Source of the DNA: Coriobacteriaceae bacterium EMTCatB1
GTDB lineage: Bacteria > Actinomycetota > Coriobacteriia > Anaerosomatales > Anaerosomataceae
NCBI GenBank assembly: GCA_001950395.1
Contig: BDLO01000001.1
Location: forward strand, 1,029,979 to 1,093,978
Direction of reading: 5' to 3'
Length of the DNA stretch: 64,000 nucleotides
This document shows positions 1 to 64,000 of the stretch, in pieces. A model generated the notes under the pieces. It worked only from the letters and a program-made list of their open reading frames with translations, was not told the DNA's origin and did not search any database. The translations under genes were made by a program, and so were the position numbers. How positions within the stretch are numbered: the first letter of the stretch is position 1; each line of letters begins with the position of its first letter.

Positions 1-2
1 GC

Positions 3-65
3 ATCTCGCCCGAGGCCGAGCTGAGCGAAGCGCACGCCTTGCACCCCGCGCACGCCGCCGTCTGA
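3..65 (+). CDS. possible C-terminal end of an unidentified protein (5' truncated by window edge)
   Basis: The frame starting at base 3 is open from the window edge and reads ISPEAELSEAHALHPAHAAV before a TGA at 63-65. The composition is protein-like but far too short to identify. It would converge with the amidohydrolase gene, leaving 55 bases between the two stops. It could also be a chance open frame in GC-rich DNA. Confidence 0.3.
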   Translation: MSPEAELSEAHALHPAHAAV

Positions 66-120
66 CCGAGGGCCACGTCCACGCGGCTTCCGCGCACCGC
101 AACTACCGTCCCACGCTCTC

Positions 121-1479
121 TCACGCGGAGCCCCCGTCGCGCAGCTTCGCCTGGACGCGGTCCGCGCGCTCGACGAGATCGGCGAAACTCGCCGCGTCGA
201 CGGAGCCGCGGTCGAAGACTACCTCCCCGTCGATCATCGTCAGAAGCACGTCATCCTGATTCGTGGTGTGCACCACCGCACCGTACGGATCGCGCGTCGG
301 GACCTGGTGGCTGCGGGATAGGTCGACCGCCACGACGTCGGCACGCTTGCCGGGCTCGAGGCTTCCCACGAGGTGGTCGATGCCGAGCGCTCGCGCGCCG
401 TCGAGGGTCGCCATGCGTACGAAGCGCTCCGCTGGATAGAATCGCGCCTCGCCGGCTAAACCGCGCTGGACGAGGAGGCCGATGCGCATCTCGTCGAAGA
501 AGTCCATGGTGCTGTTCGAGGCCGGGGAATCGGTGCCGATGCCCACCACGACGCCGGCGTCCACGAGCTCGCGCAGCGGAGCGATCCCCATGCCGAGCTT
601 CAGATTGCATCGTGGGCAGTACGCAACTGCCGTCCGCGTCTTGGCCAGGATGTCGACGTCTCCCTCGTCGAGGTGGACACAGTGGACCGCGAGCATCCGG
701 GGCACCTCGAGGATGCCCCACTGATACACGTAACGCACCGGGCTCACGCCCGTCGGCAACCACCCGATGCTCGACCAGCCCGAAGCGTCACGGTAGTCCT
801 GGCCGAGAAGCGACGACCCGTACTTCACGAAGTCGTGCTCGTCCTTGGAGCCCGCGAGGTGCATCGCCACGGGCAGATCCTCCTCGACAGCGGCGTGCGC
901 GACGGCTTCGAAGAGCTTCGGATGGCACGAGTACGGCGAGTGCGGAGCGACGCCTATCTCGATGCGAGCAGAGGCCGCGTCCTTCCACCGAGCCACGTCT
1001 CCAAGCGCCTCGTCGAGCGCTTGCTCCACTCGGGCGCGGTCCATCGTCGAGACTTCTCGGTAGATCACCCCTCGCAACCCGGCGGCAGACGCTGCGCCCA
1101 CCGAAGCGCCGGAGTCAGTGATGTCCGCGATCGTGGTGATGCCCGACCGCACGGCTTCCGTAGCGCCGAGCTCGGCAGAGACGGCCCAGTCCTCGGGCTC
1201 GAGCGCGGCCTCCTTGCGCATCACCTGGAGCTTCCACTGCGAGTACGGCGCATCGTCCACCATCCCGCGGAAGACGGCGTACTCGAGGTGCGTGTGCAGA
1301 TCCACGAACCCGGGCATGAGCGCTGCCTGCCCGAAATCGCGCACCTCTTCTTCGGGATACCGCGCGACGAGATCGTCACGAGCGCCGACCTCAACGATGA
1401 CGCCGTCGCGGACCAGCACGGCCCCGTGCTCGACGAACGGCGCGCTCACGGGAAGGACGTAGCGGGCTGCAAGCAGCAT
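121..1479 (-). CDS. metal-dependent amidohydrolase (MtaD/SsnA-like purine-type deaminase)
   Basis: A 452-residue protein of the amidohydrolase superfamily that hydrolytically deaminates small heterocycles in the cytoplasm. The first metal-binding motif is HTH (His62, His64). A second His-rich segment reads MHLAGSKDEH, followed by AVHCVHLDE and then GIGTDSPASN, which carries the catalytic Asp. The N- and C-terminal beta-sandwich segments typical of the family are present. The start was set at 1479 because GGAGG lies 6 bases upstream; a longer frame opens at 1509. It lies 71 bases downstream of menG on the same strand, so aminodeoxyfutalosine deaminase (futalosine menaquinone route) is attractive. 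S-adenosylhomocysteine/methylthioadenosine deaminase is equally compatible with the motifs. Confidence 0.8.
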   Translation of the reverse strand: MLLAARYVLPVSAPFVEHGAVLVRDGVIVEVGARDDLVARYPEEEVRDFGQAALMPGFVDLHTHLEYAVFRGMVDDAPYSQWKLQVMRKEAALEPEDWAVSAELGATEAVRSGITTIADITDSGASVGAASAAGLRGVIYREVSTMDRARVEQALDEALGDVARWKDAASARIEIGVAPHSPYSCHPKLFEAVAHAAVEEDLPVAMHLAGSKDEHDFVKYGSSLLGQDYRDASGWSSIGWLPTGVSPVRYVYQWGILEVPRMLAVHCVHLDEGDVDILAKTRTAVAYCPRCNLKLGMGIAPLRELVDAGVVVGIGTDSPASNSTMDFFDEMRIGLLVQRGLAGEARFYPAERFVRMATLDGARALGIDHLVGSLEPGKRADVVAVDLSRSHQVPTRDPYGAVVHTTNQDDVLLTMIDGEVVFDRGSVDAASFADLVERADRVQAKLRDGGSA

Positions 1480-1550
1480 GGGCGACCTCCGAGACGACCA
1501 GATACGCAAGACATCCTAGCACGCGCGCGGCGCCGACTGCGCGGGACGGC

Positions 1551-2276
1551 TCAGACCTCCGCGACGTGCACCGCCACGATGCCGCCAGTGAGGTTCCGCC
1601 ACCGCACGCGCGAGAATCCGGCCGCCTCGAGCTCGCGTGCAAGCTCTGCTTGCTTGGGGAACGCGCGTATCGAAGCATTGAGGTACTCGAACGACGCGCG
1701 GTCCCCCGCGATGAGCGCTCCAAGCGCAGGAATGACCCGCCCGAGGTACGCGTGGTACACCGCACGGAACAGAGCGCACTGCGGCGTGCTGAACTCGAGG
1801 ATCACGTACCGCCCGCCGGGGCGCAGCACCCGCCTCACCTCACGGAAGTTCGCCGCACGGTCGGGCAGGTTGCGCACGCCGAATGCTATCGTGACGACGT
1901 CGAACGACGCATCCGGGAAGGGCAACGCTTGCGCGTCCGCGTGCGCGAACGAGATGCGCGTGGGGCCGTCGTATCGCGCTGCCTTGCGCTTGCCGACCTC
2001 GAGCATCTCCTCGACGAAGTCGGTCGACATGACCGAGGCCGGTCGGCCGTGCCTGGCGATCGCAAGCGTCAGGTCGCCGGTGCCAGCAGCGAGGTCGAGC
2101 ACGTCGGACTCCGGCGTGAGGCCGGCCATGCGCACTGTCGTACGGCGCCACAGCCGATCGAGGCCGAAGCTCGACACCAGGTTGAAGGCGTCGTACCGCG
2201 GAGCGATGCGGGAGAAGATGCCGCGAACCCGTTCGGTGGTGGGGGCTCCGCTCGAGGGCTCTCGCGCCTCGCTCAC
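1551..2276 (-). CDS. menG: demethylmenaquinone methyltransferase (UbiE/MenG family)
   Basis: A 241-residue class I SAM-dependent methyltransferase that would make menaquinone from demethylmenaquinone, the last step of quinone synthesis for an anaerobic respiratory chain. The family N-terminal block is present (FSRIAPRYDAFN), then the SAM-binding motif LDLAAGTGDL near residues 60-69, the FGVRNLPD segment, and VLRPGGRYVILEFS. The start is a GTG at 2276 that overlaps the TGA of the upstream radical SAM gene (GTGA), which implies translational coupling. A longer open frame runs upstream but only through the neighbouring gene. A close relative methylating another quinone is possible. Confidence 0.92.
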   Translation of the reverse strand: MSEAREPSSGAPTTERVRGIFSRIAPRYDAFNLVSSFGLDRLWRRTTVRMAGLTPESDVLDLAAGTGDLTLAIARHGRPASVMSTDFVEEMLEVGKRKAARYDGPTRISFAHADAQALPFPDASFDVVTIAFGVRNLPDRAANFREVRRVLRPGGRYVILEFSTPQCALFRAVYHAYLGRVIPALGALIAGDRASFEYLNASIRAFPKQAELARELEAAGFSRVRWRNLTGGIVAVHVAEV

Positions 2277-4048
2277 CCAACGCCCCCTTCGCGCGCCAGC
2301 CGACGCCTTCGGATCGCCGGGAATAGCATCTCGATGTTCACCTTGAGCCACAGGTGCGCATTCGCGATGACGTGCGTCGGGCGCACGCTCCGAGGCCACT
2401 GGAGCTCCGACTTCACGCACACGGTGTTCTCGTTGAGCTGATCGATCTCTCGCTTGAGCGCGGCTAACCGTCGCTCGCGCTCCTCGCCTTCCGAAGACTC
2501 CACGATCTCGTCGATGCGCCGCATCGTGGCCCGCGCCTCGCGGATGCGCACGTCAGTCGCAGCCGCAGCCGCAGCGTCCAGGATGCCGATCTCGCCCTTG
2601 ATGCGGTTGAAACCGAGCGCCGCTTCGTACGTGCTGTCGACGAGCTCGTCGCGGGTCATGCCGTCTGGCTCGTAGTTCAAGATGTGCTTCCACGACGGTT
2701 GGAGCAGCAGCTGCCGATGCTCCTCCAGCGTACGGGCGCGGAGCCGGTAGCCGTACGCGTCCGGCTGGTCGAACACCATGGAGCCAGGATCGAGGAACGG
2801 CGCCATCGGCGAGATGAAGGCGAGCAAGCGCTTGTCGTCGCCCACACTGGCGTACAGATCGCGAACGGCAGGGACGGTGTCGAGCACGGACTGCGCGGTC
2901 TGCGTCGGGATGCCGGTCATGAAGTAGAGGTCGAACCGCGAGCAGCCGTGCTTGAACGCGTGGCGGATCGACTCTGCGACCTCCTCGAAGCTGTAGTGCT
3001 TGCCGAACGCGGCGCGCACCTGGTCGTCGTGGCTCTCGCAGGAGACCTCCATCGACCAATCGTTCAGGTTCTCGCCGAGGAACGCGCAGAACTCCTCTGT
3101 GGGCGGCGTGAAGAACTCGAACCCGATGGGGTTCTTGAAATCGATGCGCTTGAGCCCCTTGATGAAGGCCTCGACGTACTCCTGCCCTGCCTGCTGGAAG
3201 TCGTTGAGCACGAATACGGGACCGGGGATGTGCTTTGCCACGTGCTTGATGTCGGCCACCAAGCGTTCGGGGTCGCGGAACGCGGGCCGCGTGCGCCCGA
3301 AGTGCCGCGCGAAGGCGTACGCGGAGCCGCCGCACGTCGGGCACTGCTTCGTGCAGCCGCGACACACGAGCGACGCGGTCACGGGGTAGCCCAGCCAACC
3401 GCGGAACGGCAGCGAGCTCGTGAAGTCGCGGTCACGGATGACCGCTCGCATGTTGAAGCTGTAGTCGAGCTTGACGTGGTCGAAGGTCTCGGGGACCCAC
3501 GAGAGCTCGTTGACGACGACGTCTCCTGCCCGCGTCTTGTAGGTGAGGTTCGGGATGTGCGCGACCGACCCGCCGCGCCGAAGCGCGAACATGAGCGCCG
3601 TGAACGGCGCCTCGGTCGAGTCCCCCCGGAGCACGTAATCGACGCAGTCGTAGCGGATGAGCTCCTCGTGGAAGTACGAGGCCGACAGCCCACCCATGAC
3701 CACGGGGATGTCCGGATGCAGGCGCTTGCAGATGCGGGCGACCTCGATCGCGCCGTGCGCGTGCGGCAGCCAGTGCAGGTCGATGCCGAACGCGACTGGA
3801 CGCATCGCACGGATCGCCGCTTCGACGTCGAAGCGCGGCTTGGCGAGCATGTGCATCGCGAGGTTGACGATGCGCACGCGAAGACCTTGGCGCTCCATGT
3901 ACTCCGCGAGCGTCGTGAAGCCGATCGGGTACATCTCGAAGATCGGCGTCGAGGGCACGAGGTCAGACACCGGCCCGAACATGATGGACCGCTCACGGAA
4001 GTCGTACACGCTCGGGGCGTGCAGCAGCACGAGATCGGTGTGAGGCAC
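2273..4048 (-). CDS. B12-binding-domain/radical SAM protein of unknown substrate
   Basis: A 591-residue protein. Residues about 45-160 look like a cobalamin-binding Rossmann-type domain (VVMGGLSASYF, then CVDYVLRGDST). A radical SAM core follows, with the CX3CX2C cluster at Cys232, Cys236 and Cys239 and an extra Cys at 229. The C-terminal 150 residues are helical and charged. The start is GTG at 4048 with AAGGAG 4 bases upstream. A longer open frame exists but it invades the Rex-like gene. The gene overlaps menG by 4 bases. Proteins of this layout include methyltransferases and ring-modifying enzymes; the substrate is not evident. Coupling to menG hints at quinone modification, which is inference only. 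Confidence 0.8.
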   Translation of the reverse strand: MPHTDLVLLHAPSVYDFRERSIMFGPVSDLVPSTPIFEMYPIGFTTLAEYMERQGLRVRIVNLAMHMLAKPRFDVEAAIRAMRPVAFGIDLHWLPHAHGAIEVARICKRLHPDIPVVMGGLSASYFHEELIRYDCVDYVLRGDSTEAPFTALMFALRRGGSVAHIPNLTYKTRAGDVVVNELSWVPETFDHVKLDYSFNMRAVIRDRDFTSSLPFRGWLGYPVTASLVCRGCTKQCPTCGGSAYAFARHFGRTRPAFRDPERLVADIKHVAKHIPGPVFVLNDFQQAGQEYVEAFIKGLKRIDFKNPIGFEFFTPPTEEFCAFLGENLNDWSMEVSCESHDDQVRAAFGKHYSFEEVAESIRHAFKHGCSRFDLYFMTGIPTQTAQSVLDTVPAVRDLYASVGDDKRLLAFISPMAPFLDPGSMVFDQPDAYGYRLRARTLEEHRQLLLQPSWKHILNYEPDGMTRDELVDSTYEAALGFNRIKGEIGILDAAAAAATDVRIREARATMRRIDEIVESSEGEERERRLAALKREIDQLNENTVCVKSELQWPRSVRPTHVIANAHLWLKVNIEMLFPAIRRRRLAREGGVG

Positions 4049-4101
4049 GACGCTCCTTCTCGCACAGGCCGCCTGCGCGGAGCGGCCCCCAGACCGTGCG
4101 C

Positions 4102-4130
4102 ATGATACCACAGGAGGGTGTGTTCGTTCA
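4102..4130 (-). promoter_or_regulatory. candidate sigma70-type promoter for the radical SAM-menG operon
   Basis: Read on the minus strand, TGAACG (4125-4130) is followed after 17 bases by TATCAT (4102-4107). A start of transcription near 4095 would give a leader of about 47 bases before the GTG at 4048. The -10 match is good and the -35 match is weak. Confidence 0.45.
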
Positions 4131-4247
4131 CATGCCGCGGGCTCCTGCAACGAGCAGGCACGCCGCGGGGCTCGGTGCGTGAGCAGCGCGATGAGCAGCT
4201 GCGCCTTAGCTGCGAGGCAACCGCGACCCGCAAGACGTCCCGTGCGC

Positions 4248-4907
4248 TCAGTCGTTCGGTCGGCCAGCGCCGATCGGCACCTGGCACTTGCACGCGAGCG
4301 ACTTGATGTCGCACGGCACGCGCACCTGGTGGATCTGCATCCCTTCCGGCTTCCGCACGTGGATGACCGGCGTGATGAGCAGCACGCCCGTGATCCCGGC
4401 GTTGGCGAGCAGGTCCAAGGTGACCTGGACCCACCCCGGCGAGCATGCCACCAATGCGACGGTGACGCCCAGGTTCGTATCCAGCTTCGCAAGATCTGTG
4501 AGGTGCTGCACGGTCAAGTCGCCTATCTTCGTGCCGGCATCTTCGGGGAGCTCCGAGAACAGAGCGACGGGCTTCACACCGTAGCGCTCGGACGGGAAAA
4601 CGACCTGCAGCGCTTCGAGCATCTTCGCGGTTCCGACGAGCGCAATCGGGTACTCCTCGGACAGACCCAGGTACCGCGTGAACTCACGATAAAGGTCCCC
4701 GGGCTTGTAGCCGGCTCCCGGACGTCCTATCTCGCCCACGAACGAGATGTCCCGACGAACCGTCTCCTCCTTGATACCGAGTTCGCGGGCGAGCTCTGAC
4801 GACGTGATGCGCTCCGGCGCGCCCACTCGCAGAAGCTCGCCCAGGTAGCAGTGATAGAGCGAGAGGCGGTACAGGGTGGCATCGGGTGCATTGCGGCCGT
4901 CCGGCAT
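4248..4907 (-). CDS. Rex-family regulator with degenerate NAD(H) pocket
   Basis: A 219-residue protein with the two-domain Rex layout. It has an N-terminal winged helix (ITSSELARELGIKEETVRRDISFVGEIG, residues 34-61) and a Rossmann-like C-terminal domain. Two hallmarks of NAD(H) binding are absent: where Rex has GxGxxG this protein has GTAKML (92-97), and the acidic residue at the end of the second strand is replaced (VALFSEL, 115-120). The C-terminus instead carries Cys199, Cys206 and Cys208 (VPCD and ACKCQ). The start is ATG 4907 with AGGAGG about 10 bases upstream. A canonical Rex lies at 15615-16262 for comparison. It probably binds DNA, but NADH/NAD sensing is doubtful. Confidence 0.75.
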   Translation of the reverse strand: MPDGRNAPDATLYRLSLYHCYLGELLRVGAPERITSSELARELGIKEETVRRDISFVGEIGRPGAGYKPGDLYREFTRYLGLSEEYPIALVGTAKMLEALQVVFPSERYGVKPVALFSELPEDAGTKIGDLTVQHLTDLAKLDTNLGVTVALVACSPGWVQVTLDLLANAGITGVLLITPVIHVRKPEGMQIHQVRVPCDIKSLACKCQVPIGAGRPND

Positions 4908-5076
4908 AAGACGGAGCCCTCCTCGCGTGAACGTGAGACCGTTATCGAGCCTTAGACTACCACAAGCAATCGGCAACTCGGTAACGATTCTGCTCCCAGA
5001 GCGATTCGCTGAAGTGCTGGGAAACGCAAAGTCACGGTTCTCGAACGCAGTCGCTCTAAGTCGCCGATAACGGACT

Positions 5077-5904
5077 TCAGTATCCGATGAGGTACGCGCC
5101 GTGGATCGACTTGTAGACCAACGCCACGCCGACGAGAGCGAACAGCACGATCGGCAACGCCGCGATGGCTGCCCAGGCGAAACGCCGACCGCGCCAGCCA
5201 AGCGTCAGCCGTCCGTGGAGCACGAGAGCGTACGCCAACCATGAGATGAGCGACCACGTCTCGATCGGATCCCACCCCCAGTACCTGCCCCACGCCTCGT
5301 TCGCCCAGATAGCGCCTGCGGCGATCATGATGCCGAGGAACAGGAATCCGGCCGCCACGAACTTGAACGCCAGGTCGTCGAGCGTCTCAGGCGCCAGTTT
5401 CCCGAGGAGAGGGTCGCCTTTCGCCGTCTTTCCCTCGCGAACCAAGAACAGCACGGCAAGACAGAACGCCGTGATGAACGAGCCGTACGAGAGCTTCGCG
5501 AAGGCGACGTGGATCGCGAGCCACCAGCTCGCCAGTGTGCCGGTTATGGCCAGATCGCTCTTGGGCGCAAGCATCGCGCCCCCAAGGCCGAGGAACGCGA
5601 TGGGCATCACCACGGCAGCCAGCGGCTGCAAGACGCGCTTGCGCGCGACCAGGAGCGTGAACGCCGCGACCCCGACGAATGCGTACGACGAGACGACCTC
5701 GTAGAAGCCCAGGAACGGACCATGACCCACGCGCACCCAGCGATAGCCGATGCCCACGGCGTGCACGGCCAGACCTGCAAGCGCGACGACAGTCGACGCG
5801 CGTTCAAGGGCAGGCTTGCGGAACACGAAGCCGAGGATCGCGCACACGGCCGAGACCGCGTACAGAGTCACCGCGATCCACATGACGATAATCTCAGTCG
5901 TCAC
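5077..5904 (-). CDS. ccsA: cytochrome c biogenesis protein CcsA/ResC (System II)
   Basis: A 275-residue polytopic membrane protein with about eight hydrophobic segments. The heme-handling WWD motif GAIWANEAWGRYWGWDPIE lies near residues 203-221, and conserved His residues flank it (for example IHVAFAKLSYG). With ResB it forms the System II heme lyase that exports heme and ligates it to CXXCH apocytochromes outside the membrane. The GTG start at 5904 overlaps the resB stop by 11 bases and has AGGAGG upstream. The pair lies downstream of, and on the same strand as, two multiheme cytochromes, its likely substrates. Confidence 0.92.
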   Translation of the reverse strand: MTTEIIVMWIAVTLYAVSAVCAILGFVFRKPALERASTVVALAGLAVHAVGIGYRWVRVGHGPFLGFYEVVSSYAFVGVAAFTLLVARKRVLQPLAAVVMPIAFLGLGGAMLAPKSDLAITGTLASWWLAIHVAFAKLSYGSFITAFCLAVLFLVREGKTAKGDPLLGKLAPETLDDLAFKFVAAGFLFLGIMIAAGAIWANEAWGRYWGWDPIETWSLISWLAYALVLHGRLTLGWRGRRFAWAAIAALPIVLFALVGVALVYKSIHGAYLIGY

Positions 5905-7276
5905 CTTCGGACCTCCTCTTGACTGTCGTGGGCGCGATGCCCGAAAAGCGCTCGACGCATCCCTGCACCCGCCGGGCGAATGAGGGGTCCCGCCGCACGT
6001 GGCGGGCCCGCACGTAGACGACGGCGGCTCCCGGCCGCACCTCTAAGAGCGCGGCCGCTTCGCGATACGGCGCAAAAAGCGCGATGGCGAGCGCGATGGC
6101 AGCGAGCGCGAAGATGAGGTACATCGGATAGACGCTCCAATCGTCGGCCACGGAGAGCCGTGCGTAGTATCGTACGCTGCCGACGCCTACCTCGAAACCT
6201 GGCAGCGGTTCGAATCTCTCACCAGGCGCTACGACGCCGCTCGAGCGGCCGCTCGGCCCGGACGCCGTCCACTCGACGCGAGGCTCTCTCGGCATCGCCG
6301 TCACGCACCTGCCTCGCGACGTCTCCAACGGCACGGACAGCTCCATCTTCGTCGTCCCGTCGGGGCCGGCGACCTCCAGCACGCTCGCTGAGCGCGCGAC
6401 GCACGCATCCTCGTCGAAGTCGAGAAGGACGTCAGTCGTCGCGCCGTCAGGAGCGGTGAGCGTCACGGCTAACCCGACGGCATTGGAGTGAACGACCAGC
6501 GACTTGTACCGCAGCGGGTGGTTCGGGAAGACGTATCCGGACGCCACGGGCTGCGGTCCGTCGTAGAGCTCCACGTACGGCGTCGGCCCCCTGTCGATGC
6601 CGTCCACGACGTGGGTGAGCTCGAGCGAGGGAACCGCGACGGTCAGCATCGTGAAGCGCTTGTGCAACGGCCCTTCGCTCACCACGCCGTACGACTCGCG
6701 CGTGTCCAACCGCGCAGAGCCCACAGGCACGCCCATCAGGCCCTCGGCCCGGGTGAGCTGGCCAGCTCCGATGACGGCGATGAGCAGCACGAGCAGCCAG
6801 TGGAACACCGGACTGCCCCACACGCCGAAGCGCGCAGATGTCGCGAACACCGCCTCGTCTGAAGCGGAGCGCACCACGAGGCCCGCCTCGCGAAACGCTT
6901 CTCTCACCGATCGCGCGGCCTCAGATGCGTCGCCGAGAGCGACCGTGAAGTCGCTGTTGCTCGCTGAAGGCAGGCTGCGTGGACCGCCCGCGCGGGCGCG
7001 TCGCCACAGCCGCAGCGCGCCTCTCGTGCGCTCAAGCGCACACGCCGCCGTCGAGCACATAAGAAGCACAGCGAGCGCAAGGAAGATCGGCGCGCTGAAA
7101 GCGTGGTCGAGACCGATCGCCGCAGCAAGCCCGCTCGCGGGCGACGACCGGGCAGCGGCGCTGCCGCGCTGAGGCACCACGGTTGCGAGAGCCGACCAAA
7201 CCGCCGTCGCGGCGAGGAGCGCCGCGGCAAGCCGCCTGGATCGAAAGAAGTCGTACACCCTGGAGAGGACGGGCAT
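5894..7276 (-). CDS. resB: cytochrome c biogenesis protein ResB/Ccs1 (System II)
   Basis: A 460-residue protein. It has three N-terminal membrane segments (around residues 15-32, 60-80 and 155-175), a long extracytoplasmic domain (about 180-370) and a last membrane segment near 385-405. This is the ResB/Ccs1 topology. The N-terminus RVYDFFRSRRLAAALL is typical. Partner of CcsA in heme delivery and apocytochrome handling. Expression is coupled to ccsA by overlap. The gene starts 9 bases after the lipoprotein gene ends, so the three form an operon. Confidence 0.88.
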   Translation of the reverse strand: MPVLSRVYDFFRSRRLAAALLAATAVWSALATVVPQRGSAAARSSPASGLAAAIGLDHAFSAPIFLALAVLLMCSTAACALERTRGALRLWRRARAGGPRSLPSASNSDFTVALGDASEAARSVREAFREAGLVVRSASDEAVFATSARFGVWGSPVFHWLLVLLIAVIGAGQLTRAEGLMGVPVGSARLDTRESYGVVSEGPLHKRFTMLTVAVPSLELTHVVDGIDRGPTPYVELYDGPQPVASGYVFPNHPLRYKSLVVHSNAVGLAVTLTAPDGATTDVLLDFDEDACVARSASVLEVAGPDGTTKMELSVPLETSRGRCVTAMPREPRVEWTASGPSGRSSGVVAPGERFEPLPGFEVGVGSVRYYARLSVADDWSVYPMYLIFALAAIALAIALFAPYREAAALLEVRPGAAVVYVRARHVRRDPSFARRVQGCVERFSGIAPTTVKRRSEGDD

Positions 7277-7285
7277 GGCAGCGCC

Positions 7286-7861
7286 TCAGGGCAGTGGCGT
7301 CGGGGTCGCGTCGCCGGACTGCGACAGCACCTTGGTGTGCGCGACGAGCCACCCGCCGCTCCTCCGAGAGAGCAGGTACTCGACCTCGTAGGTGGTGTCG
7401 GCCCAGTCGGTGGACGGCTGGCGGGTGCTGAGACTCCAGTAGCGCCAGCGCCACGCCTCGCTCGTGCGCACCGTAGCCGAGGTCGTCTCTGCTGACGGCG
7501 AGTCCGCCGAGAGCACCGAGAACGCCGTCAGGTCCATCTCCAGGGCTTGGCCTTGCTGCCGGTTGAGCTCGATGTACGCGTCCTCGCGGACCTCTTGCTC
7601 TTCGGTGACGTACGGCGCCACGATGCTCGTCTCGAGGCTGTAGTACGCCTCGGCAGCAGCCGAGAGATACGCAGTGACCGCCTGCTTCGGGGTGCTCGAC
7701 GGCAGGCGCTCGACCGGCGCATCGCCGATCGGCAGTACACCGGAAGTCGGCTCTCGTGCGGGCACGTTCTTGGCGCGCGCGCATCCAGCCGCGACCGCGA
7801 GCGCAGCGCAGCACACGACGCACACGACCAGTCGTATCACACGAGATCTCACGAGCGCCAT
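7286..7861 (-). CDS. secreted lipoprotein, function unknown
   Basis: A 191-residue protein with a hydrophobic signal and the lipobox LAVAAGC ending at Cys27, so it should be lipid-anchored on the outer face of the membrane. The mature part starts with a Pro/Ser linker and then a compact alpha+beta domain ending in VEYLLSRRSGGWLVAHTKVL. That pattern resembles NTF2-like or ARC6-IMS-like folds, but I do not recognise the family. It is first in an apparent operon with resB-ccsA. A role as a chaperone or receptor for exported apocytochrome or heme is inference from position only. Confidence 0.75.
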   Translation of the reverse strand: MALVRSRVIRLVVCVVCCAALAVAAGCARAKNVPAREPTSGVLPIGDAPVERLPSSTPKQAVTAYLSAAAEAYYSLETSIVAPYVTEEQEVREDAYIELNRQQGQALEMDLTAFSVLSADSPSAETTSATVRTSEAWRWRYWSLSTRQPSTDWADTTYEVEYLLSRRSGGWLVAHTKVLSQSGDATPTPLP

Positions 7862-7883
7862 TCTACGACACCTCGCATGAGCA

Positions 7884-7913
7884 GCGGGTCGCGAGCAGTG
7901 ACCCGCGACCCGC
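7884..7913 (-). terminator. GC-rich stem-loop between the 37-heme gene and the lipoprotein gene
   Basis: GCGGGTCGCG (7884-7893) and its exact complement CGCGACCCGC (7904-7913) form a 10-bp stem with a 10-base loop, 28 bases past the stop of the 37-heme cytochrome. There is no T-run, so this may be a Rho-assisted pause or an mRNA 3'-end stabiliser rather than a classical intrinsic terminator. Confidence 0.4.
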
Positions 7914-7940
7914 GCTCAGACACCCATGCGGATGTGATCG

Positions 7941-10900
7941 CTACTGGAACACCCTCAGCTCGGCGATGCCGTAGCCATTGTTGCGACCGGTGCCCGTTTT
8001 GCGGCACTCCACCTTGACGTACCGGGCATCGCGCGCCGAGAACGTGACCGTCGTCGTCCCTTTGACGGCGCTGGTGGTCGAGTACACCTGCGTCCAGTTG
8101 CGGTTGTCGGTGGACACGTACACGCGGAACTCCTTGGCCCAGTAGTCACCGTACCAGGCGACCTCCACGCGGCTGACTCTGTACCGGGAGGCGAGACCCA
8201 CCTTCAGCCACTGGGTGTCTGATGCCCCGCCGTCGCGCTTCGACCACCAGTACGTGGACTCGCTGCCGTCTCCTGCCTTTGCGGGAGCGTAGCTCGAGCT
8301 CTCGTACCGCGAGGCGGTGAAGGTCTTCCCGAGCGCGAGGTTGCTGCCGCCGCCCGTCGAGGTCGGGGTCAATGCGGCGTTCACTGTGACCGTCGAGCCG
8401 TTCACGACGGTGACCGATGAGGACCACGACTGGTACCCGGTCGCCGTGACCGTCATCGTGTACGTCCCGCCGGCGATGCCTGTGATGCTGTACTTCCCAT
8501 CAGAACCGGTCGTGGCCGACTTACCAGCGACGCTCACCATCGCGCCAGCAACTGGAGCGCCAGTCGAGGAGTCGGTGACCGTGCCGGCGACGTCGCCTGT
8601 CGTCGGGGCCGTCGGGTCGAGCACCAGCGGCCACACCGGCGTGACGGAGCTCTTGTGCTCGCCGCACGAAGTGGAGCAGTCGCCTTCGCTCCACTGCGTG
8701 GGCGTGTAGCTCTTCAGCACGAGCCCCGTAAGGCCAGTGCTCGCGTAGGGCGACCCGTCGGTGGTGTACGCCAGCAGACGCGGACGCTTCCACCCGTGCG
8801 GCACCTGAGCGTGGCACAGGATGCACTTACCCCTGTTGGATCCCTGGTGATCGCCCTTCTCGTGCACCTTGTTGCTCCAGGTGTTGCTCGTGCCGTTGAG
8901 GTCGTGGCACTTGGCGCAGATCACCGTCGTGGAGCTCATGCCGTTGGACGAGTTGGTGAGGTACGCGCTCTTCCAGCTCGTCGGGTACGCCGGGTCGATG
9001 TTCACCTTCATCGCGGCCCCGTGAGGACCGGACGCGCCGGTGTAGGTGTGGCAGGAGTCGCAGGACATGACGGAGTCGGTGGACCAGCCGCTCTTCAGGA
9101 ACGAGGAGGCGGCGGGAAGCGTCCAGGTGTACGTCTTGCCGTTCACGGAGAACGACGACTGCATGCCTGGCAGGTCGCTCGAGACGCGGTGGCCAGACGA
9201 CATCTTCGGCGTGAACTCCCACGCCTGACGCGCGTTGTGCGGTGAGTCCGGATGGCAGGTCAGGCAGCGCCGGTCGCCTGCAGCGATCGCCGCCTGCACC
9301 GTGGCGTTCGTCGAGCCGTGGCAGGTCTGGCAGGTGTATCCGAGCGCCGCGTGCTCATCGTCCAGGTACATGAAGTGGCAGCCCTTGCAGCCGCTCGGGT
9401 TCGCGCCCGAGGCGTCGTGCGCCTCGTGGTGGTTCGGCCCGACGCCAGCGTGGCAGACAGTGCAGTCGGTGGTCGTCGCTGGCTGATCGGGACCCTTGTG
9501 GCACGCCGAGCAGCCGCCTTGCGGCAGCCCGGCGTGGATGGCGTCCACCTTCGTGATGTCGTGGCAGCCAGTGCCAGCGCACGCCGTGTTCGTCGACTGG
9601 TGCTTCGTCTGCCGCTCAGCGTGCTTCACGGGGTGGCACGCGCCGCACGTCTTGTCCCACGGAGCCGTGAAGGCGTCGACCTTGAGCTCGTGGCACTGCA
9701 CGCACGTCACGCCGACCGTGGGCTTGAAGTGCTCGGCCTTCATGTCTTTGTAGTGGCACTGGCCGCAGCCGGACTCGGCAGAGGCGTCGTGGGCAGCGGC
9801 CGGATAGTGGTTCGGATCCACCGGGCTCAAAGCGCCGTGGCAGTTGGCGCACTTCGTGGACGCAGGAAGCGTCACCTGCGCGTTGTGGCAGTAGTCGCAC
9901 GACGCTTCCTGGCTTGCGCCGTGGATGTCGCGCACGTCCGCGGTCTCGTGGCAGTCCACGCACTCCTGGCTGTCCGGAGCGGTGTGGATGGCGGCGATGT
10001 CGCCGTGCACCGTATGGCAGCTCGAGCAGTCCGCGCTCGCCTGGCTCCAATCGATGCGAGCGGGGTCGGCGTTCTGGTGGCACAGAGCGCACGTCGTCGC
10101 GTACTGCGGATAGCGAGACAGGTACGGCTCATGCGCTTCGGGCAGGGTGTTCGCGGCATGGCAGCGTGAGCCGACGCAGCTCGACGGCATCGCGCTGAAG
10201 GTGTGCGCCTCTGGCAAGCCGCGATGGTAGTCCGTGCCCTCCGCCGCATGGCAGCTCGCGCATGCAGCCGTCTTCGCCGTGATGTCCGGAACCCTCGTCG
10301 GGTTGGCGTGGCACACTGTGCATCCGCCGAGCGCGGCGTTCTTATGCACCACGGTCACGTCGAGCGGCTGGCCCGCAGCACCGTGGCACGAGGAGCAGCC
10401 GTCCACGCTCGCTTCGTCATCGGCCGTGTGCTTGACAGCGGCGCCCGCGTGGTAGCTCGCGTGGCACGCCGTGCACCGCGTGTCGTTCGCCACCTCGATC
10501 GCGAACTGCACCTCTTGGCCGCGTTCGCCCTCGTAGTTGCTGTGGCACACGTCGCAGCCGTTCAGCTGCTCCCCGCTTGGGGTCGTCGCCGTCACGCCTT
10601 CGTGAGCATCGACGAGCGATGCCGCGTGGCAACCGCTGCAACCCTGGTCGCCTGACGGCGTGAAGGCGCTGCGGTGAGCAGTCGATGTGGGGGCATGCAC
10701 GGGATGGCAGGCCTCGCAGTTCGTCTTGCCAGTGGCGATCGCGTCCAGGACTTCGAGCTTCGAGGACTTGTGGCACGAGTCGCAGGAGAGCGGTGTGCCG
10801 TCAGATGCGTACCTCGGAAGACGGGTGACGACGCCGTTCGACGTGCCCATGTGCTCGTCGATCAGGTTCGACGTGTGGCACATGATGCAGTCGCTCGTAG

Positions 10901-11900
10901 GCGCGGTCGACGCGGAGCCGGTGTAGTAGCCGTAGTGCGGACCGGTGGCGTCGACGAGCGGCGGCTCGGCCCAGTGGATAGCGCGGTGCGCATCGCCAGC
11001 CGTAGCGTCGTGGCACGCCCCGCACGCCGTGTCGCCTGCCGAGATGGCGGCTGCGTAGCGCGGGTCAGAGGTGTTGCCGTGGCACAGCGTGCAGCCCTCG
11101 CCGGGGCGCCGCGCTTCGTGCTCAGCGACGAGGTCGCGCGAGTCGTGGCAGCCGGACGCCAGGCAGCCGTCCATCGACCAGGTGCTCAGGTGCGTGTCGG
11201 CCGCGTAGTGCTGGTCGAGCGGCTTGTGGCAGTTCGTGCACGCCGGCAGATCGGCGCCCGCAGAAAGCGCGGCCTTCGGATGGCACGCAGCTGCGTAGCA
11301 CGAGACGGGTCGCGTCCCGTAGTTGAACGTGCTCTCGATCGTAACCGCTCCGGCGGCGCCCGTGCAGACTTGGCTTGGCACCGGCGCGTACGACGCGACC
11401 GCAGATTGCGCGATCACGTGATCGCCATGAGAGGAGGGAGCGTCGTGGCACGCGTCGCACGCTGCGGCGAGGTGGCAGTTCTTGCACCACTGGCTGGAGA
11501 AGTCGCCACCAGTCACCCAGTCGGCGTCGCCGTGGATGCGATGCAGCTCCTCGGGTGAGGTCATGAGAGAGGCCGATGATGCGAACCGACCAGCCACAGG
11601 GTCGTAATACTGTCCGAGCCACGCGGTGTTGGCATCCGTGCGACCGTGGCACTGGCTGCAAAGCGGCATGTACACCGACTTCTCGTGAATCCCCGAATCA
11701 GGACTCATCAAATGGCACGCTTTGCACTTCTCGAGAGAGACCGGGGCGCCGAAGTCGACCGTCTTCGACGAGCTGCCTGCGGTCACCGAATGACATCCGA
11801 GACACACCTGGTTCTCAGCCGGGGCTGCGGCGGAGGCAGCGCCCATGAAGACGAACAGCACGAGAACCGCAGCCGTCGCGAGCAGGATCGCTCTTCTCAT
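7941..11900 (-). CDS. secreted 37-heme c-type cytochrome with carboxypeptidase-regulatory-like and discoidin-type domains
   Basis: A 1319-residue secreted protein. A signal peptide covers about residues 1-24 (MRRAILLATAAVLVLF...). Counting by hand gives 33 CXXCH motifs and four spaced CX4CH motifs (CYAAACH, CLASGCH, CVGSRCH, CAGTGCH), 37 potential hemes in total, filling residues 33 to about 1065. A beta-sandwich linker of carboxypeptidase-regulatory type follows at about 1102-1186 (GTVTDSSTGAPVAGA). An F5/8 type C (discoidin) domain, usually carbohydrate-binding, ends the protein at about 1187-1319. The start at 11900 is chosen because the signal peptide begins there. Likely role: long-range extracellular electron conduction attached to cell-surface glycan. 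Confidence 0.9.
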   Translation of the reverse strand: MRRAILLATAAVLVLFVFMGAASAAAPAENQVCLGCHSVTAGSSSKTVDFGAPVSLEKCKACHLMSPDSGIHEKSVYMPLCSQCHGRTDANTAWLGQYYDPVAGRFASSASLMTSPEELHRIHGDADWVTGGDFSSQWCKNCHLAAACDACHDAPSSHGDHVIAQSAVASYAPVPSQVCTGAAGAVTIESTFNYGTRPVSCYAAACHPKAALSAGADLPACTNCHKPLDQHYAADTHLSTWSMDGCLASGCHDSRDLVAEHEARRPGEGCTLCHGNTSDPRYAAAISAGDTACGACHDATAGDAHRAIHWAEPPLVDATGPHYGYYTGSASTAPTSDCIMCHTSNLIDEHMGTSNGVVTRLPRYASDGTPLSCDSCHKSSKLEVLDAIATGKTNCEACHPVHAPTSTAHRSAFTPSGDQGCSGCHAASLVDAHEGVTATTPSGEQLNGCDVCHSNYEGERGQEVQFAIEVANDTRCTACHASYHAGAAVKHTADDEASVDGCSSCHGAAGQPLDVTVVHKNAALGGCTVCHANPTRVPDITAKTAACASCHAAEGTDYHRGLPEAHTFSAMPSSCVGSRCHAANTLPEAHEPYLSRYPQYATTCALCHQNADPARIDWSQASADCSSCHTVHGDIAAIHTAPDSQECVDCHETADVRDIHGASQEASCDYCHNAQVTLPASTKCANCHGALSPVDPNHYPAAAHDASAESGCGQCHYKDMKAEHFKPTVGVTCVQCHELKVDAFTAPWDKTCGACHPVKHAERQTKHQSTNTACAGTGCHDITKVDAIHAGLPQGGCSACHKGPDQPATTTDCTVCHAGVGPNHHEAHDASGANPSGCKGCHFMYLDDEHAALGYTCQTCHGSTNATVQAAIAAGDRRCLTCHPDSPHNARQAWEFTPKMSSGHRVSSDLPGMQSSFSVNGKTYTWTLPAASSFLKSGWSTDSVMSCDSCHTYTGASGPHGAAMKVNIDPAYPTSWKSAYLTNSSNGMSSTTVICAKCHDLNGTSNTWSNKVHEKGDHQGSNRGKCILCHAQVPHGWKRPRLLAYTTDGSPYASTGLTGLVLKSYTPTQWSEGDCSTSCGEHKSSVTPVWPLVLDPTAPTTGDVAGTVTDSSTGAPVAGAMVSVAGKSATTGSDGKYSITGIAGGTYTMTVTATGYQSWSSSVTVVNGSTVTVNAALTPTSTGGGSNLALGKTFTASRYESSSYAPAKAGDGSESTYWWSKRDGGASDTQWLKVGLASRYRVSRVEVAWYGDYWAKEFRVYVSTDNRNWTQVYSTTSAVKGTTTVTFSARDARYVKVECRKTGTGRNNGYGIAELRVFQ

Positions 11901-12202
11901 GACTCCCCTCTTCCCACGTGACGAGCAAGGTCCGATGTCGCCAGCGGGGACAAGGGGCGTTTCGTGATTCGGCGGTCTCGTGCCCCGGCACTGTCCTGCT
12001 GACGCGCTCTCGGCCGGTTGCGCCACTGGCTCGTCGCCGCCCAAGGCGCCCACGTCACGGGCAGCGAGTCATCGCCTCCGAACCGCAGACCGGCAGTGCG
12101 CCCCTCACGTCCGGACTCGCGGTGTGTGAATTGTGAGCGAAGTCACCGGATTAGTCAATAGTGACTTTGGTCACATAGCGGCTGTGAAGGCGATGGTGGG
12201 CG
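11901..12202. other. 302-base intergenic region upstream of the 37-heme gene
   Basis: No gene is visible here. The right third holds two GTGA-N6-TCAC inverted repeats, annotated separately. A weak -10-like CACAAT on the minus strand lies at 12130-12135. That would place a transcription start near 12123 and leave a leader of more than 200 bases before the ATG at 11900. The left two thirds are GC-rich with no evident structure. Confidence 0.5.
12133..12174. promoter_or_regulatory. two tandem CRP/FNR-type operators (GTGA-N6-TCAC)
   Basis: GTGAGCGAAGTCAC lies at 12133-12146 and GTGACTTTGGTCAC at 12161-12174. Both match the GTGA-N6-TCAC half-site arrangement recognised by CRP-like regulators. Their centres are 28 bases apart. 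Relative to a possible start near 12123, the upstream site would sit close to -44 (activating) and the other would overlap the -10 region (repressing). Which regulator binds is unknown. Confidence 0.5.
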
Positions 12203-13669
12203 TCAGAAGTCGATGCCGACGCGCTTGCCAGGCACGACCTGGTGACAGATCAGACAGTTCCCGTCCCTCGGAAAGTCGTAGTACCTGAGCATGTAGTTCT
12301 GCTGCGTCCCGTGGGGGTTGTGGCAGGTCGACGTGCACGTGAGCGGCTTTCGCGCGTTCACGTCGTAGTGCTTAGGTCTCACGGGATGGTTGTTGCGATA
12401 CTCCGTAGCCGAGGACTCGTCGAAAGCGGATGCGGGGTGGCACTGCAAGCACACCTCGGGCTGGGGCTTGATGAGCAGCGGCGCCCAGTTCGAGCCGTGC
12501 GGGGTGTGGCACCGCACACAGAGCGTGTCGAAGTGCGCGCTCCGGTCATAGGTCGCCTGTATCGCCGCCCGGTGGCACTGGTAGCACATCGCGTTGTTCT
12601 TGGCTGCCAAGAGCGCCGGATAGTCGGCGGCATGCGGGTTGTGGCAGTCCGCGCAATTCAGCTTCACTGTGCCGACCGGATGATGGCTCGGCTTCAAGAA
12701 GTCGTACTTGATGCCTGGATGGCACCTGTAACAGAGACCTGGCTGGTACTCGATGAGAAGCGGAGTGTAGTCAGACCCGTGCGGCTCGTGGCAGCCGGTG
12801 CAGTTGTCGTATAGGAACGGGTGGTGCTGCACCGGCTTGAGCGACAGCGGCGCCACCGTCGGGTGGCAGGTGAAACAGAGGTCACGCTGATTGTCCACGA
12901 GGATCCCGCGGTAGTTCGACGCGTGCGGGTCGTGGCAGTTCAGGCACCAGCGGCCCCCGGCGGGCGGATGGACCTGCGCCCTGTTCAGCTCACGGCCGAT
13001 CGGATGACAGGTCACGCACAAGTCGCGCTCGTCTTGGGTGAGCAGCGCGCGGAACTTCGACGCATGCGGCTCGTGGCATTCCGTGCAACGACCCTCTTGG
13101 AACGGGACATGGGGATAGTCGCCCGACAGCAACGGCCCCATATCGCCGTGGCACATCCAGCAAAGCTCGCTTTTGGGAAGCGTCGGCTCGGAGTCCTTGC
13201 CTTTGACCTTCTTCTCGGTCTTGGAGACGACCTCCCCGCCCTTCTCCTCGGCGACCTTGCCGTCGCCGGTCGAGAAGACGTCGAGCACCACCTTAAGCGG
13301 CAGCCACTCGACGAGCGTCTTGACGCGCTGCCAGACCTGCTTCGCCCCCGCGATGACAGAGGTGACTTCGACGTGGCCGTGGGGCGTGTGGCACGTCGTG
13401 CAGTCCTTTCGCATGAAAGGATCGTGCACGGTCGGATACGAGAACTGCGGGATCAGCTCCGAGTGGCACTGCAGGCACTCGAGGTTGCGCGTGATGCGTT
13501 TGATCTGCTCGGGAGTCTTCGTCGTGTAGGTTTGGACGACGGTGGTGATGCCGCACGCGAGCAGCAGCACGAGAAGGGCGGCCCCGAGGGCGAGCCGGCC
13601 GCGCCGCTCATTGGCTCGATCGTGCTGACCGTCGGACTTCGGCCCCGCTTTGACCTCGGCGTCGCTCAC
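12203..13669 (-). CDS. membrane-anchored 15-heme c-type cytochrome (doubled-CXXCH repeats)
   Basis: A 488-residue protein. It has a short charged cytoplasmic N-terminus, one membrane segment (about residues 25-47) and an exported domain. I count 14 CXXCH motifs plus one CX3CH (CTSTCH near residue 455). They alternate in the doubled-CXXCH pattern, with CxxCHxPHxS followed by LCxxCH about 30 residues later. A Lys/Glu-rich spacer near 120-165 separates the first two hemes from the rest. The GTG start at 13669 is preceded by GAGGAGGGG. Likely passes electrons from the quinone pool or a membrane donor towards the extracellular 37-heme protein encoded next. An NrfH/NapC-like quinol oxidase role is possible but not shown. 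Confidence 0.9.
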   Translation of the reverse strand: MSDAEVKAGPKSDGQHDRANERRGRLALGAALLVLLLACGITTVVQTYTTKTPEQIKRITRNLECLQCHSELIPQFSYPTVHDPFMRKDCTTCHTPHGHVEVTSVIAGAKQVWQRVKTLVEWLPLKVVLDVFSTGDGKVAEEKGGEVVSKTEKKVKGKDSEPTLPKSELCWMCHGDMGPLLSGDYPHVPFQEGRCTECHEPHASKFRALLTQDERDLCVTCHPIGRELNRAQVHPPAGGRWCLNCHDPHASNYRGILVDNQRDLCFTCHPTVAPLSLKPVQHHPFLYDNCTGCHEPHGSDYTPLLIEYQPGLCYRCHPGIKYDFLKPSHHPVGTVKLNCADCHNPHAADYPALLAAKNNAMCYQCHRAAIQATYDRSAHFDTLCVRCHTPHGSNWAPLLIKPQPEVCLQCHPASAFDESSATEYRNNHPVRPKHYDVNARKPLTCTSTCHNPHGTQQNYMLRYYDFPRDGNCLICHQVVPGKRVGIDF

Positions 13670-13716
13670 CCACCCCTCCTCAGGCGCACACGCGATCGGT
13701 GAATAGAACCGCTCAT

Positions 13717-13730
13717 GTGAAGTCTATCAC
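13717..13730. promoter_or_regulatory. CRP/FNR-type operator upstream of the 15-heme gene
   Basis: GTGAAGTCTATCAC is a GTGA-N6-TCAC inverted repeat centred 54 bases before the GTG of the 15-heme cytochrome. A TTCTAT on the minus strand (13703-13708) could be its -10 element. The same motif occurs twice before the 37-heme gene, which suggests common control. Confidence 0.45.
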
Positions 13731-13768
13731 GCACAGAACCTGTGGGGCAGCCTCGTCCACAAGATTCG

Positions 13769-14869
13769 CTAACGTCCCGTCAGTCGAACGCACTGCACGC
13801 GTCCATTCTCCTTATCGGCGATGACGAGGAAACCCCTGAGGCGCTCGACGTCGTTCGGGAAGTTGAGCTGGCCCGGCTCGGTCCCCCTCTCTCCGTAGCG
13901 CGCGGTGATCGTGTGCTCCTCAGACGAGATCCGCACGAGCTGGAACGCGAACGAGTCGGCCACGAGGACGTCGCCGTCGTCCAGAACCGTCAGCCCACGG
14001 GGAAGCTGAAGCGGGCGCGGCGAGCGGTCGTTCAGTCCCTTCGGCGGCGTGCCGACGCTCCACAGCGGCGTGCCGTCTTGGCTGAATGCGGTCACCCTCG
14101 CGTGGTTTGAGTCCGACACGTACACAGTGCCGTCCGCGCCGACTGTCAGGCCATTGGGATGGTCGAGGTCACCGATCTCGAGCCCCGGCTTTCCCCACTG
14201 GCGGACGAACGTGCCGTCCCGCTTGAAGACGAACACCTGCCACTGGTCCGTGGCAAACACGTAGTCGCCGCTCACGGCGACGTCCGTGACGGCGATGCCT
14301 CCTCCGTCTTGACCGGACGACCCGCGACCGACGGGCTTCGTCGGGTCCGGGAAGCGTCGCAGCGGCTTGCCGTCTGGGTCGTAGACCTCGATCGAGTCGT
14401 TGTAGAAGCTCGCGACGTAGACGTTGCCGTCCTGGTCGACGTCGATGCCGACCGGGTAGTTCAGCCGCCCAGGCTTGTACGAGTACGTGCCGCCTGGGAC
14501 CGGTTTCGCGACACCGAACCCGCCGAACTCGAACAGGAACCTGCCGTTCGAGTCGAAGACGCAGACGCGGTTGTTGCCCGAGTCGGTCACGTACACTCGA
14601 CCGCCCTTGCCCACGGCGACGCCCATCGGGCGATCGAAAAGCGGCTTGTCCCCGACTCCTGGCCCGTACACCTGCCAGACCGGTTTGATGCCTTCCTTGG
14701 GCGGCACGGACCCGAGCGACTCAGGTCGGCCCAAGAAGTAGAAGAGGTACACCAGCAGAGCTACCAAGAGCAGCAGCAACACCACCGCCAGCACGGCGAA
14801 CCACTGCCGCGGGGTGAGCCGGATGCCCTTCTTGAGCGGGGCGAACGGATCGAGACGACGCTTCGTCAC
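13769..14869 (-). CDS. membrane-anchored NHL-repeat beta-propeller protein
   Basis: A 366-residue protein. A short basic N-terminus is followed by one strong membrane segment (about residues 19-41). The rest consists of successive NHL-type blades, with repeated motifs such as GVAVGKGGRVYVTDSGNNRV and GIDVDQDGNVYVAS, probably forming a six-bladed propeller outside the membrane. The GTG start overlaps the TGA of the TPR gene (GTGA). NHL and TPR proteins recur beside multiheme cytochrome genes in metal-reducing bacteria; an assembly or scaffold role is inferred from that. No catalytic residues are evident. Confidence 0.82.
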   Translation of the reverse strand: MTKRRLDPFAPLKKGIRLTPRQWFAVLAVVLLLLLVALLVYLFYFLGRPESLGSVPPKEGIKPVWQVYGPGVGDKPLFDRPMGVAVGKGGRVYVTDSGNNRVCVFDSNGRFLFEFGGFGVAKPVPGGTYSYKPGRLNYPVGIDVDQDGNVYVASFYNDSIEVYDPDGKPLRRFPDPTKPVGRGSSGQDGGGIAVTDVAVSGDYVFATDQWQVFVFKRDGTFVRQWGKPGLEIGDLDHPNGLTVGADGTVYVSDSNHARVTAFSQDGTPLWSVGTPPKGLNDRSPRPLQLPRGLTVLDDGDVLVADSFAFQLVRISSEEHTITARYGERGTEPGQLNFPNDVERLRGFLVIADKENGRVQCVRLTGR

Positions 14870-15618
14870 TGGCTGGCCCCCAGTCTCTTGAGCCCGTCTT
14901 TCGCTTCTGCCATGTCTGGCGCGTACTTCAGCGCCGCGCGGTAGTACGCGATCGCTTCGTCGCGCTTGCCCAATTGCTCGCTCGCGTAGCCGGCGATGTA
15001 CTGCAAGTCGGCGTACTGGGGCTGGCTCTTCAGCACCGGCTCGACCGTGAACAGCGCCGACTTGTAGTGCTTCTGGCTGAGGTACAGCTCGCCGAGCGTC
15101 TTGGCGGCCAGCACGTGGTCCGGGGCGACTTTCAGCACCTCCCACAGCGCGGCCTCCGCGTCCTTTGACTTGCCTTGCGCGAGCAGCACCATCCCGCGGT
15201 TGTACATCGCCGCGAGGTTCTGTGGATCGCGCTTGAGGACTTCTTCGTACTGCGCGAGCGCGTCGTCCCAACGTTGCTGCTGCTGATACGAGTACGCGAG
15301 GTTGAGCCGCGCCTCGAGGTCCTCCGGGTCGCGCTCAAGCGCTGCCTTCCAAGCGTCCTCCGCGACGGTAGCCGGCGTGGCCTGCTTCCCGCGCGTGAGC
15401 ACGCCGCGAAGCACGAAGCCGCCAGCCGCCGTGACTGCGAGCAGCAACAGCAATACGAGCAGCGCAAGCCAGCCAGGAACGAGATCCTCCTCGCGCGGCT
15501 CGCGCTCGGAGCCTTCACGCTCGCTCGCTTCGACGCCCGCCGCCTCCTCACCGACCGCGAGCGAAGCGTCTTGCTTGAGCACGGGCTCAGCGTCCTCCGA
15601 GAGCTTCTTGGGCGTCAT
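14866..15618 (-). CDS. membrane-anchored TPR protein
   Basis: A 250-residue protein. The first 45 residues are acidic and rich in Glu/Ser. One membrane segment follows (about 50-72), then four to five tetratricopeptide repeats (for example AWKAALERDPEDLEARLNLA and AIAYYRAALKYAPDMAEAKD). TPRs mediate protein-protein contacts, so this is a likely partner or assembly factor for the NHL protein and the cytochromes. The ATG at 15618 overlaps the rex stop (ATGA) and the stop overlaps the next gene (GTGA), so all three are translationally chained. Confidence 0.83.
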   Translation of the reverse strand: MTPKKLSEDAEPVLKQDASLAVGEEAAGVEASEREGSEREPREEDLVPGWLALLVLLLLLAVTAAGGFVLRGVLTRGKQATPATVAEDAWKAALERDPEDLEARLNLAYSYQQQQRWDDALAQYEEVLKRDPQNLAAMYNRGMVLLAQGKSKDAEAALWEVLKVAPDHVLAAKTLGELYLSQKHYKSALFTVEPVLKSQPQYADLQYIAGYASEQLGKRDEAIAYYRAALKYAPDMAEAKDGLKRLGASQ

Positions 15619-16262
15619 CGAGCCCCCTCCTGCTGCGCAAGCCGGAACGAGAGGATCTGCAAGTCGGTCGAAAGACACACCTGTCGGACGTTCACGTCGT
15701 CCGGCACGACGAGCCGTGTCGGCGCCAGGTTGAGGATCGCCTTGACGCCGCCTTCGACCACCGCGTCTGCCGCGAGCTGCGCGGCGTGCGGTGGCGTCGC
15801 TAGGATCGCGATCTCGACGCCAAGCTCGCGCAGGACCTTCGGCGCTTCGTCGAGGTGGTGGACCGCCAGGCCGTCGAAGACCTGGCCGACCTTGGCAGGG
15901 TCCACGTCGAACAGCGCGACGACCTCGAACCCGCGCTCCGGAAAGCCAGGGTATCCGTGCAGCGCGGCGCCCAGCTTGCCATACCCGACGATCGCCGCCT
16001 TTCGCCGTTCCTTGACGCCGAGGATCTGCGAGATGTGCTCTACGAGAGCCGCGACCTCGTATCCGATGCCGCGGGTCCCGAGCTCTCCCAGGTACGAGAA
16101 GTCCTTGCGGACCTGCGCAGCGTTCGTGCCGCACAGCGCCGCGAGCCGTTCGGACTTCACGAGCGGGACACCGAGCGCCTGCAGCTCGATGAGGCACCTC
16201 AGATACTGAGGCAGCCGCTCAATCGTGCTCTCCGGGATCCCGGAGCCGTTCTTCTCGCTCAT
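15615..16262 (-). CDS. rex: redox-sensing transcriptional repressor Rex
   Basis: A 215-residue canonical Rex. The N-terminal winged helix includes the DNA-contact segment VRKDFSYLGELGTRGIGY (residues 51-68). The Rossmann domain has the intact GYGKLG (93-98) and Asp119 at the end of the next strand. The C-terminal swap helix is present. Rex represses respiration and fermentation genes at high NAD/NADH ratio and releases DNA when NADH rises. Unusually it is embedded in an operon, overlapping an O-antigen-ligase gene upstream and a TPR gene downstream by ATGA on both sides. It may control the operon it belongs to. Confidence 0.95.
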   Translation of the reverse strand: MSEKNGSGIPESTIERLPQYLRCLIELQALGVPLVKSERLAALCGTNAAQVRKDFSYLGELGTRGIGYEVAALVEHISQILGVKERRKAAIVGYGKLGAALHGYPGFPERGFEVVALFDVDPAKVGQVFDGLAVHHLDEAPKVLRELGVEIAILATPPHAAQLAADAVVEGGVKAILNLAPTRLVVPDDVNVRQVCLSTDLQILSFRLAQQEGAR

Positions 16263-18400
16263 CGTGTCGTCTCCTTCGCCGCCAGGCTCGCTTCGACCGA
16301 CTGGAGCGCCTGCTGGGCGTCCGCCCTGCCGCCAGACAGCTGCACCGCCCTCTCGAACGCCGCTTTCGCGCCCTGCAAGTCACCGAGCAGTCGCCGAGCG
16401 TCGCCGAGCGCCATCCACGCCTCGACGTAGTTCGGGTCCTGATCTGCTGCCTCGGCCGCCTGAGCGGCAGCATCAGCGAACTGTCCGCGCGTCATCAGCG
16501 CGAGCGCAAGCTGCACGCGGATGGCAGGCCCGAACGGCTCGACCTCGACGCCCCTGCGGGCGATCTCGACCGCTTTGTCTGCATACGCGGGATCGAGGTA
16601 GTACGATGCCTGATTGTACAAATTCGCGAGGAACACGTAGTTGTCGTACTCGGTGGGCACGAAGTCGATGACCGACAAGAACTCGCGCTCAGCCTGAGAC
16701 AGATAGTACTCCGCACGCTGTCGAGATTGCGCGTCGCCGACGCCCTGCATGACCTGCGAGATGAACAGATCCTGCCACGCGAGCCCGACCTCCGTGCGGT
16801 ACATGTCGTTGTACGGGTTCAGCTTCACCGCCTTCTCGGCGTACTCCACGCGAGTCATGCCCTGCGAGCCGATGCGAGCCTTCAGGTACATGTTGTCGGC
16901 GCGTACGTACACGACGTTGCCCACGAACAGAGCGGCGCACAGGCCGCAGACGGCCGCGGTCGCCGGCATACCGAGCGAAGGCGCCTCGACCTCACGCACG
17001 GCGGCGTGCGGCGACAGGAGCAATCCCAGGCTCAACCACAACAGCACCGTCGAGCCCGTGATCGAGAGCCCGAAGGTGAGGTGCACGATGTACCCGAGCG
17101 CCGCTGCCCAGAACCCCGCGAGCACGATCCGCTCGGTGCCGCTTCCCTTCACGAACACCGTGCGGAACGACCGCGCGAGCGTCCACGCGAAGAAGCCGTA
17201 GAGCATGAGCAGCCCTGGGACGCCTATCGCAGACGCGAGCTGGAGCGGGTAGTTGTGCACGTTGTCCGCCACCGACAGGTAGCCGGCAGTGCCCGTGTAG
17301 GCCCGCGGCTTGAAGCGCGGGAACAGCAGCCGGAACGTGTCGGCGCCCCAGCCCAGGATCGGCCGCTCCTTGATGGCGGCCAGCGCGGCCTGCCAGATCT
17401 GGAACCGCGTGAGCGCGCTGCCCTGCCCGAACTCGAAGATGGACTTGATGCGCGCGACGACGTTCGTCACGCCGTCCGTCGACGACAAGCTGCGGACCGT
17501 CTCGACGACCGCGAGCACCGCGCTCACGCCCACCGCTCCCCAATCCACGCTCGTCCATGGGGTGCGGGCGACGAGCGCCGCGGCAGCGATGGCGACGATC
17601 GCGACCGTCCCTCCGATCCACGCGCCGCGCACGTACGACACCAGCAAGCAGAACCCGATGACGGCGAACGCCGCCCACCAGCCGGCCCTCGCCTCGCGCC
17701 GCTTCTCCGAAAGCGCGAGCGAGAGGGCGACCGCGAGCGGGAAGATGAGGTAGCCTCCGAGCAAGTCGGGGTTCCCGAAGGTCGAGAACGCGCGACGCTG
17801 CTCGAACGGAAGCGAGCCCCAGGGAGCCGGGTCGATGCCGAAACGCTGCGCCACGCCGTAGCCCGCGACCAGCACGCCGCCGACGACGAGCGAACGCGCG
17901 AGCGAGCGGATGCGCGACGGCCGGTCAGCGAGCTGCAACGCCAGGAAGAACCAGCCGCCGTAGGTGAGGAAGGACAGCAGCCCTTCGAACCTGCGGTACT
18001 TGCCGAAGATGGCGGTCGGCGGGTGGATCGAGGTGACCGAGGTGAGGAGAACCCAGCCGAGGAACGCGAGCACCAGCCACTCGACTCTCGTGAACCGCAC
18101 CTTGCCGCCGCGCAGCAGCAATCCGGAAAGCCACGCTGCGGCAGCCACGAGCAGCAGCGCGCGCATGGTGAAAACCTTGACGATGTCGAACTGGTCGTAG
18201 GTGAGCGGCATCGCCCTGATGCCGACGACGCTCGGGTTGGACACTGCAAGCGGCACGAGGATCACCATGAGGTGCATGCACACCCAGGCGATGCGGTCGA
18301 AGACGTCCATCGGCGCCGCCTGCGGCTGCGGAGCGCGGGGCCTCGAGCGCTGAGCAGCAGCCGTGGACGGCTTGACGGTCGATGCTTTCTTCTTCGCCAT
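16259..18400 (-). CDS. O-antigen ligase/polymerase family membrane protein with C-terminal TPR domain
   Basis: A 713-residue protein. A Lys/Ala/Pro-rich cytoplasmic N-terminus (1-30) precedes about 12 membrane segments (about 35-470). The Wzy_C-type periplasmic loop includes RFQIWQAALAAIKERPILGWGADTF and the LSVADNVHNYPLQLASAIG segment with its conserved His. The last 200 residues are TPR repeats. Such proteins polymerise or transfer lipid-linked glycan outside the membrane; some are protein O-glycan ligases. The ATGA overlap with rex ties glycan transfer to the TPR-NHL-cytochrome cassette. Protein glycosylation and polysaccharide polymerisation cannot be told apart from sequence alone. Confidence 0.85.
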   Translation of the reverse strand: MAKKKASTVKPSTAAAQRSRPRAPQPQAAPMDVFDRIAWVCMHLMVILVPLAVSNPSVVGIRAMPLTYDQFDIVKVFTMRALLLVAAAAWLSGLLLRGGKVRFTRVEWLVLAFLGWVLLTSVTSIHPPTAIFGKYRRFEGLLSFLTYGGWFFLALQLADRPSRIRSLARSLVVGGVLVAGYGVAQRFGIDPAPWGSLPFEQRRAFSTFGNPDLLGGYLIFPLAVALSLALSEKRREARAGWWAAFAVIGFCLLVSYVRGAWIGGTVAIVAIAAAALVARTPWTSVDWGAVGVSAVLAVVETVRSLSSTDGVTNVVARIKSIFEFGQGSALTRFQIWQAALAAIKERPILGWGADTFRLLFPRFKPRAYTGTAGYLSVADNVHNYPLQLASAIGVPGLLMLYGFFAWTLARSFRTVFVKGSGTERIVLAGFWAAALGYIVHLTFGLSITGSTVLLWLSLGLLLSPHAAVREVEAPSLGMPATAAVCGLCAALFVGNVVYVRADNMYLKARIGSQGMTRVEYAEKAVKLNPYNDMYRTEVGLAWQDLFISQVMQGVGDAQSRQRAEYYLSQAEREFLSVIDFVPTEYDNYVFLANLYNQASYYLDPAYADKAVEIARRGVEVEPFGPAIRVQLALALMTRGQFADAAAQAAEAADQDPNYVEAWMALGDARRLLGDLQGAKAAFERAVQLSGGRADAQQALQSVEASLAAKETTR

Positions 18401-18409
18401 TCGTTCTCC

Positions 18410-19774
18410 TTAACGGGCCCCACGACCGGTGAGCACGACCCGAAGCGTCTCGACGAGGATCTGCAGGTCCATGAGCAGACTCTGATGATACATGTAGATG
18501 AGGTCGAACTTCAGCTTCCGTTCCGCAGTCGTCGCATAGCCGCCGCTCACCTGAGCGAGTCCCGTGACGCCCGGCTTGACGCGGAACCGCTCGCGATAGC
18601 CGGGGATCTCTCGCAGGTGCTGCTCGACGAAGAACGGCCGCTCGGGACGCGGGCCGATGAAGCTCATGTCGCCTTTGAGGATGTTGAGGAGCTGCGGAAG
18701 CTCGTCGATGCGATAGCGGCGCAGGAAGCGGCCGAACGGCGTGATGCGCGGGTCGTCCTCTTCCGCGAGGACCGGGCCCGTCTTTCGCTCGGCATCGCGC
18801 ACCATCGTGCGGAACTTGACGATGCGGAACACGCGCAGGTCCTTCCCGACGCGCTCCTGCGTGTAGAAGACGGGTCGGCCCATCGTGACGAGGATGCCGA
18901 GCGCCGCGAACAGCAGCACGGGCGAGAGGATCGTGAGCAAGACGAGCGCGCCCACGACGTCGATCGTTCGCTTCGAGACCTCGAACCAGCCCGGCACCGG
19001 CCGGCCAGTGAGCTGCATGAGCGGGATGTCGCTCACCGCGCTGTCGACCGTGCCGATGAAGATCTCGTACAGGTCGGGTACGACCTCGACCCGGACGTCG
19101 ATCTCGTCAGATAGCGCCAGCTGCTCGATGAGTTCGCGCACCGCCGGGGGCGACGAGACGATGATGCGGTCGGCCTCAAGCTCTCCGGCCAAGCGAGCGG
19201 CATCGCGAACCGAGCCCAGCACGGAAAAGCCCGCGACCTGGGCATCCTGGACGGGCTCCCGTGCGATCAGCCCGAGCACGCGAGGCCCCCATCCCGAACG
19301 GCGCTGAAGCTCGCGCGCGAGCTCGATCGCCGCGTCGTCCGTGCCGAGAATGAGGATGCGGCTTTCGGGCCACCGTATCGGGGTCAGGCGCAGCGCAGCG
19401 AGACGCCACGCCACCAAAGCCGTGAACTGCAGCACCGGGGCGATGAGGATGACGAGGCGGTTGAAGGAGAAGAACCTCGGGCCGAGGAAGAACGCGGTCG
19501 CCGCGGTGAGCAGTATGCCGAGCACAGTGGCGCGCGCCACCGCGCTGGCCACCGCCCACGCGCTCTCGGTCCGCTCCGGCTCGTACAGCCCGTACACGTA
19601 GCCCGCGAGCAGGTAGAAGGCGGTGATGAGCGGCCAGAGCAGCACGTACGGCGTGTAGTTGAACGCAGGCGGCTGGCCGCCGTACCGGATGAAGAACGCG
19701 GCGACGAAGCATGCGTTGACGAACAGCGCATCCAGCAGCACCGAGAGCGCGACGAAGGACTTCCTCGACATCAC
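18410..19774 (-). CDS. polyprenyl-phosphate sugar-1-phosphate transferase (WcaJ/WbaP-type)
   Basis: A 454-residue protein. Four N-terminal membrane segments come first, then a CoA-binding-like Rossmann region (RILILGTDDAAIELARELQ). The C-terminal bacterial sugar transferase domain starts near 265 with KRTIDVVGALVLL. Its catalytic signatures are KFRTM, RYRIDELPQLLNILKGDMSFIGPRPE and PGVTGLAQVSG. It starts glycan assembly by moving a sugar-1-phosphate onto undecaprenyl phosphate at the inner face of the membrane. Start: the GTG at 19774 overlaps the stop of the upstream GT4 gene (GTGA), and an ATG follows immediately. Which sugar is transferred is not evident; galU- and manC-type genes nearby would supply glucose or mannose. 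Confidence 0.93.
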   Translation of the reverse strand: MMSRKSFVALSVLLDALFVNACFVAAFFIRYGGQPPAFNYTPYVLLWPLITAFYLLAGYVYGLYEPERTESAWAVASAVARATVLGILLTAATAFFLGPRFFSFNRLVILIAPVLQFTALVAWRLAALRLTPIRWPESRILILGTDDAAIELARELQRRSGWGPRVLGLIAREPVQDAQVAGFSVLGSVRDAARLAGELEADRIIVSSPPAVRELIEQLALSDEIDVRVEVVPDLYEIFIGTVDSAVSDIPLMQLTGRPVPGWFEVSKRTIDVVGALVLLTILSPVLLFAALGILVTMGRPVFYTQERVGKDLRVFRIVKFRTMVRDAERKTGPVLAEEDDPRITPFGRFLRRYRIDELPQLLNILKGDMSFIGPRPERPFFVEQHLREIPGYRERFRVKPGVTGLAQVSGGYATTAERKLKFDLIYMYHQSLLMDLQILVETLRVVLTGRGAR

Positions 19775-20889
19775 ACGGCCTCCATGGCCTCACGGTACAC
19801 GGCGAGCGTGCGCTCCACCATCCCGTCGCGTGTGAACTCGGCGCGCACCCGCTCGCGCGCCTGCGCGCCGAGGCGCGCCCGCAGGTCCCCGTCTTCGACG
19901 AGCGTGCGAAGCGCGTCCGCAAGCGCGTCGACGTCGCCGGGCGGGACCACGAGCCCGCTCGTGCCGTGCTGGTTCACAAACGGAACGCCAGTCGGCAGGG
20001 CGGTCGAGACGACCGGCGTTCCCGCCGCCATCGCCTCGATCTGCACGAGCCCGAACGCCTCCGAACGCGCCACGCTCGGCAGGCAGAACACGTCGGCGGC
20101 GCGATAGTGCGCGGCGAGCTCACGGCGCGAAAGCGGCGGCAGGACGGTCAGGCGCGCTTCGACGCCGAGCTCGCGGGCCAACGCACGCAGCTCGCCCTCG
20201 AGCGGGCCAGAGCCGACGACGACGAGGTCGGCATCGACGCGCGCCATCGCCCGCACGAGCACGTCCACGCCCTTGTAGTAGATGAGCCGTCCGACGAAGA
20301 GCACGATCGGGCGCTCGTGCTGCGCACGGATCTGCTGCGCAAGCGGCTCGAGCGCGGGGTCGGCGAACTCGTCCGGATCGATGCCGAACGGCACCACCCT
20401 GCACTTGTCTGCGACCGGCGAGAGGAACGCGCTGTGCTCGATCATCTGCGGGTTCGACACGATGATGCGCCCCACGCGCGCCAGCACGCGCCTGAGGAAC
20501 GGGGCGTAGCCGGCGAGCAGCACGCGCTGCCGGACGATGTCGCTGTGGTAGGTGAGCACCGAGGGCAGCTTCGGCGCCGCGCGCAGCCACTCGAGCTCGC
20601 CCCACGGGTAGGGCGAGTGGAGGTGCAGCACGTCCGCGCGGCGCTCCTCCTCGCGAAGCGCGCGCGCCATCCCGAACGCCACCGGAGCGGACGACACGTT
20701 GAACGCGCGCCCGAGGCGCACCACCTCCACCCCGCCACGCGTCTCGGTCACCGTGTCGGGGGCCTCGTTCGCGACGATCGCGCGCACCGCGTGACCGCGC
20801 TCGACGAGCGCTTCTGCCAGGTCGCGCACGTGGTGCTCGATGCCTCCGAGGTGCGGCGGGTAGTGCTTGTTCAGCATCGTGATGCGCAT
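19771..20889 (-). CDS. GT4-family glycosyltransferase
   Basis: A 372-residue cytoplasmic glycosyltransferase of the GT-B fold. The N-terminal acceptor domain starts with the Gly-rich loop NKHYPPHLGGIEHHV. The C-terminal donor domain has FVGRLIYYKGVDVLVRAM and the family E-x7-E motif (SEAFGLVQIEAMAAGTPVV). It adds a sugar from a nucleotide donor to a lipid-linked acceptor. It begins 20 bases after the phosphohexomutase gene and overlaps the sugar-phosphate transferase by 4 bases, so it likely adds an early sugar of the same glycan. Donor and linkage cannot be read from sequence. Confidence 0.9.
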   Translation of the reverse strand: MRITMLNKHYPPHLGGIEHHVRDLAEALVERGHAVRAIVANEAPDTVTETRGGVEVVRLGRAFNVSSAPVAFGMARALREEERRADVLHLHSPYPWGELEWLRAAPKLPSVLTYHSDIVRQRVLLAGYAPFLRRVLARVGRIIVSNPQMIEHSAFLSPVADKCRVVPFGIDPDEFADPALEPLAQQIRAQHERPIVLFVGRLIYYKGVDVLVRAMARVDADLVVVGSGPLEGELRALARELGVEARLTVLPPLSRRELAAHYRAADVFCLPSVARSEAFGLVQIEAMAAGTPVVSTALPTGVPFVNQHGTSGLVVPPGDVDALADALRTLVEDGDLRARLGAQARERVRAEFTRDGMVERTLAVYREAMEAV

Positions 20890-20909
20890 CGGCGGGCCGC
20901 GCGTCTCCT

Positions 20910-22310
20910 TCAGTCGTCTTCGCCGAGCACGAGGCGCTCGCCTGCTGCGAGAAGCTCGTCCACCACGCCGGCGTTCGGCGCCTCAGCGTAGATGCGCACG
21001 AGCGGCTCGGTGCCCGACGTGCGGAGCAAGAGCCACGCGTCGTCCGGCAGCAGGAACTTCACGCCGTCATCGCGCACGACGGCCTTCACAGGCAGCCCCG
21101 CGATGGCGTCCGGCGCAAGCGACGGCATGCGCGCGACGAACGCGTCTTTCGCCTCCTGCGCAAGCGCCAGATCGCGCCTGAGGTACTCCATCGGGCCGGT
21201 GACGGCGAGCAGGTCCTCCACGAGCTCGCCAAGGCCCATGCGGCGCTTCCCCATCATCTCGGCGAGCAGGAGCGCCATCAGCAGCCCGTCGCGTTCGCGC
21301 ACGTGCTCGGGGATGCCGATGCCGCCGCTCTCCTCGCCGCCGATGAGGACGCCTCCTGCCACCATCTGCTCGTAGATCCACTTGAAGCCGACGGGGGTCG
21401 TGGCGACCTCCAGGCCGAGGTGCTGCGCGATCCGGTCGACGAGCACGGAGGTCGAGAGCGTCTTGACGACGCGGCCGCGCATGCCGCGGCCCTCGACGAG
21501 GTGCCGCGTGACGAGCGCGAGGATGCGGTGCGGGTTGACGAATGCGCCCGTGCGGTCGCAGGCGCCGATGCGGTCGGCGTCGCCGTCGGTGGCGAAGCCC
21601 GCGTCGAACCCGCCGTCGGCCACCGCCCGGCGCATCGCGTCGATGTGCGGCGGGATGGGCTCGGGGTGCAGGCCGCCGAAACCAGGGTTGCGCTCGCCGT
21701 GGATCTCCGTCACCTCGACGCCGAGCGCCGTCAGCGTCTCGGCGAGATAGCCCTGGCCCGCGCCGTACAGCGGGTCGACCACCACGCGCAGCCCTGCCGC
21801 GCGGACAGCGTCTGCGTCGACGAACGAGCGCAGCGCCTCCACGTACGGCCCGACGAGGTCGACCGTCTCGAACTTCCCGCGTGCGTCGGGAGCCTCGTCG
21901 CGAAGCGCGGCCTCGACCCGGTCGGTGAACGAGACGGGGCTCGCGCCGCCGTCTTCCATGCGGAGCTTGAAGCCGAGGTACTTCGCGGGGTTGTGGCTCG
22001 CGGTGAGCATGACGCCGCCCGCGGCCTCGGAGTGAGCGACCGACCAGCACAGCGCTGGCGTCGGCAGCGGACGGTCGGAGACGCGGACCTTCAGGCCGTG
22101 GGCCGCGAGCACCTCCGCGGCGGCCTGCGCGAACGCCCCGGCCTCGAACCGCGTGTCGTAGCCGACGATGATCACGCCCCCGGGGCGGTCTTCGGCGAAC
22201 ACGCGACCTGCCGCGTCGGCGACGCGGCGCAGGTTCTCGTACGTGAAGCCGTCAGCGATGACGGCCCGCCACCCGTCCGTCCCGAATCTGATGTCGCGCG
22301 CAGAGGGCAT
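20910..22310 (-). CDS. phosphoglucomutase/phosphomannomutase family enzyme
   Basis: A 466-residue alpha-D-phosphohexomutase. The active-site phosphoserine loop TASHNP has Ser105. The metal loop is DGDADR, the sugar-binding loop is GGEESGG, and the phosphate-binding loop RTSGTEPLVRIYAE is near the C-terminus. It interconverts hexose 6- and 1-phosphates and so feeds GDP-mannose (manC, divergent neighbour) or UDP-glucose (galU). ATG 22310 has AGGAGG 6 bases upstream. An open frame extends further upstream only through antisense of manC. Glucose versus mannose specificity cannot be decided here; the divergent manC gene favours mannose. Confidence 0.93.
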   Translation of the reverse strand: MPSARDIRFGTDGWRAVIADGFTYENLRRVADAAGRVFAEDRPGGVIIVGYDTRFEAGAFAQAAAEVLAAHGLKVRVSDRPLPTPALCWSVAHSEAAGGVMLTASHNPAKYLGFKLRMEDGGASPVSFTDRVEAALRDEAPDARGKFETVDLVGPYVEALRSFVDADAVRAAGLRVVVDPLYGAGQGYLAETLTALGVEVTEIHGERNPGFGGLHPEPIPPHIDAMRRAVADGGFDAGFATDGDADRIGACDRTGAFVNPHRILALVTRHLVEGRGMRGRVVKTLSTSVLVDRIAQHLGLEVATTPVGFKWIYEQMVAGGVLIGGEESGGIGIPEHVRERDGLLMALLLAEMMGKRRMGLGELVEDLLAVTGPMEYLRRDLALAQEAKDAFVARMPSLAPDAIAGLPVKAVVRDDGVKFLLPDDAWLLLRTSGTEPLVRIYAEAPNAGVVDELLAAGERLVLGEDD

Positions 22311-22411
22311 GACGACCTCCTCGAAGACTCGCTGGGCAACCACCGGTCCGCGCCTATTGTGCCGCATCCGGGCATCGAGCGATACCGCGAGCGCACGTCG
22401 GCGGCGACCGC

Positions 22412-22424
22412 TATACTTGGCCGC
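22412..22424 (+). promoter_or_regulatory. candidate leaderless promoter of the manC-type gene
   Basis: TATACT at 22412-22417 is followed by 7 bases and then the ATG at 22425. No Shine-Dalgarno sequence is visible. This spacing places the transcription start on the A of the start codon, a leaderless arrangement common in high-GC actinobacteria. No clear -35 element is seen. Confidence 0.5.
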
Positions 22425-23882
22425 ATGCTGACTGAAGACCGCATCCCTCACCTGCACGCTGTCGTCCTCGCGGGCGGCAGCGGCACGCGCTTCTGGCCGC
22501 TCTCGCGCGAGCTCGCTCCCAAGCAGTTCGTGTCGATCTTCGGCGGCGTGTCGCTCATCACCCGTGCAGTGGCGCGCATCGCGCCTGTCGTCGACGCGGG
22601 CGGCGTGCACGTGCTCACCAACGAGCGGCTGCTCGACGAGCTCCGCAACCACCTCTCGGCGCAACAGGCGCTCGAGGGCGTCGCGATCGACTACCTGGCG
22701 GAGCCCGTGCCGCGCAACACCGCGCCGGCGATCGCGCTCGCGGCGGCGTACCTGTCGCGGCTCGACCCCGACGCGGTGATGGTCGTGCTCCCCTCCGACC
22801 ACCTGCTCGAGGACGGCGAGGTGTGGCACCGCGTGCTTCGCGTGGCCGCCCAGGTCGCCGAAGACGGACGGCTCGTCACCATCGGGCTTGAGCCTGACCG
22901 CCCGGAGACCGGCTACGGCTACATCCGCCTCGGCGCACCGCTTCCCGGTCGCGCGGAGGGCGACGTGGCGGCACACGAGGTGGCGGCGTTCGTCGAGAAG
23001 CCGGACCGCGCGACGGCCGAGCGCTACCTCGCCGACGGCGGCTACCTGTGGAACTCCGGCATGCTCGTTGCGCGCGCAGACGCGGTGTTGCGCGAGCTGG
23101 AGGCGGTCGGGGCCGGACACATCGCGAAGACCGCCCGTACGCTCGCGGCCCGCCCGCCGGCTGAGTGGGTCTCGCACGAGGCGCGCGCCCTCTTCGAGCA
23201 GCTGGAGGCAGAGCCGTTCGACACCGCGGTCCTGGAGAAGTCGAGCGCCGTGGCCGTCGTCCCTGCACGGCTCGCGTGGTCCGACGTCGGGTCGCTCGTC
23301 GCGCTCAGCATGGTCGCGCCGCCCGATGAGCGCGGCAACGTGCTCGTCGGCAACGTCGTGGACGTCGGCTCTGAGGGGCTCATCGCGTACTCTGCGGACC
23401 GCTTGGTCGCGACGCTCGGGCTGAAAGACCTCCTCGTCGTCGACACCGCAGACGCGACGCTCGTCGCGCCGAAGGACCGTGCGCAAGACGTGCGCCTCGT
23501 GGTGGACGCGCTTAAAGCGCGCGGCGCAAAAGAGGTCGTCGAGCCGCGCTCGTCGCTCCGCCCGTGGGGGTCGTGGACGCTGCTCGTGAAAGGCGCGGGC
23601 TTCCAGGTGAAGACGATCGAGGTGCTCCCCCACCGCCGGCTCTCGCTGCAGAGCCACGCGCACCGGAGCGAGCACTGGGTCGTCGTCGCAGGCGAGGCGC
23701 TCGTGGAGCGCGACGGCGAGACCGTCTCGCTTCGCCCCGGCGAAAGCGCGTTCATCCCCGTCGGCATGCGGCACCGGCTCACGAACGCCGGGGACGCGCC
23801 GCTCAAGATCGTGGAGATCGCCGTCGGCGACTACCTCGGCGAGGACGACATCGTCCGCTACGAGGACGACTGGGCGCGCTAG
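22425..23882 (+). CDS. manC: mannose-1-phosphate guanylyltransferase with C-terminal mannose-6-phosphate isomerase-type cupin
   Basis: A 485-residue protein. The N-terminal nucleotidyltransferase domain carries the pyrophosphorylase signature VVLAGGSGTRFWPLSRELAPKQ, then LPSDHL and FVEKPD. The C-terminal cupin of the type II mannose-6-phosphate isomerase kind starts near 370 (RPWGSW) and has the metal-site pattern QSHAHRSEHW. The bifunctional layout makes GDP-mannose from mannose 1-phosphate and may also isomerise fructose 6-phosphate. It is divergent from the phosphohexomutase gene. Its TAG at 23880-23882 lies inside a CTAG that also provides the stop of the convergent glycosyltransferase gene. 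Confidence 0.92.
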   Translation: MLTEDRIPHLHAVVLAGGSGTRFWPLSRELAPKQFVSIFGGVSLITRAVARIAPVVDAGGVHVLTNERLLDELRNHLSAQQALEGVAIDYLAEPVPRNTAPAIALAAAYLSRLDPDAVMVVLPSDHLLEDGEVWHRVLRVAAQVAEDGRLVTIGLEPDRPETGYGYIRLGAPLPGRAEGDVAAHEVAAFVEKPDRATAERYLADGGYLWNSGMLVARADAVLRELEAVGAGHIAKTARTLAARPPAEWVSHEARALFEQLEAEPFDTAVLEKSSAVAVVPARLAWSDVGSLVALSMVAPPDERGNVLVGNVVDVGSEGLIAYSADRLVATLGLKDLLVVDTADATLVAPKDRAQDVRLVVDALKARGAKEVVEPRSSLRPWGSWTLLVKGAGFQVKTIEVLPHRRLSLQSHAHRSEHWVVVAGEALVERDGETVSLRPGESAFIPVGMRHRLTNAGDAPLKIVEIAVGDYLGEDDIVRYEDDWAR

Positions 23883-24997
23883 GCCCGGCCGGCCGCCAGC
23901 CGGCGGTACAGCGCAAGGTGCCGCTCCACCGAGTCCGCCGCCTGGAAGCGGTCGATCGCCGCGAGCCGCCCGCGCTCGCCCAGCGCTGACGCGAACGCCG
24001 GGTCGGCAAGCAGCCGCAGCACCGCGTCGGCGAGCGCGTCGGTGTCGCGCGCCGGGACGACCAGCGCCTCGACGCCCTCCTCGAGCAGGCCGGCGACGCC
24101 CGGGACCGCCGTCACGACCGTCGGGCGGCCGAGCGCGAGCGCTTCGAGTAGCGGCGTCGGGATCCCTGGCTCGACGAGCGGGAACACGCACACGTCCAGA
24201 CGCGCGAGCACGGCTGGAACGCTGGCCACGGGCGCGACGAGGTCGATCCTGCCGTCGCGCACGGCCGCGTGCAGCGCGTGGCGCTCCAGCCCCTCCCCCG
24301 CCACCACCACGCGCGCGCCCGGGTGCTGCCCCTTGATGCGCGGCGCAATCGCCGCCAACGCCGTGAGACCGCGGCTGCGCACGAGCGCTCCAGCGTACCC
24401 CACGAGCGGGCAGCCGTCCGGGAGCTCGACGTCGACGTCGGCCTCATCGAGCACGCGCGCGATACGGACGCTCGGCGGGTCCAGCACCACGCGGTCGCGC
24501 GGAACGCCTGCGGCGACCGCTCGCTCCACCATCTCAGGCGCGTCCACCACGAACGCGTCCAGACGCGGCAGCGTGTCACGGTCGAGGCGCTGGCGGATCC
24601 AGGTGTCGAACACGCCCGTCCCGCGCGGCGGCCACGACGAGCAGGTCGCTGACGACACGATCGCCACCGGCAGGTCGGACGCCGCCCACCGCGTCACGAC
24701 GTCGGCCTCGTAGCCGGTGGTGTGCACGATCGCCGGGCGGTAGCGCAGCAGGTACTTCCGCAGGCGAGAGCGCGTGCGGACGAGGTTGAAGCGGTCGAGC
24801 CGGTACGGCGCGACGGTGACGCCCCGGGCCCGCGCTTCGCCTTCGACCGGCGCCCGAAGCGCGCACACCAGGTGCACGTGCGCGCCCTGCGCGACGAGCG
24901 CTTCCATGACGCGCAGCCAGCGTCGCTCGACGCGCCCGAGCGTGCGCCCGGAATGCGAGGTCACGAACACGACAGAGATGCCGGAAAGGGAGGTCAT
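23879..24997 (-). CDS. GT4-family glycosyltransferase
   Basis: A 372-residue GT-B glycosyltransferase. The N-terminus SLSGISVVFVTSHSGRTLGRVERRWLRVM is followed by a C-terminal donor domain with LVGYAGALVRSRGLTALAAIAP and the acidic motif EPGIPTPLLEALALGRPTVV. The start at 24997 overlaps the stop of the upstream GT4 gene (ATGA). Compared with typical GT4 proteins, the first acidic residue of E-x7-E lies in a non-standard context (VEPGIPTPLLEAL). It belongs to the two-gene glycosyltransferase unit transcribed away from the palindrome at 26.17 kb. Specificity is unknown. Confidence 0.85.
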   Translation of the reverse strand: MTSLSGISVVFVTSHSGRTLGRVERRWLRVMEALVAQGAHVHLVCALRAPVEGEARARGVTVAPYRLDRFNLVRTRSRLRKYLLRYRPAIVHTTGYEADVVTRWAASDLPVAIVSSATCSSWPPRGTGVFDTWIRQRLDRDTLPRLDAFVVDAPEMVERAVAAGVPRDRVVLDPPSVRIARVLDEADVDVELPDGCPLVGYAGALVRSRGLTALAAIAPRIKGQHPGARVVVAGEGLERHALHAAVRDGRIDLVAPVASVPAVLARLDVCVFPLVEPGIPTPLLEALALGRPTVVTAVPGVAGLLEEGVEALVVPARDTDALADAVLRLLADPAFASALGERGRLAAIDRFQAADSVERHLALYRRLAAGRA

Positions 24998-26058
24998 GGC
25001 CTCACGACGTCTCGATACACCTGTACGGTGAGCTCTGCCGTTCTGTCCCACGAGAACTCGGACGCTCTCGTACGTCCCCGTTCCGCGAGCGATCCACGCA
25101 GCTGCTCGTCCTCAAGCAGTCGGCGGATCGCCTCACGCAGCGCAGAAGCGTCGCCGGCGGGAACGGACAGCGCCGCGTCGCCGACGACTTCCGGGAGCGA
25201 TGCCGCGGCCGTCGTGATGACAGGAGCGCCGAGCGCCATCGCCTCGAGCGGCGGCAGTCCAAAGCCTTCGTAGAACGACGGGAAGACGAACGCCTCCGCG
25301 TTCGCGTACAGCGCGCGGAGCGTGGCGTCGTCCACCTGGCCCGTGAACCGCACGCGGTCCGGGTCGTGCGAGGCCCGCTCGCCGCTTCGAGCCGCCTCGC
25401 CTTCGTCGCCCACCAGCACGAGCAGCACTTCGGGGAAATCCGAAGCGACGGCGTCGAACGCGTCGATGAGGAGGCGCCTTCCCTTGTGGGGCTTCGGATT
25501 CGCCATCGCAAGGAGATAGCGGCGCCCGGTGAGCCACCGCGGAAGCGCGCCGTGCGGCCCCTCCACGAAGTCGTCGGCGGCAAGCGGCACCACCCGCGTC
25601 TTCGGCGCCGCCTGCGGCCAGTACGCTTCGAGGTCCCTCGCTGTCTGCGCAGACGGCACGACGATCGCGTCTGCCATCCGCACCGCACGCGCGACCATCG
25701 CGCGATACGCCGCCCGCGCAGTGCGCCGCGGCATGCTCTCGGGCACACGCAGCGGGATGAGGTCGTGGATCGTCGCCACGAGCGGCATCTGCACCCGAAG
25801 CGGCGTCGGAAAGTGAGCGCAGTGCGCGACGTCCGCGCCGCTCGCAGTGAGCGCGCGCGCGAGGCCCGCCGCGCCGGCCGGCGAGAACGGATGCCCGTGC
25901 GCGACGACGGCACCCGCGTCGGCCAGCGGCGCCATCTCCGGCGCGAGGACCTGCACCACCTCGACGTCCCCGCGCTTCGCAAGCGCGCGCACGAGCCCGC
26001 GGGTGTAGCGCCCGACGCCCGACCACCCCGCCATCCGGCAATCAATCGCGATGCGCAC
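24994..26058 (-). CDS. GT4-family glycosyltransferase (mannosyltransferase-like)
   Basis: A 354-residue GT-B enzyme. The N-terminus MRIAIDCRMAGWSGVGRYTRGLVRAL holds the donor-loop glycine pattern. An ATIHDLIPL segment follows, and the C-terminal donor domain has YLLAMANPKPHKGRRLLIDAF and EGFGLPPLEAMALGAPVI. The IHDLIPL and NPKPHKG signatures resemble GDP-mannose-dependent transferases of polysaccharide loci, consistent with manC next door. The GTG start at 26058 has GGAGG upstream. First gene of the leftward unit beginning at the divergent palindrome. Confidence 0.88.
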   Translation of the reverse strand: MRIAIDCRMAGWSGVGRYTRGLVRALAKRGDVEVVQVLAPEMAPLADAGAVVAHGHPFSPAGAAGLARALTASGADVAHCAHFPTPLRVQMPLVATIHDLIPLRVPESMPRRTARAAYRAMVARAVRMADAIVVPSAQTARDLEAYWPQAAPKTRVVPLAADDFVEGPHGALPRWLTGRRYLLAMANPKPHKGRRLLIDAFDAVASDFPEVLLVLVGDEGEAARSGERASHDPDRVRFTGQVDDATLRALYANAEAFVFPSFYEGFGLPPLEAMALGAPVITTAAASLPEVVGDAALSVPAGDASALREAIRRLLEDEQLRGSLAERGRTRASEFSWDRTAELTVQVYRDVVRP

Positions 26059-26153
26059 CCGGACACCTCCGCTCGAGCGCCTCTTTCACCGCCGCGACTG
26101 TCTGCACAAAGAGCGCGCACAGCAAGACGCGGCAATCGTGGCAACGGGCGTAG

Positions 26154-26179
26154 CGATGCTCAAGTATACTTGAGCATCG
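26154..26179. promoter_or_regulatory. perfect 26-bp palindrome with TATACT on both strands (divergent operator/promoter)
   Basis: The half-site CGATGCTCAAGTA (26154-26166) is followed directly by its exact reverse complement (26167-26179), with no spacer and no mismatch. The centre holds TATACT reading rightward (26165-26170) and, by symmetry, TATACT reading leftward (26163-26168). One symmetrical site could therefore serve as -10 element for both the ABC exporter (ATG 26209) and the leftward glycosyltransferase pair (GTG 26058). A dimeric regulator bound here would block both. Confidence 0.65.
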
Positions 26180-26208
26180 ACTGGAGCCCCGAGAGTCAGG
26201 CGTCCTTC

Positions 26209-28074
26209 ATGCTGAAACGCATCCTCGATACCGTCTTCGAGTATCTACGGATCACAGCCATCAAACGCGTGCTCGCCTCATCGCAGGCGCGACGTACAGA
26301 GATCATCGCGCTGGCGATTCTGTCCATTGTGTTCGCCGCACTTGAAGGGCTCGGGCTGTCGCTCCTGCTCCCGATCCTGCAATACGCGGAGAGCGGCAAG
26401 ACGGCGCTCGAAGAGAGCTCGGGAGTATTCTGGTCCGTGATTGCGAGCGTTATCCGGTTCCTCGGACTCCCCGTGAACCTTCTGGTGCTCCTGCTGCTGG
26501 CTTTTGTGCCGATACTGCTGAGACAGGCGGTGTTCTACCTGAATGCATGGCTGTCCGCATCTGTCGGAACGCGTGTGGCCTCTCGTAAGCGGATGGAGGC
26601 CGTCGACGCGATTCTTCAGGCCGACATCGAATTCTTCGAACGGCACCCGTTAGGCCATCTGGTCGGAGCGGTGACGACACAAGCCGAGACGGCCAGCGAG
26701 GCGGTCCTGGCGGTGATGCGGACTCTCTTGGTCGTGCTCTTGATCTCACTGTACCTGGCGATCATGGTCGCTATCTCCGCACCTCTCACCGCGACGACTC
26801 TCGCATTCGCCGTTCTGGTCTCGATGGTGGTGAGGCGGTGCATCGTCGCAATACGCAGATTCAGCGATCACGCGATCTCGGTGAGTCAAACGATGACTTC
26901 GCGCGTGCTTGAGCGCTTCTCGCTGGCACGCCTGATCAAGATGCGACACAGCGAAGCACTCGAACGCGACCTGATCGAACGGCTCTCACTGGAGATGCGC
27001 GCGATACGGATACGACAAGCGAGGCTCGGCGCGTCCATTGAAATACTGGCCGATCCGCTCTTGATGCTTTCGGCGTTCGTCACTCTGTACGTCGGGATCA
27101 CGCTGCTTCACATGACGCTCGCACAGCTGGGATTGATGCTGTTCCTCATGACTCGGCTGAATGCCAAAGTCAAGGAGTTCAACGACGGCCGGCAACAGAT
27201 ATCCCTGAAGATGGCCGGCCTGCAATTACTGAACGAGGTCGCTGCTGAAGCTCGGGCATCTCGGGTCATCGTTTCCGGGAGGCGTCCGTTCGAAGGGATA
27301 CGCCGCAATCTTGTATTCGACAGCGTCTCGTTCTCATTCCCGTCACGGGCGCCCGCTGACCGAGATCGCACCCCGAGCAATGTCGTCTTGGCGGACATCT
27401 CTTTCGAGATTCCAGCAGGGTCGCTTGTCGCAATCGTCGGCCGCTCCGGACAAGGGAAATCGACGATCCTCGAGTTGATTCCGAGACTGCGAGAGCCCTC
27501 CTCTGGGAGCATCTTGATCGACGGCGTGGACATTCGCGAGTTCGATCTCGGGTCGCTGCGCAGGTCGATCGGCTACCTGACACAGGACCCGATGCTCTTC
27601 AATGACACGGTCCGCAACAACCTTACCTACGCTCTCGACAAGGAGCCGTCCGACCAGCAATTAGCGGAGGCTTTGCAGGCCGCACATGCCGAATTCGTGT
27701 ACGACTTGCCCGACGGACTCGACACCGTCTTGCAGGACCGTGGCGCCCGTCTTTCCGGCGGAGAGCGACAGCGTTTGGCCCTTGCCCGCGTGCTCCTGGC
27801 CGATCCCCGATTGCTGCTCTTGGATGAGCCGACCAGCGCGCTGGACTCAGAATCGGAATCAGCGATTCAGCACGCGCTTTCCACGATTCGCGGCAAGAAG
27901 ACCATCATCACCGTCGCTCATCGTCTCGCCACCGTCGTGGACGCAGACAGGATCTTCGTCGTGGAGAACGGGCGGATAGTGCAGCAGGGCACACACCCAC
28001 AACTTGCAGAAGCAGAGGGACCGTACAAGAAGCTGTTCAGGAACCAGATGTCGCTTGGCAGCGACGTTCTGTGA
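26209..28074 (+). CDS. ABC exporter with fused membrane and ATPase domains (PglK/MsbA-like)
   Basis: A 621-residue half-transporter. Six membrane segments lie within about residues 35-300. The ATPase domain has Walker A GRSGQGKST, Q-loop LTQDPMLF, signature LSGGERQR, Walker B LLLLDEPTSALD and H-loop VAHRLATVV. As a homodimer it would flip lipid-linked glycan or export lipid across the membrane; location in a glycan locus favours the flippase role. Less GC-rich than the left and right flanks, suggesting transfer. The stop lies 9 bases from the stop of the convergent GT4 gene. Confidence 0.9.
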   Translation: MLKRILDTVFEYLRITAIKRVLASSQARRTEIIALAILSIVFAALEGLGLSLLLPILQYAESGKTALEESSGVFWSVIASVIRFLGLPVNLLVLLLLAFVPILLRQAVFYLNAWLSASVGTRVASRKRMEAVDAILQADIEFFERHPLGHLVGAVTTQAETASEAVLAVMRTLLVVLLISLYLAIMVAISAPLTATTLAFAVLVSMVVRRCIVAIRRFSDHAISVSQTMTSRVLERFSLARLIKMRHSEALERDLIERLSLEMRAIRIRQARLGASIEILADPLLMLSAFVTLYVGITLLHMTLAQLGLMLFLMTRLNAKVKEFNDGRQQISLKMAGLQLLNEVAAEARASRVIVSGRRPFEGIRRNLVFDSVSFSFPSRAPADRDRTPSNVVLADISFEIPAGSLVAIVGRSGQGKSTILELIPRLREPSSGSILIDGVDIREFDLGSLRRSIGYLTQDPMLFNDTVRNNLTYALDKEPSDQQLAEALQAAHAEFVYDLPDGLDTVLQDRGARLSGGERQRLALARVLLADPRLLLLDEPTSALDSESESAIQHALSTIRGKKTIITVAHRLATVVDADRIFVVENGRIVQQGTHPQLAEAEGPYKKLFRNQMSLGSDVL

Positions 28075-28083
28075 GGGATTCCC

Positions 28084-29262
28084 TCAGATCATGGCCACAA
28101 GATCCAAGAACTCCTCGCTCTTCTCGATCATGTCCCGCAGATCAAAGCGCTCTTGAGCAACACGCTTCGCCTGCTGCGCAAGACTCGAACACAGATTGGG
28201 CGATGTGGCCAGTAGACGGATCGCTCGCCAAAGCTGCTCTGGCGAACCCGGGTCGACAAGAAGCCCGGAGCGTCCGTCCTCGAGCATCTCAGGTATGCCA
28301 CCGACACGCGTCGCAATGACAGCACGACCGGCAGCCATCGCTTCGCTGATCGCATACGGGAGACCTTCGTACAGCGACGGCAACACCGCAGCGTCGGCCG
28401 CTGAGAGAAGGTCTGGGATGTCGTCTCTGTGCCCTAGGAAGACGACGACGCGCTCGAGGCCGGTCTCATGAAGCCTCGCTTGGTAGCGACTCACATGCGA
28501 GCTCTCGCCTGCGACGAAAACGCGGATACCTTCGACCAGGTCTGGCTCTTCGGCAAGGCCCCTCGATAGAGCCTCGAGAAGCACATCGATCCCTTTTCCG
28601 GGATACGGCCTCGCGACCACGAGAAGAACGAACAGAGCGTCGTCGACGCCGAGAAGCCGCCTGGTAGCACCCCGGTCGCCGGCCGCATAACGCTCGACGT
28701 CGATGCCGTTGTAGACCACGGCGGACGCCCTCGGAACGAATCCGAATGCAAGATAGTCCTGCAGTGCGGCCCGATTGACGGCGAGCAGCCCTCCCACACG
28801 CGTACGCATCTGGGCATGCACCTTGCCCGGCGCGGACGTCTTCATCCACGGCTCGAGCGGCGCGTGCAAGGTCCATGCAACTGGAACGCCCTCTTTGTGA
28901 CCAAATGAGGTGACCCAGAGCTTCTCCTTCACGTGCTGTGCGTGAAGGACATCGATCGGCCGTTCTTCGTTCAGTGCGCTCAAGACGCGCTCGAGCCCCG
29001 TTCTGCGTGGGTTCGCGTAGAGATCCGCCCAGTTGAGGGGGTGATTCAGCGCACCCATTCTCCCATGCCACCCGACCGTCAGACCCAGATCGAGCCCGAT
29101 GAGGCGGACCTCCGTGCCTTCGAGCGACTGAAACAACCGGCCATGCGGTTTGCCGATGAGCACGACGTCATGGCCACGTTGCGCCAGTCCGAGCAGCAGG
29201 TCCCGCGTGTACCGCTCGGCACCTCCCCATTCTGCCGCACCGTGCACGGAAACGATTCTCAT
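28084..29262 (-). CDS. GT4-family glycosyltransferase
   Basis: A 392-residue GT-B enzyme. The N-terminal motif is HGAAEWGGAERYTRDLLLGLAQRGHDV. The C-terminal domain has LLVVARPYPGKGIDVLLEAL, a GHRDDIPDLLSAADAAVLPSLYEGLPY stretch and ISEAMAAGRAVIATRVGGIPEML. Last gene of a six-gene leftward unit that starts with the methyltransferase at 34.3 kb. Its ATG overlaps the stop of the GT2 gene (ATGA). Sugar specificity is unknown. Confidence 0.9.
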   Translation of the reverse strand: MRIVSVHGAAEWGGAERYTRDLLLGLAQRGHDVVLIGKPHGRLFQSLEGTEVRLIGLDLGLTVGWHGRMGALNHPLNWADLYANPRRTGLERVLSALNEERPIDVLHAQHVKEKLWVTSFGHKEGVPVAWTLHAPLEPWMKTSAPGKVHAQMRTRVGGLLAVNRAALQDYLAFGFVPRASAVVYNGIDVERYAAGDRGATRRLLGVDDALFVLLVVARPYPGKGIDVLLEALSRGLAEEPDLVEGIRVFVAGESSHVSRYQARLHETGLERVVVFLGHRDDIPDLLSAADAAVLPSLYEGLPYAISEAMAAGRAVIATRVGGIPEMLEDGRSGLLVDPGSPEQLWRAIRLLATSPNLCSSLAQQAKRVAQERFDLRDMIEKSEEFLDLVAMI

Positions 29263-30170
29263 GGTGAGCTCACACTGCCGAAGACGATCGCACCTAGACC
29301 ATCGATGAGGCCGTGGATCTTATGCCACTGTTCTCTTCGGTCTCCGAACGCGAGCGCCTTGCCAAATGTGAGGATGATGTCACCGAAGACCGACCACCAG
29401 AAGGCCGCCAACGACATTCCCATGCCTCGATACCTCTTCACGAACCTGAATCTCCGAACCACTTCGTCTCTCCAGATCGTCCGCCGGACAGACAGCGTGA
29501 CGCCCTTCTCCAGATGCTGCAAGCGCGCTTGTGGGCAGACAACCAATCGGCCGAGTCGCGAGACCCCAAAACTGAAATCCACGTCCTCTCCAAGCGAGTA
29601 GCCCTCGAGATCCGTGTCGAACGAGCAAGAAGAGAAAACGTCTCTCCGGTAGCTCATCGAGCAACCGGAAAGCCACTGGACTTCGGTGCGTTCCAGCGCT
29701 TCGAAACAACGTATGTTCACACCGGACCTCAAGACGACGCCCTGCCGTCTCGAGTCCAGCAGGAACAGCCGGTTGAGGAGGTGCGGGGGCCGGTGCCGCA
29801 TCGTATTGGTCACGACTCCTCCGACACCGACGATGTCGGGGCTCGATGCGAAGCACGACTCTATTGCACTGAAGTAGTCCGGCTCGAGCAGCACATCGTC
29901 GTCTATGAAATGAACGATACGGCAGTCAGACGACAGGTGTGCGATGCCCGCCATGCGCTGACGGGTCAGCCCTGGCTCCGACTTGACGTACTCCACTCCT
30001 GGCCATCCGCTCGCCGAGGCGAATGCACGGACGGAATGCTCGGACGACGCGTCGTCACTCGAATCCACCACGATCAGACGTGGCCTGACCTCTTGGCCAA
30101 GGAGATTCTGCAGGAGCCGCGCTACATCGTCCGTTCGGTTCCGGGTGCACACGATGATCTCGCTATGCAA
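29259..30170 (-). CDS. GT2-family glycosyltransferase
   Basis: A 303-residue GT-A enzyme. It starts with EIIVCTRNRTDDVARLLQNLLGQ. The metal-binding acidic motif is HFIDDDVLLEPDYF, and the catalytic-base region (YSLGEDVDFSFGVSRLG) corresponds to the ED motif of the family. A hydrophobic C-terminal stretch (MSLAAFWWSVFGDIILTFG) may touch the membrane. It overlaps both neighbours (8 bases upstream, ATGA downstream), so it is part of the same polycistronic unit. Inverting transferase of unknown donor. Confidence 0.88.
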   Translation of the reverse strand: MHSEIIVCTRNRTDDVARLLQNLLGQEVRPRLIVVDSSDDASSEHSVRAFASASGWPGVEYVKSEPGLTRQRMAGIAHLSSDCRIVHFIDDDVLLEPDYFSAIESCFASSPDIVGVGGVVTNTMRHRPPHLLNRLFLLDSRRQGVVLRSGVNIRCFEALERTEVQWLSGCSMSYRRDVFSSCSFDTDLEGYSLGEDVDFSFGVSRLGRLVVCPQARLQHLEKGVTLSVRRTIWRDEVVRRFRFVKRYRGMGMSLAAFWWSVFGDIILTFGKALAFGDRREQWHKIHGLIDGLGAIVFGSVSSP

Positions 30171-31365
30171 GAGAGGATACCTCCCGGTACAGACGCTCGT
30201 ACTGCTTCACGATCGACTCCCACGTATAGCGTTCGAGCCACGCCGCACGCCCTTGAGCTCCGAGACGCTCGCGCACATTTGGGCGATCGATGAGTCGTGA
30301 CATCTCCTCAGCCATGGCGTCCACATCGTCCACGACGATTCCGCCTTCGAGCTCGGGAATGTTCCCCGCAGGGAAGCTGATCCACGGCAGCCCGGCAGCC
30401 ATGCTCTCGTAGATCACAAGGGGCGCGCACTCGACTTTGGATGCGAAGGCGAAGACGTCCGCCTCGAAGTATGCGGCCAGCACCATATCCCTCGGCACCC
30501 CAGCAAGGACGATGGACCGAGTGCCTGCGGGCGAGTCGAGCTCGTACCGGTGGCGACGATCGGGGTGTATGGCCGACTCGAAAAGCTCGTGGCGCAGTAT
30601 GTTCACCTTTCGGCGGACATCGTAGGCAGGGCCGTTCCGGGTCCTCATCGCGCCAGTCACGTAGCGATTGATTTCGCTTCCGATGAATACGAGAGCTGCA
30701 TCTTTCAATCCGGAACGGCTGAACGCAGCGTGCACGTCGCGCTGGCCTTTGATATCCATCAGGTTGCCAACGCACAGGATCAGAGAGGCTTCATAGATTC
30801 CGTACGCCTCTCTGAATCCGGAACGCGGCCTTTCGAACTCGACGAGAGACGCCCCGTTAGGAATCACTACTCCATTCGTCAGGCCGTGCTCGTCGCTGAA
30901 CCGATTGTCCTGGTAATTGCTCGACATGTAGACGGCCCGGTCGTATTGCCGCAGACGCTCGGGCATCTTGCGAAAGTACGTCGCATAGGCCGGGTCTCTC
31001 AAGCGAGAGTACCCGCACGGAACGATGACCTTGCCGCACGAGAGATTCGGAAGGAGCGGGAAGACCAAGTCCGTGGTGCAGATCTGCGCAGCGTAGTTGA
31101 GCATCACATCACAATCGAAACTGCGGACGAACTCCGTGAACCCCGCAACATCTCCACGGTATCCCTCCGCCTCGTTGCCACGCACATCGAATTCAGCGAT
31201 GCGGACGCCGTTGTGTTCGCGAACGCCTTGCCGCGCCTGGCAGAAGGCGGTCGCCACGGTCACTTCGTGGCCCATCGCCGCCAGACCTTCGGAAAGACGC
31301 TGCATGACAACAGACACTCCGTCGGCGAGAGGCCAATACGTGAAGCACGTGTGCAGAATCTTCAC
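30163..31365 (-). CDS. GT4-family glycosyltransferase
   Basis: A 400-residue GT-B protein. The N-terminus is HTCFTYWPLADGVSVVMQRLSEGLAAMGHEV, the donor domain has LILCVGNLMDIKGQRDV, and the acidic motif reads KVECAPLVIYESMAAGLPWI. The linker between domains is longer than usual (about residues 225-290). It overlaps the CgeB-like gene upstream and the GT2 gene downstream, so expression is coupled. Codon use is less GC-biased than in the core genes, as in the whole 26-34.5 kb block. Confidence 0.87.
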   Translation of the reverse strand: MKILHTCFTYWPLADGVSVVMQRLSEGLAAMGHEVTVATAFCQARQGVREHNGVRIAEFDVRGNEAEGYRGDVAGFTEFVRSFDCDVMLNYAAQICTTDLVFPLLPNLSCGKVIVPCGYSRLRDPAYATYFRKMPERLRQYDRAVYMSSNYQDNRFSDEHGLTNGVVIPNGASLVEFERPRSGFREAYGIYEASLILCVGNLMDIKGQRDVHAAFSRSGLKDAALVFIGSEINRYVTGAMRTRNGPAYDVRRKVNILRHELFESAIHPDRRHRYELDSPAGTRSIVLAGVPRDMVLAAYFEADVFAFASKVECAPLVIYESMAAGLPWISFPAGNIPELEGGIVVDDVDAMAEEMSRLIDRPNVRERLGAQGRAAWLERYTWESIVKQYERLYREVSSLA

Positions 31366-32522
31366 CGAGACTCATCTCCCAAACCAAGATCCGCGAACAA
31401 GTCCGAGAAGCGCTTCTGCCATGTGTGGTCGCGGCGAGCTCGCTCGAGTCCCGCAAGACGAATCGCCTCGCGTTCGTCTGGATGAGCCAGGTAGTATCGG
31501 CACTTCTCCACCAGGTCGTCTGGATCCGTGAAACAGACGATCTCCTTTCCGATTTCGAAGAACTCTTCTATCTCCTCTTGATACTCGGTCATGTAGAAGG
31601 CTCCGCTCATCGGTGCCTCGAAATCACGCAGCCGAATCTGTTTGATCGGTCGCCCGTCAGCGCCAGAGTCCACCGCCGCGAAACCAAGGGATATGCGGCT
31701 CCTGCTGTACATCTCGACCATCTCTTCATCGCTGAGCACAGGACCGCACACCGCCCGCGGGAGCACGGGCTGCACACGCTCCGGCGCGAAGGCGCGGCGG
31801 TACGCACGCGCGGCAAGTCGTTTCAATGTGCCCGGGTGCCGCACGATTCTCAGAAGGTCTGCCGGCGACTCGACCTGCTTTACGAGCGCAGGATCCCGCC
31901 AGCCGGGGCCAAACGCGCGCACGTCGATTCCCACATCTGCCAGCGCCTTGATGTATCTTGGCCTGTCTCTGTAGCACGCACCCACGAACGTGACGTCTAG
32001 GTCACGGCTCACGGAGCGCGGATAGTACACGTCTGGGTTCGCCGCCTCTTGAAAGTACACCGGATTCGCCCCGAGCGCCTTGTAGTCCTCGATGCGGTAC
32101 TTCTCCGGCACGAGGCACCAGTCATACGCGGGAGCAAGGTCGGCGACCAGGTGCAGCTGATAAGACGCGTTGCAGTACCAGTTCATCGTTTTGATGCCCA
32201 TAGACCGGATCTTCAGTATTGTCTCGGCTGTGCAACACGAGGAGTAGAAATAGCTGAAGAACAAGTCGACGTGCTTCTCTTCCTCTGCCTGTTTCACTTG
32301 ATCGAGCAGTGCTCCCTCCGCATGCGGACGCCAGCGCTCGACGAATTCGCGGTTGGCAGGAACGGTGATGTCGGCCGCTGCGAGGAGCGGTTCTAGGTCG
32401 TAGTCGAACTCGACCACATCGTGGCCGAGGCTGACGAGGGCACCGTAGAGGTTCTTCCGCCAAATCTCAGAGCCCGCTACGGCTCCATTCGGAGTACGCC
32501 CGGAAGCATAGAAGATCCGCAT
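31362..32522 (-). CDS. CgeB-like glycosyltransferase
   Basis: A 386-residue protein of the CgeB/spore-maturation glycosyltransferase type. The N-terminus is MRIFYASGRTPNGAVAGSEIWRKNLYGAL. The middle region has DVTFVGACYRDRPRYIKAL, and the C-terminal glycosyltransferase segment reads RDFEAPMSGAFYMTEYQEEIEEFFEIGKEIVCF. The start was placed at 32522, where the conserved protein begins; an upstream extension only overlaps the next gene. Two adjacent cysteines (SSCCTAE) sit near residue 88. Presumed to add a sugar in the same pathway. Confidence 0.82.
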   Translation of the reverse strand: MRIFYASGRTPNGAVAGSEIWRKNLYGALVSLGHDVVEFDYDLEPLLAAADITVPANREFVERWRPHAEGALLDQVKQAEEEKHVDLFFSYFYSSCCTAETILKIRSMGIKTMNWYCNASYQLHLVADLAPAYDWCLVPEKYRIEDYKALGANPVYFQEAANPDVYYPRSVSRDLDVTFVGACYRDRPRYIKALADVGIDVRAFGPGWRDPALVKQVESPADLLRIVRHPGTLKRLAARAYRRAFAPERVQPVLPRAVCGPVLSDEEMVEMYSRSRISLGFAAVDSGADGRPIKQIRLRDFEAPMSGAFYMTEYQEEIEEFFEIGKEIVCFTDPDDLVEKCRYYLAHPDEREAIRLAGLERARRDHTWQKRFSDLFADLGLGDESR

Positions 32523-32568
32523 GACCAACGCCCTTCGTCGCATCGGTGATGGAGCTGCATGGCCAAGA

Positions 32569-33585
32569 CTAGTGCAGGACGAGCGCCGCGGCCAGGGACT
32601 TCCATGCATCGATGAACAGCGGCCGAGACTGCAGCGCCTTCACCGCCATTTCCCTGGCCAGTCTTCGATCGCCCTGAAGCCTCGCAGCCCGAGACATCTC
32701 CGTATGTACGAGCGCGCGCCTGCGCCTGATCGTCCGTCGATGTGAAACGGCTACCGACGGATAGCGCTGTTCGAGTCGAGTGAGGGCCGCTAGAACGTTC
32801 TCACAGGTTTGCATGGCTGAGATCGAATCTCGATGACTCGTGCCCCAGTCCCGGTAGACCAACCAGGGTTCGTCGATGTATACAAACCTTCCGCCCTCCG
32901 CGACGACTCGCAACCACAGGTCGTAATCCTCGACCCCCGCAGCGTCATCGGAAGTAGAGAACAAGCCTGCCTCCATCAGTGCCGCACGACGCGCGACTAC
33001 GCTCGATGTGATAACGCGGTTGTCTAGAATCAACGCGTCCAGCAACGCTGGCGACGACCCCCCCTCGGGACCAAGCAGCAGATCCATGTCCTGGACCGGC
33101 TGATTCGGGGAGGATCTCCGGTAGGCATTCGTGCATGTGAACGCAATGCCTGGATCGTGAAGCAGGACCGTAAGCTGGCGCTCGAGCTTTCCCGGCATCC
33201 AAACATCGTCGGAGTCCAAGAAAGCCACAACATCGAACTTCGCCGCTTGAACACCGGCGTTTCTGGCATAGGCCGGATTCCCGACATGGGGCAGCTCCAG
33301 AACCCGAACGCAATCACCACAGCGACGTGCTATCTCACTCGTGGCATCGGTCGATCCGTCATCGCAGACGATCACCTCTCCGGTTTCTGCCTCACGCAGG
33401 GCGCTTTCTATCGCCGCCCTGATGAAGCGCGCCGAATTGAACGCAGGAATTACCACGCTCACAGAACATCCAGCGTCCAACCTATTCGTTCCGAAATTGC
33501 TGGATGGTGACAGTGATGCAGCGCAGCGAACAAGGGCACCGTCGCAATCAGGCACATCCAGTCCCAAGTCGGTCAGCCCGCCCAT
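32569..33585 (-). CDS. GT2-family glycosyltransferase
   Basis: A 338-residue GT-A enzyme. After about 40 non-conserved residues comes SVVIPAFNSARFIRAAIESAL, then CDDGSTDAT, FLDSDDVWMPGKLERQL (the DxD metal site) and VEDYDLWLRVVAEGGRF (catalytic base region). The C-terminal 70 residues are helical and basic. Start is uncertain: ATG 33585 overlaps the upstream methyltransferase gene by 13 bases, while an in-frame start at 33621 would lengthen the overlap to 49. It is separated from the CgeB-like start by 46 bases. Confidence 0.87.
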   Translation of the reverse strand: MGGLTDLGLDVPDCDGALVRCAASLSPSSNFGTNRLDAGCSVSVVIPAFNSARFIRAAIESALREAETGEVIVCDDGSTDATSEIARRCGDCVRVLELPHVGNPAYARNAGVQAAKFDVVAFLDSDDVWMPGKLERQLTVLLHDPGIAFTCTNAYRRSSPNQPVQDMDLLLGPEGGSSPALLDALILDNRVITSSVVARRAALMEAGLFSTSDDAAGVEDYDLWLRVVAEGGRFVYIDEPWLVYRDWGTSHRDSISAMQTCENVLAALTRLEQRYPSVAVSHRRTIRRRRALVHTEMSRAARLQGDRRLAREMAVKALQSRPLFIDAWKSLAAALVLH

Positions 33586-34280
33586 CCTAACTCGACTTGT
33601 GCGTCGTATTGACGGATCCATTCACGCAGCAAGCGCTGCTCTCCGATACTGCCATCGACAGTGAACTGCCGCAGGTAGTCATGGACCCTCTCTCGGAGCT
33701 GATTGCGGTTCGGTGGCGTATCGCGCAGCTCCGCAACTACATCTACGTTGTATGTGCCCTTCCAGGATGTGCGCTTACACTCCACCACGGTCAGCCCATA
33801 CAGACGCATAAGCCTCGTCAGTCGCTTTGGGCCCCAGCCATCCAAGTGCACGGCCCACTGGGCCTCGTTCGAACCGAAGATGTGGCGAAGCGCTACACAC
33901 TTCTCTCGCTCCGAAGAAAACGGGCTGATGGCTCTCAGGGCCGACCTGGTGAAGTCCGGTGTCTCTATTCGGATTCGCCCACCCTCGACCAACCACGAAA
34001 CCCAGCACGACAGCAAACCGCATGCTACCGGTCGTGCAAAGTGCTCGTACAGATGGTGAGACCGTACCTCAGCAACCGAGTGGCTTGGCAGTCGCAGTTC
34101 ACGGATGTCCATGAATGCGTCGGCCGGCGATGATTGCTGCACGCTGTGCGCGCTGGGAGGGAAATCCACATTCACATACCCATCCAGATAGCGCTCGCCG
34201 CAGCCCAAGTGCAACTTCAAGGGGCGGTCGTGATCGGCAGCAAATACCGCCTGCATCGTTCCATCTTTGCACGCAGTCAT
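33573..34280 (-). CDS. class I SAM-dependent methyltransferase (glycan-locus type)
   Basis: About 235 residues. The SAM-binding motif LKLHLGCGERYLDGYVNVD lies near the N-terminus and the acidic strand end is DAFMDIREL. The segment HHLYEHFARPVACGLLSCWVSWLVEGGRIRIETPD matches small methyltransferases often found among glycosyltransferases. It likely methylates a sugar or caps the glycan. GTG at 34298 and ATG at 34256 are alternative starts; 34280 has GGAGG 11 bases before it. First gene of the leftward six-gene unit. Confidence 0.8.
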   Translation of the reverse strand: MTACKDGTMQAVFAADHDRPLKLHLGCGERYLDGYVNVDFPPSAHSVQQSSPADAFMDIRELRLPSHSVAEVRSHHLYEHFARPVACGLLSCWVSWLVEGGRIRIETPDFTRSALRAISPFSSEREKCVALRHIFGSNEAQWAVHLDGWGPKRLTRLMRLYGLTVVECKRTSWKGTYNVDVVAELRDTPPNRNQLRERVHDYLRQFTVDGSIGEQRLLREWIRQYDAQVELGWAG

Positions 34281-34323
34281 GGCGATGCGAACCTCCACAG
34301 AGGGCCCTCACGTCCACGGCACC

Positions 34324-34351
34324 ATCATAGCCTGAACTACTCAGCAAGCAA
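34324..34351 (-). promoter_or_regulatory. candidate promoter of the methyltransferase-glycosyltransferase unit
   Basis: On the minus strand TTGCTT (34346-34351) is followed by 16 bases and TATGAT (34324-34329). A transcription start near 34317 would lie about 19-37 bases upstream of the possible starts of the methyltransferase. It is the best sigma70-like match in the region. Confidence 0.5.
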
Positions 34352-34570
34352 TCAACCGACCGGCTCCGCCGCACGGCACGGAGTTGGACATCGGGCTCAT
34401 CTGACTCCGAAACAGAGATGTTCAAACGACGCGGCCTTTCGACGCCCGAGCTCTCGTGCGAAAGAGAGAAACGGCCTGCGAGTTCTTGACCGCGAAAAGG
34501 ACGCCTGGACCTTTGACTGCCGACTTCGGACCGCGGGCAAGAACGGCGACCGCTCGGCAAGCGTCCGCCC

Positions 34571-34624
34571 CCTACACCTCGCCTCGCGTTCCTCTCTCGA
34601 GCAGCGCCTCCAGACGCTCGCGCA
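34571..34624 (-). pseudogene. galU 3'-end remnant (repeat copy A)
   Basis: 54 bases that match 35896-35949, the end of intact galU, at 50 positions. Read on the minus strand the fragment encodes VRERLEALLERGTRGEV and a stop, against LRERLEALLERGARGEA and a stop in galU. Similarity ends abruptly on both sides and an in-frame stop lies about 44 codons upstream, so no gene is left. Copies A and B are in the same orientation and flank wecB. Confidence 0.7.
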
Positions 34625-34790
34625 CAACAGGCCTTGTGGCAGTCGCGTCGACGATTCGAGAAATCCTGAACCGTCGGCGATAGCCACGCCCGAGAGGCCC
34701 TCAACGAAGGCCCCGCGCCGACCCCGTATCGCCCCAACCTGCTCGTGTGCAAGAATGTCCGGGAACACTCGGCAGCAGAAAGGTTGATAC

Positions 34791-35879
34791 GTGAGTGCGA
34801 TGAGGATTCTCTCGGTCGTTGGCGCCCGCCCGCAGTTCATCAAGGCCGCACCGGTATCGCGGGCACTGCGTCAGCGCTGTCACGAGGTGCTCGTACACTC
34901 CGGCCAACACTACGACTCCGCGATGTCTGACGTGTTCTTCGAACAGCTCGGCATCCCCGCGCCTGACCATGAGCTGGGCATCGGCTCGGGACGGCATGGG
35001 GAGCAGACAGCAGCAATGCTCGCTGCGATCGAGGCGCTGCTCATCGACCTCGCTCCGGACGCCGTGCTCGTCTACGGCGACACGAACACCACGCTCGCAG
35101 GCGGACTAGCTGCGGCGAAGCTCGGCGTGCCGGTGGTGCACGTCGAGGCCGGCCTGCGCTCGTTCAACCGCGCCATGCCCGAGGAGATCAACCGCGTGGT
35201 CGTCGATCACCTTTCCGAGCTCCTCTTTTGCCCGACGCAGGTCGCAGCAGACAACCTGGCAGCCGAAGGCATCCGCAAGGGTGTGCACGTCGTCGGCGAT
35301 GTCATGCTTGACACGCTCCGGCTGTTCGCCGGGCATGAGGCCGCTGGCTCTCACGTGCCTGCCGCCTTCGGCGTCGAACCAGGCCGCTACCACCTCGCGA
35401 CCGTGCACCGCGCCGCCAACGCGGACGACCCCGATGCGCTCGCGCGGCTCATCGAAGGCTTCGAGCGCATCGGCGAGCCGGTCCTGTGGGCCGTCCACCC
35501 CCGCACACACGCGCGCCTCGCCGAATTCGGCCTTGCGCCGGCCGTCGAGCGGGCGAAGAACCTACGCGTGCTTGAGCCGGTGCCCTACCTCGAGACCATC
35601 GGGCTGCTGCGCGCGGCCAAGACGCTGCTCACCGACTCGGGCGGCATGCAGAAAGAAGCATACTTCTTCGGCGTGCCGTGCGTGACGCTGCGTGACGAGA
35701 CCGAATGGGTCGAGACTGTCGAACTCGGCTGGAACACGCTCGTCGGCACGGACCCCGACCGCATAGCGCAAGCATCCTTGCATCCGCGACGTCCTTCGGA
35801 GCGACCACCCGTCTACGGCGATGGACACGCCGCCGAGCGCATCGCCGATGTGATTGTCACGCACCTCCGCGAGCGGTAA
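34791..35879 (+). CDS. wecB: UDP-N-acetylglucosamine 2-epimerase (non-hydrolysing)
   Basis: A 362-residue GT-B-fold epimerase that makes UDP-ManNAc from UDP-GlcNAc for surface glycans. Recognisable blocks are VVGARPQFIKAAPVSRAL, the HSGQHYD motif, GDTNTTLAGGLAAAKL, VHVEAGLRSFNRAMPEEINR and TDSGGMQKEAYFFGVPCVTLRDETEWVET. The GTG at 34791 has AAAGG upstream; an ATG three codons later is possible. GC content returns to core level here. It is lone on the plus strand, convergent with galU, and bracketed by the two copies of the galU-end repeat. Confidence 0.93.
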   Translation: MSAMRILSVVGARPQFIKAAPVSRALRQRCHEVLVHSGQHYDSAMSDVFFEQLGIPAPDHELGIGSGRHGEQTAAMLAAIEALLIDLAPDAVLVYGDTNTTLAGGLAAAKLGVPVVHVEAGLRSFNRAMPEEINRVVVDHLSELLFCPTQVAADNLAAEGIRKGVHVVGDVMLDTLRLFAGHEAAGSHVPAAFGVEPGRYHLATVHRAANADDPDALARLIEGFERIGEPVLWAVHPRTHARLAEFGLAPAVERAKNLRVLEPVPYLETIGLLRAAKTLLTDSGGMQKEAYFFGVPCVTLRDETEWVETVELGWNTLVGTDPDRIAQASLHPRRPSERPPVYGDGHAAERIADVIVTHLRER

Positions 35880-35895
35880 CGTTCTCCGCTCTCAC

Positions 35896-35949
35896 CCTAC
35901 GCCTCGCCTCGCGCCCCTCTCTCGAGCAGCGCTTCCAGACGCTCGCGCA
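35896..35949 (-). repeat. direct repeat copy B, the 3' end of intact galU
   Basis: The last 17 codons and stop of galU plus one base. It is 50/54 identical to 34571-34624 in the same orientation. The distance between copies is 1325 bases and the interval contains only wecB. Confidence 0.7.
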
Positions 35950-36769
35950 GGTCTGCGCCGAACTCGGGGCTCTCAAGCCCGAGCGCGATGTTCGCCTCGA
36001 TCCACGAGAGCACGTTGCCGGTGTCGTAGCCCTCGCACTCGAGTGAGATGGCGTAGAGGTCCTCGCTCTTGAGCAGCTCGCGGAGCGCGTCGGTGAGCTG
36101 GATCTCACCTCCCCTGCCGGGCTCGACGTGCGGCAGGACCTCCATCACCTTCGGAGTGAGAAGGTAGCGGCCGAAGATGGCCATGTTGCTGGGCGCGGTG
36201 TTGATGGCGGGCTTCTCAACCAGGTCGCTCACCTTCCACACGCCCGGCTCCACCTCGTGCCCACCGATGACGCCGTACCGGCTCACGTACTGCTCCTCCA
36301 CCGGCGTGACGGCAAGGACGGACGACCCGTACCGCTCGTGGACTTCGCGAAGCCGCTTCAGACACGAGGCGTTCGGCATGATGACGTCGCCGAGCAGCAC
36401 GAAGAACGGCTTATCGCCCGTGTGCGCGGCGCCGCACAGCACCGCGTGGCCGAGGCCGCGCGGCCGCTTCTGGCGCACGTAGAAGACCTCCGCGAGCTCG
36501 GAGATGCCGCGCACCTGCCGAAGCTTCTCCGTGTCGCCTGCGCGCTCGAGCAGGTCTTCCAGCTCCACCGAGCGGTCGAAGTGGTCCTCGATCGCGCGCT
36601 TGCCGCGCCCGGTGATGATCAAGACGTCGTCGACGCCGGCCGCCACGGCCTCCTCGACGACGTACTGGATCACCGGCTTGTTCAGCACCGGGAGCATCTC
36701 TTTGGGCTGCGCCTTGGTGGCCGGCAAGAAGCGGGTGCCGAGACCCGCCGCTGGGATGATGGCCTTCAT
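35897..36769 (-). CDS. galU: UTP-glucose-1-phosphate uridylyltransferase
   Basis: A 290-residue nucleotidyltransferase that makes UDP-glucose for glycan synthesis. The N-terminal signature is MKAIIPAAGLGTRFLPATKAQPKEMLPVLNKP. LLGDVIMPNASCL supplies the metal Asp, followed by VSRYGVIGG, LVEKP, and the ECEGYDTGN motif that binds the sugar. ATG 36769 with GGAG 6 bases upstream is preferred over a GTG two codons earlier. It ends 17 bases from the stop of the convergent wecB gene. Its 3' end is duplicated at 34.57 kb. Confidence 0.95.
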   Translation of the reverse strand: MKAIIPAAGLGTRFLPATKAQPKEMLPVLNKPVIQYVVEEAVAAGVDDVLIITGRGKRAIEDHFDRSVELEDLLERAGDTEKLRQVRGISELAEVFYVRQKRPRGLGHAVLCGAAHTGDKPFFVLLGDVIMPNASCLKRLREVHERYGSSVLAVTPVEEQYVSRYGVIGGHEVEPGVWKVSDLVEKPAINTAPSNMAIFGRYLLTPKVMEVLPHVEPGRGGEIQLTDALRELLKSEDLYAISLECEGYDTGNVLSWIEANIALGLESPEFGADLRERLEALLERGARGEA

Positions 36770-36864
36770 CGTCACTCCTCACACCCTTCGTGACCCCGCG
36801 CCGCGCGAACAGCGCTGATGGCAACCTCCACAGGGTACACCAGCGGCACGAGACGCAGAAGTGG

Positions 36865-36990
36865 TCAGCCGTTCGCCTCTGTCGCACCGGCCCCCGCGAT
36901 CAGATGCCACGGCAGCGCCACGATTCCGTCCCATGCGAGCACGAAGTCTGCTCGACGGCTTGATGCGTCCTCCAGTAGGAATCCATCACC
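36865..36990 (-). other. possible orphan C-terminal coding fragment
   Basis: In the 279-base gap between galU and hemL, the minus strand reads WGDGFLLEDASSRRADFVLA and continues through a hydrophobic stretch to a stop at 36865. The composition is protein-like, but the frame runs upstream only into the hairpin and hemL's end. It could be the remnant of a lost gene. I do not recognise it. Confidence 0.2.
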
Positions 36991-37022
36991 CCATGAATGA
37001 TTTTCATTCACGGGGTGAATGG
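36983..37022. terminator. long imperfect hairpin just past hemL
   Basis: CACCCCATGAATGA (36987-37000) and TCATTCACGGGGTG (37004-37017) pair with one mismatch around a 3-base loop. CCAT/ATGG outside extends the stem with a bulge. It begins about 33 bases beyond the hemL stop, where an operon-end signal is expected. There is no T-run on the minus strand, so termination would be non-canonical. The AT-rich core also resembles an operator. Confidence 0.4.
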
Positions 37023-37054
37023 TTTTCCGAACCCGCGCTTGGCAACCGCCCCGC

Positions 37055-38341
37055 TCACGCGATGCTCGCAAGCACCTCCGCGGCAGCAGCGGTCATGCGG
37101 TCGATGTCGTCGTCTGTGTGCGCGAGCCCGACGAAGGTCGCCTCGAACTGGCTCGGCGCGAGCATGACGCCCCGCTCCAGCATGCCGCGGAAGTATCGCG
37201 CGTACCGGTCGGTGTCGCTCGTCGAAGCGGTCTTCCAGTCCCGCACCTGCTCCGCCGTGAAGAACATGCACGCCATCGACCCCACGCGTGTCAGGAACGC
37301 GTCCACTCCCGCGTGCTCGACCGCCTCGCGCAGGCCGGCCTCCAGCCGCGCGCCCTTGCGCTCGAGCTCGTCGTACACGCCCGGCTGCTTGAGGGCCTCG
37401 ATCAGCGCGAGACCGGCGACCATCGCGACCGGGTTGCCCGAGAGCGTGCCGGCCTGGTAGACAGGACCGACGGGCGCCAGACGCTCCATGATCTCGCGCT
37501 TGCCGCCGAAAGCGCCCACCGGGAAGCCGCCGCCGATAATCTTGCCGAGCGTGGTGAGGTCCGGCATGACGCCGTAGCGCTCCTGCGCGCCGCCCAGCGC
37601 GACGCGGAACCCGGTGATGACCTCGTCGAAGATGAGGACCGCGCCGTACTCGTCGCACACCGCGCGCAGCCCCGCAAGGAACCCTTCGGCTGGGGGAACC
37701 ACGCCCATGTTGCCGGCCACCGGCTCGACGATCACCGCCGCGATCTGCTCGCCCTGCTCCGCGAACGCCGCGCGCACGGCCTCGATGTCGTTGTACGGCA
37801 AGACGATCGTGTCGGCGGCCGCGCCCTTGGTCACGCCCGGCGTGCTGGGGATGCCCAGCGTCAGAAGCCCGCTTCCGGCGGCCACGAGCAGCGCATCGGA
37901 GTGCCCGTGGTAGCACCCGTCGAACTTCACGAACTTCTCGCGCCCGGTATATCCGCGCGCGAGCCGGATCGCGCTCATCGTCGCCTCGGTGCCGCTGGAG
38001 ACCATCCGCACCATCTCGATCGACGGCACCGCCTCGACGACCGCTTCGGCCATCAGCACCTCGGCCTCGCACGGCGCGCCGTACGAGGTGCCGCGCTCCA
38101 GCTGCTCGCGGACCGCGTCGAGCACTGCGTCCGGCGCGTGCCCGAGGATCATCGGGCCCCACGACGCGACGAAGTCGATGAACTCGTTGCCGTCGGCGTC
38201 CCACACCCGGCAACCCTTCGCGCGCTCGTAGAACACCGGCTCGCCGCCGACGCTCTTGAACGCCCGCACGGGCGAGTTCACGCCGCCCGGGATGACGCGC
38301 CGGGCGCGCTCGAGAAGCTCGTGGGAACGGTCGGTGCGCAT
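37055..38341 (-). CDS. hemL: glutamate-1-semialdehyde 2,1-aminomutase
   Basis: A 428-residue PLP enzyme that makes 5-aminolevulinate, second step of the C5 tetrapyrrole route. The signatures are [17 protein letters not shown] near the N-terminus, [32 protein letters not shown], and the PLP lysine Lys267 in [16 protein letters not shown]. The ATG at 38341 lies 2 bases past the stop of the radical SAM gene with AAGGGAG upstream. It is the last gene of the heme operon; its substrate is made by HemA at the other end. Confidence 0.95.
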
Positions 38342-38343
38342 GC

Positions 38344-39927
38344 TCAGCAGCTCCCTTCCGGGGTCTTCGGCTCGTACACGCAATACGGCTCGGCCTCGAG
38401 GTAGTCGCCCGTGATCTCCAGCGCGCGGGCGCGGCACCCGCCGCACACGGCCTTGTACTCGCAGCGGCCGCACTTGCCCTTGAGCTTGCTGTAGTCGCGC
38501 AGGTCGTTGAAGACCGGCGATTCAGTCCAGATCTTCGAGAACGGCTGCTCTTTCACGTTGCCGAGCTGCATGTCGAAGTAGCCGCACGGCTGCACGTCGC
38601 CGATGTGGCTGATGAAGCAGAACGTGATGCCGCCCAGGCACCCGCGGGTCATCGCGTCGAGCCCGTACTCCTCGCGCGTGACCTTGCGGCCCTCGGCCTT
38701 CGCCAGCTGCCGGATGATGCGGTAGTAGTGCGGCGAGTCGGTGGGCTTGAAGTGCAGCGGGCTCGTCTTCTGCCGGTGGTACGCCCACGTGAGCACGCGC
38801 TCGTACTCCTCGGGCGGGAGCTCCTTGTCGAGCAGGTCGGCGCCGCGCCCGGTCGGGACGAGCATGAAGATGTGGAACGCGTCCACGCCGAGCGACTCGG
38901 CCAAGTCGTGCACCTCGGCCACCTTCGTGTGGTTGAGCGTGGTGACGGTCATGTTGATCTGCACGCCGATGCCGTGGCGCTTGGCGATCTTGATGCCCTC
39001 GATGCTCGCTTCGAAGCACCCCGGCTGGCCGCGGAAGGCGTCGTGCTCCTCGGCCGTCGGGAAGTCGATCGAGACCGAGATGCGCGGGATCTTGTGCTCC
39101 GCCATCTTGGCCGCGATCTCATCGGTGATCAGCGTGGCGTTGGTGCCGATAACGGGCATGCAGCCCTTCTCGTGCGCGTAGTCGACGATGTCCCAGATGT
39201 CGGGCCGCATCAAAGGCTCGCCGCCGGTGAGGATGAGGATCGGGTTGCTGATCGTGGCGATGTCGTCGATGACCGCCTTTATCTCGTCGAGCGACAGCTC
39301 GCCCGGGTAGTAGCCGAACTCGGCCGCAGCGCGGCAGTGCGCGCACGACAGGTTGCACGAGCGCGTGATCTCCCACGCGATGATGCGCGGCGCCTTGATG
39401 CCGGTGCGCTCCTCGTACGCGAGCGCCTGCGGGCCGCCGCCCGGCCGGAAGCCGACCGAGCGCGCCCCGCCGTGACGCTGGCGCGGCACGCCGGACGGAT
39501 GCCCGCCGGAGCCGCCAGGCACGCCGGCCGGATGCCCGCCGGCGGCGTGCGCGTGCGGCGAGGGGGAGGCGCTCGGCGAAGCCTCTGCAGCCGCCGAAGG
39601 CGGGGGACCCGCGGGGGTGTCCGCGTGCGGCGAGGGGGAGGCGCTCGGCGAAGCCTCTGCAGCCGCCGAAGGCAGGGGACCCGCGGGGGTGTCCGCGTGC
39701 GGCGAGGGGGAGGCGCTCGACGAAGCCTCTGCAGCCGCCGAAGGCGGCGAAGCCAGCGAGGAGAGCGCCTCCCCCTCGCCGCCTCCGATCACGATCGCGA
39801 CGCCGGTCCCGCACCCGGCCTCGGCGGCCGCAAGCTCGCTCTCGTCGAGCACCGGCCGGTCGTCGCCGAGTTCCTGCTCAAGATCCAGGTCGGGCCGCGC
39901 GTCTGCGTTCCCTACGTTCTCAGCCAT
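38344..39927 (-). CDS. ahbD: AhbD-like radical SAM heme biosynthesis enzyme with a repetitive N-terminal extension
   Basis: A 527-residue protein. The catalytic part starts near 175: [20 protein letters not shown] carries CX3CX2C at Cys191, Cys195 and Cys198, then [11 protein letters not shown]. The C-terminal SPASM-like cysteine region reads [18 protein letters not shown]. This is the AhbD/NirJ type; AhbD decarboxylates iron-coproporphyrin III to heme in the siroheme-dependent route. Location between hemB and hemL supports a heme role. The first 165 residues are unusual: a short acidic start, then three copies of an Ala/Ser/Pro/His-rich 24-residue unit, then Gly/Pro/His repeats. AhbC/NirJ remains an alternative. 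Confidence 0.82.
39551..39749. repeat. 72-bp in-frame tandem repeat inside ahbD
   Basis: About 2.75 copies of a 72-base unit start at 39551, 39623 and 39695 with only scattered substitutions. Each encodes 24 residues of the type [20 protein letters not shown] plus AGPP. The near identity of copies shows recent expansion. Confidence 0.85.
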
Positions 39928-39947
39928 GAAGTCCCTCTCGATTCACG

Positions 39948-40931
39948 TCACGCCTCGGCAAGCCAGCGAGCCACGTCTTTGGCGTGGTAGGTCAAGATGA
40001 GGTCCGCACCCGCCCGTTTCATGCTCGTGAGCGTCTCGAGCACCACACGACGCTCGTCGATCCAGCCATTGGCGGCAGCGGCTTTCACCATCGCGTACTC
40101 GCCGCTCACGTTGTAGGCCGCCGTCGGGTACCCGAACTCGTCCTTCACGCGACGCACGATGTCGAGGTACGCGAGCGCCGGCTTGACCATGACGATGTCG
40201 GCGCCCTCCTCGATGTCGAGCAGCACCTCGCGAAGCGCCTCCTCGGCGTTCGCGGGATCCATCTGGTACGCGCGCCTATCGCCGAACGCAGGCGCGCTGT
40301 CCGCGGCGTCGCGGAACGGGCCATAGTACGCGCTCGCGTACTTCGCGGAGTAGGCCATGATCGGAACGTCGGTGAACCCTTCGGCATCCAGCGCCGACCG
40401 GATCGCGGCGACCCGTCCGTCCATCATGTCGGACGGCGCCACCATGTCTGCGCCTGCCTCGGCGTGGCTGACGGCCGTCTGGGCGAGCATCTCCAGGGTG
40501 ACGTCGTTCATCACGCAGCCGTGCTCGTCGAGGATGCCGCAGTGCCCGTGCGAGGTGTACTCGCACATGCACACGTCGGTGATGACGAAGAAGTCCGGGT
40601 CGTGCGCCTTGATGGTGCGGATCGCCTGCTGGACGATGCCCTCCTCGGCGTACGCGCCGCTGCCTGCTTCGTCTTTCGACGCAGGGATGCCGAACAGGAT
40701 GACTGCGGGGATGCCGAGCGACTTGAGCTCGTCGATCTCACCAGGAAGCTGGTCGAGCGACATGTTGTACACGCCCGGCATCGAGGGCACTTCGCGCTTC
40801 ACGCCCTCGCCGAACTCGACGAACAGCGGGTAGATGAGGTCGCGCGCATCGAGCGACGTCTCGCGCACCATCGCGCGCAGCGTCTCGCTTCGGCGCAAGC
40901 GCCTCGGACGGTACACCGGGAACTCGGGCAT
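39948..40931 (-). CDS. hemB: delta-aminolevulinic acid dehydratase (porphobilinogen synthase)
   Basis: A 327-residue enzyme joining two 5-aminolevulinates to porphobilinogen. The zinc site is the Cys-rich motif [14 protein letters not shown], so it is the zinc-dependent form. The two active-site lysines are in [15 protein letters not shown] and [18 protein letters not shown] and PSDMMDGR blocks are also family-typical. It lies 36 bases downstream of the small membrane protein gene and 20 bases upstream of ahbD, so it belongs to the heme operon. Confidence 0.96.
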
Positions 40932-40967
40932 GGTGCTTCGCCTCGCTCTCTTGGCTCGGACTCGGCG

Positions 40968-41186
40968 TCACTCCACGAACGGTTCGACGTCGACAGTCGG
41001 TTCGTCAGCGGTCTGGCCGACGCCCGCCTCCTGGCCGCGGCTTGTGACGTGGTCGACCCACCGCTTCAGCAACAGCACTGCCCACACCGCGGCTGCGGCC
41101 ACCACGATCCAGTACAGCATCTGGACGATCGGCCCTGCGTAGTACACGAACTTCTGAAAGCCTTCCGCAAACCCATTTGTCGCCAT
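40968..41186 (-). CDS. small single-pass membrane protein, unknown
   Basis: A 72-residue protein. An amphipathic start (MATNGFAEGFQKFVYYAGP) is followed by one membrane helix (about residues 19-43, IVQMLYWIVVAAAAVWAVLLL) and an acidic Gln/Glu/Asp-rich tail. ATG 41186 has a strong AGGAGG 6 bases upstream, which supports translation. It sits between tRNA-Ala and hemB in a heme operon. I do not recognise it; a membrane tether or heme-handling helper is speculation from position. Confidence 0.75.
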   Translation of the reverse strand: MATNGFAEGFQKFVYYAGPIVQMLYWIVVAAAAVWAVLLLKRWVDHVTSRGQEAGVGQTADEPTVDVEPFVE

Positions 41187-41270
41187 GCTTTTCCTCCTGC
41201 TCGTCCGTCGCTGTCCACAGAAACAGTCGAGGCGCCCTGAGCGCACAGGCCGCCTCGACATCGTATACGT

Positions 41271-41346
41271 TGGTGGAGATGAGCGGACTCGAACCGCCGG
41301 CCTCTACCGTGCGAAGGTAGCGCTCTCCCAGCTGAGCTACATCCCC
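41271..41346 (-). tRNA. tRNA-Ala(CGC)
   Basis: A full cloverleaf can be drawn. The 7-bp acceptor GGGGATG/CATCTCC has the G3:U70 pair that identifies alanine tRNAs. The D arm is GCTC/GAGC. The anticodon arm is CTACC-TTCGCAC-GGTAG with anticodon CGC (reads GCG). The T loop is TTCGAGT, the discriminator is A and the encoded CCA lies at 41271-41273. It sits in the 145-base gap between hemD and the small membrane protein gene, same strand. GCG is expected to be a frequent Ala codon in such GC-rich DNA. Confidence 0.95.
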
Positions 41347-41375
41347 GTTGTCCGACCCGGCCCTGCCGGGGCAGA

Positions 41376-41409
41376 TGTATACAATGCCGACCTCGACGCG
41401 CTTTGTCAA
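41376..41409 (-). promoter_or_regulatory. candidate promoter of tRNA-Ala and downstream hemB genes
   Basis: On the minus strand TTGACA (41404-41409) overlaps the hemD stop and TATACA (41376-41381) lies 22 bases on. Each hexamer is a good match but the spacer is longer than the usual 17. A start near 41369 would give a 23-base tRNA 5' leader. Confidence 0.35.
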
Positions 41410-42215
41410 TCCGTCCAGGGCTCGGAACTCCGGCGCCTTGCGTGCCGCTCGATTGCTTCCACGAGCGCGGGCGCCGTGTACTCCACCGGCTCGATGACGG
41501 TCGCGAATCCCGCCTCACGGGCGGTCTTCGCAGTGATCGGTCCGATGCACGCTGCGACCACGCGCTCGCGATTCACGCTCGGAGCTAGTTCGACGAAGTA
41601 GCGCACCGTGGAGCCGGAGGTGAACGTCACGTAGTCGACCTCGCCCGCCTCGAGCGCAGCGAGCGTCCCGGGATCGCCCTCTCCTTTCACGGTGCGGTAC
41701 GCCACGACGACGTCCACGAGCGCGCCCTCCTCCCGCAAAGCATCGGGGAGCACCTCGCGGGCCTCCTCCGCGCGCGGCAGCAGCACTCGCGAGCCCTCCC
41801 GCACGCCGCGGGCGAGCAGCCCTTCAGCGAGCGCTTCGCCGACGTGCTTCTCGGCCACGTAGTCAGGGCGGATGCCGTTGCGCTCGCACGCAGCTGCGGT
41901 CGCCGGGCCGACGCAGGCGATCCGCACGCCGTGCAAGTGACGCGCGTCCCGCCCACTGCCGTACAGACGCGCGAAGAACCGTTCGACCGCATTCGCCGAG
42001 GTGAACACGGCCCACGAGTACACCTCGAGGTGGCGGATCGCCTCGTCGAGCGGAGCCAGATCCTCGGGATCCGCGATGGCGATCGTCGGGAACGGAAGCA
42101 CCCGTGCACCGAGCTCTTCGAGGAGCTCGACCAGCTCCTTCGACTGCTCCGGCGCACGCGTCACCGCCACGGTGACGCCCGTGAGCGGTCCTTCGACGTC
42201 TCGCTGCACGCTCAT
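41406..42215 (-). CDS. hemD: uroporphyrinogen-III synthase
   Basis: A 269-residue protein of the two-domain HemD fold. It closes hydroxymethylbilane with inversion of ring D. Family sequence is weakly conserved; seen here are VAVTRAPEQSKELVELLEELGARVLPFPTIAI at the start, VFTSANAVERFF, VGPATAAACERNG, and the second-domain echo VTFTSGSTVRYF with CIGPITAKTAREAG. It starts 3 bases after hemC ends, which confirms the call. It is a stand-alone enzyme, not fused to a uroporphyrinogen methyltransferase. Confidence 0.92.
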   Translation of the reverse strand: MSVQRDVEGPLTGVTVAVTRAPEQSKELVELLEELGARVLPFPTIAIADPEDLAPLDEAIRHLEVYSWAVFTSANAVERFFARLYGSGRDARHLHGVRIACVGPATAAACERNGIRPDYVAEKHVGEALAEGLLARGVREGSRVLLPRAEEAREVLPDALREEGALVDVVVAYRTVKGEGDPGTLAALEAGEVDYVTFTSGSTVRYFVELAPSVNRERVVAACIGPITAKTAREAGFATVIEPVEYTAPALVEAIERHARRRSSEPWTD

Positions 42216-42218
42216 CGC

Positions 42219-43178
42219 TCAGGTCCCCAGAAGCTCGTCGGCCCGCTCAGCGCCACGGATCTCGGCGAGGATCTCGCCTGCGCCGCCGTCCAGAAGCTCG
42301 CGCACCATGCGCTCCCCGAGCGCGACCGGGTCCTCGGCCGGGCCCTCGACGTGCCTGCGGATTATCGTGGAGCCGTCGAGCGAACCGACCATCGCGTCCA
42401 TGACCATCGTCGCTCCCTCGATGCGAGCGTACGCGCCGATCGGCACCTGGCACCCGCCCTCGAGCCGCCGCATCACGACGCGCTCCGCGGTGACGCACTC
42501 CATCGTCTCCGGGTGGCCGATGCGCTCCATGAGGTGGCGCATCTCCTCGTCGTCTTCGCGTATCTCCACGCCGATCGCGCCCTGACCGACGGCGCTGATC
42601 ATCTGCTCGGGCTCGATGTAGTGGGTGATGCGGTCGGCCCAGCCCATGCGCGTGATGCCAGCGGCCGCGAGGATGACGGCGTCGACGACGCCCTCCTCAG
42701 CCTTGCGCATACGCGTATCGAGGTTGCCGCGCACGTCCACGATCTCCACGTCTGGCCTCAGGTTCCGAACCTGCGCGACGCGCCGCAAGCTCGAGGTGCC
42801 GACGCGCGCCCCTTCCGGCAGCGTGTCGAGCGTGTACCCGGCGCCGCTCACGATCACGTCGCGGGGATCGACGCGCTCGGGCATAGCGGCGATGAACAGG
42901 CCTTCGGGCAGCTCGGTCGGGACGTCTTTCATCGAGTGGACGCACATGTCGACTTCGCCGGCCATCAGCGCGACTTCGAGCTCCTTGGTGAACAGCCCCT
43001 TGCCGCCCACCTTCGCGAGCGGGACGTCGAGGATCTTGTCGCCCGTGGTCTTTATGACCTTGAGGCGCACCGGAAGCCCGGTTATCTCCTCGACCATCCC
43101 CTTGATGTGCTCGGCCTGCCACAGGGCGAGCTTGCTGCCCCTGGTGCCGATGACGAGCTCAGTGCGCTCAGCAGCCAA
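42219..43178 (-). CDS. hemC: hydroxymethylbilane synthase (porphobilinogen deaminase)
   Basis: A 319-residue enzyme that polymerises four porphobilinogens. Signatures are IGTRGSKLALWQAEHIK at the start, VHSMKDVPTELP, GTSSLRRVAQVR, GNLDTRMRK, and the dipyrromethane-cofactor cysteine in RLEGGCQVPIGAYA. Likely start: TTG at 43178, overlapping the hemA 3' end by 11 bases, with GGGAG about 7 bases upstream. No ATG or GTG fits the conserved N-terminus, and an upstream ATG would add about 35 residues of non-family sequence. Confidence 0.94.
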   Translation of the reverse strand: MAAERTELVIGTRGSKLALWQAEHIKGMVEEITGLPVRLKVIKTTGDKILDVPLAKVGGKGLFTKELEVALMAGEVDMCVHSMKDVPTELPEGLFIAAMPERVDPRDVIVSGAGYTLDTLPEGARVGTSSLRRVAQVRNLRPDVEIVDVRGNLDTRMRKAEEGVVDAVILAAAGITRMGWADRITHYIEPEQMISAVGQGAIGVEIREDDEEMRHLMERIGHPETMECVTAERVVMRRLEGGCQVPIGAYARIEGATMVMDAMVGSLDGSTIIRRHVEGPAEDPVALGERMVRELLDGGAGEILAEIRGAERADELLGT

Positions 43179-44541
43179 GTCCGTCTCCCGTCTCCTTCGC
43201 AGCGTGCGTGTCGTGGATCTCGCGGGCCTTGCGGTTGAGAAGCGAGCGAAGCAGCCCTGATCCGCGAGCGCCTTCGGCCTCATCCAGCCCGTAGAGCTCG
43301 CGCGCGGCCTCGACGACGAGGTAGCCGTCCGCCTCTTCGGCGGCCGCCTTGAGCCGAGCCGTCGGGCCGTGGAGCATCTTGTTGACGATCGCGCACGTGA
43401 GCGCGTCGATCGTGGCCAGCTCCTTCTCAGACAGCCCGCTCAGACGCTTGAGGGCGCGCTCGAGCTCGGCCTGGCGGATCGCCTCGGCCTTCGCGCGGAT
43501 TGCGGCGACGGTCGGAACGACCTCGAGGGACTCCTGCCACTTCAAGAACTCGGCGATCTCCTCTTCGATGATCGCCTCGGCGCGCTCGGCCTCGCGCATG
43601 CGCTCTTCCAGATTCGACTCGACGACGCCGTTCAAGTCGTCGATGTCGTACACGTAGACGTCAGAGAGGTCGTTCACCGCAGGATCGACGTCACGCGGGA
43701 CCGCGATGTCGATGAAGAAGAGCGGCTTGCCCCGACGGCCCCTCATCACCTCAGCGACGTCGGCCTTCCTCACGACGAAGTCCTGCGCTGCCGTCGAGGA
43801 GATCACGATGTCGGCCTCGCGCATGCACTCGAACAGCGAGCCGTACTCGATCGCGCGCCCCGAGAAGCGCTCGGCGAGCTCCACAGCCCGCTCGTAGGTC
43901 CGGTTCGCGACGAGCACGTCGACCGCCCCGTTGCACACGAGGTACTTCGCGGTGAGCTCGCTCATCTTGCCCGCGCCGATGATGAGCACCGTGCGGCCTT
44001 CGAGCGAGTCGAAGACCTTCTTGGCGAGCTCCACGGCCGCGTAGCTGATCGAGACCGCGTTCTCGCCGATGGCCGTCTCCGTGCGAACGCGCTTTCCCAC
44101 CTCGAACGACTGCCTGAACAAGCGGTTGAACGCTCTGCCCGTGGCGCCGTTCTCGAACGCGTGCTCGTAGGCCTCCTTGACCTGCCCGAGGATCTGCGCC
44201 TCGCCGATGACCATCGAGTCGAGCGACGACACCACGCGGAACAGGTGCCGCACGACCGCCTCGCCCTTGACGACGTACAGGTAGCGCACGAGGTCGTGGC
44301 GGTCGAGGTCGTGGTAGTCGGCCAAGAAGCCCCGGACCGCGTCCACGCCTCGATCGGCGTCGGAGGAAAGCGCGTAGATCTCGGTGCGGTTGCAGGTCGA
44401 AAGGATGACCGCCTCGGAGACGGCACCGTCAGAAGTGAGCTGAGAGAGCGCCTCCGCCTGCCGCGCAGCAGGGAAGGTGAGCTTCTCCCTCATCTCTATG
44501 GGCGCGGTCTTGTGGCTCAGACCGACGAGAACCAGGTGCAT
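43168..44541 (-). CDS. hemA: glutamyl-tRNA reductase
   Basis: A 457-residue NADPH-dependent enzyme that commits glutamyl-tRNA to tetrapyrroles. The N-terminal motif LVGLSHKTAPIEMREKL is followed by the catalytic Cys50 in ILSTCNRTEIY, MVIGEAQILGQVK, the NADPH site IIGAGKMSELTAKYL, and the C-terminal dimerisation helix with LERALKRL. First gene of the hemA-C-D unit. The Shine-Dalgarno sequence is poor. A foldable leader with a terminator-like hairpin precedes it, so expression is probably controlled after initiation. Confidence 0.95.
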   Translation of the reverse strand: MHLVLVGLSHKTAPIEMREKLTFPAARQAEALSQLTSDGAVSEAVILSTCNRTEIYALSSDADRGVDAVRGFLADYHDLDRHDLVRYLYVVKGEAVVRHLFRVVSSLDSMVIGEAQILGQVKEAYEHAFENGATGRAFNRLFRQSFEVGKRVRTETAIGENAVSISYAAVELAKKVFDSLEGRTVLIIGAGKMSELTAKYLVCNGAVDVLVANRTYERAVELAERFSGRAIEYGSLFECMREADIVISSTAAQDFVVRKADVAEVMRGRRGKPLFFIDIAVPRDVDPAVNDLSDVYVYDIDDLNGVVESNLEERMREAERAEAIIEEEIAEFLKWQESLEVVPTVAAIRAKAEAIRQAELERALKRLSGLSEKELATIDALTCAIVNKMLHGPTARLKAAAEEADGYLVVEAARELYGLDEAEGARGSGLLRSLLNRKAREIHDTHAAKETGDGLGC

Positions 44542-44575
44542 GTCGCCTGCTTCGTCACGCCTCTGCCTGCATCAC

Positions 44576-44680
44576 AAAAAGGGTCGCCCCCGCCGGTGCG
44601 GTGCGTTGTTGTTCAGGCAAGCAGGCCCGGCGGGGGCGGTATACGCCTCGCATCTGCGCACACGCTACGCTTGCCTGAAC
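44576..44680 (-). promoter_or_regulatory. hemA leader with interleaved inverted repeats and terminator-like hairpin
   Basis: In transcript order (minus strand) the leader has four segments: GTTCAGGCAAGC (44680-44669), CGCCCCCGCCGG (44638-44627), GCTTGCCTGAAC (44622-44611) and CCGGCGGGGGCG (44596-44585), followed by ACCC and TTTTT (44580-44576). Segments 1 and 3 are exact complements, and so are 2 and 4. The 2/4 stem with the T-run looks like an intrinsic terminator 35 bases before hemA. The 1/3 pairing traps segment 2 and could prevent it, or both may form a pseudoknot. Confidence 0.65.
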
Positions 44681-44686
44681 GCCCCA

Positions 44687-44716
44687 ATGCTACCACCCGG
44701 CACGCCCGTCGCACAA
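44687..44716 (-). promoter_or_regulatory. candidate hemA operon promoter
   Basis: On the minus strand TTGTGC (44711-44716) is followed by 18 bases and TAGCAT (44687-44692). The predicted transcription start is near 44680, exactly where the first arm of the foldable leader begins. This supports an RNA-level role for the leader. Confidence 0.45.
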
Positions 44717-44745
44717 TGCAAGCGGCGTGCCAGGAAGTTCCCGTC

Positions 44746-45957
44746 TCATGCTTCGAGCCACGACTCGACGGGAAGGCGCAAGAACTCTGCCACGGGAATC
44801 CCGTCTCCGCCCACGAGCAGCGGACGCGCACCAGGGACTCGTTTCGTGAACGCGTCTAGCCCAGAGAGGCGGCCTGCGCGTCGGCCGCTCTTGACCTCGA
44901 TCGCCACGACGCGCTTGCCCTTGGCGATGACGAAGTCCACTTCCTCGTTGCCATCGCGCCACCAGTAGAGCTTCACGGTCCCTGCCGCTGCGGCATTCAC
45001 GAGATGGGCGCCCACCGCGGACTCCACCCAGTGGCCCCAGATCTCTGGGTCGCCTCGGACATCGTCGAAACGCGCATCAGCCATCGCCGATAGCAGTGCG
45101 TTGTTGTGCACCTGCAGCTTCGGACTGGAACCTCGCCTCCTCACCGGCTGCGTCGAGTACTTCTGCAGTCCGGAAAGCAGGCCGGCGCCGGACAAGAGGT
45201 CGAGATAGTGCGCCAGCGTCACCGTGTTGCCTACGTCTTGAAGCTGACCGAGCATCTTGTTGTAAGAGACGACGCTGCCGGAGTGCTCACAGCCCAAACT
45301 GAACAACCGTCTGAGCAAGGCAGGCTTCTCGATGCGCTGCAGCAACAGTATGTCGCGCGAGATAGCCGTCTCCACAAGAGAGTCGAGCACGTACGCTCGC
45401 CACCGCGGCTCGTCATGGATCAGCCATGCGGCTCCCGGATAACCGCCGAAATACACGAACTCATCGAACTCGACGTTGAAGGCAGACGCCATCTCATCGT
45501 ATGACCAATGGAGCACGTGAATCGTCTCGAATCGACCCGCCAAACTCTCGGAGACGCCGTGGACAAGGAGGACCGGGGTCGATCCCAGAAGGACTGTTTT
45601 CACGGAGGTCCCAGCCGACGTGTCCTCGTCCCACAGCCGCTTGACGGTCTCCGGCCAACCCGTGACCTTTTGGATCTCGTCCACGACGAGGATGCACGAG
45701 CCCTCCTTGCGGGCGTGGACGCGAGCGCGCTCCCACTGAGCCGCAAGCCACGCGCGGTCCTTCAGGGCCGGCTCGTCCGCTGATACCGATACGACAGGCT
45801 CGTCAACGATCGAGAGCACCTGTCGAACCATGGTCGTCTTACCTACCTGGCGCGGACCGACGATGACCTGGATGAGACGACGTGGCTCAGACAGCCGCTC
45901 GGCCAACACGCCGACCTGCGCGCGCCGATACGGCGGGATGTCGGGCAAAATGCTCAT
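44746..45957 (-). CDS. AAA ATPase with C-terminal DUF4143-type nuclease-like domain
   Basis: A 403-residue protein of the AAA_14/DUF4143 kind common in bacteria and archaea. Walker A is VGPRQVGKTT (residues 33-42), Walker B ILVVDEIQK and sensor LLGSTP. A winged-helix region follows, then a C-terminal restriction-endonuclease-like core (YWWRDGNEEVDFVIAKGKRVVAIEVKSG with D, E and K). Cellular role is unknown for the family. It interrupts the ccm and hem blocks and has its own palindromic operator-like sequence, so it looks like an inserted, self-regulated gene unrelated to heme. Confidence 0.85.
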   Translation of the reverse strand: MSILPDIPPYRRAQVGVLAERLSEPRRLIQVIVGPRQVGKTTMVRQVLSIVDEPVVSVSADEPALKDRAWLAAQWERARVHARKEGSCILVVDEIQKVTGWPETVKRLWDEDTSAGTSVKTVLLGSTPVLLVHGVSESLAGRFETIHVLHWSYDEMASAFNVEFDEFVYFGGYPGAAWLIHDEPRWRAYVLDSLVETAISRDILLLQRIEKPALLRRLFSLGCEHSGSVVSYNKMLGQLQDVGNTVTLAHYLDLLSGAGLLSGLQKYSTQPVRRRGSSPKLQVHNNALLSAMADARFDDVRGDPEIWGHWVESAVGAHLVNAAAAGTVKLYWWRDGNEEVDFVIAKGKRVVAIEVKSGRRAGRLSGLDAFTKRVPGARPLLVGGDGIPVAEFLRLPVESWLEA

Positions 45958-45962
45958 GCTAG

Positions 45963-45978
45963 TGAGTATTTTTACTCA
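45963..45978. promoter_or_regulatory. palindromic operator-like site at the ATPase start
   Basis: TGAGTATTTTTACTCA is an inverted repeat (TGAGTA/TACTCA around TTTT) ending 5 bases before the start codon. On the minus strand it includes TAAAAT, a plausible -10 element about 10 bases from the ATG, with no Shine-Dalgarno sequence. A short-leader or leaderless transcript blocked by a dimeric repressor is plausible. Confidence 0.45.
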
Positions 45979-46010
45979 TTCCACTGAGCAAAAGCAACTT
46001 CGCTGATCCG

Positions 46011-46847
46011 TCACGTCTTGCATTTCGCAGACCTGACCTGCCCTATCTGACGGTCGAACACCCAGAAGAAGAGCTCCGGCCACACGCCCTTCAGCCGGTA
46101 GAGCAGCGCGTTGCCCGCGCCGGGAACCCACAGGTGCTTCTTGCTGCGTGCCGCCTTGAGGATGACTGCCGCGATCTCGTCGGCTGAGACCGCCTTGGCG
46201 TTGCCGGCGATCTTCGCAGTCTCGGGCGGGCGAATGGCTTTCTCGGCCGCGAATCCCGGCGTGTCGACGTCAGGAGGACACACGACGCTCACGCGCACGC
46301 CGTGCGGGGCGAGCTCGCTTCGCAGCACCTCCGAAAAGCCCATTACGCCGTACTTGGCGGCGCTGTACGCGGAGTAGCCGTACACGCCCACGAAGCCCGC
46401 CATCGACGAGACGTTGACGATAGCGCCGCTTCCCCGCTTCACCATGCCCGGCGCAACCGCACGCGTGACGTGTGCGACGCCCATGAGGTCGACCTCGACG
46501 TGCGCGCGGAACAGCTCCGGCGACATCTCCAGGAAGGGCTGCGGCACGTAGATGCCCGCGCAGTTCACCGCCACGTCGATGCGCCCGAGCTCAGCCAGGC
46601 ATCGGTCGACGGCCTCGCTCACCGCGCGTTCGTCGGCGACGTCTGCAGCGAGCGCGAGCACGCGCTGGCTTTGAGAGCGCGCCGCTTCGCGCACAGCAGC
46701 AGCCGCCTGCTCAAGGCGCTCGGGGTTGCGAGCAATGAGCGCTACGTGCGCTCCCTCTGACGCGAAGGCGCGAGCGGTCGCAAGCCCGATGCCGCTCGAA
46801 GCGCCGGTGACGAGCGCGACGGAGCCGTCGAATCCGCGAGCAGCCAC
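46011..46847 (-). CDS. short-chain dehydrogenase/reductase
   Basis: A 278-residue SDR. The cofactor motif is VTGASSGIG (residues 13-21), NCAG is near 95, and catalytic Ser plus YSAAK lie near 147-163. The basic residues after the first strand (ARNPERL) suggest NADP. The C-terminal GVWPELFFWVFDRQIGQVR resembles 3-ketosphinganine-reductase-like members, which reduce lipid keto groups. GTG 46847 follows the CcsA-like stop by one base, with GGAG upstream. Last gene of the ccm unit; its link to cytochromes is unclear. Confidence 0.85.
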   Translation of the reverse strand: MAARGFDGSVALVTGASSGIGLATARAFASEGAHVALIARNPERLEQAAAAVREAARSQSQRVLALAADVADERAVSEAVDRCLAELGRIDVAVNCAGIYVPQPFLEMSPELFRAHVEVDLMGVAHVTRAVAPGMVKRGSGAIVNVSSMAGFVGVYGYSAYSAAKYGVMGFSEVLRSELAPHGVRVSVVCPPDVDTPGFAAEKAIRPPETAKIAGNAKAVSADEIAAVILKAARSKKHLWVPGAGNALLYRLKGVWPELFFWVFDRQIGQVRSAKCKT

Positions 46848-46848
46848 G

Positions 46849-47676
46849 CTAGACTCCGAAGACGTGGAAGCCAGCTGGCACAGTCCGCGCGACTATCGCC
46901 AGCACCGCTACGAGCACAGCTCCGACGATCGCGAGCCGCGCCGTCGTTCGCGCCGTCGCGCGCTCCGAGTAGTGAAGCGCGAGGTACGTCCCGAAAGCCG
47001 CCCACACCAGACCTGCGAGCATCACGCGTGGGTCGGCCCACCAGCCCTGCTGGTCAGTCTCGTAGGCCCGCACGATGCCGAGCATCAGCCCAGCCGTGTA
47101 CGCCGGGAAGGCGAACGCGATGGCGCGCCGCGCGAGCAGGTCGATGCTCGCAAGCGGCGGCAGCCGCTTGAAGAGCATGCTCGTCTTGCGGAGCTTGAGC
47201 TGACGCTCCTGGATCAGATACGCAAGCGATGCGACCGCGCCGACGATGAACCCTGCGTTCGCGAACACGATCATCGCCACGTGGATGCCGATCTTCCAGT
47301 TCTCGACCAGCGGCGAGACCGGTGCTGCGCCCTTGCGGGCGAAGAACTGCGAGACCACCATCAAAAGCGAGCCTGCCGGAACGAGCAGCACGCCGTAGAC
47401 CTTGATCTTCACCAGGTGCTCGACCACGAAGTAAACGAGGACGAGCGCCCACGCGAGAAGGATCAGCTGGTTCTGGCCGTCGAGCCGCGTACCGTCCTCA
47501 GCGATCGAGCGCATGCCGATCGACGCGGTGTGGCACAAGAAGCCGGCGCCCGTGAAGAAGGTCGCGTACCACGAGTAGGCCGGCCGTTTGCTGAGGAAGT
47601 GGTACGCGTAGAGCACGGTCGCCGCGCCGTACAGCAGCGTCGCGAACCAGAAGGCGATGACGGCCGCGGTGGCCAC
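46849..47676 (-). CDS. CcsA/HemX-like cytochrome c assembly membrane protein
   Basis: A 275-residue protein with eight membrane segments of the cytochrome c assembly (CcmC/CcsA) family. The usual WWD motif is modified: the equivalent region reads ETDQQGWWADPRVMLAGLVW. Conserved histidines remain near 49 (LCHTAS) and in IHVAMIVFANAGF. HemX proteins of hemA operons have this size and layout and modulate glutamyl-tRNA reductase. It is the second CcsA-type protein in the window but has no ResB partner beside it. GTG start at 47676 with GGAGG upstream, 9 bases after ccmD. Confidence 0.75.
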   Translation of the reverse strand: MATAAVIAFWFATLLYGAATVLYAYHFLSKRPAYSWYATFFTGAGFLCHTASIGMRSIAEDGTRLDGQNQLILLAWALVLVYFVVEHLVKIKVYGVLLVPAGSLLMVVSQFFARKGAAPVSPLVENWKIGIHVAMIVFANAGFIVGAVASLAYLIQERQLKLRKTSMLFKRLPPLASIDLLARRAIAFAFPAYTAGLMLGIVRAYETDQQGWWADPRVMLAGLVWAAFGTYLALHYSERATARTTARLAIVGAVLVAVLAIVARTVPAGFHVFGV

Positions 47677-47685
47677 GCATCCTCC

Positions 47686-47862
47686 CTACGCCTGCTGCTC
47701 GCGACGCTTGAGCGCCTCTTCGAGCACCTGCATCTGCTTGTCGAGACGGCGCAAGCGGGCAAACACCATGGCCACGAACCCCAGCAGCGAGACCCAGATG
47801 AGCGCGTACGCCCAGATCACGTACGGGGCCTGAGGGATCACCTGCGAGTAGATGTCCTGCAT
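47686..47862 (-). CDS. ccmD: CcmD-like heme exporter small subunit
   Basis: A 58-residue protein. A short polar start (MQDIYSQVIPQAP) is followed by one membrane helix (about residues 13-35, YVIWAYALIWVSLLGFVAMV) and a basic coiled tail (RLRRLDKQMQVLEEALKRREQQA). That is the CcmD layout. CcmD stabilises the CcmABC-CcmE heme-loading complex. It starts 4 bases after ccmC, with GGAGG upstream. Confidence 0.82.
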   Translation of the reverse strand: MQDIYSQVIPQAPYVIWAYALIWVSLLGFVAMVFARLRRLDKQMQVLEEALKRREQQA

Positions 47863-47866
47863 CGCG

Positions 47867-48550
47867 TCAGCCTCCTAGCCCGATCTTGAGCGCTTCGAGG
47901 CGCTCCTTGAGCTCTTCTTCCTTCAAGCGCAGCTGGTAGAACGCGTATCCCAGCATCAGCATCCCGATCTGGCCGACGATGAAGGTCACGAGCATCGGCG
48001 GCTCGAGCCCTCCGCTCTTGAACACGACCGGGTGCGTGCTCTGCACGACGCGCGTGATGAAGAACGAGATCGGCGCGTCGATGAACGCAAGGATGCCGAA
48101 CGCCGCCGCGTACGTCGCGCGGCGCTCCTCGTCCTCGACGGAGTTGCGCAGCACGAAGTACCCGATCACGAGGAGCGTCATGATGAAGTACGTCGTCAGC
48201 CGCGGCTCCCACTGCCACCAGACGTTCCACTCCACGCGCGTCCAGAGGATGCCTGTGGCCATCGTCAGCAGCACGAAGAAGAGCGTCACTTCCGTGGCGA
48301 TGCGCGCCTTGACGTCGAACTCCTTGCGCTTCGTCATCAAGAACCGCACGCCATAGAACGCCGTGAAGAAGAACACGAGGAACGACGCTTCGGCCACCGG
48401 CACGTGGAAGTAGAAGATCTTCTGCGCGAAGTCCACCCGTCCGTCCGGATACACGCTTGGCGGGGCCCAGAAGAAGGTCATGAGGAATGCCGCGGTAGTG
48501 AGGACCGCGCCGAGCACCAGCATGACCTCCGCGAGGTAGCCGCGCTTCAT
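47867..48550 (-). CDS. ccmC: heme handling protein CcmC (System I)
   Basis: A 227-residue protein with six membrane segments. The WWD heme-binding motif reads TRVEWNVWWQWEPRLTTYF near residues 103-121, flanked by conserved histidines in YFHVPVAEASF and near RVVQSTHPVVF. CcmC loads heme covalently onto CcmE outside the membrane with the CcmAB ATPase. The charged C-terminal helix (LRLKEEELKERLEALK) is cytoplasmic. It lies 19 bases after ccmB. Confidence 0.93.
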   Translation of the reverse strand: MKRGYLAEVMLVLGAVLTTAAFLMTFFWAPPSVYPDGRVDFAQKIFYFHVPVAEASFLVFFFTAFYGVRFLMTKRKEFDVKARIATEVTLFFVLLTMATGILWTRVEWNVWWQWEPRLTTYFIMTLLVIGYFVLRNSVEDEERRATYAAAFGILAFIDAPISFFITRVVQSTHPVVFKSGGLEPPMLVTFIVGQIGMLMLGYAFYQLRLKEEELKERLEALKIGLGG

Positions 48551-48569
48551 GCGGGACTCCTTCCTGCGC

Positions 48570-49274
48570 TCACGCTTCGATGACGAACTCGTACAGCCCG
48601 AAGGCTGCGAGCACCATTATGATATCGAATCCCGCGATCCAGCCCATCCAGTTCCAGAACGACGCCGTCGCGTCCGGACCGCCGATCACCGCCGCGAAGG
48701 TGGCGCCGACCGCCGCGCGAAGCAGCGGGTACTGCAGCGGCACGAACAGGACGGCGAGCATGATGTCCTTGCCGGTGGTGTTCACCGAGATGGTGGCGAG
48801 CAAAGTCCCGATTCCCGAGATGCCGATCGACGCGCCGACGAGCACGAGCGCGACCATCCACAGCGGCCCGCCGAACCCCGCGCGCCCCTGCAGGAAGAGG
48901 AATGCGAACACCGGCAGCGTGAGCGCCTCGACAACGAGCAAGAACAGCAGGTTGCCTGCGAACTTCGCGAGGAAGATCACCGGGCGGTCGATCGGCGCAA
49001 GCAGGAGCGCGTCCAGGCACCCCTGGTCCTTCTCGTGCACGAACGAGCGGTTGAGCCCGAGCATCGACATGAAGATGAAGGCCACCCAGATAAGCCCTGG
49101 CATCACGAGCCGCACGTCCAGCCCTTCGCCGGCCTCCACGAGCGCGATCTGGTAGACGACCATCGTGAGGATCGCGTACAGCCCCATCGAGGTAAGCATC
49201 TCGCGAGTGCGGAGCTCCATGACGATGTCTTTGCGCAGGATCGCCTTGAACTGGCGCCAGGAGAGCGAGCCCAT
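48570..49274 (-). CDS. ccmB: heme exporter membrane subunit CcmB (System I)
   Basis: A 234-residue protein with six membrane segments. Near the start is the ATPase-contact region SWRQFKAILRKDIVMELRTREM. The stretch RSFVHEKDQGCLDALLLAPIDRPVIFLAKF is typical of the CcmB family. It pairs with CcmA. The ATG at 49274 shares a base with the ccmA stop (TGATG), so the subunits are translationally coupled. Confidence 0.92.
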   Translation of the reverse strand: MGSLSWRQFKAILRKDIVMELRTREMLTSMGLYAILTMVVYQIALVEAGEGLDVRLVMPGLIWVAFIFMSMLGLNRSFVHEKDQGCLDALLLAPIDRPVIFLAKFAGNLLFLLVVEALTLPVFAFLFLQGRAGFGGPLWMVALVLVGASIGISGIGTLLATISVNTTGKDIMLAVLFVPLQYPLLRAAVGATFAAVIGGPDATASFWNWMGWIAGFDIIMVLAAFGLYEFVIEA

Positions 49275-50002
49275 CACGACACCCCCATGCCGACGACCGA
49301 CCGGTAGGTGGCGCGGAACGCGCGCTCGTCGATGTCCTCGCGCTTCTCGAAGAGCACGACGCGGCCTTGCGCGAGGATGAGCGCGTGCGTGCACAGCTCG
49401 AGGCCCTTCTCGAGGTCGTGGCTCACCATCACGAAGGTGTGGTGCTGTCTGATGCTCGCGACGAGCGAATCGAGGATGTCCATCGCGTGCGGGTCGAGAC
49501 CCGAGTACGGCTCATCGAGGAAGAGCACATCTGGCCTATGCAGCAGCGCCCGCGCGATCGACAAGCGCTGGAGCATGCCGCGCGAGAAGGTCCTGGTGGT
49601 GTCGAGACGACGGTGGTCGAGCTCCACCGCCTCGAGCAGCTCCCGAACCCGCTCCTCGGGACGCTCCACGCCGTACATCTCGGCGAAGAAGAGCAGGTTC
49701 TCCTCGGCGGTGAGGTCCGGATAGAGCAGCGGGTTGTGGCTGATGAGCCCGATGCGTGAGCGCAGCTCGACGGCGCCTTCAACCACGTCCAGACCGCACA
49801 CGCGCGCGCTCCCGCTTGAAGGAGCCACGAGCGTCGTGAGCACCTTGAGCAGCGTGGTCTTGCCGGCCCCGTTCGGGCCGAACACCGAGAGGAACGCCCC
49901 TTCCGGGACCGAGAAGCTCACACCGTCGAGCGCCTTGCGGACGCCGAAGGCCCGCGTCAGATCGCGGACCTCGACGGCAGGCTGATCGACCGGCTCGGGC
50001 AT
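49274..50002 (-). CDS. ccmA: heme exporter ATPase CcmA (System I)
   Basis: A 242-residue ABC ATPase. Walker A is FGPNGAGKTT (residues 41-50), the Q-loop region is LISHNPLLYPDL, the signature is altered to FSRGMLQRLSIARAL (SRGM replacing SGGQ, as common in CcmA), Walker B is LFLDEPYSGLD and the H-loop is VSHD. With CcmB and CcmC it releases heme-loaded CcmE. Seven bases follow ccmF. Confidence 0.93.
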   Translation of the reverse strand: MPEPVDQPAVEVRDLTRAFGVRKALDGVSFSVPEGAFLSVFGPNGAGKTTLLKVLTTLVAPSSGSARVCGLDVVEGAVELRSRIGLISHNPLLYPDLTAEENLLFFAEMYGVERPEERVRELLEAVELDHRRLDTTRTFSRGMLQRLSIARALLHRPDVLFLDEPYSGLDPHAMDILDSLVASIRQHHTFVMVSHDLEKGLELCTHALILAQGRVVLFEKREDIDERAFRATYRSVVGMGVS

Positions 50003-50009
50003 CGCGTCC

Positions 50010-52064
50010 TCACGCCGCCTGGAGCTGCCGCTTCGGCCACGACGCGAGCGCCGTGCCGACGATCGTCACGATGAATCCGGCCCACACCCACCACTGCATC
50101 GGGAAGAACTTGACGGTCACCGACGCCTGGCCGTTCTGGTCGACGCCGTGGAACGAGACGAAGACGTCTTTGAGCGGCTCCTGGATGAGCGCGACCTTCT
50201 GGGTGCTCTGATTCTTGCTCTGCAGCTGTATCGGGAACACGATCTTCGGCTTCAGCACACCGATGTCGCGAGCGCCCCGCTTGGCAGCAAGCTCCAGCGT
50301 GTACACCACGTCGCCGTTCGGTTCCGTCGTTTCCTTGAGCTCGCGGACAGCGAAGGAATACCCGTGCGCTTCTGCGACCGTCCCCGGCTTCGTCTCCACA
50401 GAAAGCTCGTGCGTCTCCACGAACATCGTCGAACCTACGAGGCCGACGAGGATGATCCCCATGCCGAGGTGGGTGAGGTAGCCGCCCGATTGCGTCCGGG
50501 CCTTCGTCATGATCCGACGGAGCGCCGTGAAGAAGCTCTCGCCTCGAGCGGCCGCCCTCTTGCGCGCGCCGTCGTAGAACAGGTACAGCGGCAGCGCGAT
50601 CGCGAGCGCTGCGGTGAGCAGCCCGGACACGGCGATGAAGTGGTGCCAGAACGCGCTTTCGCCTGCGGGCTGGTAGTACGGCAGCATCCCGTTGAAGAAG
50701 ATCGCCATCAGTCCCGCGAACACGGCCAGCCCTCCTGCGAGCGGCCACTTCGCGCGCTTCCAGAACTCCGCCCAGCCCTGGCCGCCCCACGACAGGATCG
50801 GGCAGACGGTCATCACGAGGATGTAGAAGATGCCGAGCGGCCTGGCCAGGAGGTTGTAGTCGTCGATGCCGTACGTCTTGCCGCCACCGATCCACGCAGG
50901 CAGCGACTGCGCGAGCGTCATGTACGCAATGAGGAAGGTCGCGAGCAGCATGATGAGGTTGTTGAAGTAGTACGAGCCCTCTTTGGAGATCACGCGGTCG
51001 AACGCGTCGTTCCCTGCCAGAGCGTCACGCCGCCAGACGATGGCCCCGACCATCACCACGAGCGAACCCACCATCATCGAGAGGAACAACCAGAACGACA
51101 GCGGATCCTGCTCGAAGGCGTGCACCGACTGGACGATGCCCGAGCGCGTGATGAAGGTGCCCAGCAGCACCACGACGAAGGTGACGGCGGACATGAACAT
51201 CGTCCACCCTTTGAAGCCCTCGCGCCGGCGGTACACCGTCATCGAGTGGATGAGCGCGACGCCGGTGAGCCACGGGAGAAGCGACGCGTTCTCAACCGGG
51301 TCCCACGCCCAGTAGCCGCCGAACGCAAGCTCGATGTACGCCCAGATCGCGCCGAGCCCGATGCCGACGCCGAGCATCAACCACGAGAAGACGGTGATGC
51401 GGTCGGACATCTGCACCCACCGCTTCGAGGTGTCGCCGAGGAACAGAGCCGCCAAGGCGAACGCGAACGGCACGGCCAGACCTGCGTATCCGATGAACAG
51501 CGTCGGCGGGTGTGCCACCATCGCCCAGGTCTGGAGCAGCGGGTTCATGGCCGCCTCGATGAGCAGACGGCCCGTCTGCGGATCGAGGTACTCAGGCGGC
51601 AGCAGCTTGAACGGGTTGTTCAGCGGGATGAACAGCGCCGCCAGGAAGAACAGCTGGATGAAGTTCAGCACGCCTGTCGCCGCAAAGCCCAGGTCGTCGT
51701 CGTGCTTGAGCGCCTTGTAGCCCACGTACGCAGCGTAGATGGCGATGAGCCACTCCCAGAACAGCAGCGAGCCCTCGCGACCGGCCCATATCCCCGATAC
51801 GCGGAACAACCACGCCCAGGGACCGACAAGAGTGGGGTGGTTGTACGCCACGTACTCCAAGGTGAAGTTCTCGCCGAGGAATGCAGCGACGATGAGCACC
51901 ACGGCGAGCGTCGTGAACGCGAGCGTCCCGTACGTGAGGTACACCGCGAGAGGGCGAGCCCCACCCCTGGCGGGCGTACGCGTCATCGCCGCAGACACGA
52001 TGGACCCCAACGCGCAGATGCTCGCGAAGGCCAGAAGAAGGTTGCCCAGGGTGTCGAGCCCCAT
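50010..52064 (-). CDS. ccmF: cytochrome c heme lyase subunit CcmF (System I)
   Basis: A 684-residue polytopic protein (about 15 membrane segments). The WWD motif reads GAIWAYIELAFGGYWAWDPVENASLLPWL near residues 235-265, and conserved histidines occur in MVAHPPTLFIGYAG and ALIHSMTVY. The C-terminal large periplasmic domain is present. CcmF transfers heme from CcmE to CXXCH apocytochromes. No CcmH or CcmG gene is visible nearby, fitting a reduced System I. It lies 51 bases after ccmE. Confidence 0.94.
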   Translation of the reverse strand: MGLDTLGNLLLAFASICALGSIVSAAMTRTPARGGARPLAVYLTYGTLAFTTLAVVLIVAAFLGENFTLEYVAYNHPTLVGPWAWLFRVSGIWAGREGSLLFWEWLIAIYAAYVGYKALKHDDDLGFAATGVLNFIQLFFLAALFIPLNNPFKLLPPEYLDPQTGRLLIEAAMNPLLQTWAMVAHPPTLFIGYAGLAVPFAFALAALFLGDTSKRWVQMSDRITVFSWLMLGVGIGLGAIWAYIELAFGGYWAWDPVENASLLPWLTGVALIHSMTVYRRREGFKGWTMFMSAVTFVVVLLGTFITRSGIVQSVHAFEQDPLSFWLFLSMMVGSLVVMVGAIVWRRDALAGNDAFDRVISKEGSYYFNNLIMLLATFLIAYMTLAQSLPAWIGGGKTYGIDDYNLLARPLGIFYILVMTVCPILSWGGQGWAEFWKRAKWPLAGGLAVFAGLMAIFFNGMLPYYQPAGESAFWHHFIAVSGLLTAALAIALPLYLFYDGARKRAAARGESFFTALRRIMTKARTQSGGYLTHLGMGIILVGLVGSTMFVETHELSVETKPGTVAEAHGYSFAVRELKETTEPNGDVVYTLELAAKRGARDIGVLKPKIVFPIQLQSKNQSTQKVALIQEPLKDVFVSFHGVDQNGQASVTVKFFPMQWWVWAGFIVTIVGTALASWPKRQLQAA

Positions 52065-52115
52065 CCAGTCTCCTATCGTCGAATCGTCACGACCCCGCCG
52101 AGAGCACGGGCCACG

Positions 52116-52787
52116 CTACTTCTCGTTCTCGTCGACCGCCACGTCAGTGGCGACGAACACGCCGTTCATCAGCTCGCCAGAGATGACCATCTTCGCGCCA
52201 GACGTGGCACCCTGCGGCATGGCGCCGGACCACGAGACGTCGACGGTCTCGCCGCCCTTCGAAGTCGTGCCGAGCGTGAAGCGCGGCTCGGTGCCCGAGG
52301 GCTTCACGCTGCCCTCGACCACGTAGCCCGTGATCTTGACCGGCTTGCCTGCTAGTTGGCTCTTCAGGAGCGCATCGACCGTCAACGCGTCTCTCGCCGA
52401 CGCGTACTTGCTGGGGCACTGCGTGATCAGCTGTTTCGCCTCGATGGTCTGGTCTTCGCCCACGATGCCCGTCACGATAGCGACCGTGCCGTCGCCGAAC
52501 GCGCTCGGAACCGGGCCGTTCCACACGACCTTGATCGTCGGGCCGTTGGCGTCGTCCATCTGGCGGATGGCGAAGGTGAGCGGCTTGGCGTCGGGCGTCC
52601 ACGACCCGGCCACCACCGGGCCTTGCACCTGCACCTGCTTGCCGACGAGCGAAGGATCGGACACCACCTCGGCGACCGACTTCTTGTACGCGCCGCCTTG
52701 CGTCATGACGAAGAGCACGAACGCTCCGACGACGACCAAGATGAGCACTGTCACGCCGACCAGGCGCTGCTTGGCTCGCTTGTTCAA
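52116..52787 (-). CDS. ccmE: cytochrome c maturation protein CcmE, CXXXY variant with a second OB-like domain
   Basis: A 223-residue protein. An N-terminal membrane anchor (about residues 9-28) precedes an OB-fold heme chaperone domain (about 45-122). The covalent heme ligand is Cys124 in QCPSKY (CXXXY) instead of the common HXXXY. This cysteine form is known from archaea and some bacteria whose Ccm system lacks CcmH (System I*). Past the motif, where typical CcmE ends, a further 75 residues (VKITGYVVEGSVKPSGTE to MNGVFVATDV) look like another OB-type barrel. First gene of the ccm unit, behind a foldable leader. Confidence 0.88.
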   Translation of the reverse strand: MNKRAKQRLVGVTVLILVVVGAFVLFVMTQGGAYKKSVAEVVSDPSLVGKQVQVQGPVVAGSWTPDAKPLTFAIRQMDDANGPTIKVVWNGPVPSAFGDGTVAIVTGIVGEDQTIEAKQLITQCPSKYASARDALTVDALLKSQLAGKPVKITGYVVEGSVKPSGTEPRFTLGTTSKGGETVDVSWSGAMPQGATSGAKMVISGELMNGVFVATDVAVDENEK

Positions 52788-52879
52788 CGGGCCTCACTCC
52801 ATTCGTGTGCCGAACGTAGACCGGGCGAGATGGGCTTCGCGAAGCGCTCGCTTCGCGCGAGAAGCACCGTTCGTCGCCT

Positions 52880-52959
52880 GCTTGCCTGAACAGGTGGATA
52901 GTACCACCTGGCGCCGTCCCCGCCAACGCAGGGGCGGCTGTCCGTCCACTCAAGCAAGC
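52880..52959 (-). ncRNA. candidate three-way-junction RNA in the ccmE leader
   Basis: Read as minus-strand RNA, GCTTGCTTGA (52959-52950) pairs completely with TCAGGCAAGC (52889-52880), including one G-U pair. They enclose two hairpins: GCCGCCCC/GGGG-A-CGGC (52938-52931 with 52921-52913) and CAGGTGG/CCACCTG with a 6-base loop (52910-52891). The G-U pair is a pair only in RNA of this strand. The closing helix has the same sequence as the helix in the hemA leader. It lies 92 bases before ccmE and I match it to no known riboswitch. Confidence 0.55.
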
Positions 52960-52969
52960 GGCATGCCGC

Positions 52970-53734
52970 TCATGCGTTGCGTCGATACAAGACGAGAAGG
53001 CCTCGCAAGGTGAGGTCGGGGTCGACCATGTCGATCGTCTCGCACAGCGGCGCCATGCGCGCGGCAAGCCCGCCGGTGGCCACGACGCGGCACGACGCCC
53101 CAAGCTCGGACTGGATGCGACGCACGAGCCCATCGACCATCGCTGCCTCGCCCAGCAGCAAGCCGGCCTGCACCGACTCGGTGGTGTTGCGCCCGATGAC
53201 GCGGCTGGGCGCCTCGAGATCCACTTTCGCGAGCCGAGCCGCTCGCGAGAACAGCGCATCTGCGCTCGTCTCGACGCCGGGAGCGATCGCTCCGCCGACG
53301 TAGGCGCCGGAAGCGTCGACGACGTCGAACGTCGTCGCCGTGCCGAAGTCCACGACGATGACCGGCACACCGTAGGCTTCGACGGCCGCCACGGCGTTCA
53401 CGATGCGGTCCGCCCCCACCTCGCGCGGGTCGTCGTACCTGATGGGGATGCCGGTCTTGATGCCAGGCCCTACCACCATCGGCGGCGTGCCGGTCGCGCG
53501 CTCGGCCATCACCTCGTACTGGTCGGTCAGCGCCGGCACCACCGAGGAGAGCACCACCCGCTCGACGTCGGCGAAGGACACGCCCTCAAGCTCGAGGAGC
53601 CCGCCTACCTTCACGCGAAGCTCGTCTGCCGTCATCGACGCGTCCGTAGCGATGCGCCAGTGACCGTCGAGCTCGTCGCCGTCGAACAGGCCGAGCACAG
53701 TCTGTGTGTTGCCCACGTCGATCCCGAGGATCAT
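52970..53734 (-). CDS. coaX: type III pantothenate kinase
   Basis: A 254-residue ASKHA-fold kinase phosphorylating pantothenate, first step of CoA synthesis. Motifs are MILGIDVGNTQTVLGLF at the start, DDPREVGADRIVNAVAA, VVDFGTATTFDVV and YVGGAIAPGVETSADAL. The ATG at 53734 has GGAGG 5 bases upstream. It is divergent from the two-component system and upstream of the ccm leader on the same strand, so read-through into ccm is possible. Confidence 0.94.
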   Translation of the reverse strand: MILGIDVGNTQTVLGLFDGDELDGHWRIATDASMTADELRVKVGGLLELEGVSFADVERVVLSSVVPALTDQYEVMAERATGTPPMVVGPGIKTGIPIRYDDPREVGADRIVNAVAAVEAYGVPVIVVDFGTATTFDVVDASGAYVGGAIAPGVETSADALFSRAARLAKVDLEAPSRVIGRNTTESVQAGLLLGEAAMVDGLVRRIQSELGASCRVVATGGLAARMAPLCETIDMVDPDLTLRGLLVLYRRNA

Positions 53735-53852
53735 CACGCCTCCCTCGCACAGCGTCCGCGCGTACCATACCACCCCGCGAGGACGCGCCGCGAGCTCGCG
53801 ACCACTCACCCGGCTCGAACGCTACAGGCCGGCAACGCCGCAGGTCGCAGCC

Positions 53853-53882
53853 GACGTCCGGTGCTATCATCGGGACGTCCGG
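53853..53882 (+). promoter_or_regulatory. extended -10 promoter flanked by direct repeats, upstream of the response regulator
   Basis: TATCAT (53865-53870) is preceded by TGC, giving an extended -10. It is flanked by GACGTCCGG at 53853-53861 and 53874-53882, direct repeats 21 bases apart (two helical turns). OmpR/PhoB-type regulators bind direct repeats, so autoregulation is plausible. Confidence 0.4.
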
Positions 53883-53907
53883 GACCGATCGATCCGGGAG
53901 GGATCCG

Positions 53908-54609
53908 ATGACGCTGCCTCAGGCCCGCATCCTCGTCGTGGACGACGAGGACTCCATCCTTCAGTTCGTCTCGTACAACCTCAGGAAGGAGGGGTACGAG
54001 GTCGAGTGCGCACACGATGGCGACGAGGCCCTCGCGCTGTTCGACGCCAAGCCCTTCGACCTCGTGATCCTCGACATCATGCTCCCTGGGACCGACGGGT
54101 ACGAGGTGTGCCGTCGGCTGCGCGCTCGCAGCGCCGTGCCGGTGCTGTTCCTGTCCGCGCGCGACACCGAGCTCGACAAGGTCGTGGGGCTGGAGCTCGG
54201 CGCCGACGATTACCTCGCCAAGCCGTTCGGCATCCGGGAGCTCCAGGCGCGCGTGAAGGCGCTCCTCCGCCGCGCGGCGGGAGCCGGCGGAACGCAGCCG
54301 GTCGCCCACGACGTCCTCAAGGCCGCGGGCATCACGCTTGACGAGGACGCACACGAAGCGCGCTTTGGCGAGACGCTCATCGACCTCACGCCGCGCGAGT
54401 TCGAGCTCCTGGCGTGCCTCATGCGCCACGCCGGCAAAGTGCTCTCGCGCGAGCACCTGCTGCGCGAGGCGTGGGGCTGGCAGTACCTGGTGGAGACCAA
54501 GACGGTCGACACGCACGTCAAGCGCCTGCGTGACAAGCTCTCGCAGGCAGGAGTCGACCCGTCAGTCGTCGAGACGGTGCGCGGCTACGGCTATCGGATC
54601 GTCGCGTAG
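53908..54609 (+). CDS. OmpR/PhoB-family response regulator
   Basis: A 233-residue protein. The receiver domain (about 7-120) has the acidic pair Asp12-Asp13, phospho-acceptor Asp56 in LVILDIMLPG, and switch Lys in DYLAKPFG. The winged-helix domain (about 140-230) has LTPREFELLACLM and TVDTHVKRLRDKL...VRGYGYRI. It acts as a DNA-binding output of the sensor kinase encoded next. ATG 53908 has GGGAGG upstream. PhoB-like, but its target genes cannot be inferred. Confidence 0.94.
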   Translation: MTLPQARILVVDDEDSILQFVSYNLRKEGYEVECAHDGDEALALFDAKPFDLVILDIMLPGTDGYEVCRRLRARSAVPVLFLSARDTELDKVVGLELGADDYLAKPFGIRELQARVKALLRRAAGAGGTQPVAHDVLKAAGITLDEDAHEARFGETLIDLTPREFELLACLMRHAGKVLSREHLLREAWGWQYLVETKTVDTHVKRLRDKLSQAGVDPSVVETVRGYGYRIVA

Positions 54610-54612
54610 CGC

Positions 54613-56067
54613 GTGATGCTCAGAAGCTCGATACGGACGCGCTTGCTCGTCGCGCTTCTCGCAGCGGCTCTCGTGTCCGCGGTCGGGTTGTCGGCGTACT
54701 TCCTGCACGAGCTCGAATCGTTCGCGCTGCGCAAGCTCGAAGAGCGGCTGCACACGCAGGCGCGGCTCACTGCGGCGCTCGTCTCTGAGATCGCGCTCGC
54801 CGACGACGCACGCTTCGACGCGTCGGAGACCGCAGCCATCCAGCGTGCCCTCGACGATGCGGCCCCGTACGCGGCCTCGCGCATGCGCGTGCTGGATGCC
54901 GACGGCGTCGTGATCGCCGACTCCGGCGGCGCGCCTGGGACTTCGTACGCCGAACGGCCCGAAGTGAGGGAAGCCCTCGAGGGCGGATACGGCGCCGCGA
55001 CCCGCGTCACGGAACGGGGGCGCGTGGCGCTGTACGTCGCTGTCCCGATCAAGCGGGGCGATGAGGTGGTCGGCGTCTCGTATGCATCCTCCACGACCTT
55101 CTCCATCATGAGCCTGCTCTCGGACTACCGCACGCGCCTCGCGCTCGTCGTCGCGGCGTTCGCCGCGCTCACGTTCGCCCTGGCCGAGCTGCTGTCGCGT
55201 TGGCTGTCGCAGCCGCTGCGAGACCTCGCGACCGTCGCCTCCCGATTCGCAGGCGGCGACCACTCCGCACGAGCCGTGCCGCGCGGCTCGGTCGAGACGC
55301 GGGCGCTCGCACAGGCGTTCAACGCCATGGCCGACGAGGTCGAGCGCGCGATCGGCGAGCTCAAAGAGGAGGAGCGGAGGAAGAGCCGGTTCGTCTCCGA
55401 CGTCAGCCACGAGCTGCGCACACCGCTCACTGCCATCCGCGGCGCCGCCGAGACGCTGCTCGACGGCGACGTCTCCGAGGAAGACGAGCGGCAGTTCCTC
55501 GCCTCGATCGTGCGCGAGGCCGACCGGCTCACGCGGCTCGCGAACGACCTGCTCACACTGCAGCGCATCGAAGGCGCGACGGGCGAGCTGCCGCTCGGCC
55601 GGGTGCCGCTCCGAGAAGTCGCCGAACGCGCGGTCGAAGCGCTGCAACCGCTCACAGAGGCCAGGGGCGTCCGTGTTGTCGTCACCGGCGACGCGCCTAT
55701 CGTGCTCGGTGACGCCGACCGGCTCCAGCAAGTCGTGGCGAACCTGCTCGACAACGCCACACGCGTCACGCCCGAGGGCGGAACCGTCGAGGTACGCATC
55801 GCTGCCAGCGACGAGGGCGTGTCGCTGCAGGTGCTCGACGAGGGGCCCGGCATCCCCAAGGAGGCCCTGCCGCACCTCTTCGAGCGCTTCTTCCGGGCGC
55901 AAGTCAGCCGCGACCGCTCGACCGGCGGCGCCGGACTCGGACTCGCGATCGTGGCCGCCATCGTCCGCGCGCACGCAGGCACCGTCGAGGCCGCGAACCG
56001 CCCCGAGGGCGGCAGCGTCTTCACCGTGCGGCTGCCTGCGCTCAGCCTCGACCGTCGGGAACGCTAG
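54613..56067 (+). CDS. sensor histidine kinase (PhoR-like, HAMP-containing)
   Basis: A 484-residue protein. Two membrane segments (about 9-31 and 175-195) bracket an extracytoplasmic sensor region. A HAMP region (about 197-250) precedes the dimerisation domain with His266 in FVSDVSHELRTPLTAIRG. The ATPase domain carries N, G1 and G2 boxes (NLLDNATRVTP, DEGPGIPKEALPHLFERFF and GGAGLGLAI). It starts 3 bases after the response regulator stop (GTG 54613, or ATG next). Its stop shares the CTAG at 56064-56067 with the convergent yhaN-like gene. Confidence 0.93.
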   Translation: MMLRSSIRTRLLVALLAAALVSAVGLSAYFLHELESFALRKLEERLHTQARLTAALVSEIALADDARFDASETAAIQRALDDAAPYAASRMRVLDADGVVIADSGGAPGTSYAERPEVREALEGGYGAATRVTERGRVALYVAVPIKRGDEVVGVSYASSTTFSIMSLLSDYRTRLALVVAAFAALTFALAELLSRWLSQPLRDLATVASRFAGGDHSARAVPRGSVETRALAQAFNAMADEVERAIGELKEEERRKSRFVSDVSHELRTPLTAIRGAAETLLDGDVSEEDERQFLASIVREADRLTRLANDLLTLQRIEGATGELPLGRVPLREVAERAVEALQPLTEARGVRVVVTGDAPIVLGDADRLQQVVANLLDNATRVTPEGGTVEVRIAASDEGVSLQVLDEGPGIPKEALPHLFERFFRAQVSRDRSTGGAGLGLAIVAAIVRAHAGTVEAANRPEGGSVFTVRLPALSLDRRER

Positions 56068-58712
56068 ATGCGACCTGGAAGGTCGACGCGGACGGTGCCC
56101 TCAGGGCCCGCCTCCGTCAGCATCCCTGCGATGGCGTCGTGACACGTGAAGTACACGACTTGCCGCTTTGTCGCGAGCTCCGCGATCGCCTTGACGGCGC
56201 CCTCAAGCCGCTCTGCATCGAAATTGGCGAGCACATCGTCGATGAGCATCGGCAGCCCTGGCCCGACCCCGTCGAGCCTGCTCACGAGCCCGAGCCGCAG
56301 CGCAAGGTAGAGCGCTTCGGCAGTGCCCTTCGAGAGCTTCGCGGTGTCTTTCGAGGCCGCGCGCTCGTCGAGCACCTCGATGCGGCCAGCGTCGAGAGGG
56401 GCGACCACGCGCTGGTACCGATCGCCTGTGACGTCTCGGAAGATGCGTTCCGCGGCCTTGATGACGTCGGGCTGCCTCTCCCGCTCATACCGCTCGCGCG
56501 CCATCTCGAGGAGCTTCACACCGAGAGCTGCGACGGCGTACTGCTCGACGGATCCCTCGATTTGCTCGACCAAGCCGGCCTCCTCGAAATGCGCCTCCGC
56601 GGCCTGCTCGTCGCTCGCGATGGACCGTAGCCGCTCCTCGAGCCGAGACCGCTCGGCAGCGACCTCCTCGCGGCGCGCCACCAACGCTCGCTCTGCCCGC
56701 TGGGCCTCCTCGAGCAGCGAGCGCAGGCCATCCGCCGACGCATATGCCCGCTCGTAGCGCTCAAAGACCGCGCGCGCTTCGGCCTCCGCTTCTTCTCTCA
56801 GACGCCGCATCTCGTCCAGACGCGCATCGAGCTCCTTGATGCGCGCCTCGATGGCATGGACGCGCTCCATGCGCTCGCGTGCGTCGTGGAGACGCTTCTC
56901 GAGCACTGCCAGGGCGCTTGCCGCGTCTTGGAACGAGTCGATCGGGGACTCGAACCCTGCCGTCTTGGCGGCAGCTCGAACCTCCTCCACGAAGGCTTGC
57001 GCGACCGCAGCCACGCGGTCGGCCTCGTCCTGGGCCTTCCGAGCTTCCGCGTCGTGCGCCTGCGCGACCCGGATGGCGTCGAGCAACCGAGACGCGGCCC
57101 GAGCGTCCAGGTCACGCGGGAGGCCACCGTTCTCCAACGCGTTCGCAAGGATCTCCCGCCGGGTTACGAGCGTGGTTTCCGCTGACGCGACGTATGCCTT
57201 CGCGCGCTCGGCCTCGGCACGCGCGACCTCGTAGCGTTGAAGCTTGTCACGAGCGTCGAGGAGGAGCCGCCTGCGTCGCGCAGCCTCGGGGCCGGAGCCA
57301 GCCCCACGGCCGGCGCGGAGATCTTTCGCAAACGCGAGGAGGCCAAGAACGACAAGCACCGGACCGGCGATGAGAGAAACGGTCTCTTGAAGCCACAGGC
57401 CGCCTGCGAAGAACACGAACGCCCCTAAGACGGCGACCGCGATCGCCAGAAGCCGGTCACGCGAACCCGCGGGTGCGGCGGTCTGCTCCCCGGCATCCAT
57501 CTCCGCGAGCTCGCGGTCGAGGTCGTGGTGCGTGACGGACTCGCCGAGACCGAGAGGCTCGAGGGCTCGGCGATGCTCTGCATCCGCTCGCTCGACCTCG
57601 GCCTCGGCGCGCGCCTGCTCTCTGCGCAGCGCCTCAAGCCCGCTCTCGAGGCGTGCGATGTCCTCGAGCGCTCCGTCGACGGCAGCGGCGAGCGGACCGT
57701 CGACCGCCACCGACCGCACCACGTCCTGCGACAATCCGAGCGAGCTGCAGGATTGCTCGAAGTCTGCGCGAGCCGCACGCGCGCGCTCGCGATGGCGCTC
57801 AGCGTCCGCAGCCGCCTGCGCCGCCTGCGGGCGCTGGTGAAGCAGCGTCTCGATGACGTCAGCGGCGCCGAGCACGCCCTGATCGACTTCGATCGAAGCG
57901 GCCTCGGCGACAAGCTTGGAGCGCTCCTGGCTGGCGTTCTCGGCGTCCTTGGCAAGCTGCTGCGCCCGCTCGAGCGCCGAGACCGCTTGCTGGTGGTCGC
58001 TCGAGAGGCGGACGACGGCGTCGTGCGCCTCCTTCACCTCGCCATCCAGCTGCGCGTACTCGTTCTCGAGCTGCCCAAGGCGCGCGCGGTCGTGCTCGTA
58101 CCGCTCGCCCAGCGCACGCGCCTCTTGGATGCGCCCACGCGTCTCCTTGAGAGCCTTGATCAGCTTGCTGATCTCACGATCGCCCGTCGAGAGGAAGAGC
58201 TTGTCCCTGCGCTCGGCGAGCACCTTTCTCACCGCATCCGGATTGACTCGCAGCCCAGCGCTCGCCGAATACAGAGCTCCCGCGATGCTGTCCTGGTCGC
58301 GCCTGGCCTCCTCAATCTTCGCCATCTCATCGAGGCCGAACCCGAAGACCACGCGATAGGCTTCCTCGTTGACGCCGCGCGAGATCTCCGCCAGAAGGTC
58401 GGGGCGGTCGGGACCTTCGAGCGCGCTGACGACGGCGGTCCCGCCCTTCGTTCCGTCGCGGCGCTCCACAGCCCACCGACCCGTATCGTCCTCGAAGATC
58501 AAGCGAGCGAGGCGCGACCCGCTGGCCGGGATGTACGCATCGCGATGGCTCGGCGTGCGATAGCCGTAGACGACGCTGCGCACGAGCGCGATGAGCGTGG
58601 ACTTCCCCGCCTCGTTCGGGCCGTGCACGACGGTGAGCGTGTCCGACAGCCCGTCGAGCGTGAAGTCCTCGAGCGCCCCGAACCGGACGGCTTCGATACG
58701 CTTGAGTCTCAC
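56064..58712 (-). CDS. YhaN/Rad50-like ATPase with coiled coils and a membrane segment
   Basis: An 882-residue protein. The N-terminus has LKRIEAVRFGALEDFTLDGL and Walker A HGPNEAGKST (about 30-39). Long Ala/Glu/Arg-rich coiled coils occupy most of 170-730. They are interrupted near 425-470 by two hydrophobic segments (LLAIAVAVLGAFVFFAGGLWLQ and a second), as in YhaN-type proteins. The C-terminal ABC half has LSKGTAEALYLALRLGL (signature) and PMLIDDVLANFD (Walker B). It probably works with the adjacent nuclease on DNA ends, possibly at the membrane. Confidence 0.87.
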   Translation of the reverse strand: MRLKRIEAVRFGALEDFTLDGLSDTLTVVHGPNEAGKSTLIALVRSVVYGYRTPSHRDAYIPASGSRLARLIFEDDTGRWAVERRDGTKGGTAVVSALEGPDRPDLLAEISRGVNEEAYRVVFGFGLDEMAKIEEARRDQDSIAGALYSASAGLRVNPDAVRKVLAERRDKLFLSTGDREISKLIKALKETRGRIQEARALGERYEHDRARLGQLENEYAQLDGEVKEAHDAVVRLSSDHQQAVSALERAQQLAKDAENASQERSKLVAEAASIEVDQGVLGAADVIETLLHQRPQAAQAAADAERHRERARAARADFEQSCSSLGLSQDVVRSVAVDGPLAAAVDGALEDIARLESGLEALRREQARAEAEVERADAEHRRALEPLGLGESVTHHDLDRELAEMDAGEQTAAPAGSRDRLLAIAVAVLGAFVFFAGGLWLQETVSLIAGPVLVVLGLLAFAKDLRAGRGAGSGPEAARRRRLLLDARDKLQRYEVARAEAERAKAYVASAETTLVTRREILANALENGGLPRDLDARAASRLLDAIRVAQAHDAEARKAQDEADRVAAVAQAFVEEVRAAAKTAGFESPIDSFQDAASALAVLEKRLHDARERMERVHAIEARIKELDARLDEMRRLREEAEAEARAVFERYERAYASADGLRSLLEEAQRAERALVARREEVAAERSRLEERLRSIASDEQAAEAHFEEAGLVEQIEGSVEQYAVAALGVKLLEMARERYERERQPDVIKAAERIFRDVTGDRYQRVVAPLDAGRIEVLDERAASKDTAKLSKGTAEALYLALRLGLVSRLDGVGPGLPMLIDDVLANFDAERLEGAVKAIAELATKRQVVYFTCHDAIAGMLTEAGPEGTVRVDLPGRI

Positions 58713-59971
58713 TTTCCCTCCTCCGCGAGCACCAGGTCGAGCACCAGGTCGCGCGCGCGCTCGACGAGGGCGACAGCATCGGCAGCCGGATCCAGGTCGA
58801 GGTTGGCCTGCCGGAGCTTTGCGCGCAGCGGTTGGAACAGCTCGCTCGCCAGACGCCGGGCATCATCGGGGCTCGCCATCAGCTCGTCGGCGATCCGCAC
58901 GATGTCGGACGAAAGGTCGGTGCCAGACCGCACAGAGTCGAGGTCGACGGCCGGCGCGGTGCGGTCGACGAGGGAGTCGAGCCACACCCACGGCTCCCAC
59001 TCCATGGCGCGCTCGCGCAAGCGCGGCAACACGGTCGTGTGAGGCTCAGGACCGGCCAGCGAAGCGTGCACCTCGCCTCTGCCCGTGAGCGTGACGCGGA
59101 CGATCGCCGGACGACCCCGCGTGCGTGAGACCTCCGCGCACGCCTCGAGGACGCGGTCCTCGACTGCGTCCAGCGTCGCCAGGTCGCTCACGTCGACGGA
59201 ACGGGCGTCCCACACCACGCCCGAGAGCGGCACGAACGCGGCCTCAGCGTGACCTGGCTCGACGCTCACCAGGTAGCACCCACGCTCGCCCGTCTGCGTC
59301 GGGTCGAGCCCCTGCGGCGCCCCCGCGTACACCGCAAGCGGCGTCTCGCTCACGACCCCCGGCTCGTGGACGTGGCCGAGCGCCCAGTAGTCCATGCCCG
59401 CGGCCGCCAGGTCCGCCAGCGAGCACGGGGCGTAGTCGTCGTAGCCGCGTCTACCCCCGACGTTGGCGTGCAGCACTCCGATCGCGATGGCATCGTCTCC
59501 CTCGCGCGCGAAACCGGCTGCCAGGTTCTCCTTGACCTCTCGCTTGCCGAAGCTGCGGCCGTACAGCGCGCACACGACCTCGCCGTCACGCTCGAACGTC
59601 ACGCGCTCGACGCGGTCGTGCGCGAACACGTGCACGTTCCCGGGCAACCCCACGAGCACACGAGCGTCGCTCGCTGGGTCGTGGTTGCCGTGCACCACGA
59701 ACATCCGTATGCCCGCCTCGTCGAGCGTGCGCGCGGCATCAGCGAGCGCGAGCTGCGGGCGCACCGGCCGCTCGGCGCTGTTGTAGAGGTCCCCCGAGAC
59801 GACCAGGAAGTCCACCTGCTCGCGCACGCAGAGCTCCACGATCGCCACGAGCGCCCGGTACGGCGCCTCGACGAGCGCGTGCCGCACCCGTTCGTCTTCG
59901 GCGGCCACGCCCTTGAACGGCGCTCCCAGGTGCAGGTCGGCCGCGTGCACGAATCTGACTTCACCGCCCAT
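58709..59971 (-). CDS. YhaO/SbcD/Mre11-like DNA repair exonuclease
   Basis: A 420-residue calcineurin-like phosphoesterase. Metal-site motifs are HAADLHLGAPF near the start, VVSGDLYNS, VVHGNHDP and later GVLHANVGG and ALGHVHEPG. These are the DxH, GD, GNH and GH(x)H signatures. The last 150 residues would contact the partner ATPase. Its stop overlaps the partner's ATG (ATGA), giving a coupled nuclease-ATPase pair. ATG 59971 with GGAGGG upstream. Confidence 0.9.
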   Translation of the reverse strand: MGGEVRFVHAADLHLGAPFKGVAAEDERVRHALVEAPYRALVAIVELCVREQVDFLVVSGDLYNSAERPVRPQLALADAARTLDEAGIRMFVVHGNHDPASDARVLVGLPGNVHVFAHDRVERVTFERDGEVVCALYGRSFGKREVKENLAAGFAREGDDAIAIGVLHANVGGRRGYDDYAPCSLADLAAAGMDYWALGHVHEPGVVSETPLAVYAGAPQGLDPTQTGERGCYLVSVEPGHAEAAFVPLSGVVWDARSVDVSDLATLDAVEDRVLEACAEVSRTRGRPAIVRVTLTGRGEVHASLAGPEPHTTVLPRLRERAMEWEPWVWLDSLVDRTAPAVDLDSVRSGTDLSSDIVRIADELMASPDDARRLASELFQPLRAKLRQANLDLDPAADAVALVERARDLVLDLVLAEEGK

Positions 59972-60040
59972 GATCCCTCCGATGACGGGCTTTCAGTGCC
60001 TGCGACTATCCTACGCGGAGGGTCTGACAGAAAGAAGGCG

Positions 60041-60580
60041 TCAGCGCGAAACGACCCGTGCGGCGCGCAGCACGCGCGCGGTCGCGATCGCCCCCGCGGC
60101 CTTCGCGGCGTCCAGCGCGATGAACGGCAGCACGCCGGTGGCGAAGGCGGCGACTGGGCCCGCTCCCAGGACGAACGCGATGTGCGCCCACCCGAGCAGG
60201 TACACCGCGGCGATCACGGCAGCCGACGCCACGGCGTCGACCACGAGCTCGTTCGCGCGGCCCTTCAGCGCGCTGCGCAACCACGCTCCTGCCGCCGCGC
60301 CGACGAGGAAGCCGACGAGGTATCCGCCGCTCGGTCCGGCGAAGACCTGCAGCCCCGCTCTGCCGCCTGAGAACACAGGCGCCCCGATCGCTCCTGCCAG
60401 CAGGTACACGGCGACGGCCATGCCGGCTTCGTACGGCGTAAGGACGAGAGCGCACAAGACCACCACCAGCACCTGCAGCGTGAAGGGCACCTGGCCGATC
60501 GGGACAGACACCCACGCGCCAGCCGCGATCAGGGCAGCGAGCAGCGCGATGCGAGTGAGGGAGCGGACGCGAGAGGTCAT
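60041..60580 (-). CDS. bioY: biotin transporter substrate-binding membrane subunit BioY
   Basis: A 179-residue S-component of an ECF-type vitamin transporter, with six membrane segments. BioY signatures include VPIGQVPFTLQVLVVVLCALVLTP and GLQVFAGPSGGYLVGF. No bioM/bioN is adjacent; solitary BioY or sharing of the general ECF module is known. Biotin auxotrophy or salvage is suggested. A BirA-like operator lies just upstream. Confidence 0.94.
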   Translation of the reverse strand: MTSRVRSLTRIALLAALIAAGAWVSVPIGQVPFTLQVLVVVLCALVLTPYEAGMAVAVYLLAGAIGAPVFSGGRAGLQVFAGPSGGYLVGFLVGAAAGAWLRSALKGRANELVVDAVASAAVIAAVYLLGWAHIAFVLGAGPVAAFATGVLPFIALDAAKAAGAIATARVLRAARVVSR

Positions 60581-60594
60581 GCCGGCGCCTTTCT

Positions 60595-60621
60595 GTAAAC
60601 CGCTTGCGGTTGGCAGTTTAC
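60595..60621. promoter_or_regulatory. BirA-type biotin operator before bioY
   Basis: GTAAAC (60595-60600) and GTTTAC (60616-60621) form an inverted repeat separated by 15 bases. This is close to the BirA consensus (TTGTAAACC, spacer of about 15, GGTTTACAA). It sits 14 bases before the bioY start codon, placed to block transcription when biotin is plentiful. Confidence 0.6.
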
Positions 60622-60670
60622 TTTAGCCGCGACCTCGCGCTGCGTCAAGCGCGCTTGACGCCGTTGCGCT

Positions 60671-63610
60671 CTACGGCCGCGTGTACGAGACGCCCGACGC
60701 CGGATGGCAGGCGTTCGTGCACGCGCCACCGTCGGAAGCAAGCGACAGCCCCACGTCGGTGCGCGCCAGCCGGTCCTCGGTCGGCGACCCGTGGCTCACA
60801 TGGCACGCGCCGCACGAAAGCCCGGCTGCGTTCATGTGCGCCGCGTGGAGCGCTCCCGCTGTCGCGTCGTAGAACAGGCTCGCGGATCCCGTGTCGTCGA
60901 CGCCCGTGTAGTACACCGAGCGCTTGTGGCACGCATAGCAGAGCATCCCCGCGTCCCCGGTCGCAACGCCAGCGTACGGCTGCTTGAGCAGCGGCGACGC
61001 GTTCGATGCGTGCGGGCCCGCCGGAGCGCCGGCATCCGCGGTGCCGTGGCAGTCGACGCAGTACAGCACCGAGTCCGCCGCCCACCCGGTCTCGAAGGTG
61101 GAGGCCGGAGCGCTCGTCAACCGCGACTCCTCGATCGAGTGGACGGAGACGTTTCGGGTGTTCACTTCGCTCGCGATGTCGCGCACGCCGCTCCATCCGC
61201 CGTACGCGGAGTGGCACTTGAAGCACACCTCGTACTCGTTCGTCACGGGCTGCGCGTCCGCGTACGTGATGGCGGCGCCTGCTCCGGTGTTCGTCACCGC
61301 AGCTCCGAACACGCCCTTGAGCTGGCCGTACACGGCAGGAGCCGCCGCCACGGTGCTCGTCGCTTCGTGCGGATCGTGGCAGTCGACGCACTCGACGTGA
61401 CGCGCGAACGGCGGCGTCTCGGTGGAGTTGTGCGAGCCCGGGACCGCGCCCACGGGGTGCCGCGACTTTCCGACGGCGCCGAGATCGCCGACGGCCAGCG
61501 GCACCGATCCTGCGCGCTCGGTCCCGCCGAGCGGCAGTTCCTGGGTGAGCGTGAGCACGCCGTCGAATACCGCCGCGCTCGGCCCGACGCCGGAAGCCCA
61601 CCAGCCGCCGTTGCCGCAGACGAGCTCCGCCGCCCCATCGCCGTCCACGTCGCCAGAAGCAAGCGTAGAGGTCGCCTTAGCCGTTCCCGTGTCGAGCCGT
61701 ACGGGTGTGACGTTCAGACCGCCGCCGCTTTGACGGAAGACGTTGAGCGAGCTTGCGCCGCCGAACCCGTTCACGGCCACGGCGAGCTCGGAGCCAGGGG
61801 ATGCGCCGTCGAGCTCGACGACGAGCGTGTCCCACGCGCGAGCGCCGCCCGCGACGTCAGCATCCACGGCGACCGTGCCCAGCAGCGCGCCGCTGCCGTC
61901 GTACACCGCGACCGTGTCGCTCGTCTCGGCGGCGTTCGCCACCACGATCTCCGGGCCTGCTGACGCGCTCCACACGTCGCCGACGCTCGGCCCTCGCGGA
62001 GCGGCGTACGCGCTCGGGATGGTCGTCGTGACCTGGAGCTGATCGACGCCCGTCTCTGTGATGATGCGGACCTCGTTTGCGCCGTCGTCGGTCACCACGA
62101 TGTCGTCCGAAAGCCCGCCGGTGACGTCGCCGAACGCCATGCCGCTCGACGAAGCGCCCACCGCTACGGTCGTCACGGGCGCGAGCGTGTTGCCGTCCCA
62201 CCGGTAGACGTGCAGCGTGCTGCCGCCTCGGTCAAGCGCGAGCACTTCTGGCAGGCCGTCCAGGTCGCCCAGCACGTCTGCGACGCCGACGAACTCCGCG
62301 CTCGCTGGGATGGCGACGTCGGCGCGCGAAAGGCCCGTGAGAGGATCGGCGCGCAGGATGCTGAGCTTCGCGACGTCAGCGTATCCGACGATCGCCTCAG
62401 CGACGCCGTCCCCATCGACGTCGCCCATCGCGACGTCGGAGACGGCCCCCGCAGGCTCGGACTCTCGCGGCCCCACGAGCGGCCACGGCGCGACGGTCGC
62501 CTCGCTCACTGCGAGCGCAAGCGTGCTGTATGCGGTGCCGGTCGCATCCGGCGACAGGCCGGCGAGCACCTCGAGGTGCGTCGCGGCCGCAGCCGGGTAC
62601 GCGGTCGCGGAGACATCGGTGCTCGCAGGACCGTCCGCGTCGTGGCAGCGGTCGCATAGAGCGCGCCCGTCGACTTCGAGCAGCTTCGGCACAGCCGTGC
62701 CAGATCCGTCGTTCGACCCCATCGGCGCGTGGCAGTTCTGGCACTCGCCCACCAGCCGTGATGCGCCAGCGGCCGGCCACTCGCCCGCGATGGCGACCGT
62801 GGCGTTCGAGCTGGCGTGCGCAGACGACGGGTACGCCGATTCGCCGGGGTACGTGCCCGCAGGATCGGGATGGCAGGCGAAGCACAGCGTGCGGTCGTTC
62901 GCGGCGATCGTCACCGTGGCGGCGAGAGCGGGCGACGCGATCTGGCTCACGATGAGCGGCGCGATGGCCGAGCCGTGGGCGACGTGGCAGTTCGAGCACC
63001 GGATCTTGGTGCCGTTCGCAGGCTCCGGCAGCGCAGCGAAGTGCGCGGTCTGTTTGAAGATGCCGAGCCCGTCCCAGACGTCGTTCTGCCGGTCTTCGAA
63101 GTGGCAGGTCGCGCAGTACTCCTCGCGCTCGAAGAAGGCCGTGCCCGTCGACGTCCGGGCCCGCAGCAGGTACGGGTAGGGCACGCCGGTCGTGACTTCG
63201 TCTGAGCCGTGCGAGTCGTGGCAGCTGCTGCACTGGATGACGCTCGGCCCGTACGGTGCGCTTGCAGGCGCGAGGTCGTGCGCGGAGGTCGCCAGGAACG
63301 ACGACTGCACGTCCGTGCCTGAGCCCAGCGCGTCCACGCCGTGGCACGCGTAGCAGAGCATCGTGTCGCCGGACGTGCCCGACGCGTCGGCCGCGGCGAG
63401 CACGAGCGCATTGGCGGTGGGCTCCCAGCTGTCGGCAGCCGAACGGCCGAACGGCGCGGTTGCGGTGTGCGTGCGGTGGCACATCGCGCAGGTATCGGGC
63501 GCGGTGTCACTTGCGACGTGCGGGGCCGTCTGTGCGTACGCAGGCGCGGCGGCCAGCGCACCAGCCACCGCTACGAACGCCGCAATCACCGCAAGCCGAC
63601 GAACCCGCAT
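60671..63610 (-). CDS. secreted 14-heme c-type cytochrome with an internal FG-GAP/VCBS-like propeller
   Basis: A 979-residue protein with a signal peptide (cleavage near APAYA, about residue 26). Eight CXXCH motifs fall in about residues 40-345. About 370 residues without hemes follow, with repeated FG-GAP-like blades (VAMGDVDGDGVAEAIVG, FGDVTGGLSDDIVV, ASGDVDGDGAAELVCG), probably a calcium-binding beta-propeller. Six more hemes come in about 735-970, the last as CX3CH (CTNACH). Total 14. An outward-facing electron-transfer protein is likely. The AG-rich stretch before the ATG is the only ribosome-binding candidate. Confidence 0.88.
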   Translation of the reverse strand: MRVRRLAVIAAFVAVAGALAAAPAYAQTAPHVASDTAPDTCAMCHRTHTATAPFGRSAADSWEPTANALVLAAADASGTSGDTMLCYACHGVDALGSGTDVQSSFLATSAHDLAPASAPYGPSVIQCSSCHDSHGSDEVTTGVPYPYLLRARTSTGTAFFEREEYCATCHFEDRQNDVWDGLGIFKQTAHFAALPEPANGTKIRCSNCHVAHGSAIAPLIVSQIASPALAATVTIAANDRTLCFACHPDPAGTYPGESAYPSSAHASSNATVAIAGEWPAAGASRLVGECQNCHAPMGSNDGSGTAVPKLLEVDGRALCDRCHDADGPASTDVSATAYPAAAATHLEVLAGLSPDATGTAYSTLALAVSEATVAPWPLVGPRESEPAGAVSDVAMGDVDGDGVAEAIVGYADVAKLSILRADPLTGLSRADVAIPASAEFVGVADVLGDLDGLPEVLALDRGGSTLHVYRWDGNTLAPVTTVAVGASSSGMAFGDVTGGLSDDIVVTDDGANEVRIITETGVDQLQVTTTIPSAYAAPRGPSVGDVWSASAGPEIVVANAAETSDTVAVYDGSGALLGTVAVDADVAGGARAWDTLVVELDGASPGSELAVAVNGFGGASSLNVFRQSGGGLNVTPVRLDTGTAKATSTLASGDVDGDGAAELVCGNGGWWASGVGPSAAVFDGVLTLTQELPLGGTERAGSVPLAVGDLGAVGKSRHPVGAVPGSHNSTETPPFARHVECVDCHDPHEATSTVAAAPAVYGQLKGVFGAAVTNTGAGAAITYADAQPVTNEYEVCFKCHSAYGGWSGVRDIASEVNTRNVSVHSIEESRLTSAPASTFETGWAADSVLYCVDCHGTADAGAPAGPHASNASPLLKQPYAGVATGDAGMLCYACHKRSVYYTGVDDTGSASLFYDATAGALHAAHMNAAGLSCGACHVSHGSPTEDRLARTDVGLSLASDGGACTNACHPASGVSYTRP

Positions 63611-63656
63611 ACCCCGCTCCCCTGCGCGCTACGCGCGCGCAAAACGACGCACCCAC

Positions 63657-63662
63657 AGTATA
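63657..63662 (-). promoter_or_regulatory. candidate -10 element of the 14-heme gene
   Basis: TATACT on the minus strand, 46 bases before the start codon, in the 129-base gap that otherwise shows only a GCGCGC-rich inverted repeat next to the start. No GTGA-N6-TCAC site of the type found at the other cytochrome genes was seen here. Confidence 0.35.
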
Positions 63663-63739
63663 CGCGACAGGATCCGCTCGACATCGCACGATTGTGTGTT
63701 CTCGCTCGATGCGGTGCTACCCTGCCTCGAACAGGGCCT

Positions 63740-64000
63740 CTACTTTATCGCCCTCAGCACCGCGTTCCTCACCATCTGCGAGACGGCGCCCGTGCCGCCG
63801 AAGAAGCGGACCTTCGAGATGAAGCGCTTGTTTTCAGCAAGCGCCGTCCTCGTCGGGTCGGGAAGCGAGGCGGTCTTGGTGAGCAGGACCACCGAGCCCA
63901 AGCGCCCGAGCGAGGCGCCAGCAGAAAGCGCGTCGGGGAAGTTCTCGCCGGTGGCGATGCCCACGCCGTCGAAGGAGAGGCCTGCCTGCACGCTTTTCTG
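63740..64000 (-). CDS. cell-wall-binding repeat 2 (CWB2) protein, C-terminal part, 5' end outside window
   Basis: The last 86 codons of a gene running off the right edge. The segment DGVGIATGENFPDALSAGASLG followed by VVLLTKTASLPDPTRTAL and VRFFGGTGAVSQMVRNAV is the CWB2 repeat, which anchors proteins to cell-wall polymers in Gram-positive bacteria. It supports a Gram-positive-type envelope for this organism. The function of the rest of the protein is unknown. Confidence 0.88.
   Translation of the reverse strand, partial: QKSVQAGLSFDGVGIATGENFPDALSAGASLGRLGSVVLLTKTASLPDPTRTALAENKRFISKVRFFGGTGAVSQMVRNAVLRAIK

Follow-up and report, generated by a model that had tools for sequence, protein, structure and literature searches.

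A 37-motif multiheme cytochrome with a CBM32-type tail and a c-di-GMP-II riboswitch leader: a candidate electron wire of a Gram-positive wall or matrix

How electrons pass through the thick wall of a Gram-positive cell is an open question. The 64,000-nucleotide stretch of DNA analysed here (the window), from a subsurface actinobacterium, encodes a member of a protein family that is a testable candidate for this task: one polypeptide that may be long enough to span the wall, with a glycan-binding-type end and a production apparently tied to c-di-GMP by a riboswitch. The best reading, held with reasonable rather than high confidence, is that of a riboswitch-controlled conductive protein held in the Gram-positive wall or matrix. 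Its 37 predicted hemes, sugar-binding-type end and c-di-GMP RNA switch suggest that it is probably an electron wire made at the change between the free and the attached state.

The gene occupies 7941-11900, as the first-pass annotation had it, on the minus strand; the plus strand is broken by stops (Table 1). Segments of 19 residues with hydropathy above 1.4 start at residues 1-12 only, in the putative signal peptide. Matches above Pfam gathering scores are to Cytochrome_C7, MtrC/MtrF II-IV and Cytochrom_CIII and, in the C-terminal part, to CarboxypepD_reg (residues 1104-1178) and F5_F8_type_C (residues 1194-1305), the β-sandwich linker and F5/8 type C domain that the annotation had read there. 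PF14522 is likewise above its cut-off, as is a PF22113 segment; with the OmcA/MtrC family model TIGR03507 the protein scores 21.3 bits, far below the cut-off of 209.3.

Table 1. Features of the cytochrome locus and its surroundings (positions in the window)
Feature	Position	Strand	Basis or remark
CcsB/CcsA, System II heme attachment	5077..5904	-	PF01578, 127.7 bits
ResB, System II heme attachment	5894..7276	-	PF05140, 83.9 bits
Lipoprotein-like gene, 191 aa	7286..7861	-	PF22819 (TcaA NTF2-like), 23.1 bits, cut-off 23.6; conserved beside ResB
CDS, 37-motif multiheme cytochrome	7941..11900	-	ATG at 11900, 1319 aa
F5/8 type C, CBM32-type domain	7944..8342	-	PF00754, 70.0 bits, cut-off 28.2
CarboxypepD_reg-type β-sandwich linker	8367..8591	-	PF13620, 63.1 bits, E 3.3e-17
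C-terminal triheme cap, invariant CX3C (C1075, C1079)	8610..9248	-	alignment of 32 sequences
Triheme repeat array, hemes 8-34, nine c7-like units	9252..11165	-	profile self-comparison, 3ov0_A match
N-terminal seven-heme part, hemes 1-7, outside repeat	11226..11804	-	control comparisons
Signal peptide, residues 1-24 (putative cleavage site)	11829..11900	-	hydrophobic N-terminus
c-di-GMP-II riboswitch aptamer (RF01786), 5' leader	12003..12087	-	65.2 bits, E 1.7e-14
σ70-like promoter, TTGACT-17-CACAAT	12130..12158	-	sole promoter-like match in 5000-14000
Second GTGA-N6-TCAC inverted repeat, overlaps promoter	12133..12146	-	seen in this genome only
Crp/Fnr-type inverted repeat GTGAC-N4-GTCAC, just upstream of -35	12161..12174	-	ortholog conservation
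14-CXXCH paired-motif cytochrome, adjoins upstream	12203..13669	-	Paired_CXXCH_1, 226.5 bits
Wzy_C/TPR gene	16259-18400	-	Pfam
WcaJ-type gene	18410-19774	-	name from sequence reading
GT4-type gene	19771-20889	-	name from sequence reading

The earlier hand tally of heme-binding motifs proves exact: 33 CXXCH and four CX4CH lie within residues 33-1030, and no CX3CH is counted in the protein. (For comparison, 1000 residue shuffles yield on average 0.27 CXXCH and 0.30 CX4CH, with a maximum of three each.) The CX4CH motifs do not, as had been thought, fall at roughly regular places, since they are found at residues 201, 246, 575 and 774, with uneven spacings of 45, 329 and 199. The internal multi-heme repeat that they were taken to hint at is nevertheless real, and its period is three hemes. 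In a profile self-comparison against a permuted-column null, offsets divisible by three have a mean score of 43.9 (108 pairs), as against 33.6 and 33.1 for the others (100 and 92 pairs), and hemes 8-13 score 148 with hemes 29-34 (null 42 ± 9). In three controls, with heme 1 or heme 2 as the starting point, scores stay at the null level; self-BLAST, which yields no off-diagonal rows whether masked or not, is uninformative here.

By these profiles, hemes 8-34 form a tandem array of units that resemble cytochrome c7 and have three hemes each. The best solved match to the heme region among the matches listed is chain 3ov0_A (E 3.4e-10 and 1.3e-9), which we take to be the Geobacter sulfurreducens dodecaheme c7 polymer, GSU1996. 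That protein is a linear array of triheme c7 units from a Gram-negative host and spans about 1 nm per heme; it has 12 hemes where the present protein has 37 motifs, and it is not known to have a CX4CH pattern, a cap, a linker or a tail of sugar-binding type. The conserved CX4CH sites are hemes 8, 20 and 29 (kept in 18/18, 15/18 and 17/18 aligned orthologs, respectively), and each opens a triheme unit. Hemes 8-37 are in place, heme by heme, in 17 or all 18 of these orthologs, and of the 41 histidines outside the motifs 37 are kept in 11 or all 12 of the orthologs compared, a number that would allow every one of the 37 hemes bis-His ligation. With all 37 hemes bound, the calculated mass is about 158 kDa. 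(The structure model of the heme part is of low confidence, with pLDDT about 27-64.) The orthologs found carry between 37 and at least 59 motifs and all belong to the order Anaerosomatales (OPB41); those that differ in unit number are natural length variants.

The triheme cap that follows is common to other giant cytochromes of the order. Its model has pLDDT 75.9 and pTM 0.72; neither of two programs finds a PDB match to it, which by itself is no argument for a new fold. The tail had been annotated as glycan-binding in type, and its predicted model agrees, having a CBM32 fold (Z 24.5-25.0, rmsd 0.9-1.0 with 4zy9, 4zxe and 4zz5). On that model it is closest to chitosan-binding CBM32 modules, DD1 and DD2 of the Paenibacillus sp. 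IK-5 chitosanase (36-41% identity, 128-130 residues), which are carried on a glycosidase, unlike the present tail of a cytochrome. The residues of the chitosan (GlcN-contact) site of these modules are partly kept and partly replaced. A lone cysteine (Cys1299) and many fold residues are kept in 20/20 aligned tails. Two tail subtypes can be told apart by their loop residues, and pI ranges from 4.9 to 11.4. The ortholog in genome G030 stops at the cap, and those in G042 and G029 are without the linker. The tail is the single F5/8C domain of its own genome.

The clearest clues to the timing of its synthesis come from two elements that the first-pass annotation did not mention, a riboswitch and a Crp-type site. 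The RF01786 match in the leader is full-length (model 1-84 of 84) and above the gathering score of 53.5; the GAG variant RF03169 scores 61.1 bits at the same position, so that the margin for the sub-class is narrow. The c-di-GMP-II fold is unrelated to the GEMM-I fold. Among 14 leader aptamers, 45 cells covary on both sides, as against 20.9 in shuffles and 11-16 in slid controls, a count taken on an unedited alignment; when the Rfam structure was mapped on single rows, P1 columns were misaligned in two of them. The aptamer is conserved ahead of most family members, the orthologs in which it was not found being those of G032 and G045. Short family members also have it, and several genomes with such members are without any F5/8C domain; the riboswitch thus tracks the family, not the tail. 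The ligand would be c-di-GMP, and the genome encodes 12 GGDEF domains. The genome's other c-di-GMP-II-type riboswitch sits before a surface protein with SdrD_B, SpaA and DUF11 domains that ends in an LPFTG-like sorting motif. Modelling of Shine-Dalgarno accessibility as a guide to the direction of switching gives no consistent difference; the folding missed the aptamer.

The palindrome at the promoter is a conserved candidate operator of the Crp/Fnr type, so labelled by its likeness to the consensus. GTGA-N6-TCAC occurs in 13 of 15 ortholog 500-nt upstream regions, where mononucleotide shuffles lead one to expect 0.08. In the window alone the count is not significant (3 against 0.94 expected, with 3 reached in 9 of 100 shuffles), so the case for an operator is that of the orthologs. 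The promoter match is by itself weak, shuffles averaging 0.7. Two clear HTH_Crp_2 proteins are encoded in the genome, at genome positions 1432293 and 417713. A Rex operator was considered because rex genes flank the cluster, and was dropped: the inner bases are mostly C/T...G/A, whereas those of Rex operators are A...T.

The cytochrome gene likely heads a cassette, presumably co-transcribed, with the ResB and CcsB heme-attachment genes just downstream (CcsB/CcsA scores 174.4 bits with TIGR03144, under the cut-off of 187.6). Other cytochrome-maturation genes lie elsewhere in the genome, so ResB and CcsB may not be dedicated to it. The adjoining 14-CXXCH cytochrome has a membrane-anchor-like N-terminal stretch and accompanies the long cytochrome in other families too. 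Glycan-transfer genes do lie upstream on the same strand, as annotated, but at least 4 kb from the cytochrome CDS, and genes for cytochrome, NHL, TPR and Rex proteins intervene; the names WcaJ and GT4 were read off the sequence and have no family search behind them. Within the genus, the same glycan genes recur near the cytochrome (G001 and G002; the G003 contig stops inside the Wzy_C gene). Outside it, the Wzy_C-Rex-TPR-NHL run is near the cytochrome in G035 only, among the families compared, and lends the glycan link little support.

A course of events can be proposed on these grounds. The host would be a Gram-positive, probably iron-respiring actinobacterium, in line with Parvivirga hydrogeniphila, a characterised species of the same order that is a Gram-positive obligate Fe(III) reducer (PMC9686372, in part). 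The cytochrome would be secreted and bis-histidine-ligated. Electrons would pass from the quinone pool to membrane-anchored cytochromes (the adjacent 14-heme protein, for example), then through the wire to extracellular acceptors. Nine triheme c7-like units would form the wire between the seven-heme N-terminal part and the triheme cap, and the CBM32-type tail, on its short β-sandwich stalk, would anchor the protein in wall glycan or exopolysaccharide. The riboswitch and a Crp/Fnr-type factor may switch cytochrome, ResB and CcsB on or off, so that the wire would be made solely in the fitting state of attachment and respiration.

The hemes might instead serve mainly as an extracellular charge store, buffering electrons when acceptors are lacking, or as a terminal reductase. 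Heme number does vary freely among orthologs, and a capacitor role has been raised for large multiheme cytochromes in the available part of PMC7399161; the strict positions of hemes 8-37 and of the distal histidines suit a defined chain, however, where a store would be expected to drift more, and we consider this unlikely. Polymerisation into, or lining of, filaments in the manner of the nanowire cytochromes OmcS, OmcE and OmcZ would fit a long linear c7-type array and the pili-like appendages that P. hydrogeniphila is reported to form only with ferrihydrite (PMC9686372, in part). So long a chain requires no polymer, though, the tail indicates matrix binding, and no filament cytochrome is named among the matches listed (in one search 60 of 149), which makes filaments quite improbable.

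Other doubts concern the tail. Rather than the cell's own glycan it could, as an adhesin, recognise a partner cell, some polymer associated with minerals or a different surface protein: the ligands of discoidin domains include phospholipids, carbohydrates and proteins (PMC2789033, in part), the two tail subtypes differ in loop residues, the pI of the tails varies widely, and the second riboswitch of this type precedes a surface protein. Against this, the closest solved relatives among the matches listed are polysaccharide-binding CBM32 modules; an adhesin is a minority reading that deserves to be kept in mind. Tail and linker could also be passive relics, the cytochrome being a common type of electron carrier at the wall that is kept there in some other way, as their loss in individual orthologs might suggest, but the constancy of Cys1299 and of the fold residues leaves this little probability.

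For the matrix-held wire, the nearest parallels are known apart from one another. The ANME cytochromes of types A, B and C, as described in the available part of PMC9012536, are likewise giant and extracellular (up to 86 motifs) and fused to envelope or carbohydrate-related domains, with a CcmF2 maturation gene beside MHC-B; they are archaeal, their domains are S-layer, peptidase M6-like and pectin-lyase-like, not CBM32, and that part mentions no riboswitch. The Geobacter extracellular cytochromes OmcST, OmcAHG and PgcA are under GEMM-Ib cyclic-dinucleotide riboswitches, with a GEMM-I fold and cGAMP as ligand (PMC6456294, in part), where the present actinobacterium has c-di-GMP-II, another member of the Rfam clan. 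Large cytochromes of Burkholderiales and Anaerolineales have 30-53 motifs, and their heme number shifts by insertion and deletion of heme-bearing segments; sugar-binding tail and riboswitch go unmentioned in the available part of PMC7399161. The union of matrix-type domain and riboswitch in one giant cytochrome appears to be new, no earlier description having been found in the open-licence literature. Tentatively, and at somewhat less than an even chance, the reach of the wire evolves by whole triheme units, and the wire is bound through CBM32 to glycan of its own cell, served by its own heme-attachment enzymes and placed under a class II c-di-GMP riboswitch; if so, it is an actinobacterial invention independently matching the Geobacter cyclic-dinucleotide logic for extracellular cytochromes.

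Probably the same cluster is that of P. hydrogeniphila MCL4079323-32, described with MtrA and OmcH homologs, Rex, a quinol-oxidising multiheme cytochrome and cytochrome c biogenesis (PMC9686372). Heme number, tail and riboswitch go unmentioned in the available part of that paper, and the words 'discoidin' and 'carbohydrate-binding' are absent from its main text. This cultured relative puts both switch and protein within experimental reach.

The long-cytochrome frame on the minus strand begins with an ATG just preceded by AGAGGGGAG and runs into a signal-type N-terminus. Its product contains exactly 33 CXXCH and 4 CX4CH motifs, all within residues 33-1030 (~28 residues per heme), the numbers that the first-pass annotation had reached by hand; shuffled proteins contain at most 3 CXXCH or CX4CH. 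Only four cysteines (179, 1075, 1079 and 1299) lie outside the motifs. The chain consists, in order, of a seven-heme N-terminal part, a triheme array, a triheme cap, a CarboxypepD_reg linker and an F5/8C domain. Histidines beyond the motifs number 41, with 31 invariant in 12/12 orthologs and 37 retained in at least 11 of the 12, which is enough to give each of the 37 hemes a second axial histidine; such ligation throughout would fit electron transfer rather than catalysis.

Coordinates of features in the window and at other loci (L-numbers, sequence pieces; C1, EMTCatB1 genome)
Feature	Location	Strand	Remarks
Promoter-like TTGACT-17-CACAAT	12158-12130		sole match within 5000-14000
c-di-GMP-II aptamer	12003-12087
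Long cytochrome	7941-11900	minus	1319 aa; ATG at 11900
Cys1299 codon	8004-8006	minus
Lipoprotein-like gene	7286-7861	minus	191 aa
ResB	5894-7276	minus
CcsB	5077-5904	minus
Rex-type redox regulators	4248-5201; 15615-16262	same as cytochrome
Possible Ccm cluster	~46870-51788		three PF01578 matches, weak ResB match
15-CXXCH paralog	L051:5224-9492 (C1:1201224-1205492)
Surface protein	L160:4534-8754 (C1:1664534-1668754)		1406 aa
T-box-like leaders	L036:8536-8751; L038:12904-13119		59 and 53 bits
Giant Actinomycetota cytochrome	L068:5822-14278		2819 aa; 43+12 CXXCH+CX4CH
Giant Actinomycetota cytochrome	L069:9956-17908		2651 aa; 48+10 CXXCH+CX4CH
Comamonadaceae frame	L076:5873-14986		3038 aa; 78 CXXCH

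The array is repetitive, as an earlier hint of an internal multi-heme module had anticipated. Among 351 pairs of six-heme windows compared as profiles, hemes 8-13 against 29-34 score highest (148, against a null of 42 ± 9 from permuting between-motif columns 24 times). Eight tested pairs at offsets of 6, 9, 12 and 21 exceed the permuted-column null by z 7.5 to 13.7; three control pairs with N-terminal hemes give no repeat signal (z -1 to 0). Three-heme windows over hemes 8-34, which overlap and are not independent, score on average 43.9 at offsets divisible by three versus 33.6 and 33.1 at the others. By this period in the sequence hemes 8-34 are nine predicted triheme units, and the conserved CX4CH motifs at hemes 8, 20 and 29 each open one. 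In an alignment of 18 orthologous frames (taken from 23 extracted) every heme from 8 to 37 is found in 17 or 18; CX4CH occurs at heme 8 in all 18, at heme 29 in 17 and at heme 20 in 15 (CXXCH in two, nothing in register in one). At heme 6 the CX4CH form is confined to the four members of the window's genus; the remaining 11 of 15 rows with this heme carry CXXCH. The heme-region profile matches 3ov0_A (E 3.4e-10 and 1.3e-9), a 318-residue cytochrome that we take to be a Geobacter protein of four c7 domains.

Orthologs differ by heme-bearing segments inserted or missing. Outside the window's genus the usual motif count is 41-43, rising to 49 and 57 in G033 and G029 (G-numbers denote compared genomes of the order Anaerosomatales) and to at least 52, 51 and 59 in the contig-end-cut frames of G006, G019 and G015; short members (~370-614 aa) retain the N-terminal part plus a single stretch of array. 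In a class survey of 149 genomes, matches reach E 1e-30 or lower in 43, and each of these is the own genome or belongs to its genus, family or order. A single scan of named genomes yields 31 loci: the 11 strongest come from records of Coriobacteriia or Actinobacteria, one of which carries the name Anaerosomatales, and the rest, at 20-40% identity, are mostly other large multiheme proteins. The two giant Actinomycetota cytochromes have no sugar-binding tail by Pfam.

The final 133 residues match two discoidin modules of the chitosanase/glucanase of Paenibacillus sp. IK-5 (E 3e-19; profile E 1.5e-30), and their confident predicted model (pLDDT mostly 79-95) closely resembles the CBM32 structures 4zy9, 4zxe and 4zz5 (Z 24.5-25.0, rmsd 0.9-1.0, 36-41% identity), which upholds the previously annotated C-terminal F5/8 type C domain. 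The own genome has no other F5/8C match. Across the order 41 of 69 genomes have some match; 21 of the 23 best (E to 1.7e-16) are on long-cytochrome frames, and the other two are on a contig-cut G025 frame, where no multiheme frame is seen. Loop residues divide 20 aligned tails (G030, which ends at the cap, and two contig-cut frames left out) into two subtypes. Cys1299 is kept in all 20 and in the window protein is without a partner within the domain. Among residues presumed to contact glucosamine in module DD2 of the IK-5 enzyme (E14, R31, Y36, E61 and Y120), the window protein has counterparts of E14 and Y120 but not of R31 and E61, so that chitosan is not implied as ligand. The window protein has a basic tail, of pI 9.7, and the tails of other members span pI 4.9 to 11.4; G042 and G029 lack the linker, and G015 has it twice.

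The lipoprotein-like gene, ResB and CcsB come next downstream on this strand, at spacings of 79, 9 and -11 nt that make a single transcript of all four genes probable. Upstream lie a 14-CXXCH cytochrome, NHL, TPR, Rex, Wzy_C/TPR and sugar-transferase-type genes, the last two in agreement with glycan-transfer genes noted there in the first-pass annotation. Within the window's genus the gene order is conserved up to the contig ends. Two genomes of other families, G038 and G030, have a cluster that runs 15-heme paralog, lipoprotein, ResB, CcsB, long cytochrome, 14-heme cytochrome; that of G033 has lipoprotein, ResB, CcsB, an 8-CXXCH relative, and the long and 14-heme cytochromes. No other window genes stand beside the cytochrome on the stretch examined in G007, G032, G018, G005 and G042. 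Two Rex-type regulators flank the window's cytochrome cluster. Elsewhere in the window, PF01578 and ResB matches suggest a Ccm (System I) cluster, a second maturation type beside the System II genes at 5077-7276. The 15-CXXCH paralog of the own genome has only the triheme cap in common with the long cytochrome; its open frame lacks a clear signal peptide, so its true start may be in another frame.

The control region (riboswitch, promoter and palindrome) was not part of the first-pass annotation. The leader aptamer scores 65.2 bits (gathering score 53.5) and is the sole riboswitch above threshold across the whole window; its c-di-GMP-II class is Rfam's call, and the GAG model reaches 61.1 on the same segment. 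Among the leaders of 14 long members (the window, L031-L041, L045 and L046), RF01786 exceeds its gathering score in 11 (G000, G001, G002, G003, G005, G006, G007, G026, G030, G038 and G042), G018 has the GAG variant (42.5 bits, gathering 40), and G032 and G045 have no riboswitch before the long cytochrome even at a permissive threshold. Across 14 leader aptamers 81.6% of cells are paired (52% at most when slid), and both sides of the pair have changed in 45 cells, compared with 20.9 in shuffles (0/500 reach 45) and 11-16 in slid controls. Surveying 69 genomes of the order gives 37 matches above cut-off in 32 genomes. Twenty-six precede a long or short family member, at a distance of up to 175 nt in 25 cases and of 958 nt in G012; two are at contig ends, ahead of N-termini that resemble the ones of the 5'-cut genes in G019 and G015; one (G029) sits at a contig end without an assigned downstream gene; and the last eight stand before frames that show no heme motifs in the part covered. 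Five of these eight frames were scanned: four have surface-type domains (fibronectin, PKD, RCC1, SdrD_B, DUF11) and the fifth no family above cut-off. Giant matrix-associated cytochromes and riboswitch-controlled cytochromes are already known, separately; the open-licence literature searched yielded no account that combines a c7 array of such length with a CBM32 tail and a class II c-di-GMP riboswitch.

The own genome has twelve GGDEF domains. Its only other c-di-GMP-II-type riboswitch found, a GAG variant (44.9 bits), precedes a surface protein that combines SdrD_B, SpaA and DUF11 domains and carries an LPFTG-like sorting motif at its C-terminus. T-box-like leaders, below gathering (93), lie just downstream of the cytochrome gene in the two orthologs without the c-di-GMP riboswitch.

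The promoter-like match abuts the palindrome GTGACCAAAGTCAC. GTGA-N6-TCAC occurs in 13/15 ortholog upstream regions (G029, with too little sequence, left out) versus 0.08 expected from mononucleotide shuffles. In the own genome, which encodes two clear Crp-family proteins, TGTGAY-N4-RTCACWWW is found without mismatch only at the long-cytochrome promoter; three further sites differ from it by a single mismatch, and one of these immediately precedes the 15-CXXCH paralog frame.

Follow-up and report, generated by a model that had tools for sequence, protein, structure and literature searches.

A conserved locus of Anaerosomatales joins glycan-assembly genes to multiheme cytochromes, with a predicted c-di-GMP-II riboswitch in EMTCatB1

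Results

A glycan-assembly run leads into multiheme cytochromes

The Anaerosomatales are Gram-positive bacteria of an order about which little is known, and some of them reduce iron. The window, a stretch of 64,000 nucleotides from Coriobacteriaceae bacterium EMTCatB1, carries a run of genes in which sugar-phosphate, glycosyltransferase and ligase functions are followed by a Rex repressor, a TPR protein, an NHL protein and two multiheme cytochromes (Table 1). An earlier note on this DNA had described the ligase, rex, TPR and NHL genes as chained by 4-base overlaps, and all three are exact: ATGA at 16262-16259 (LIG stop and rex start), ATGA at 15618-15615 (rex and TPR) and GTGA at 14869-14866 (TPR and NHL). 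They are not special, however, as 7 of the 24 close co-directional gene pairs in the window overlap by four bases. Among relatives, the TPR-NHL overlap is retained most often and the REX-TPR overlap often, while the ligase-REX overlap is seldom seen outside the genus. Since such overlaps are ordinary here, the real evidence is the conserved gene order. The run is also longer than first described: SUGT, GT1 and PMM belong to it upstream of LIG, with successive gaps of 9, -4 and 20 bases. The two cytochrome genes do have the 15 and 37 heme motifs first counted, but they are not tightly chained, with 99 bases between NHL and CYT15 and 302 bases between CYT15 and CYT37. The run from PMM to NHL may be read as a single transcript. 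Within the 302-base gap lie a promoter match and the aptamer of a c-di-GMP-II riboswitch, both missed in the earlier note. Elsewhere in the window, an ABC transporter gene lies at 26209-28074.

Table 1. Genes and predicted regulatory features of the locus, in window coordinates.
Feature	Position	Strand	Evidence or remark
Mannose-1-phosphate guanylyltransferase (GMP)	22425-23882	+	Divergent from PMM; Pfam NTP_transferase + MannoseP_isomer
Phosphomannomutase/phosphoglucomutase-like (PMM)	20910..22310	-	First gene of run; synteny 31/36 evaluable loci
Glycosyltransferase GT1	19771..20889	-	Synteny 34/39 evaluable loci; 4-base overlap with SUGT (gap -4)
WcaJ/EPS-type polyprenyl glycosylphosphotransferase (SUGT)	18410..19774	-	PF02397 3.3e-66; synteny 36/40 evaluable loci
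WaaL-like O-antigen ligase / Wzy_C membrane protein, C-terminal TPR domain (LIG)	16259..18400	-	Synteny 41/43 evaluable loci
Rex redox-sensing repressor (REX1)	15615..16262	-	NF003992; synteny 38/47 evaluable loci
TPR protein, membrane-anchored, MamA/PilW-like TPR	14866..15618	-	PF13432 2.9e-26; synteny 44/47
NHL beta-propeller, membrane-anchored, GTG start	13769..14869	-	PF01436 3.4e-29; N-terminal TM
TGTGA-N6-TCACA-type box (9/10), upstream of CYT15	13716..13731	-	Conserved in genus
15-heme MtrA/DmsE-like cytochrome, membrane-anchored, doubled CXXCH (CYT15)	12203..13669	-	PF09699 1.6e-68
TGTGACCAAAGTCACT box	12160..12175	-	Just 5' of -35 hexamer of CYT37 promoter
Sigma-70-like promoter TTGACT-17-CACAAT	12130..12158	-	Pattern scan: 1 found, 0.0 expected
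Second box GGTGACTTCGCTCACA	12147-12132	-	Overlaps promoter spacer and -10
c-di-GMP-II riboswitch aptamer (RF01786)	12003..12087	-	65.2 bits vs gathering score 53.5, E 2.6e-12
37-heme secreted cytochrome (CYT37), C-terminal CarboxypepD_reg + CBM32/F5_8 type C	7941..11900	-	Heme motif count; PF00754
Small secreted/lipoprotein-like protein	7286..7861	-	No Pfam match; look-alikes 5' of ResB in many relatives
ResB (cytochrome c biogenesis)	5894..7276	-	PF05140 1.4e-23
CcsA-type cytochrome c assembly protein	5077..5904	-	PF01578 6.3e-37
REX2, second Rex-like regulator without GxGxxG	4248..4907	-	PF06971 7.6e-12; downstream end of island in many relatives

The gene order is conserved across the order Anaerosomatales

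The order PMM-glycosyltransferase-WcaJ-like transferase-ligase-(Rex)-TPR-NHL, followed by multiheme cytochromes, recurs in Anaerosomatales (Coriobacteriia). Synteny was counted over evaluable loci only, with denominators that differ by gene (36 to 47); the first gene after NHL was called as a multiheme in 39 of 47 loci. A lack of conserved order was the refuting outcome that the earlier note had named, and the order proved to be conserved. The comparison supports a single conserved locus of glycan-assembly and multiheme genes across the order.

Such a locus could also arise as a neighborhood without function, in which a housekeeping capsule or EPS operon abuts a cytochrome island by chance in a small syntenic genome. 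EPS operons are common, gene order is widely conserved among these genomes of about 2 Mb, and in some relatives (G042 and G056) LIG-TPR-NHL is separate from SUGT, GT1 and PMM. Nonetheless, the LIG-to-NHL block keeps its multiheme neighbors in many genera while the genes beyond vary, TPR-NHL adjoins multihemes in other actinobacterial classes too, and the CBM32 domain on giant cytochromes is an independent link to glycan. We therefore regard mere chance as unlikely.

The ligase is modeled as a WaaL-like fold with an added TPR domain

SUGT scored 397.6 bits against TIGR03025 (cut-off 295.55), and the Wzy_C domain of LIG matched PF04932 at 4.5e-17 (62.7 bits, gathering score 31.7). Residues 31-467 of the AF2 model of LIG (pLDDT 76) match WaaL 7tpg_B with a Z of 19.5, 345 aligned residues and an rmsd of 4.4. 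The matches listed by plain Foldseek were TPR proteins because the TPR domain fills the list, and WaaL came first on a second look; among the matches listed in a sequence search against solved structures, only TPR appeared. As modeled, LIG is a WaaL-like fold plus an added TPR domain, in which R258, R332 and H382, invariant in 15 orthologues, are candidate counterparts of the catalytic Arg/His of WaaL.

The WaaL-like fold also underlies PglL-type enzymes, and LIG might thus be a protein O-glycosyltransferase that places glycan directly on the cytochromes or on the NHL or TPR proteins. Its TPR tail could select a protein acceptor, the ABC transporter could be a lipid-linked oligosaccharide flippase, and a Gram-positive cell is not expected to offer a lipid A-core or LPS acceptor. 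On the other side, the best structural match is WaaL itself, Wzy_C is the only ligase-type Pfam match, no PglL-specific domain was seen, and the data suit a Wzy polymerase just as well. The PglL-like reading seems rather unlikely to us, and a WaaL-like ligase or polymerase acting on polysaccharide is preferred.

An MtrA-like cytochrome, a putative scaffold pair and a giant cytochrome with a predicted glycan-binding module

CYT15 has 14 CxxCH motifs and one CxxxCH, the latter invariant in 13 orthologues. Its residues 256-415 match the MtrA chain 6r2q_A (1.2e-16); against TIGR03508 (MtrA/DmsE decaheme) the protein, with 15 motifs rather than ten, scored 178.8 bits, below the cut-off of 192.2. 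An AF2 model built from the 13 orthologues, without heme, reached a pLDDT of 36, too low to judge a filament-forming fold of the polymerised nanowire type (OmcS/OmcE/OmcZ), and was discarded. Many relatives encode a 7-heme plus a 15-heme protein.

The TPR protein has one N-terminal TM helix (residues 51-69), as does the NHL protein, and both are therefore probably outward-facing. NHL orthologues or paralogues occur in 58 of 61 relatives.

CYT37 combines 33 CxxCH and four CX4CH motifs with a C-terminal domain that matches PF00754 (F5_8 type C) at 2.7e-19 (70 bits, gathering score 28.2). The nearest solved relatives of residues 1187-1318 are the chitosanase/glucanase CBM32 domains 2rv9/4zxe (5.2e-19); from the family only, we infer that this domain binds glycan.

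CRP-like boxes and a predicted c-di-GMP-II riboswitch precede giant cytochromes

The CYT37 aptamer sits between the promoter match and the ATG at 11900, which is preceded by the Shine-Dalgarno sequence GAGGGGAG, and no other aptamer of this class in the genome passes the gathering score. Across relatives, RF01786 exceeded its cut-off in 31 of 61 genomes. Among the best 30 loci, 25 had more than 1.3 kb downstream, and 24 of these led to a frame with at least 10 heme motifs. A C-terminal F5_8/CBM32 domain was found in 7 of 14 riboswitch cytochromes, or 7 of the 9 long ones, CYT37 included; it is absent from the shorter ones (13-16 hemes) of several genera. Giant cytochromes have up to 52 heme motifs, the highest count coming from a frame interrupted by a contig end. 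Since the genome encodes 12 GGDEF domains, c-di-GMP is a likely ligand; in the literature available to us, we found no paper linking c-di-GMP-II with a cytochrome.

A scan of eight further cluster loci found no RF01786 in the cluster itself. Most relatives encode their riboswitch cytochrome at another place in the genome, and a 37-heme gene at the present spot is a genus-level trait; its tie to the ligase run is thus thematic rather than a strict linkage. Within the genus, the Shine-Dalgarno is invariant and the middle of the aptamer-to-start region variable, and because this region is poorly conserved overall, the riboswitch mechanism is a guess.

The CYT37 promoter carries two boxes of the TGTGA-N6-TCACA type (Table 1). 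A TGTGA box (at least 9/10) was present within 200 bp upstream in 18 of the 30 riboswitch loci (0.075 expected), and the other 12 had no 9/10 box. Genome-wide, the TGTGA boxes number 19, compared with 3 for a control pattern, and where boxes of the cluster loci are intergenic, most are 24-119 bp away from the start of a multiheme gene. Their composition is CRP-like (after TGTGA, C/T 78%, A 7%), and a CRP homologue with the helix SRETASR is encoded in the genome. The visible controls of the cytochrome genes are predicted to be these CRP-type boxes and the c-di-GMP-II riboswitch.

TGTGA half-sites are common to the operators of CRP, some FNR-type regulators and Rex, and the genome encodes a further CRP/FNR protein, whose helix reads ETLSR; the boxes might thus be bound by a different dimeric regulator, of FNR type or REX1 itself, in place of the CRP homologue. 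We deem this somewhat unlikely, given the CRP-like composition with its matching SRETASR helix and the persistence of boxes without REX1. As REX1 operators, the boxes were rejected: they are kept in genomes without REX1 (G011, G042, G056, G049), and they have neither the A after TGTGA nor the T before it.

Rex is co-encoded but probably acts elsewhere

REX1 carries PF06971 and PF02629 (N-terminal DNA-binding and Rossmann CoA/NAD-binding domains), scored 271.3 bits against NF003992 (cut-off 226), and matched T-Rex 3ikt at 2.6e-46. Alignments with orthologues and T-Rex revealed that it keeps GxGxxG and the recognition region RKDxSYxGxxGxRGxGY. The earlier note had read the locus as building a glycosylated, electron-conducting surface structure under NADH/NAD control; in this reading, Rex would repress the locus directly. 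An intact DNA-recognition helix and nucleotide motif speak for this, as do the position of REX1 inside the run (38 of 47 loci), its overlap with both neighbor genes, and half-site spacing in the cytochrome boxes equal to that of a Rex operator.

The operators point elsewhere. TTGTAAC-N4-GTTACAA is likely the Rex operator of Anaerosomatales, with sites of this type in all 27 of 27 genomes, at nuo, at oxidoreductases (including a molybdopterin oxidoreductase) and at a rex gene. With up to two mismatches allowed, none was found in the window or in 48 cluster loci, and in the same set the canonical TTGTGAAN4TTCACAA gave only marginal two-mismatch matches, in L061 and L077. In addition, six genomes (G011, G018, G031, G042, G048 and G056) have no REX1 and retain LIG, TPR and NHL, and the TGTGA boxes differ from the Rex operator as described above. 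With the candidate operator at nuo and rex but not at the cluster loci scanned, and with several clusters persisting without rex, NADH control of the locus is unsupported, and direct repression by Rex appears improbable. REX1 would more likely act on nuo-type respiratory genes than on the locus with which it is encoded.

Discussion

We propose, with a probability of roughly 0.55, that the locus is an extracellular electron transfer island of Anaerosomatales in which a glycan assembly line stands beside a cytochrome conduit that is docked in polysaccharide and gated by c-di-GMP. The proposal is built on what can be read from the sequence: order, conservation, domains, riboswitch, boxes, promoter match and anchors. 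PMM and GMP would supply sugar nucleotides, SUGT would prime the glycan, GT1 and its neighbors would extend it, and the WaaL-like ligase or polymerase would put the polysaccharide on the cell surface. TPR and NHL may act together as a scaffold, docking multihemes or assembling them where membrane and wall meet. The MtrA-like 15-heme protein would move electrons outward, and ResB/CcsA would mature the cytochromes. Secreted CYT37 would be the terminal module, which could be retained in polysaccharide or wall via CBM32. It would be made when a CRP-type regulator permits its transcription and the class II riboswitch responds to c-di-GMP, probably by way of the Shine-Dalgarno. Of the earlier interpretation, the surface electron conduit tied to polysaccharide survives and the NADH/NAD switch does not; the former is a good reading because the locus is conserved and giant riboswitch cytochromes often have a glycan-binding module at the C-terminus.

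How electrons cross the thick wall of Gram-positive iron reducers, and how cytochromes are retained outside, is the question that this locus addresses. The parts it offers are glycan genes, a membrane-anchored MtrA-like wire, the putative TPR-NHL scaffold and a giant cytochrome predicted to bind glycan. c-di-GMP is a surface-attachment signal, and a riboswitch in series with a CRP-type box would be a direct, testable link from surface sensing to extracellular respiration. The box plus RF01786 could also serve as a compact marker for terminal cytochromes in uncultured subsurface Coriobacteriia.

The earlier note knew of no described system with its exact gene order, which holds only in part. 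In Dethiobacter alkaliphilus, NHL- and TPR-repeat proteins, thought to help complex assembly, lie beside EET multihemes as they do here; the available part of that paper does not describe a ligase, Rex, riboswitch or CRP box in those clusters, all of which are present in our locus (PMC10376724). In Parvivirga hydrogeniphila, whose genome is 1.84 Mb with 67.65% GC (PMC9686372), compared with 1,838,614 bases here, a cluster of multiheme genes has been reported together with genes for cytochrome c biogenesis and a Rex-type repressor; it probably corresponds to the present island, in a member of the same genus. This cultured relative reduces Fe(III) and forms pili-like appendages on ferrihydrite only (PMC9686372). 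The accessible text of its description names no ligase/TPR/NHL run, riboswitch, boxes or CBM32.

CYT15 resembles the MtrA/DmsE decaheme family in sequence (6r2q_A and TIGR03508), but has 15 hemes, an N-terminal TM anchor and a Gram-positive host, and no MtrB porin was noticed among the locus genes. In Geobacter, genes for cytochromes, pili and polysaccharides are preceded by cGAMP (GEMM-Ib) riboswitches (PMC6456294). There, too, a cyclic-dinucleotide riboswitch precedes extracellular multiheme genes, tied in that case to growth on Fe(III) particles (PMC6456294), whereas the present aptamer belongs to the c-di-GMP-II class in a Gram-positive host, and it stands before giant multihemes that often bear CBM32, with a CRP-type box 5' of the riboswitch. 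In Geobacter sulfurreducens, cytochromes are anchored by the xap polysaccharide network (Rollefson 2011, as cited in PMC5585712); polysaccharide genes matter there for keeping cytochromes outside the cell, as we propose that they do here. Unlike xap, which consists of other genes and belongs to a Gram-negative host, the present glycan genes are contiguous with the TPR, NHL and cytochrome genes, and a cytochrome bears its own glycan-binding domain. A bolder idea, which we hold tentatively and at somewhat less than even odds, is that Anaerosomatales evolved a dedicated c-di-GMP-gated polysaccharide-electron-wire, with CBM32-tailed giant cytochromes in a ligase-run glycan, TPR-NHL scaffolds, and a CRP-type control placed in series with the class II riboswitch. 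If true, this system would be convergent with the cGAMP and xap arrangements of Geobacter.

Conservation of the gene run and its cytochromes

The host genome is complete (1,838,614 bases). Re-checking the sequence upheld the three 4-base overlaps that the earlier note had described across the ligase, rex, TPR and NHL genes, as well as its heme counts of 15 and 37, the fifteenth motif of the 15-heme cytochrome (CYT15) being CxxxCH and four of those in the 37-heme cytochrome (CYT37) being CX4CH. The overlaps point to tight packing and to nothing out of the ordinary, since 7 of the 24 close gene pairs in the window have one. The run begins with phosphomannomutase, three genes before the start first proposed.

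The arrangement singled out in that note recurs among relatives in the order Anaerosomatales. NHL orthologues or paralogues were present in 58 of the 61 relatives searched. Across 48 stretches around NHL matches, the order phosphomannomutase, GT1 glycosyltransferase, WcaJ-like transferase, ligase, Rex, TPR, NHL was kept in many genera. At evaluable loci, the counts were 31/36, 34/39, 36/40, 41/43, 38/47 and 44/47 for the six genes preceding NHL, figures that are slightly low because a few loci (e.g., L079 and L080) are second or distant NHL matches; moreover, many relatives are draft assemblies, and the simple codon-composition script used to call their genes sometimes missed some. At 39 of 47 loci, the first gene called past NHL encodes multiheme cytochrome. 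In many families, a 7-heme protein is followed by a 15-heme one and then often by a 12-heme protein, ResB and CcsA; the 37-heme gene at this position is a genus feature.

We also surveyed 246 genomes drawn from the phylum. The 18 listed genomes of the same class outside Anaerosomatales gave no match at 1e-20; elsewhere, two clear NHL relatives and more distant ones were recovered. Several had a TPR gene directly upstream and multihemes alongside, with ligase and Rex absent from the 1.5 kb inspected around them. By gene content, TPR-NHL-multiheme is thus a wider module, and we observed its extension by ligase and Rex in Anaerosomatales alone.

The ligase combines Wzy_C and TPR domains, and residues 31-467 of its predicted model (pLDDT 76) match WaaL (7tpg, Z 19.5). 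TPR, NHL and CYT15 each have a single N-terminal transmembrane segment, so their domains probably face outward. CYT15 resembles 6r2q chain A, which we take to be MtrA (the structure-table label differs), and its score falls short of TIGR03508 membership. The C-terminal part of CYT37 consists of CarboxypepD_reg and a CBM32 closest to chitosanase/glucanase modules. Heme biosynthesis and cytochrome c maturation genes within the same 64 kb mark this as a heme/cytochrome region.

Features of the locus and of related sites
Feature	Position	Remarks
REX2, second Rex-like regulator	window 4907-4248 (-)	at the island's downstream end in many relatives
CYT37	window 7941-11900 (-)	37 hemes
c-di-GMP-II riboswitch	window 12087-12003	Rfam search of the window
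CYT15	window 12203-13669 (-)	15 hemes
Large glycan cluster	window 26209-36775	upstream of the run; ABC transporter, several glycosyltransferases, UDP-GlcNAc 2-epimerase, sugar nucleotidyltransferase
Heme biosynthesis (hemL, hemB, hemD, hemC, hemA) and cytochrome c maturation genes	window 37055-52064	hem genes by eye
Further multiheme protein	window 60671-63610 (-)	13 CxxCH
Perfect TTGTAACACCGGTTACAA	G000:C1:1106796 (L142:11797)	window's own genome, ~13 kb past window end
Weaker c-di-GMP-II match	G000:C1:1664415-1664555 (L140, L141)	window's own genome; 30 bits; 9/10 TGTGA box immediately upstream
Riboswitch-linked cytochrome frame L246	G006:C14:24900-30238	52 heme motifs; cut by contig end

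Probable Rex operators lie elsewhere

The earlier note had suggested NADH/NAD control of the locus through Rex. The operator search did not support this: TTGTAAC-N4-GTTACAA occurred in 27 of 27 genomes (control near zero) and was not found in the window or in cluster loci, and REX1, the Rex of the run, is missing from the clusters of six genomes (G011, G018, G031, G042, G048 and G056). Such sites lie in front of nuo genes, a Tat-exported molybdopterin oxidoreductase, a short-chain dehydrogenase and, in genome G034, a rex gene, the pattern expected of a Rex regulon; the set therefore looks like one, and REX3 is its likely owner. The TTGTAACACCGGTTACAA site, flanked by a TPR-NHL pair and by a molybdopterin oxidoreductase/6-heme cluster, is likely a Rex target, and the pair likely a second TPR-NHL module. 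In REX2, VGTAKM replaces the GxGxxG of the Rossmann loop, so this protein probably does not sense NADH in the usual way.

A riboswitch and CRP-like boxes precede the giant cytochromes

The riboswitch in the window is the only above-threshold c-di-GMP-II match in its genome; the weaker one precedes a large secreted non-heme protein (~1400 aa). The window's riboswitch is retained in all four genus members and also lies upstream of a CYT37 relative in another family. Scanning the 61 relatives revealed above-threshold riboswitches in 31 genomes. Among the best 30 loci, five with <400 bases downstream were left out, and in 24 of the remaining 25 the frame that follows holds ≥10 heme motifs. Domain checks on 20 retrieved downstream regions found an F5_8/CBM32 end in 7 of 9 long cytochromes (mostly 41 to 52 heme motifs; the window's counted) and none in shorter ones (13-16 heme).

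Upstream of the riboswitch, a TGTGA-N6-TCACA palindrome matching at 9 or 10 of 10 positions, a threshold chosen after the first examples were seen, was present at 18 of 30 loci versus 0.075 expected from shuffles. Genome-wide, 19 boxes were found, three of which occupy the gaps ahead of the 15- and 37-heme genes; the reversed pattern gave 3. Of the window's boxes, one adjoins the -35 element of the sole promoter match and another overlaps its -10. TGTGA is followed by C or T in 78% of boxes and by A in 7%, and preceded by T in only 32%, a composition in keeping with CRP and not with Rex; the CRP homologue encoded in the genome carries an SRETASR helix.

Comparison with known systems

Judged from sequence, the best reading of the locus is that of an electron conduit linked to glycans in Gram-positive Fe(III) reducers, in which the giant cytochrome would be the terminal piece, gated by c-di-GMP and CRP. 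Pieces of the system are already noted in PMC9686372 and PMC10376724. The former describes a relative with pili-like appendages on ferrihydrite only, which is compatible with surface-triggered control and is no proof of it. The closest precedents are the Geobacter cGAMP riboswitches (PMC6456294) and the Geobacter cytochrome-anchoring polysaccharide, as cited in PMC5585712.

Follow-up and report, generated by a model that had tools for sequence, protein, structure and literature searches.

Small RNAs that act at the extreme 5' end of an mRNA have been described in Bacillus subtilis, where RoxS stabilises yflS, and in Streptococcus pyogenes, where FasX stabilises ska (PMC5419742; PMC4691137; PMC7509114). 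The locus considered here, the hemA leader in a 64,000-nucleotide stretch of DNA from Coriobacteriaceae bacterium EMTCatB1 (the whole stretch is called the window below), resembles these systems in that the predicted pairing involves the very first nucleotides of the target mRNA, away from the ribosome site. It differs from them in that the regulator would usually be the leader of another mRNA, that of hemA, which would also pair with its own 5' end, and in that the pairing covers a second site as well as 9-16 bp and has been conserved in two classes; stabilisation here would be an effect by analogy. In PMC5419742, irvA, of the irvA-gbpC pair in Streptococcus mutans, is presented as a trans-acting riboregulatory mRNA. 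The predicted action of one mRNA on another in trans is common to irvA-gbpC and the present locus, which differs in that its presenting hairpin is structured and covarying and has a reciprocal target in cis. To our knowledge, irvA-gbpC is known from one species.

The SAM riboswitches SreA and SreB of Listeria act in trans (PMC4691137). Like them, the hemA leader is a 5' leader element with predicted roles both in cis and in trans; unlike them, it has no SAM aptamer or other known ligand domain, and a single segment does the pairing in both settings. With H-type pseudoknot riboswitches and intrinsic-terminator attenuators it shares interleaved helices in a 5' leader and, in some members, a U-run, but it has no known aptamer, its U-run is unconserved, its interleaved helices number three, and the partner strand may lie on another RNA. 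No hemA or ccm RNA of this kind was found in the open-access papers searched.

From sequence and comparison together come the presenting stem, the pairing in cis, the complementarity in trans, the position of arm A at the predicted +1, the joint losses and changes, and the rearrangements described below. The hemA leader probably supplies the presenting part of a riboregulator made of two parts, which captures hemA and ccm mRNAs by their 5' ends. Two classes of Actinomycetota retain the base-match between the loop and these 5' ends, which has the look of a previously undescribed RNA circuit tying heme production to heme use. We propose that the element has the fold of a pseudoknot and the mode of action of a 5'-end-binding riboregulator, outside all Rfam families. 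Proposed as new are the use of a metabolic mRNA's leader as the regulator, the service of cis and trans targets by one loop, and the repeated rearrangement of the parts in evolution.

Interleaved helices in the hemA leader

The hemA gene (glutamyl-tRNA reductase; Pfam GlutR_N, Shikimate_DH and GlutR_dimer) occupies positions 43168..44541 of the minus strand of the window, the strand on which all other features given here also lie, and is preceded by a 139-nt leader. Its predicted promoter consists of a -35 box TTGTGC (44711..44716) and, after an 18-nt spacer, a -10 box TAGCAT (44687..44692); TTGNNN is also found about 18 nt 5' of the -10 in the hemA promoters of relatives. The -10 box ends 6 nt 5' of arm A, GTTCAGGCAAGC (44669..44680), so that the hemA transcript is predicted to begin with the first base of A, at 44680. 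The spacing from -10 to arm in relatives' hemA leaders is 6 nt in 36 genomes and 7 nt in 17 (n=53). Upstream of the promoter, between it and an SDR gene, the window has an AAA_14/DUF4143 ATPase gene (44746-45957) that is apparently missing from the corresponding place in L004, where sequence like the end of the SDR gene reaches the hemA promoter. One species, represented by L012 (G023), has an extra GTTCAGGCAC in the -35 region of this promoter. A tRNA-Ala(CGC) gene (41271-41346) lies within the hemA-hemC-...-hemB cluster.

Arm A is the exact complement of A' (44622-44611), which lies within a loop segment, GCCTGCTTGCCTGAAC (44611..44626), that complements 12 nt of the hemA 5' end and 16 nt of the ccm 5' end. 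The loop is held by a 12-bp presenting stem whose 5' strand, C, is CGCCCCCGCCGG (44627..44638) and whose 3' strand, C' (44585..44596), is its exact complement. The initial annotation of this leader had described these arms, as 1-2-1'-2' with two exact 12-bp pairs and a transcription start at the first base of arm 1, and had regarded them as an attenuator or pseudoknot responding to the need for heme, of no recognised riboswitch family. The arms are present at 44680-44585 as described; the promoter boxes, the 6-nt gap and the 6- or 7-nt spacing in relatives back the start, which is predicted at 44680 and not downstream of 44669, a placement the annotation had held would count against its reading. 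What it overlooked were a third interleaved helix and a second copy of arm 1, at the +1 (52891) of the ccmE operon. The third helix pairs arm B, GTGCG (44657..44661), with 44605-44601 in the loop segment B', ACGCACCGC (44598..44606), which complements B of both the hemA and ccm leaders, so that the order of helices is A-B-C-A'-B'-C'. In 2000 dinucleotide shuffles of a 149-nt leader sequence, any exact 12-bp pair arose in 0.1%, and an interleaved pair of at least 11 bp in none (0/2000). The folding z-score of the leader is -1.4 and a standard fold shows the C hairpin alone, as expected of a pseudoknot, since programs blind to pseudoknots see only C/C'; thermodynamics by itself was dropped as evidence for the element. 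The three helices can, on geometric grounds, coexist, because A' starts directly after C, B' ends beside C', and an AACAA linker bridges the far ends.

Conservation was assessed in genomes that are nearly all MAGs, and in counts taken without phylogenetic correction hemA was located in 59 of 61 relatives. Of the 69 genomes from the order Anaerosomatales, 65 have exactly one strong copy of the element by a covariance model (E < 1e-15), and a second class of Actinomycetota carries it in 16 of its 36 genomes. The element sits between promoter and hemA in every readable leader among the first 30 loci. Exact matches to the core pattern are mostly labelled Coriobacteriia, Coriobacteriales, Anaerosomatales or Actinomycetota/Actinobacteria MAGs, and matches to the f21-type core pattern are labelled Coriobacteriia or Actinomycetes. 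Weak class matches (E about 0.0003-0.08; f18, f19, f22 and f23, for those read) proved to be coding sequence or to have no core, and were set down to chance.

The covariation that the annotation expected to find in relatives is present. The structure with three helices leaves 96.8% of cells paired in alignment A1, where sliding it lowers the figure to 38-43%, and both B and C show two-sided changes; the C stem by itself is 100% paired with one two-sided change, in 11 sequences. Because the MAFFT alignment of distant hairpins (A2) loses register in the stems, duplex energy, in place of a second covariance model, served to compare them. Across nine distant groups the sequences of the C stem differ and the pairing stays, with means of -27.0 kcal/mol for matched arms and -15.9 kcal/mol for mismatched ones. 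Positions 1-8 of A/A' are paired in 71 of 71 cis cases, and covariation in cis comprises UA>CG at position 3 (f92), CG>UA at position 4 (f42 and f94) and GC>AU at position 7 (f42); the arm GTTTAG[AG]CAAGC of f42 and f94 matches GCTTG[TC]CTAAAC. For B/B' in cis, z = -2.25 over 60 genomes. The helices are thus interleaved, as in a pseudoknot, and covary at C/C', at A/A' across classes and at B/B' inside the order. Also conserved are unpaired bases, namely AACAA between A' and B', ATAY before C, and CC after C'. The bases just 3' of C' (44570-44584) follow a loose consensus, ..CC.[TA]TG[TC]CC, across much of the order. A conserved uORF starting from ACCCATG directly after C' was considered and rejected, as it is frequent in one family and otherwise not kept; likewise, a Shine-Dalgarno site hidden in C' would suit G064 alone, and the distance to hemA ranges from 8 to >200 nt.

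The ccm operon 5' end as a second complement

Some relatives, described below, have the hairpin without a cis arm (f20 and f17) or without a detectable hemA, so the loop must serve something else there. The D-loop of tRNA-Glu is a conjectural complement of the loop. In the window, the sequence complementary to the loop turned up exactly at one further place, 52891, 6 nt past a -10 and 8.2 kb from the hemA leader. The ccmE-F-A-B-C operon (Pfam CcmE, CcmF and CcmB) begins here, and its predicted promoter has a -35 box TTGGCG (52921..52926), a 17-nt spacer and a -10 box TACTAT (52898..52903). Over its opening 16 nt, GTTCAGGCAAGCAGGC (52876..52891), the predicted ccm mRNA is exactly complementary to the hemA-leader loop, compared with 12 nt for the cis arm; CGGTGC (52864..52869), the complement of B', comes after. 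The operon runs from ccmE (52116..52787) through a ccmF-to-ccmC stretch (47867..52064) assigned from Pfam and open reading frames, with ccmF at 50010-52064, a ccmA-like ABC ATPase gene at 49274-50002, ccmB within 48570-49394 and a ccmC-type gene at 47867-48550. The CcmE of the window has 223 aa and two CcmE-like stretches; the one read from the sister class, in L307, has 141 aa.

The arrangement recurs widely. From the predicted +1 on, the first 30 ccmE leaders of the order and those of f20 all read GTTCAGG[CT]A, and GCAGG and GGTGC (B) come next in most of the order's ccmE leaders; the ccm leaders of f17, f20 (minus genus g45) and f21 also begin in this way, generally without B. In 63 genomes of the class the ccm mRNA begins, by its predicted start, with arm A, and in 62 ccm leaders the arm lies 6-8 nt past the -10. 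A pattern of promoter plus GTTCAGG finds about two sites per genome, at hemA and ccmE, and its reversed control gave one match in total in 61 genomes. A sequence upstream of ccmE in f42, GTTTAGAC, was discounted as the -10 region of another promoter and not arm A.

Several observations support pairing in trans. Among the 68 trans pairs, positions 1-9 always form standard pairs. Changes in the ccm arm fall at positions 8, 9, 10, 12 and 13 and are mostly C>T or A>G, which preserves G-U pairing; positions 1-7 show no change inside the class. In the other class, the hemA arm (GTCCAGGC), loop (GCCTGGAC) and ccm start (GTCCAGGTAAGC) of G575 (f92) share one change, GTCCAGG with CCTGGAC, and in G064 and G083 the loop CTTACC pairs with ccm GGTAGG. 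True compensations in trans number about three independent events, few because A' is so conserved. When partners were shuffled, 11 of 5000 shuffles were as good as the true pairing, with a gain for own partners of about 0.4 kcal/mol per pair, kinship ignored; the gain is small because both sides are highly conserved. Where both pairings exist (51 genomes), the one in trans is the stronger in 48. For B/B' in trans, the mean z is -2.65 in the order; trans B/B' is unsupported in f17, f20 and f21 taken as a group, and outside the order B is partnerless save in G085 and the f70/f89 group. Hairpin and ccm motif are missing together from G040 and genus g45 (G065, G067 and G073), which have the hemA and ccm genes. 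The match to the very 5' terminus of the mRNA is conserved and comes with compensatory change (in f92 and f20), as expected of regulators of the 5'-end-binding type. Since f42/f94 and f83 show cis pairing only, trans action would not be universal. The compensatory changes support cis and trans pairing alike, and both pairings are very probably real.

Rearrangement of arm and hairpin

Six ARRANGEMENTS are built from one set of parts, an arm and a hairpin. Across them, the arm is the predicted 5' end of a hemA or ccm mRNA and its complement lies in the hairpin loop. In Anaerosomatales and f92, arm and hairpin are at hemA and a further arm is at ccm. In f20 and f17 a hairpin with the loop CTT[GA]CCTGAAC is at hemA, there is no cis arm, and the arm is at ccm only. 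In f21, where hemA was not found, the hairpin is 3' of ccm with a terminator and the arm is at ccm; three genomes without detectable hemA keep the hairpin just 3' of a ccmB-ccmC run, and in two of the three a terminator hairpin is clearly next. In f42 and f94, arm and hairpin head a ccm cluster (ccmC-type, ccmE and ccmF in L307), with hemA about 7 kb downstream of the element and having no leader element of its own. In f83, arm, hairpin and T7 are at hemA. In f70 and f89 the arm is at the start of hemA, and a free hairpin ending in T6-7 forms a separate unit with promoter-like boxes, found between moaC and mogA or elsewhere. In f70/f89 this free hairpin-terminator unit may be a separate regulator transcript; in the order the regulator would be the hemA leader itself. 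The hemA leaders of f70/f89 (L340, L342, L343 and L346) show a second hairpin and T-run after the 5' arm, with the look of a separate terminator; loop parts GG.TTT.T ... GA..GCCG are common to three of these four leaders. Natural rearrangements of this sort, with the parts in cis, in trans, at a 3' end or on a free RNA, would make the evolution of a riboregulator directly readable.

Candidate modes of action

It is unlikely that pairing in trans works as a simple ribosome-site switch, since the ccm pairing in the order lies far from the ribosome site and access is unchanged: predicted access to the ribosome site of the ccm leader with A and B blocked is 0.384, versus 0.391, and the idea that pairing masks or frees this site was dropped for want of any systematic change. 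The fixed +1 position of the arm points to the 5' end itself and, together with the 5'-end protection known elsewhere, is the reason why 5'-end capture is put forward. In the two-part riboregulator proposed here, the GC-rich stem C/C' would present a loop bearing A' and B'; A' would pair with 9-16 nt at the head of target mRNAs, whose start is at A, and B' would give a second contact in Anaerosomatales. With its first nucleotides sealed, the mRNA could be shielded from 5'-dependent decay, as with RoxS and FasX. The clamp would be shared by the ccm and hemA messages or be an object of competition between them, and synthesis of heme could in this way be matched to cytochrome c maturation. We infer both the meeting of the RNAs in the cell and its outcome. 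A change in mRNA lifetime, of either sign, is the leading candidate for that outcome and is put forward tentatively; the coaxial A and C helices could also be an RNase III substrate, in which case cleavage would reverse the sign.

Attenuation, in which the C hairpin terminates hemA transcription and A/A' pairing, in cis or with ccm RNA in trans, alters termination, is an unlikely account. The TTTTT that the annotation had pointed out after the stem is indeed in the window (44580-44576, four bases past C'), where it is at most a local weak terminator; T7 follows C' in f83 (G509), and f70/f89 have T6-7 closing the free hairpin and, in their hemA leaders, a separate hairpin and T-run. Strong T-runs after the hairpin are restricted, however, to f83 and f70/f89 of the sister class. 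A conserved U-run directly after the GC stem is missing in most members of the order, the two congeners L004 and L005 included, and the T-run occurs in only six of the order's listed leaders. Nor does attenuation readily accommodate the f20/f17 hairpin, which has no cis arm, or the ccm leaders, which carry A too and have no obvious terminator. Of the annotation's reading, a conserved, covarying pseudoknot-type RNA running from the hemA start is supported; a general terminator and an action confined to hemA in cis are not, given that the loop complements the start of the ccm mRNA too and that genomes in which hemA was not detected still have the hairpin. A split riboswitch, in which the A-B strand and the hairpin, brought together in cis or in trans, fold a pocket binding heme or one of its precursors, seems similarly improbable. 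The conserved unpaired AACAA, ATAY and CC outside the helices and the constant tie of the element to hemA or ccm speak for it, but the linker and flanks are variable in f20/f17 and there is no similarity to any riboswitch in Rfam. As a long shot, the element might be a two-strand aptamer whose strands moved between cis and trans positions as it evolved, with heme or a precursor sensed jointly by the loop and the 5' end of an mRNA from the heme pathway; the leader of one mRNA would then complete the switch of another.

A purely cis hemA pseudoknot or attenuator, with the likeness at ccm an incidental result of the proximal sequence shared by a duplicated promoter, would agree with cis A/A' pairing in 71 genomes and with the promoter and A-B that hemA and ccm have in common in the order. 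It is very unlikely in view of f20, f17 and f21, where A occurs at ccm only and the loop is confined to hemA or the 3' side of ccm; of the lack of detectable hemA in f21; of f70, where hemA bears A and a free RNA bears the loop; and of the joint changes in G575 and G064/G083. That GTTCAGG at +1 is instead a DNA operator bound by a transcription factor, with the loop as a second operator, is hardly credible: the constant position relative to the -10 at both promoters would suit it, but the loop copy lies inside a covarying stem of unrelated sequence and may be far from any promoter (f20 and f21), A varies mainly by changes that preserve G-U pairing, and A and A' change together.

The proposed capture of mRNA 5' ends yields a distinct prediction, that the first mRNA of heme synthesis, through its leader, binds the message for cytochrome c maturation at its 5' end. 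Should this hold, one mRNA would be linked to another by a deeply conserved contact that keeps the supply of heme in balance with its use. The annotation's failure to recognise a known riboswitch family is borne out by Rfam, which returned nothing at the gathering threshold for the hemA leader and, at relaxed thresholds, one chance match on the opposite strand (18.8 bits against an 80-bit cutoff). A riboswitch of known type is found elsewhere in the window, a cyclic di-GMP-II riboswitch at 12003-12087 (Rfam RF01786, 65 bits, E 2.6e-12).
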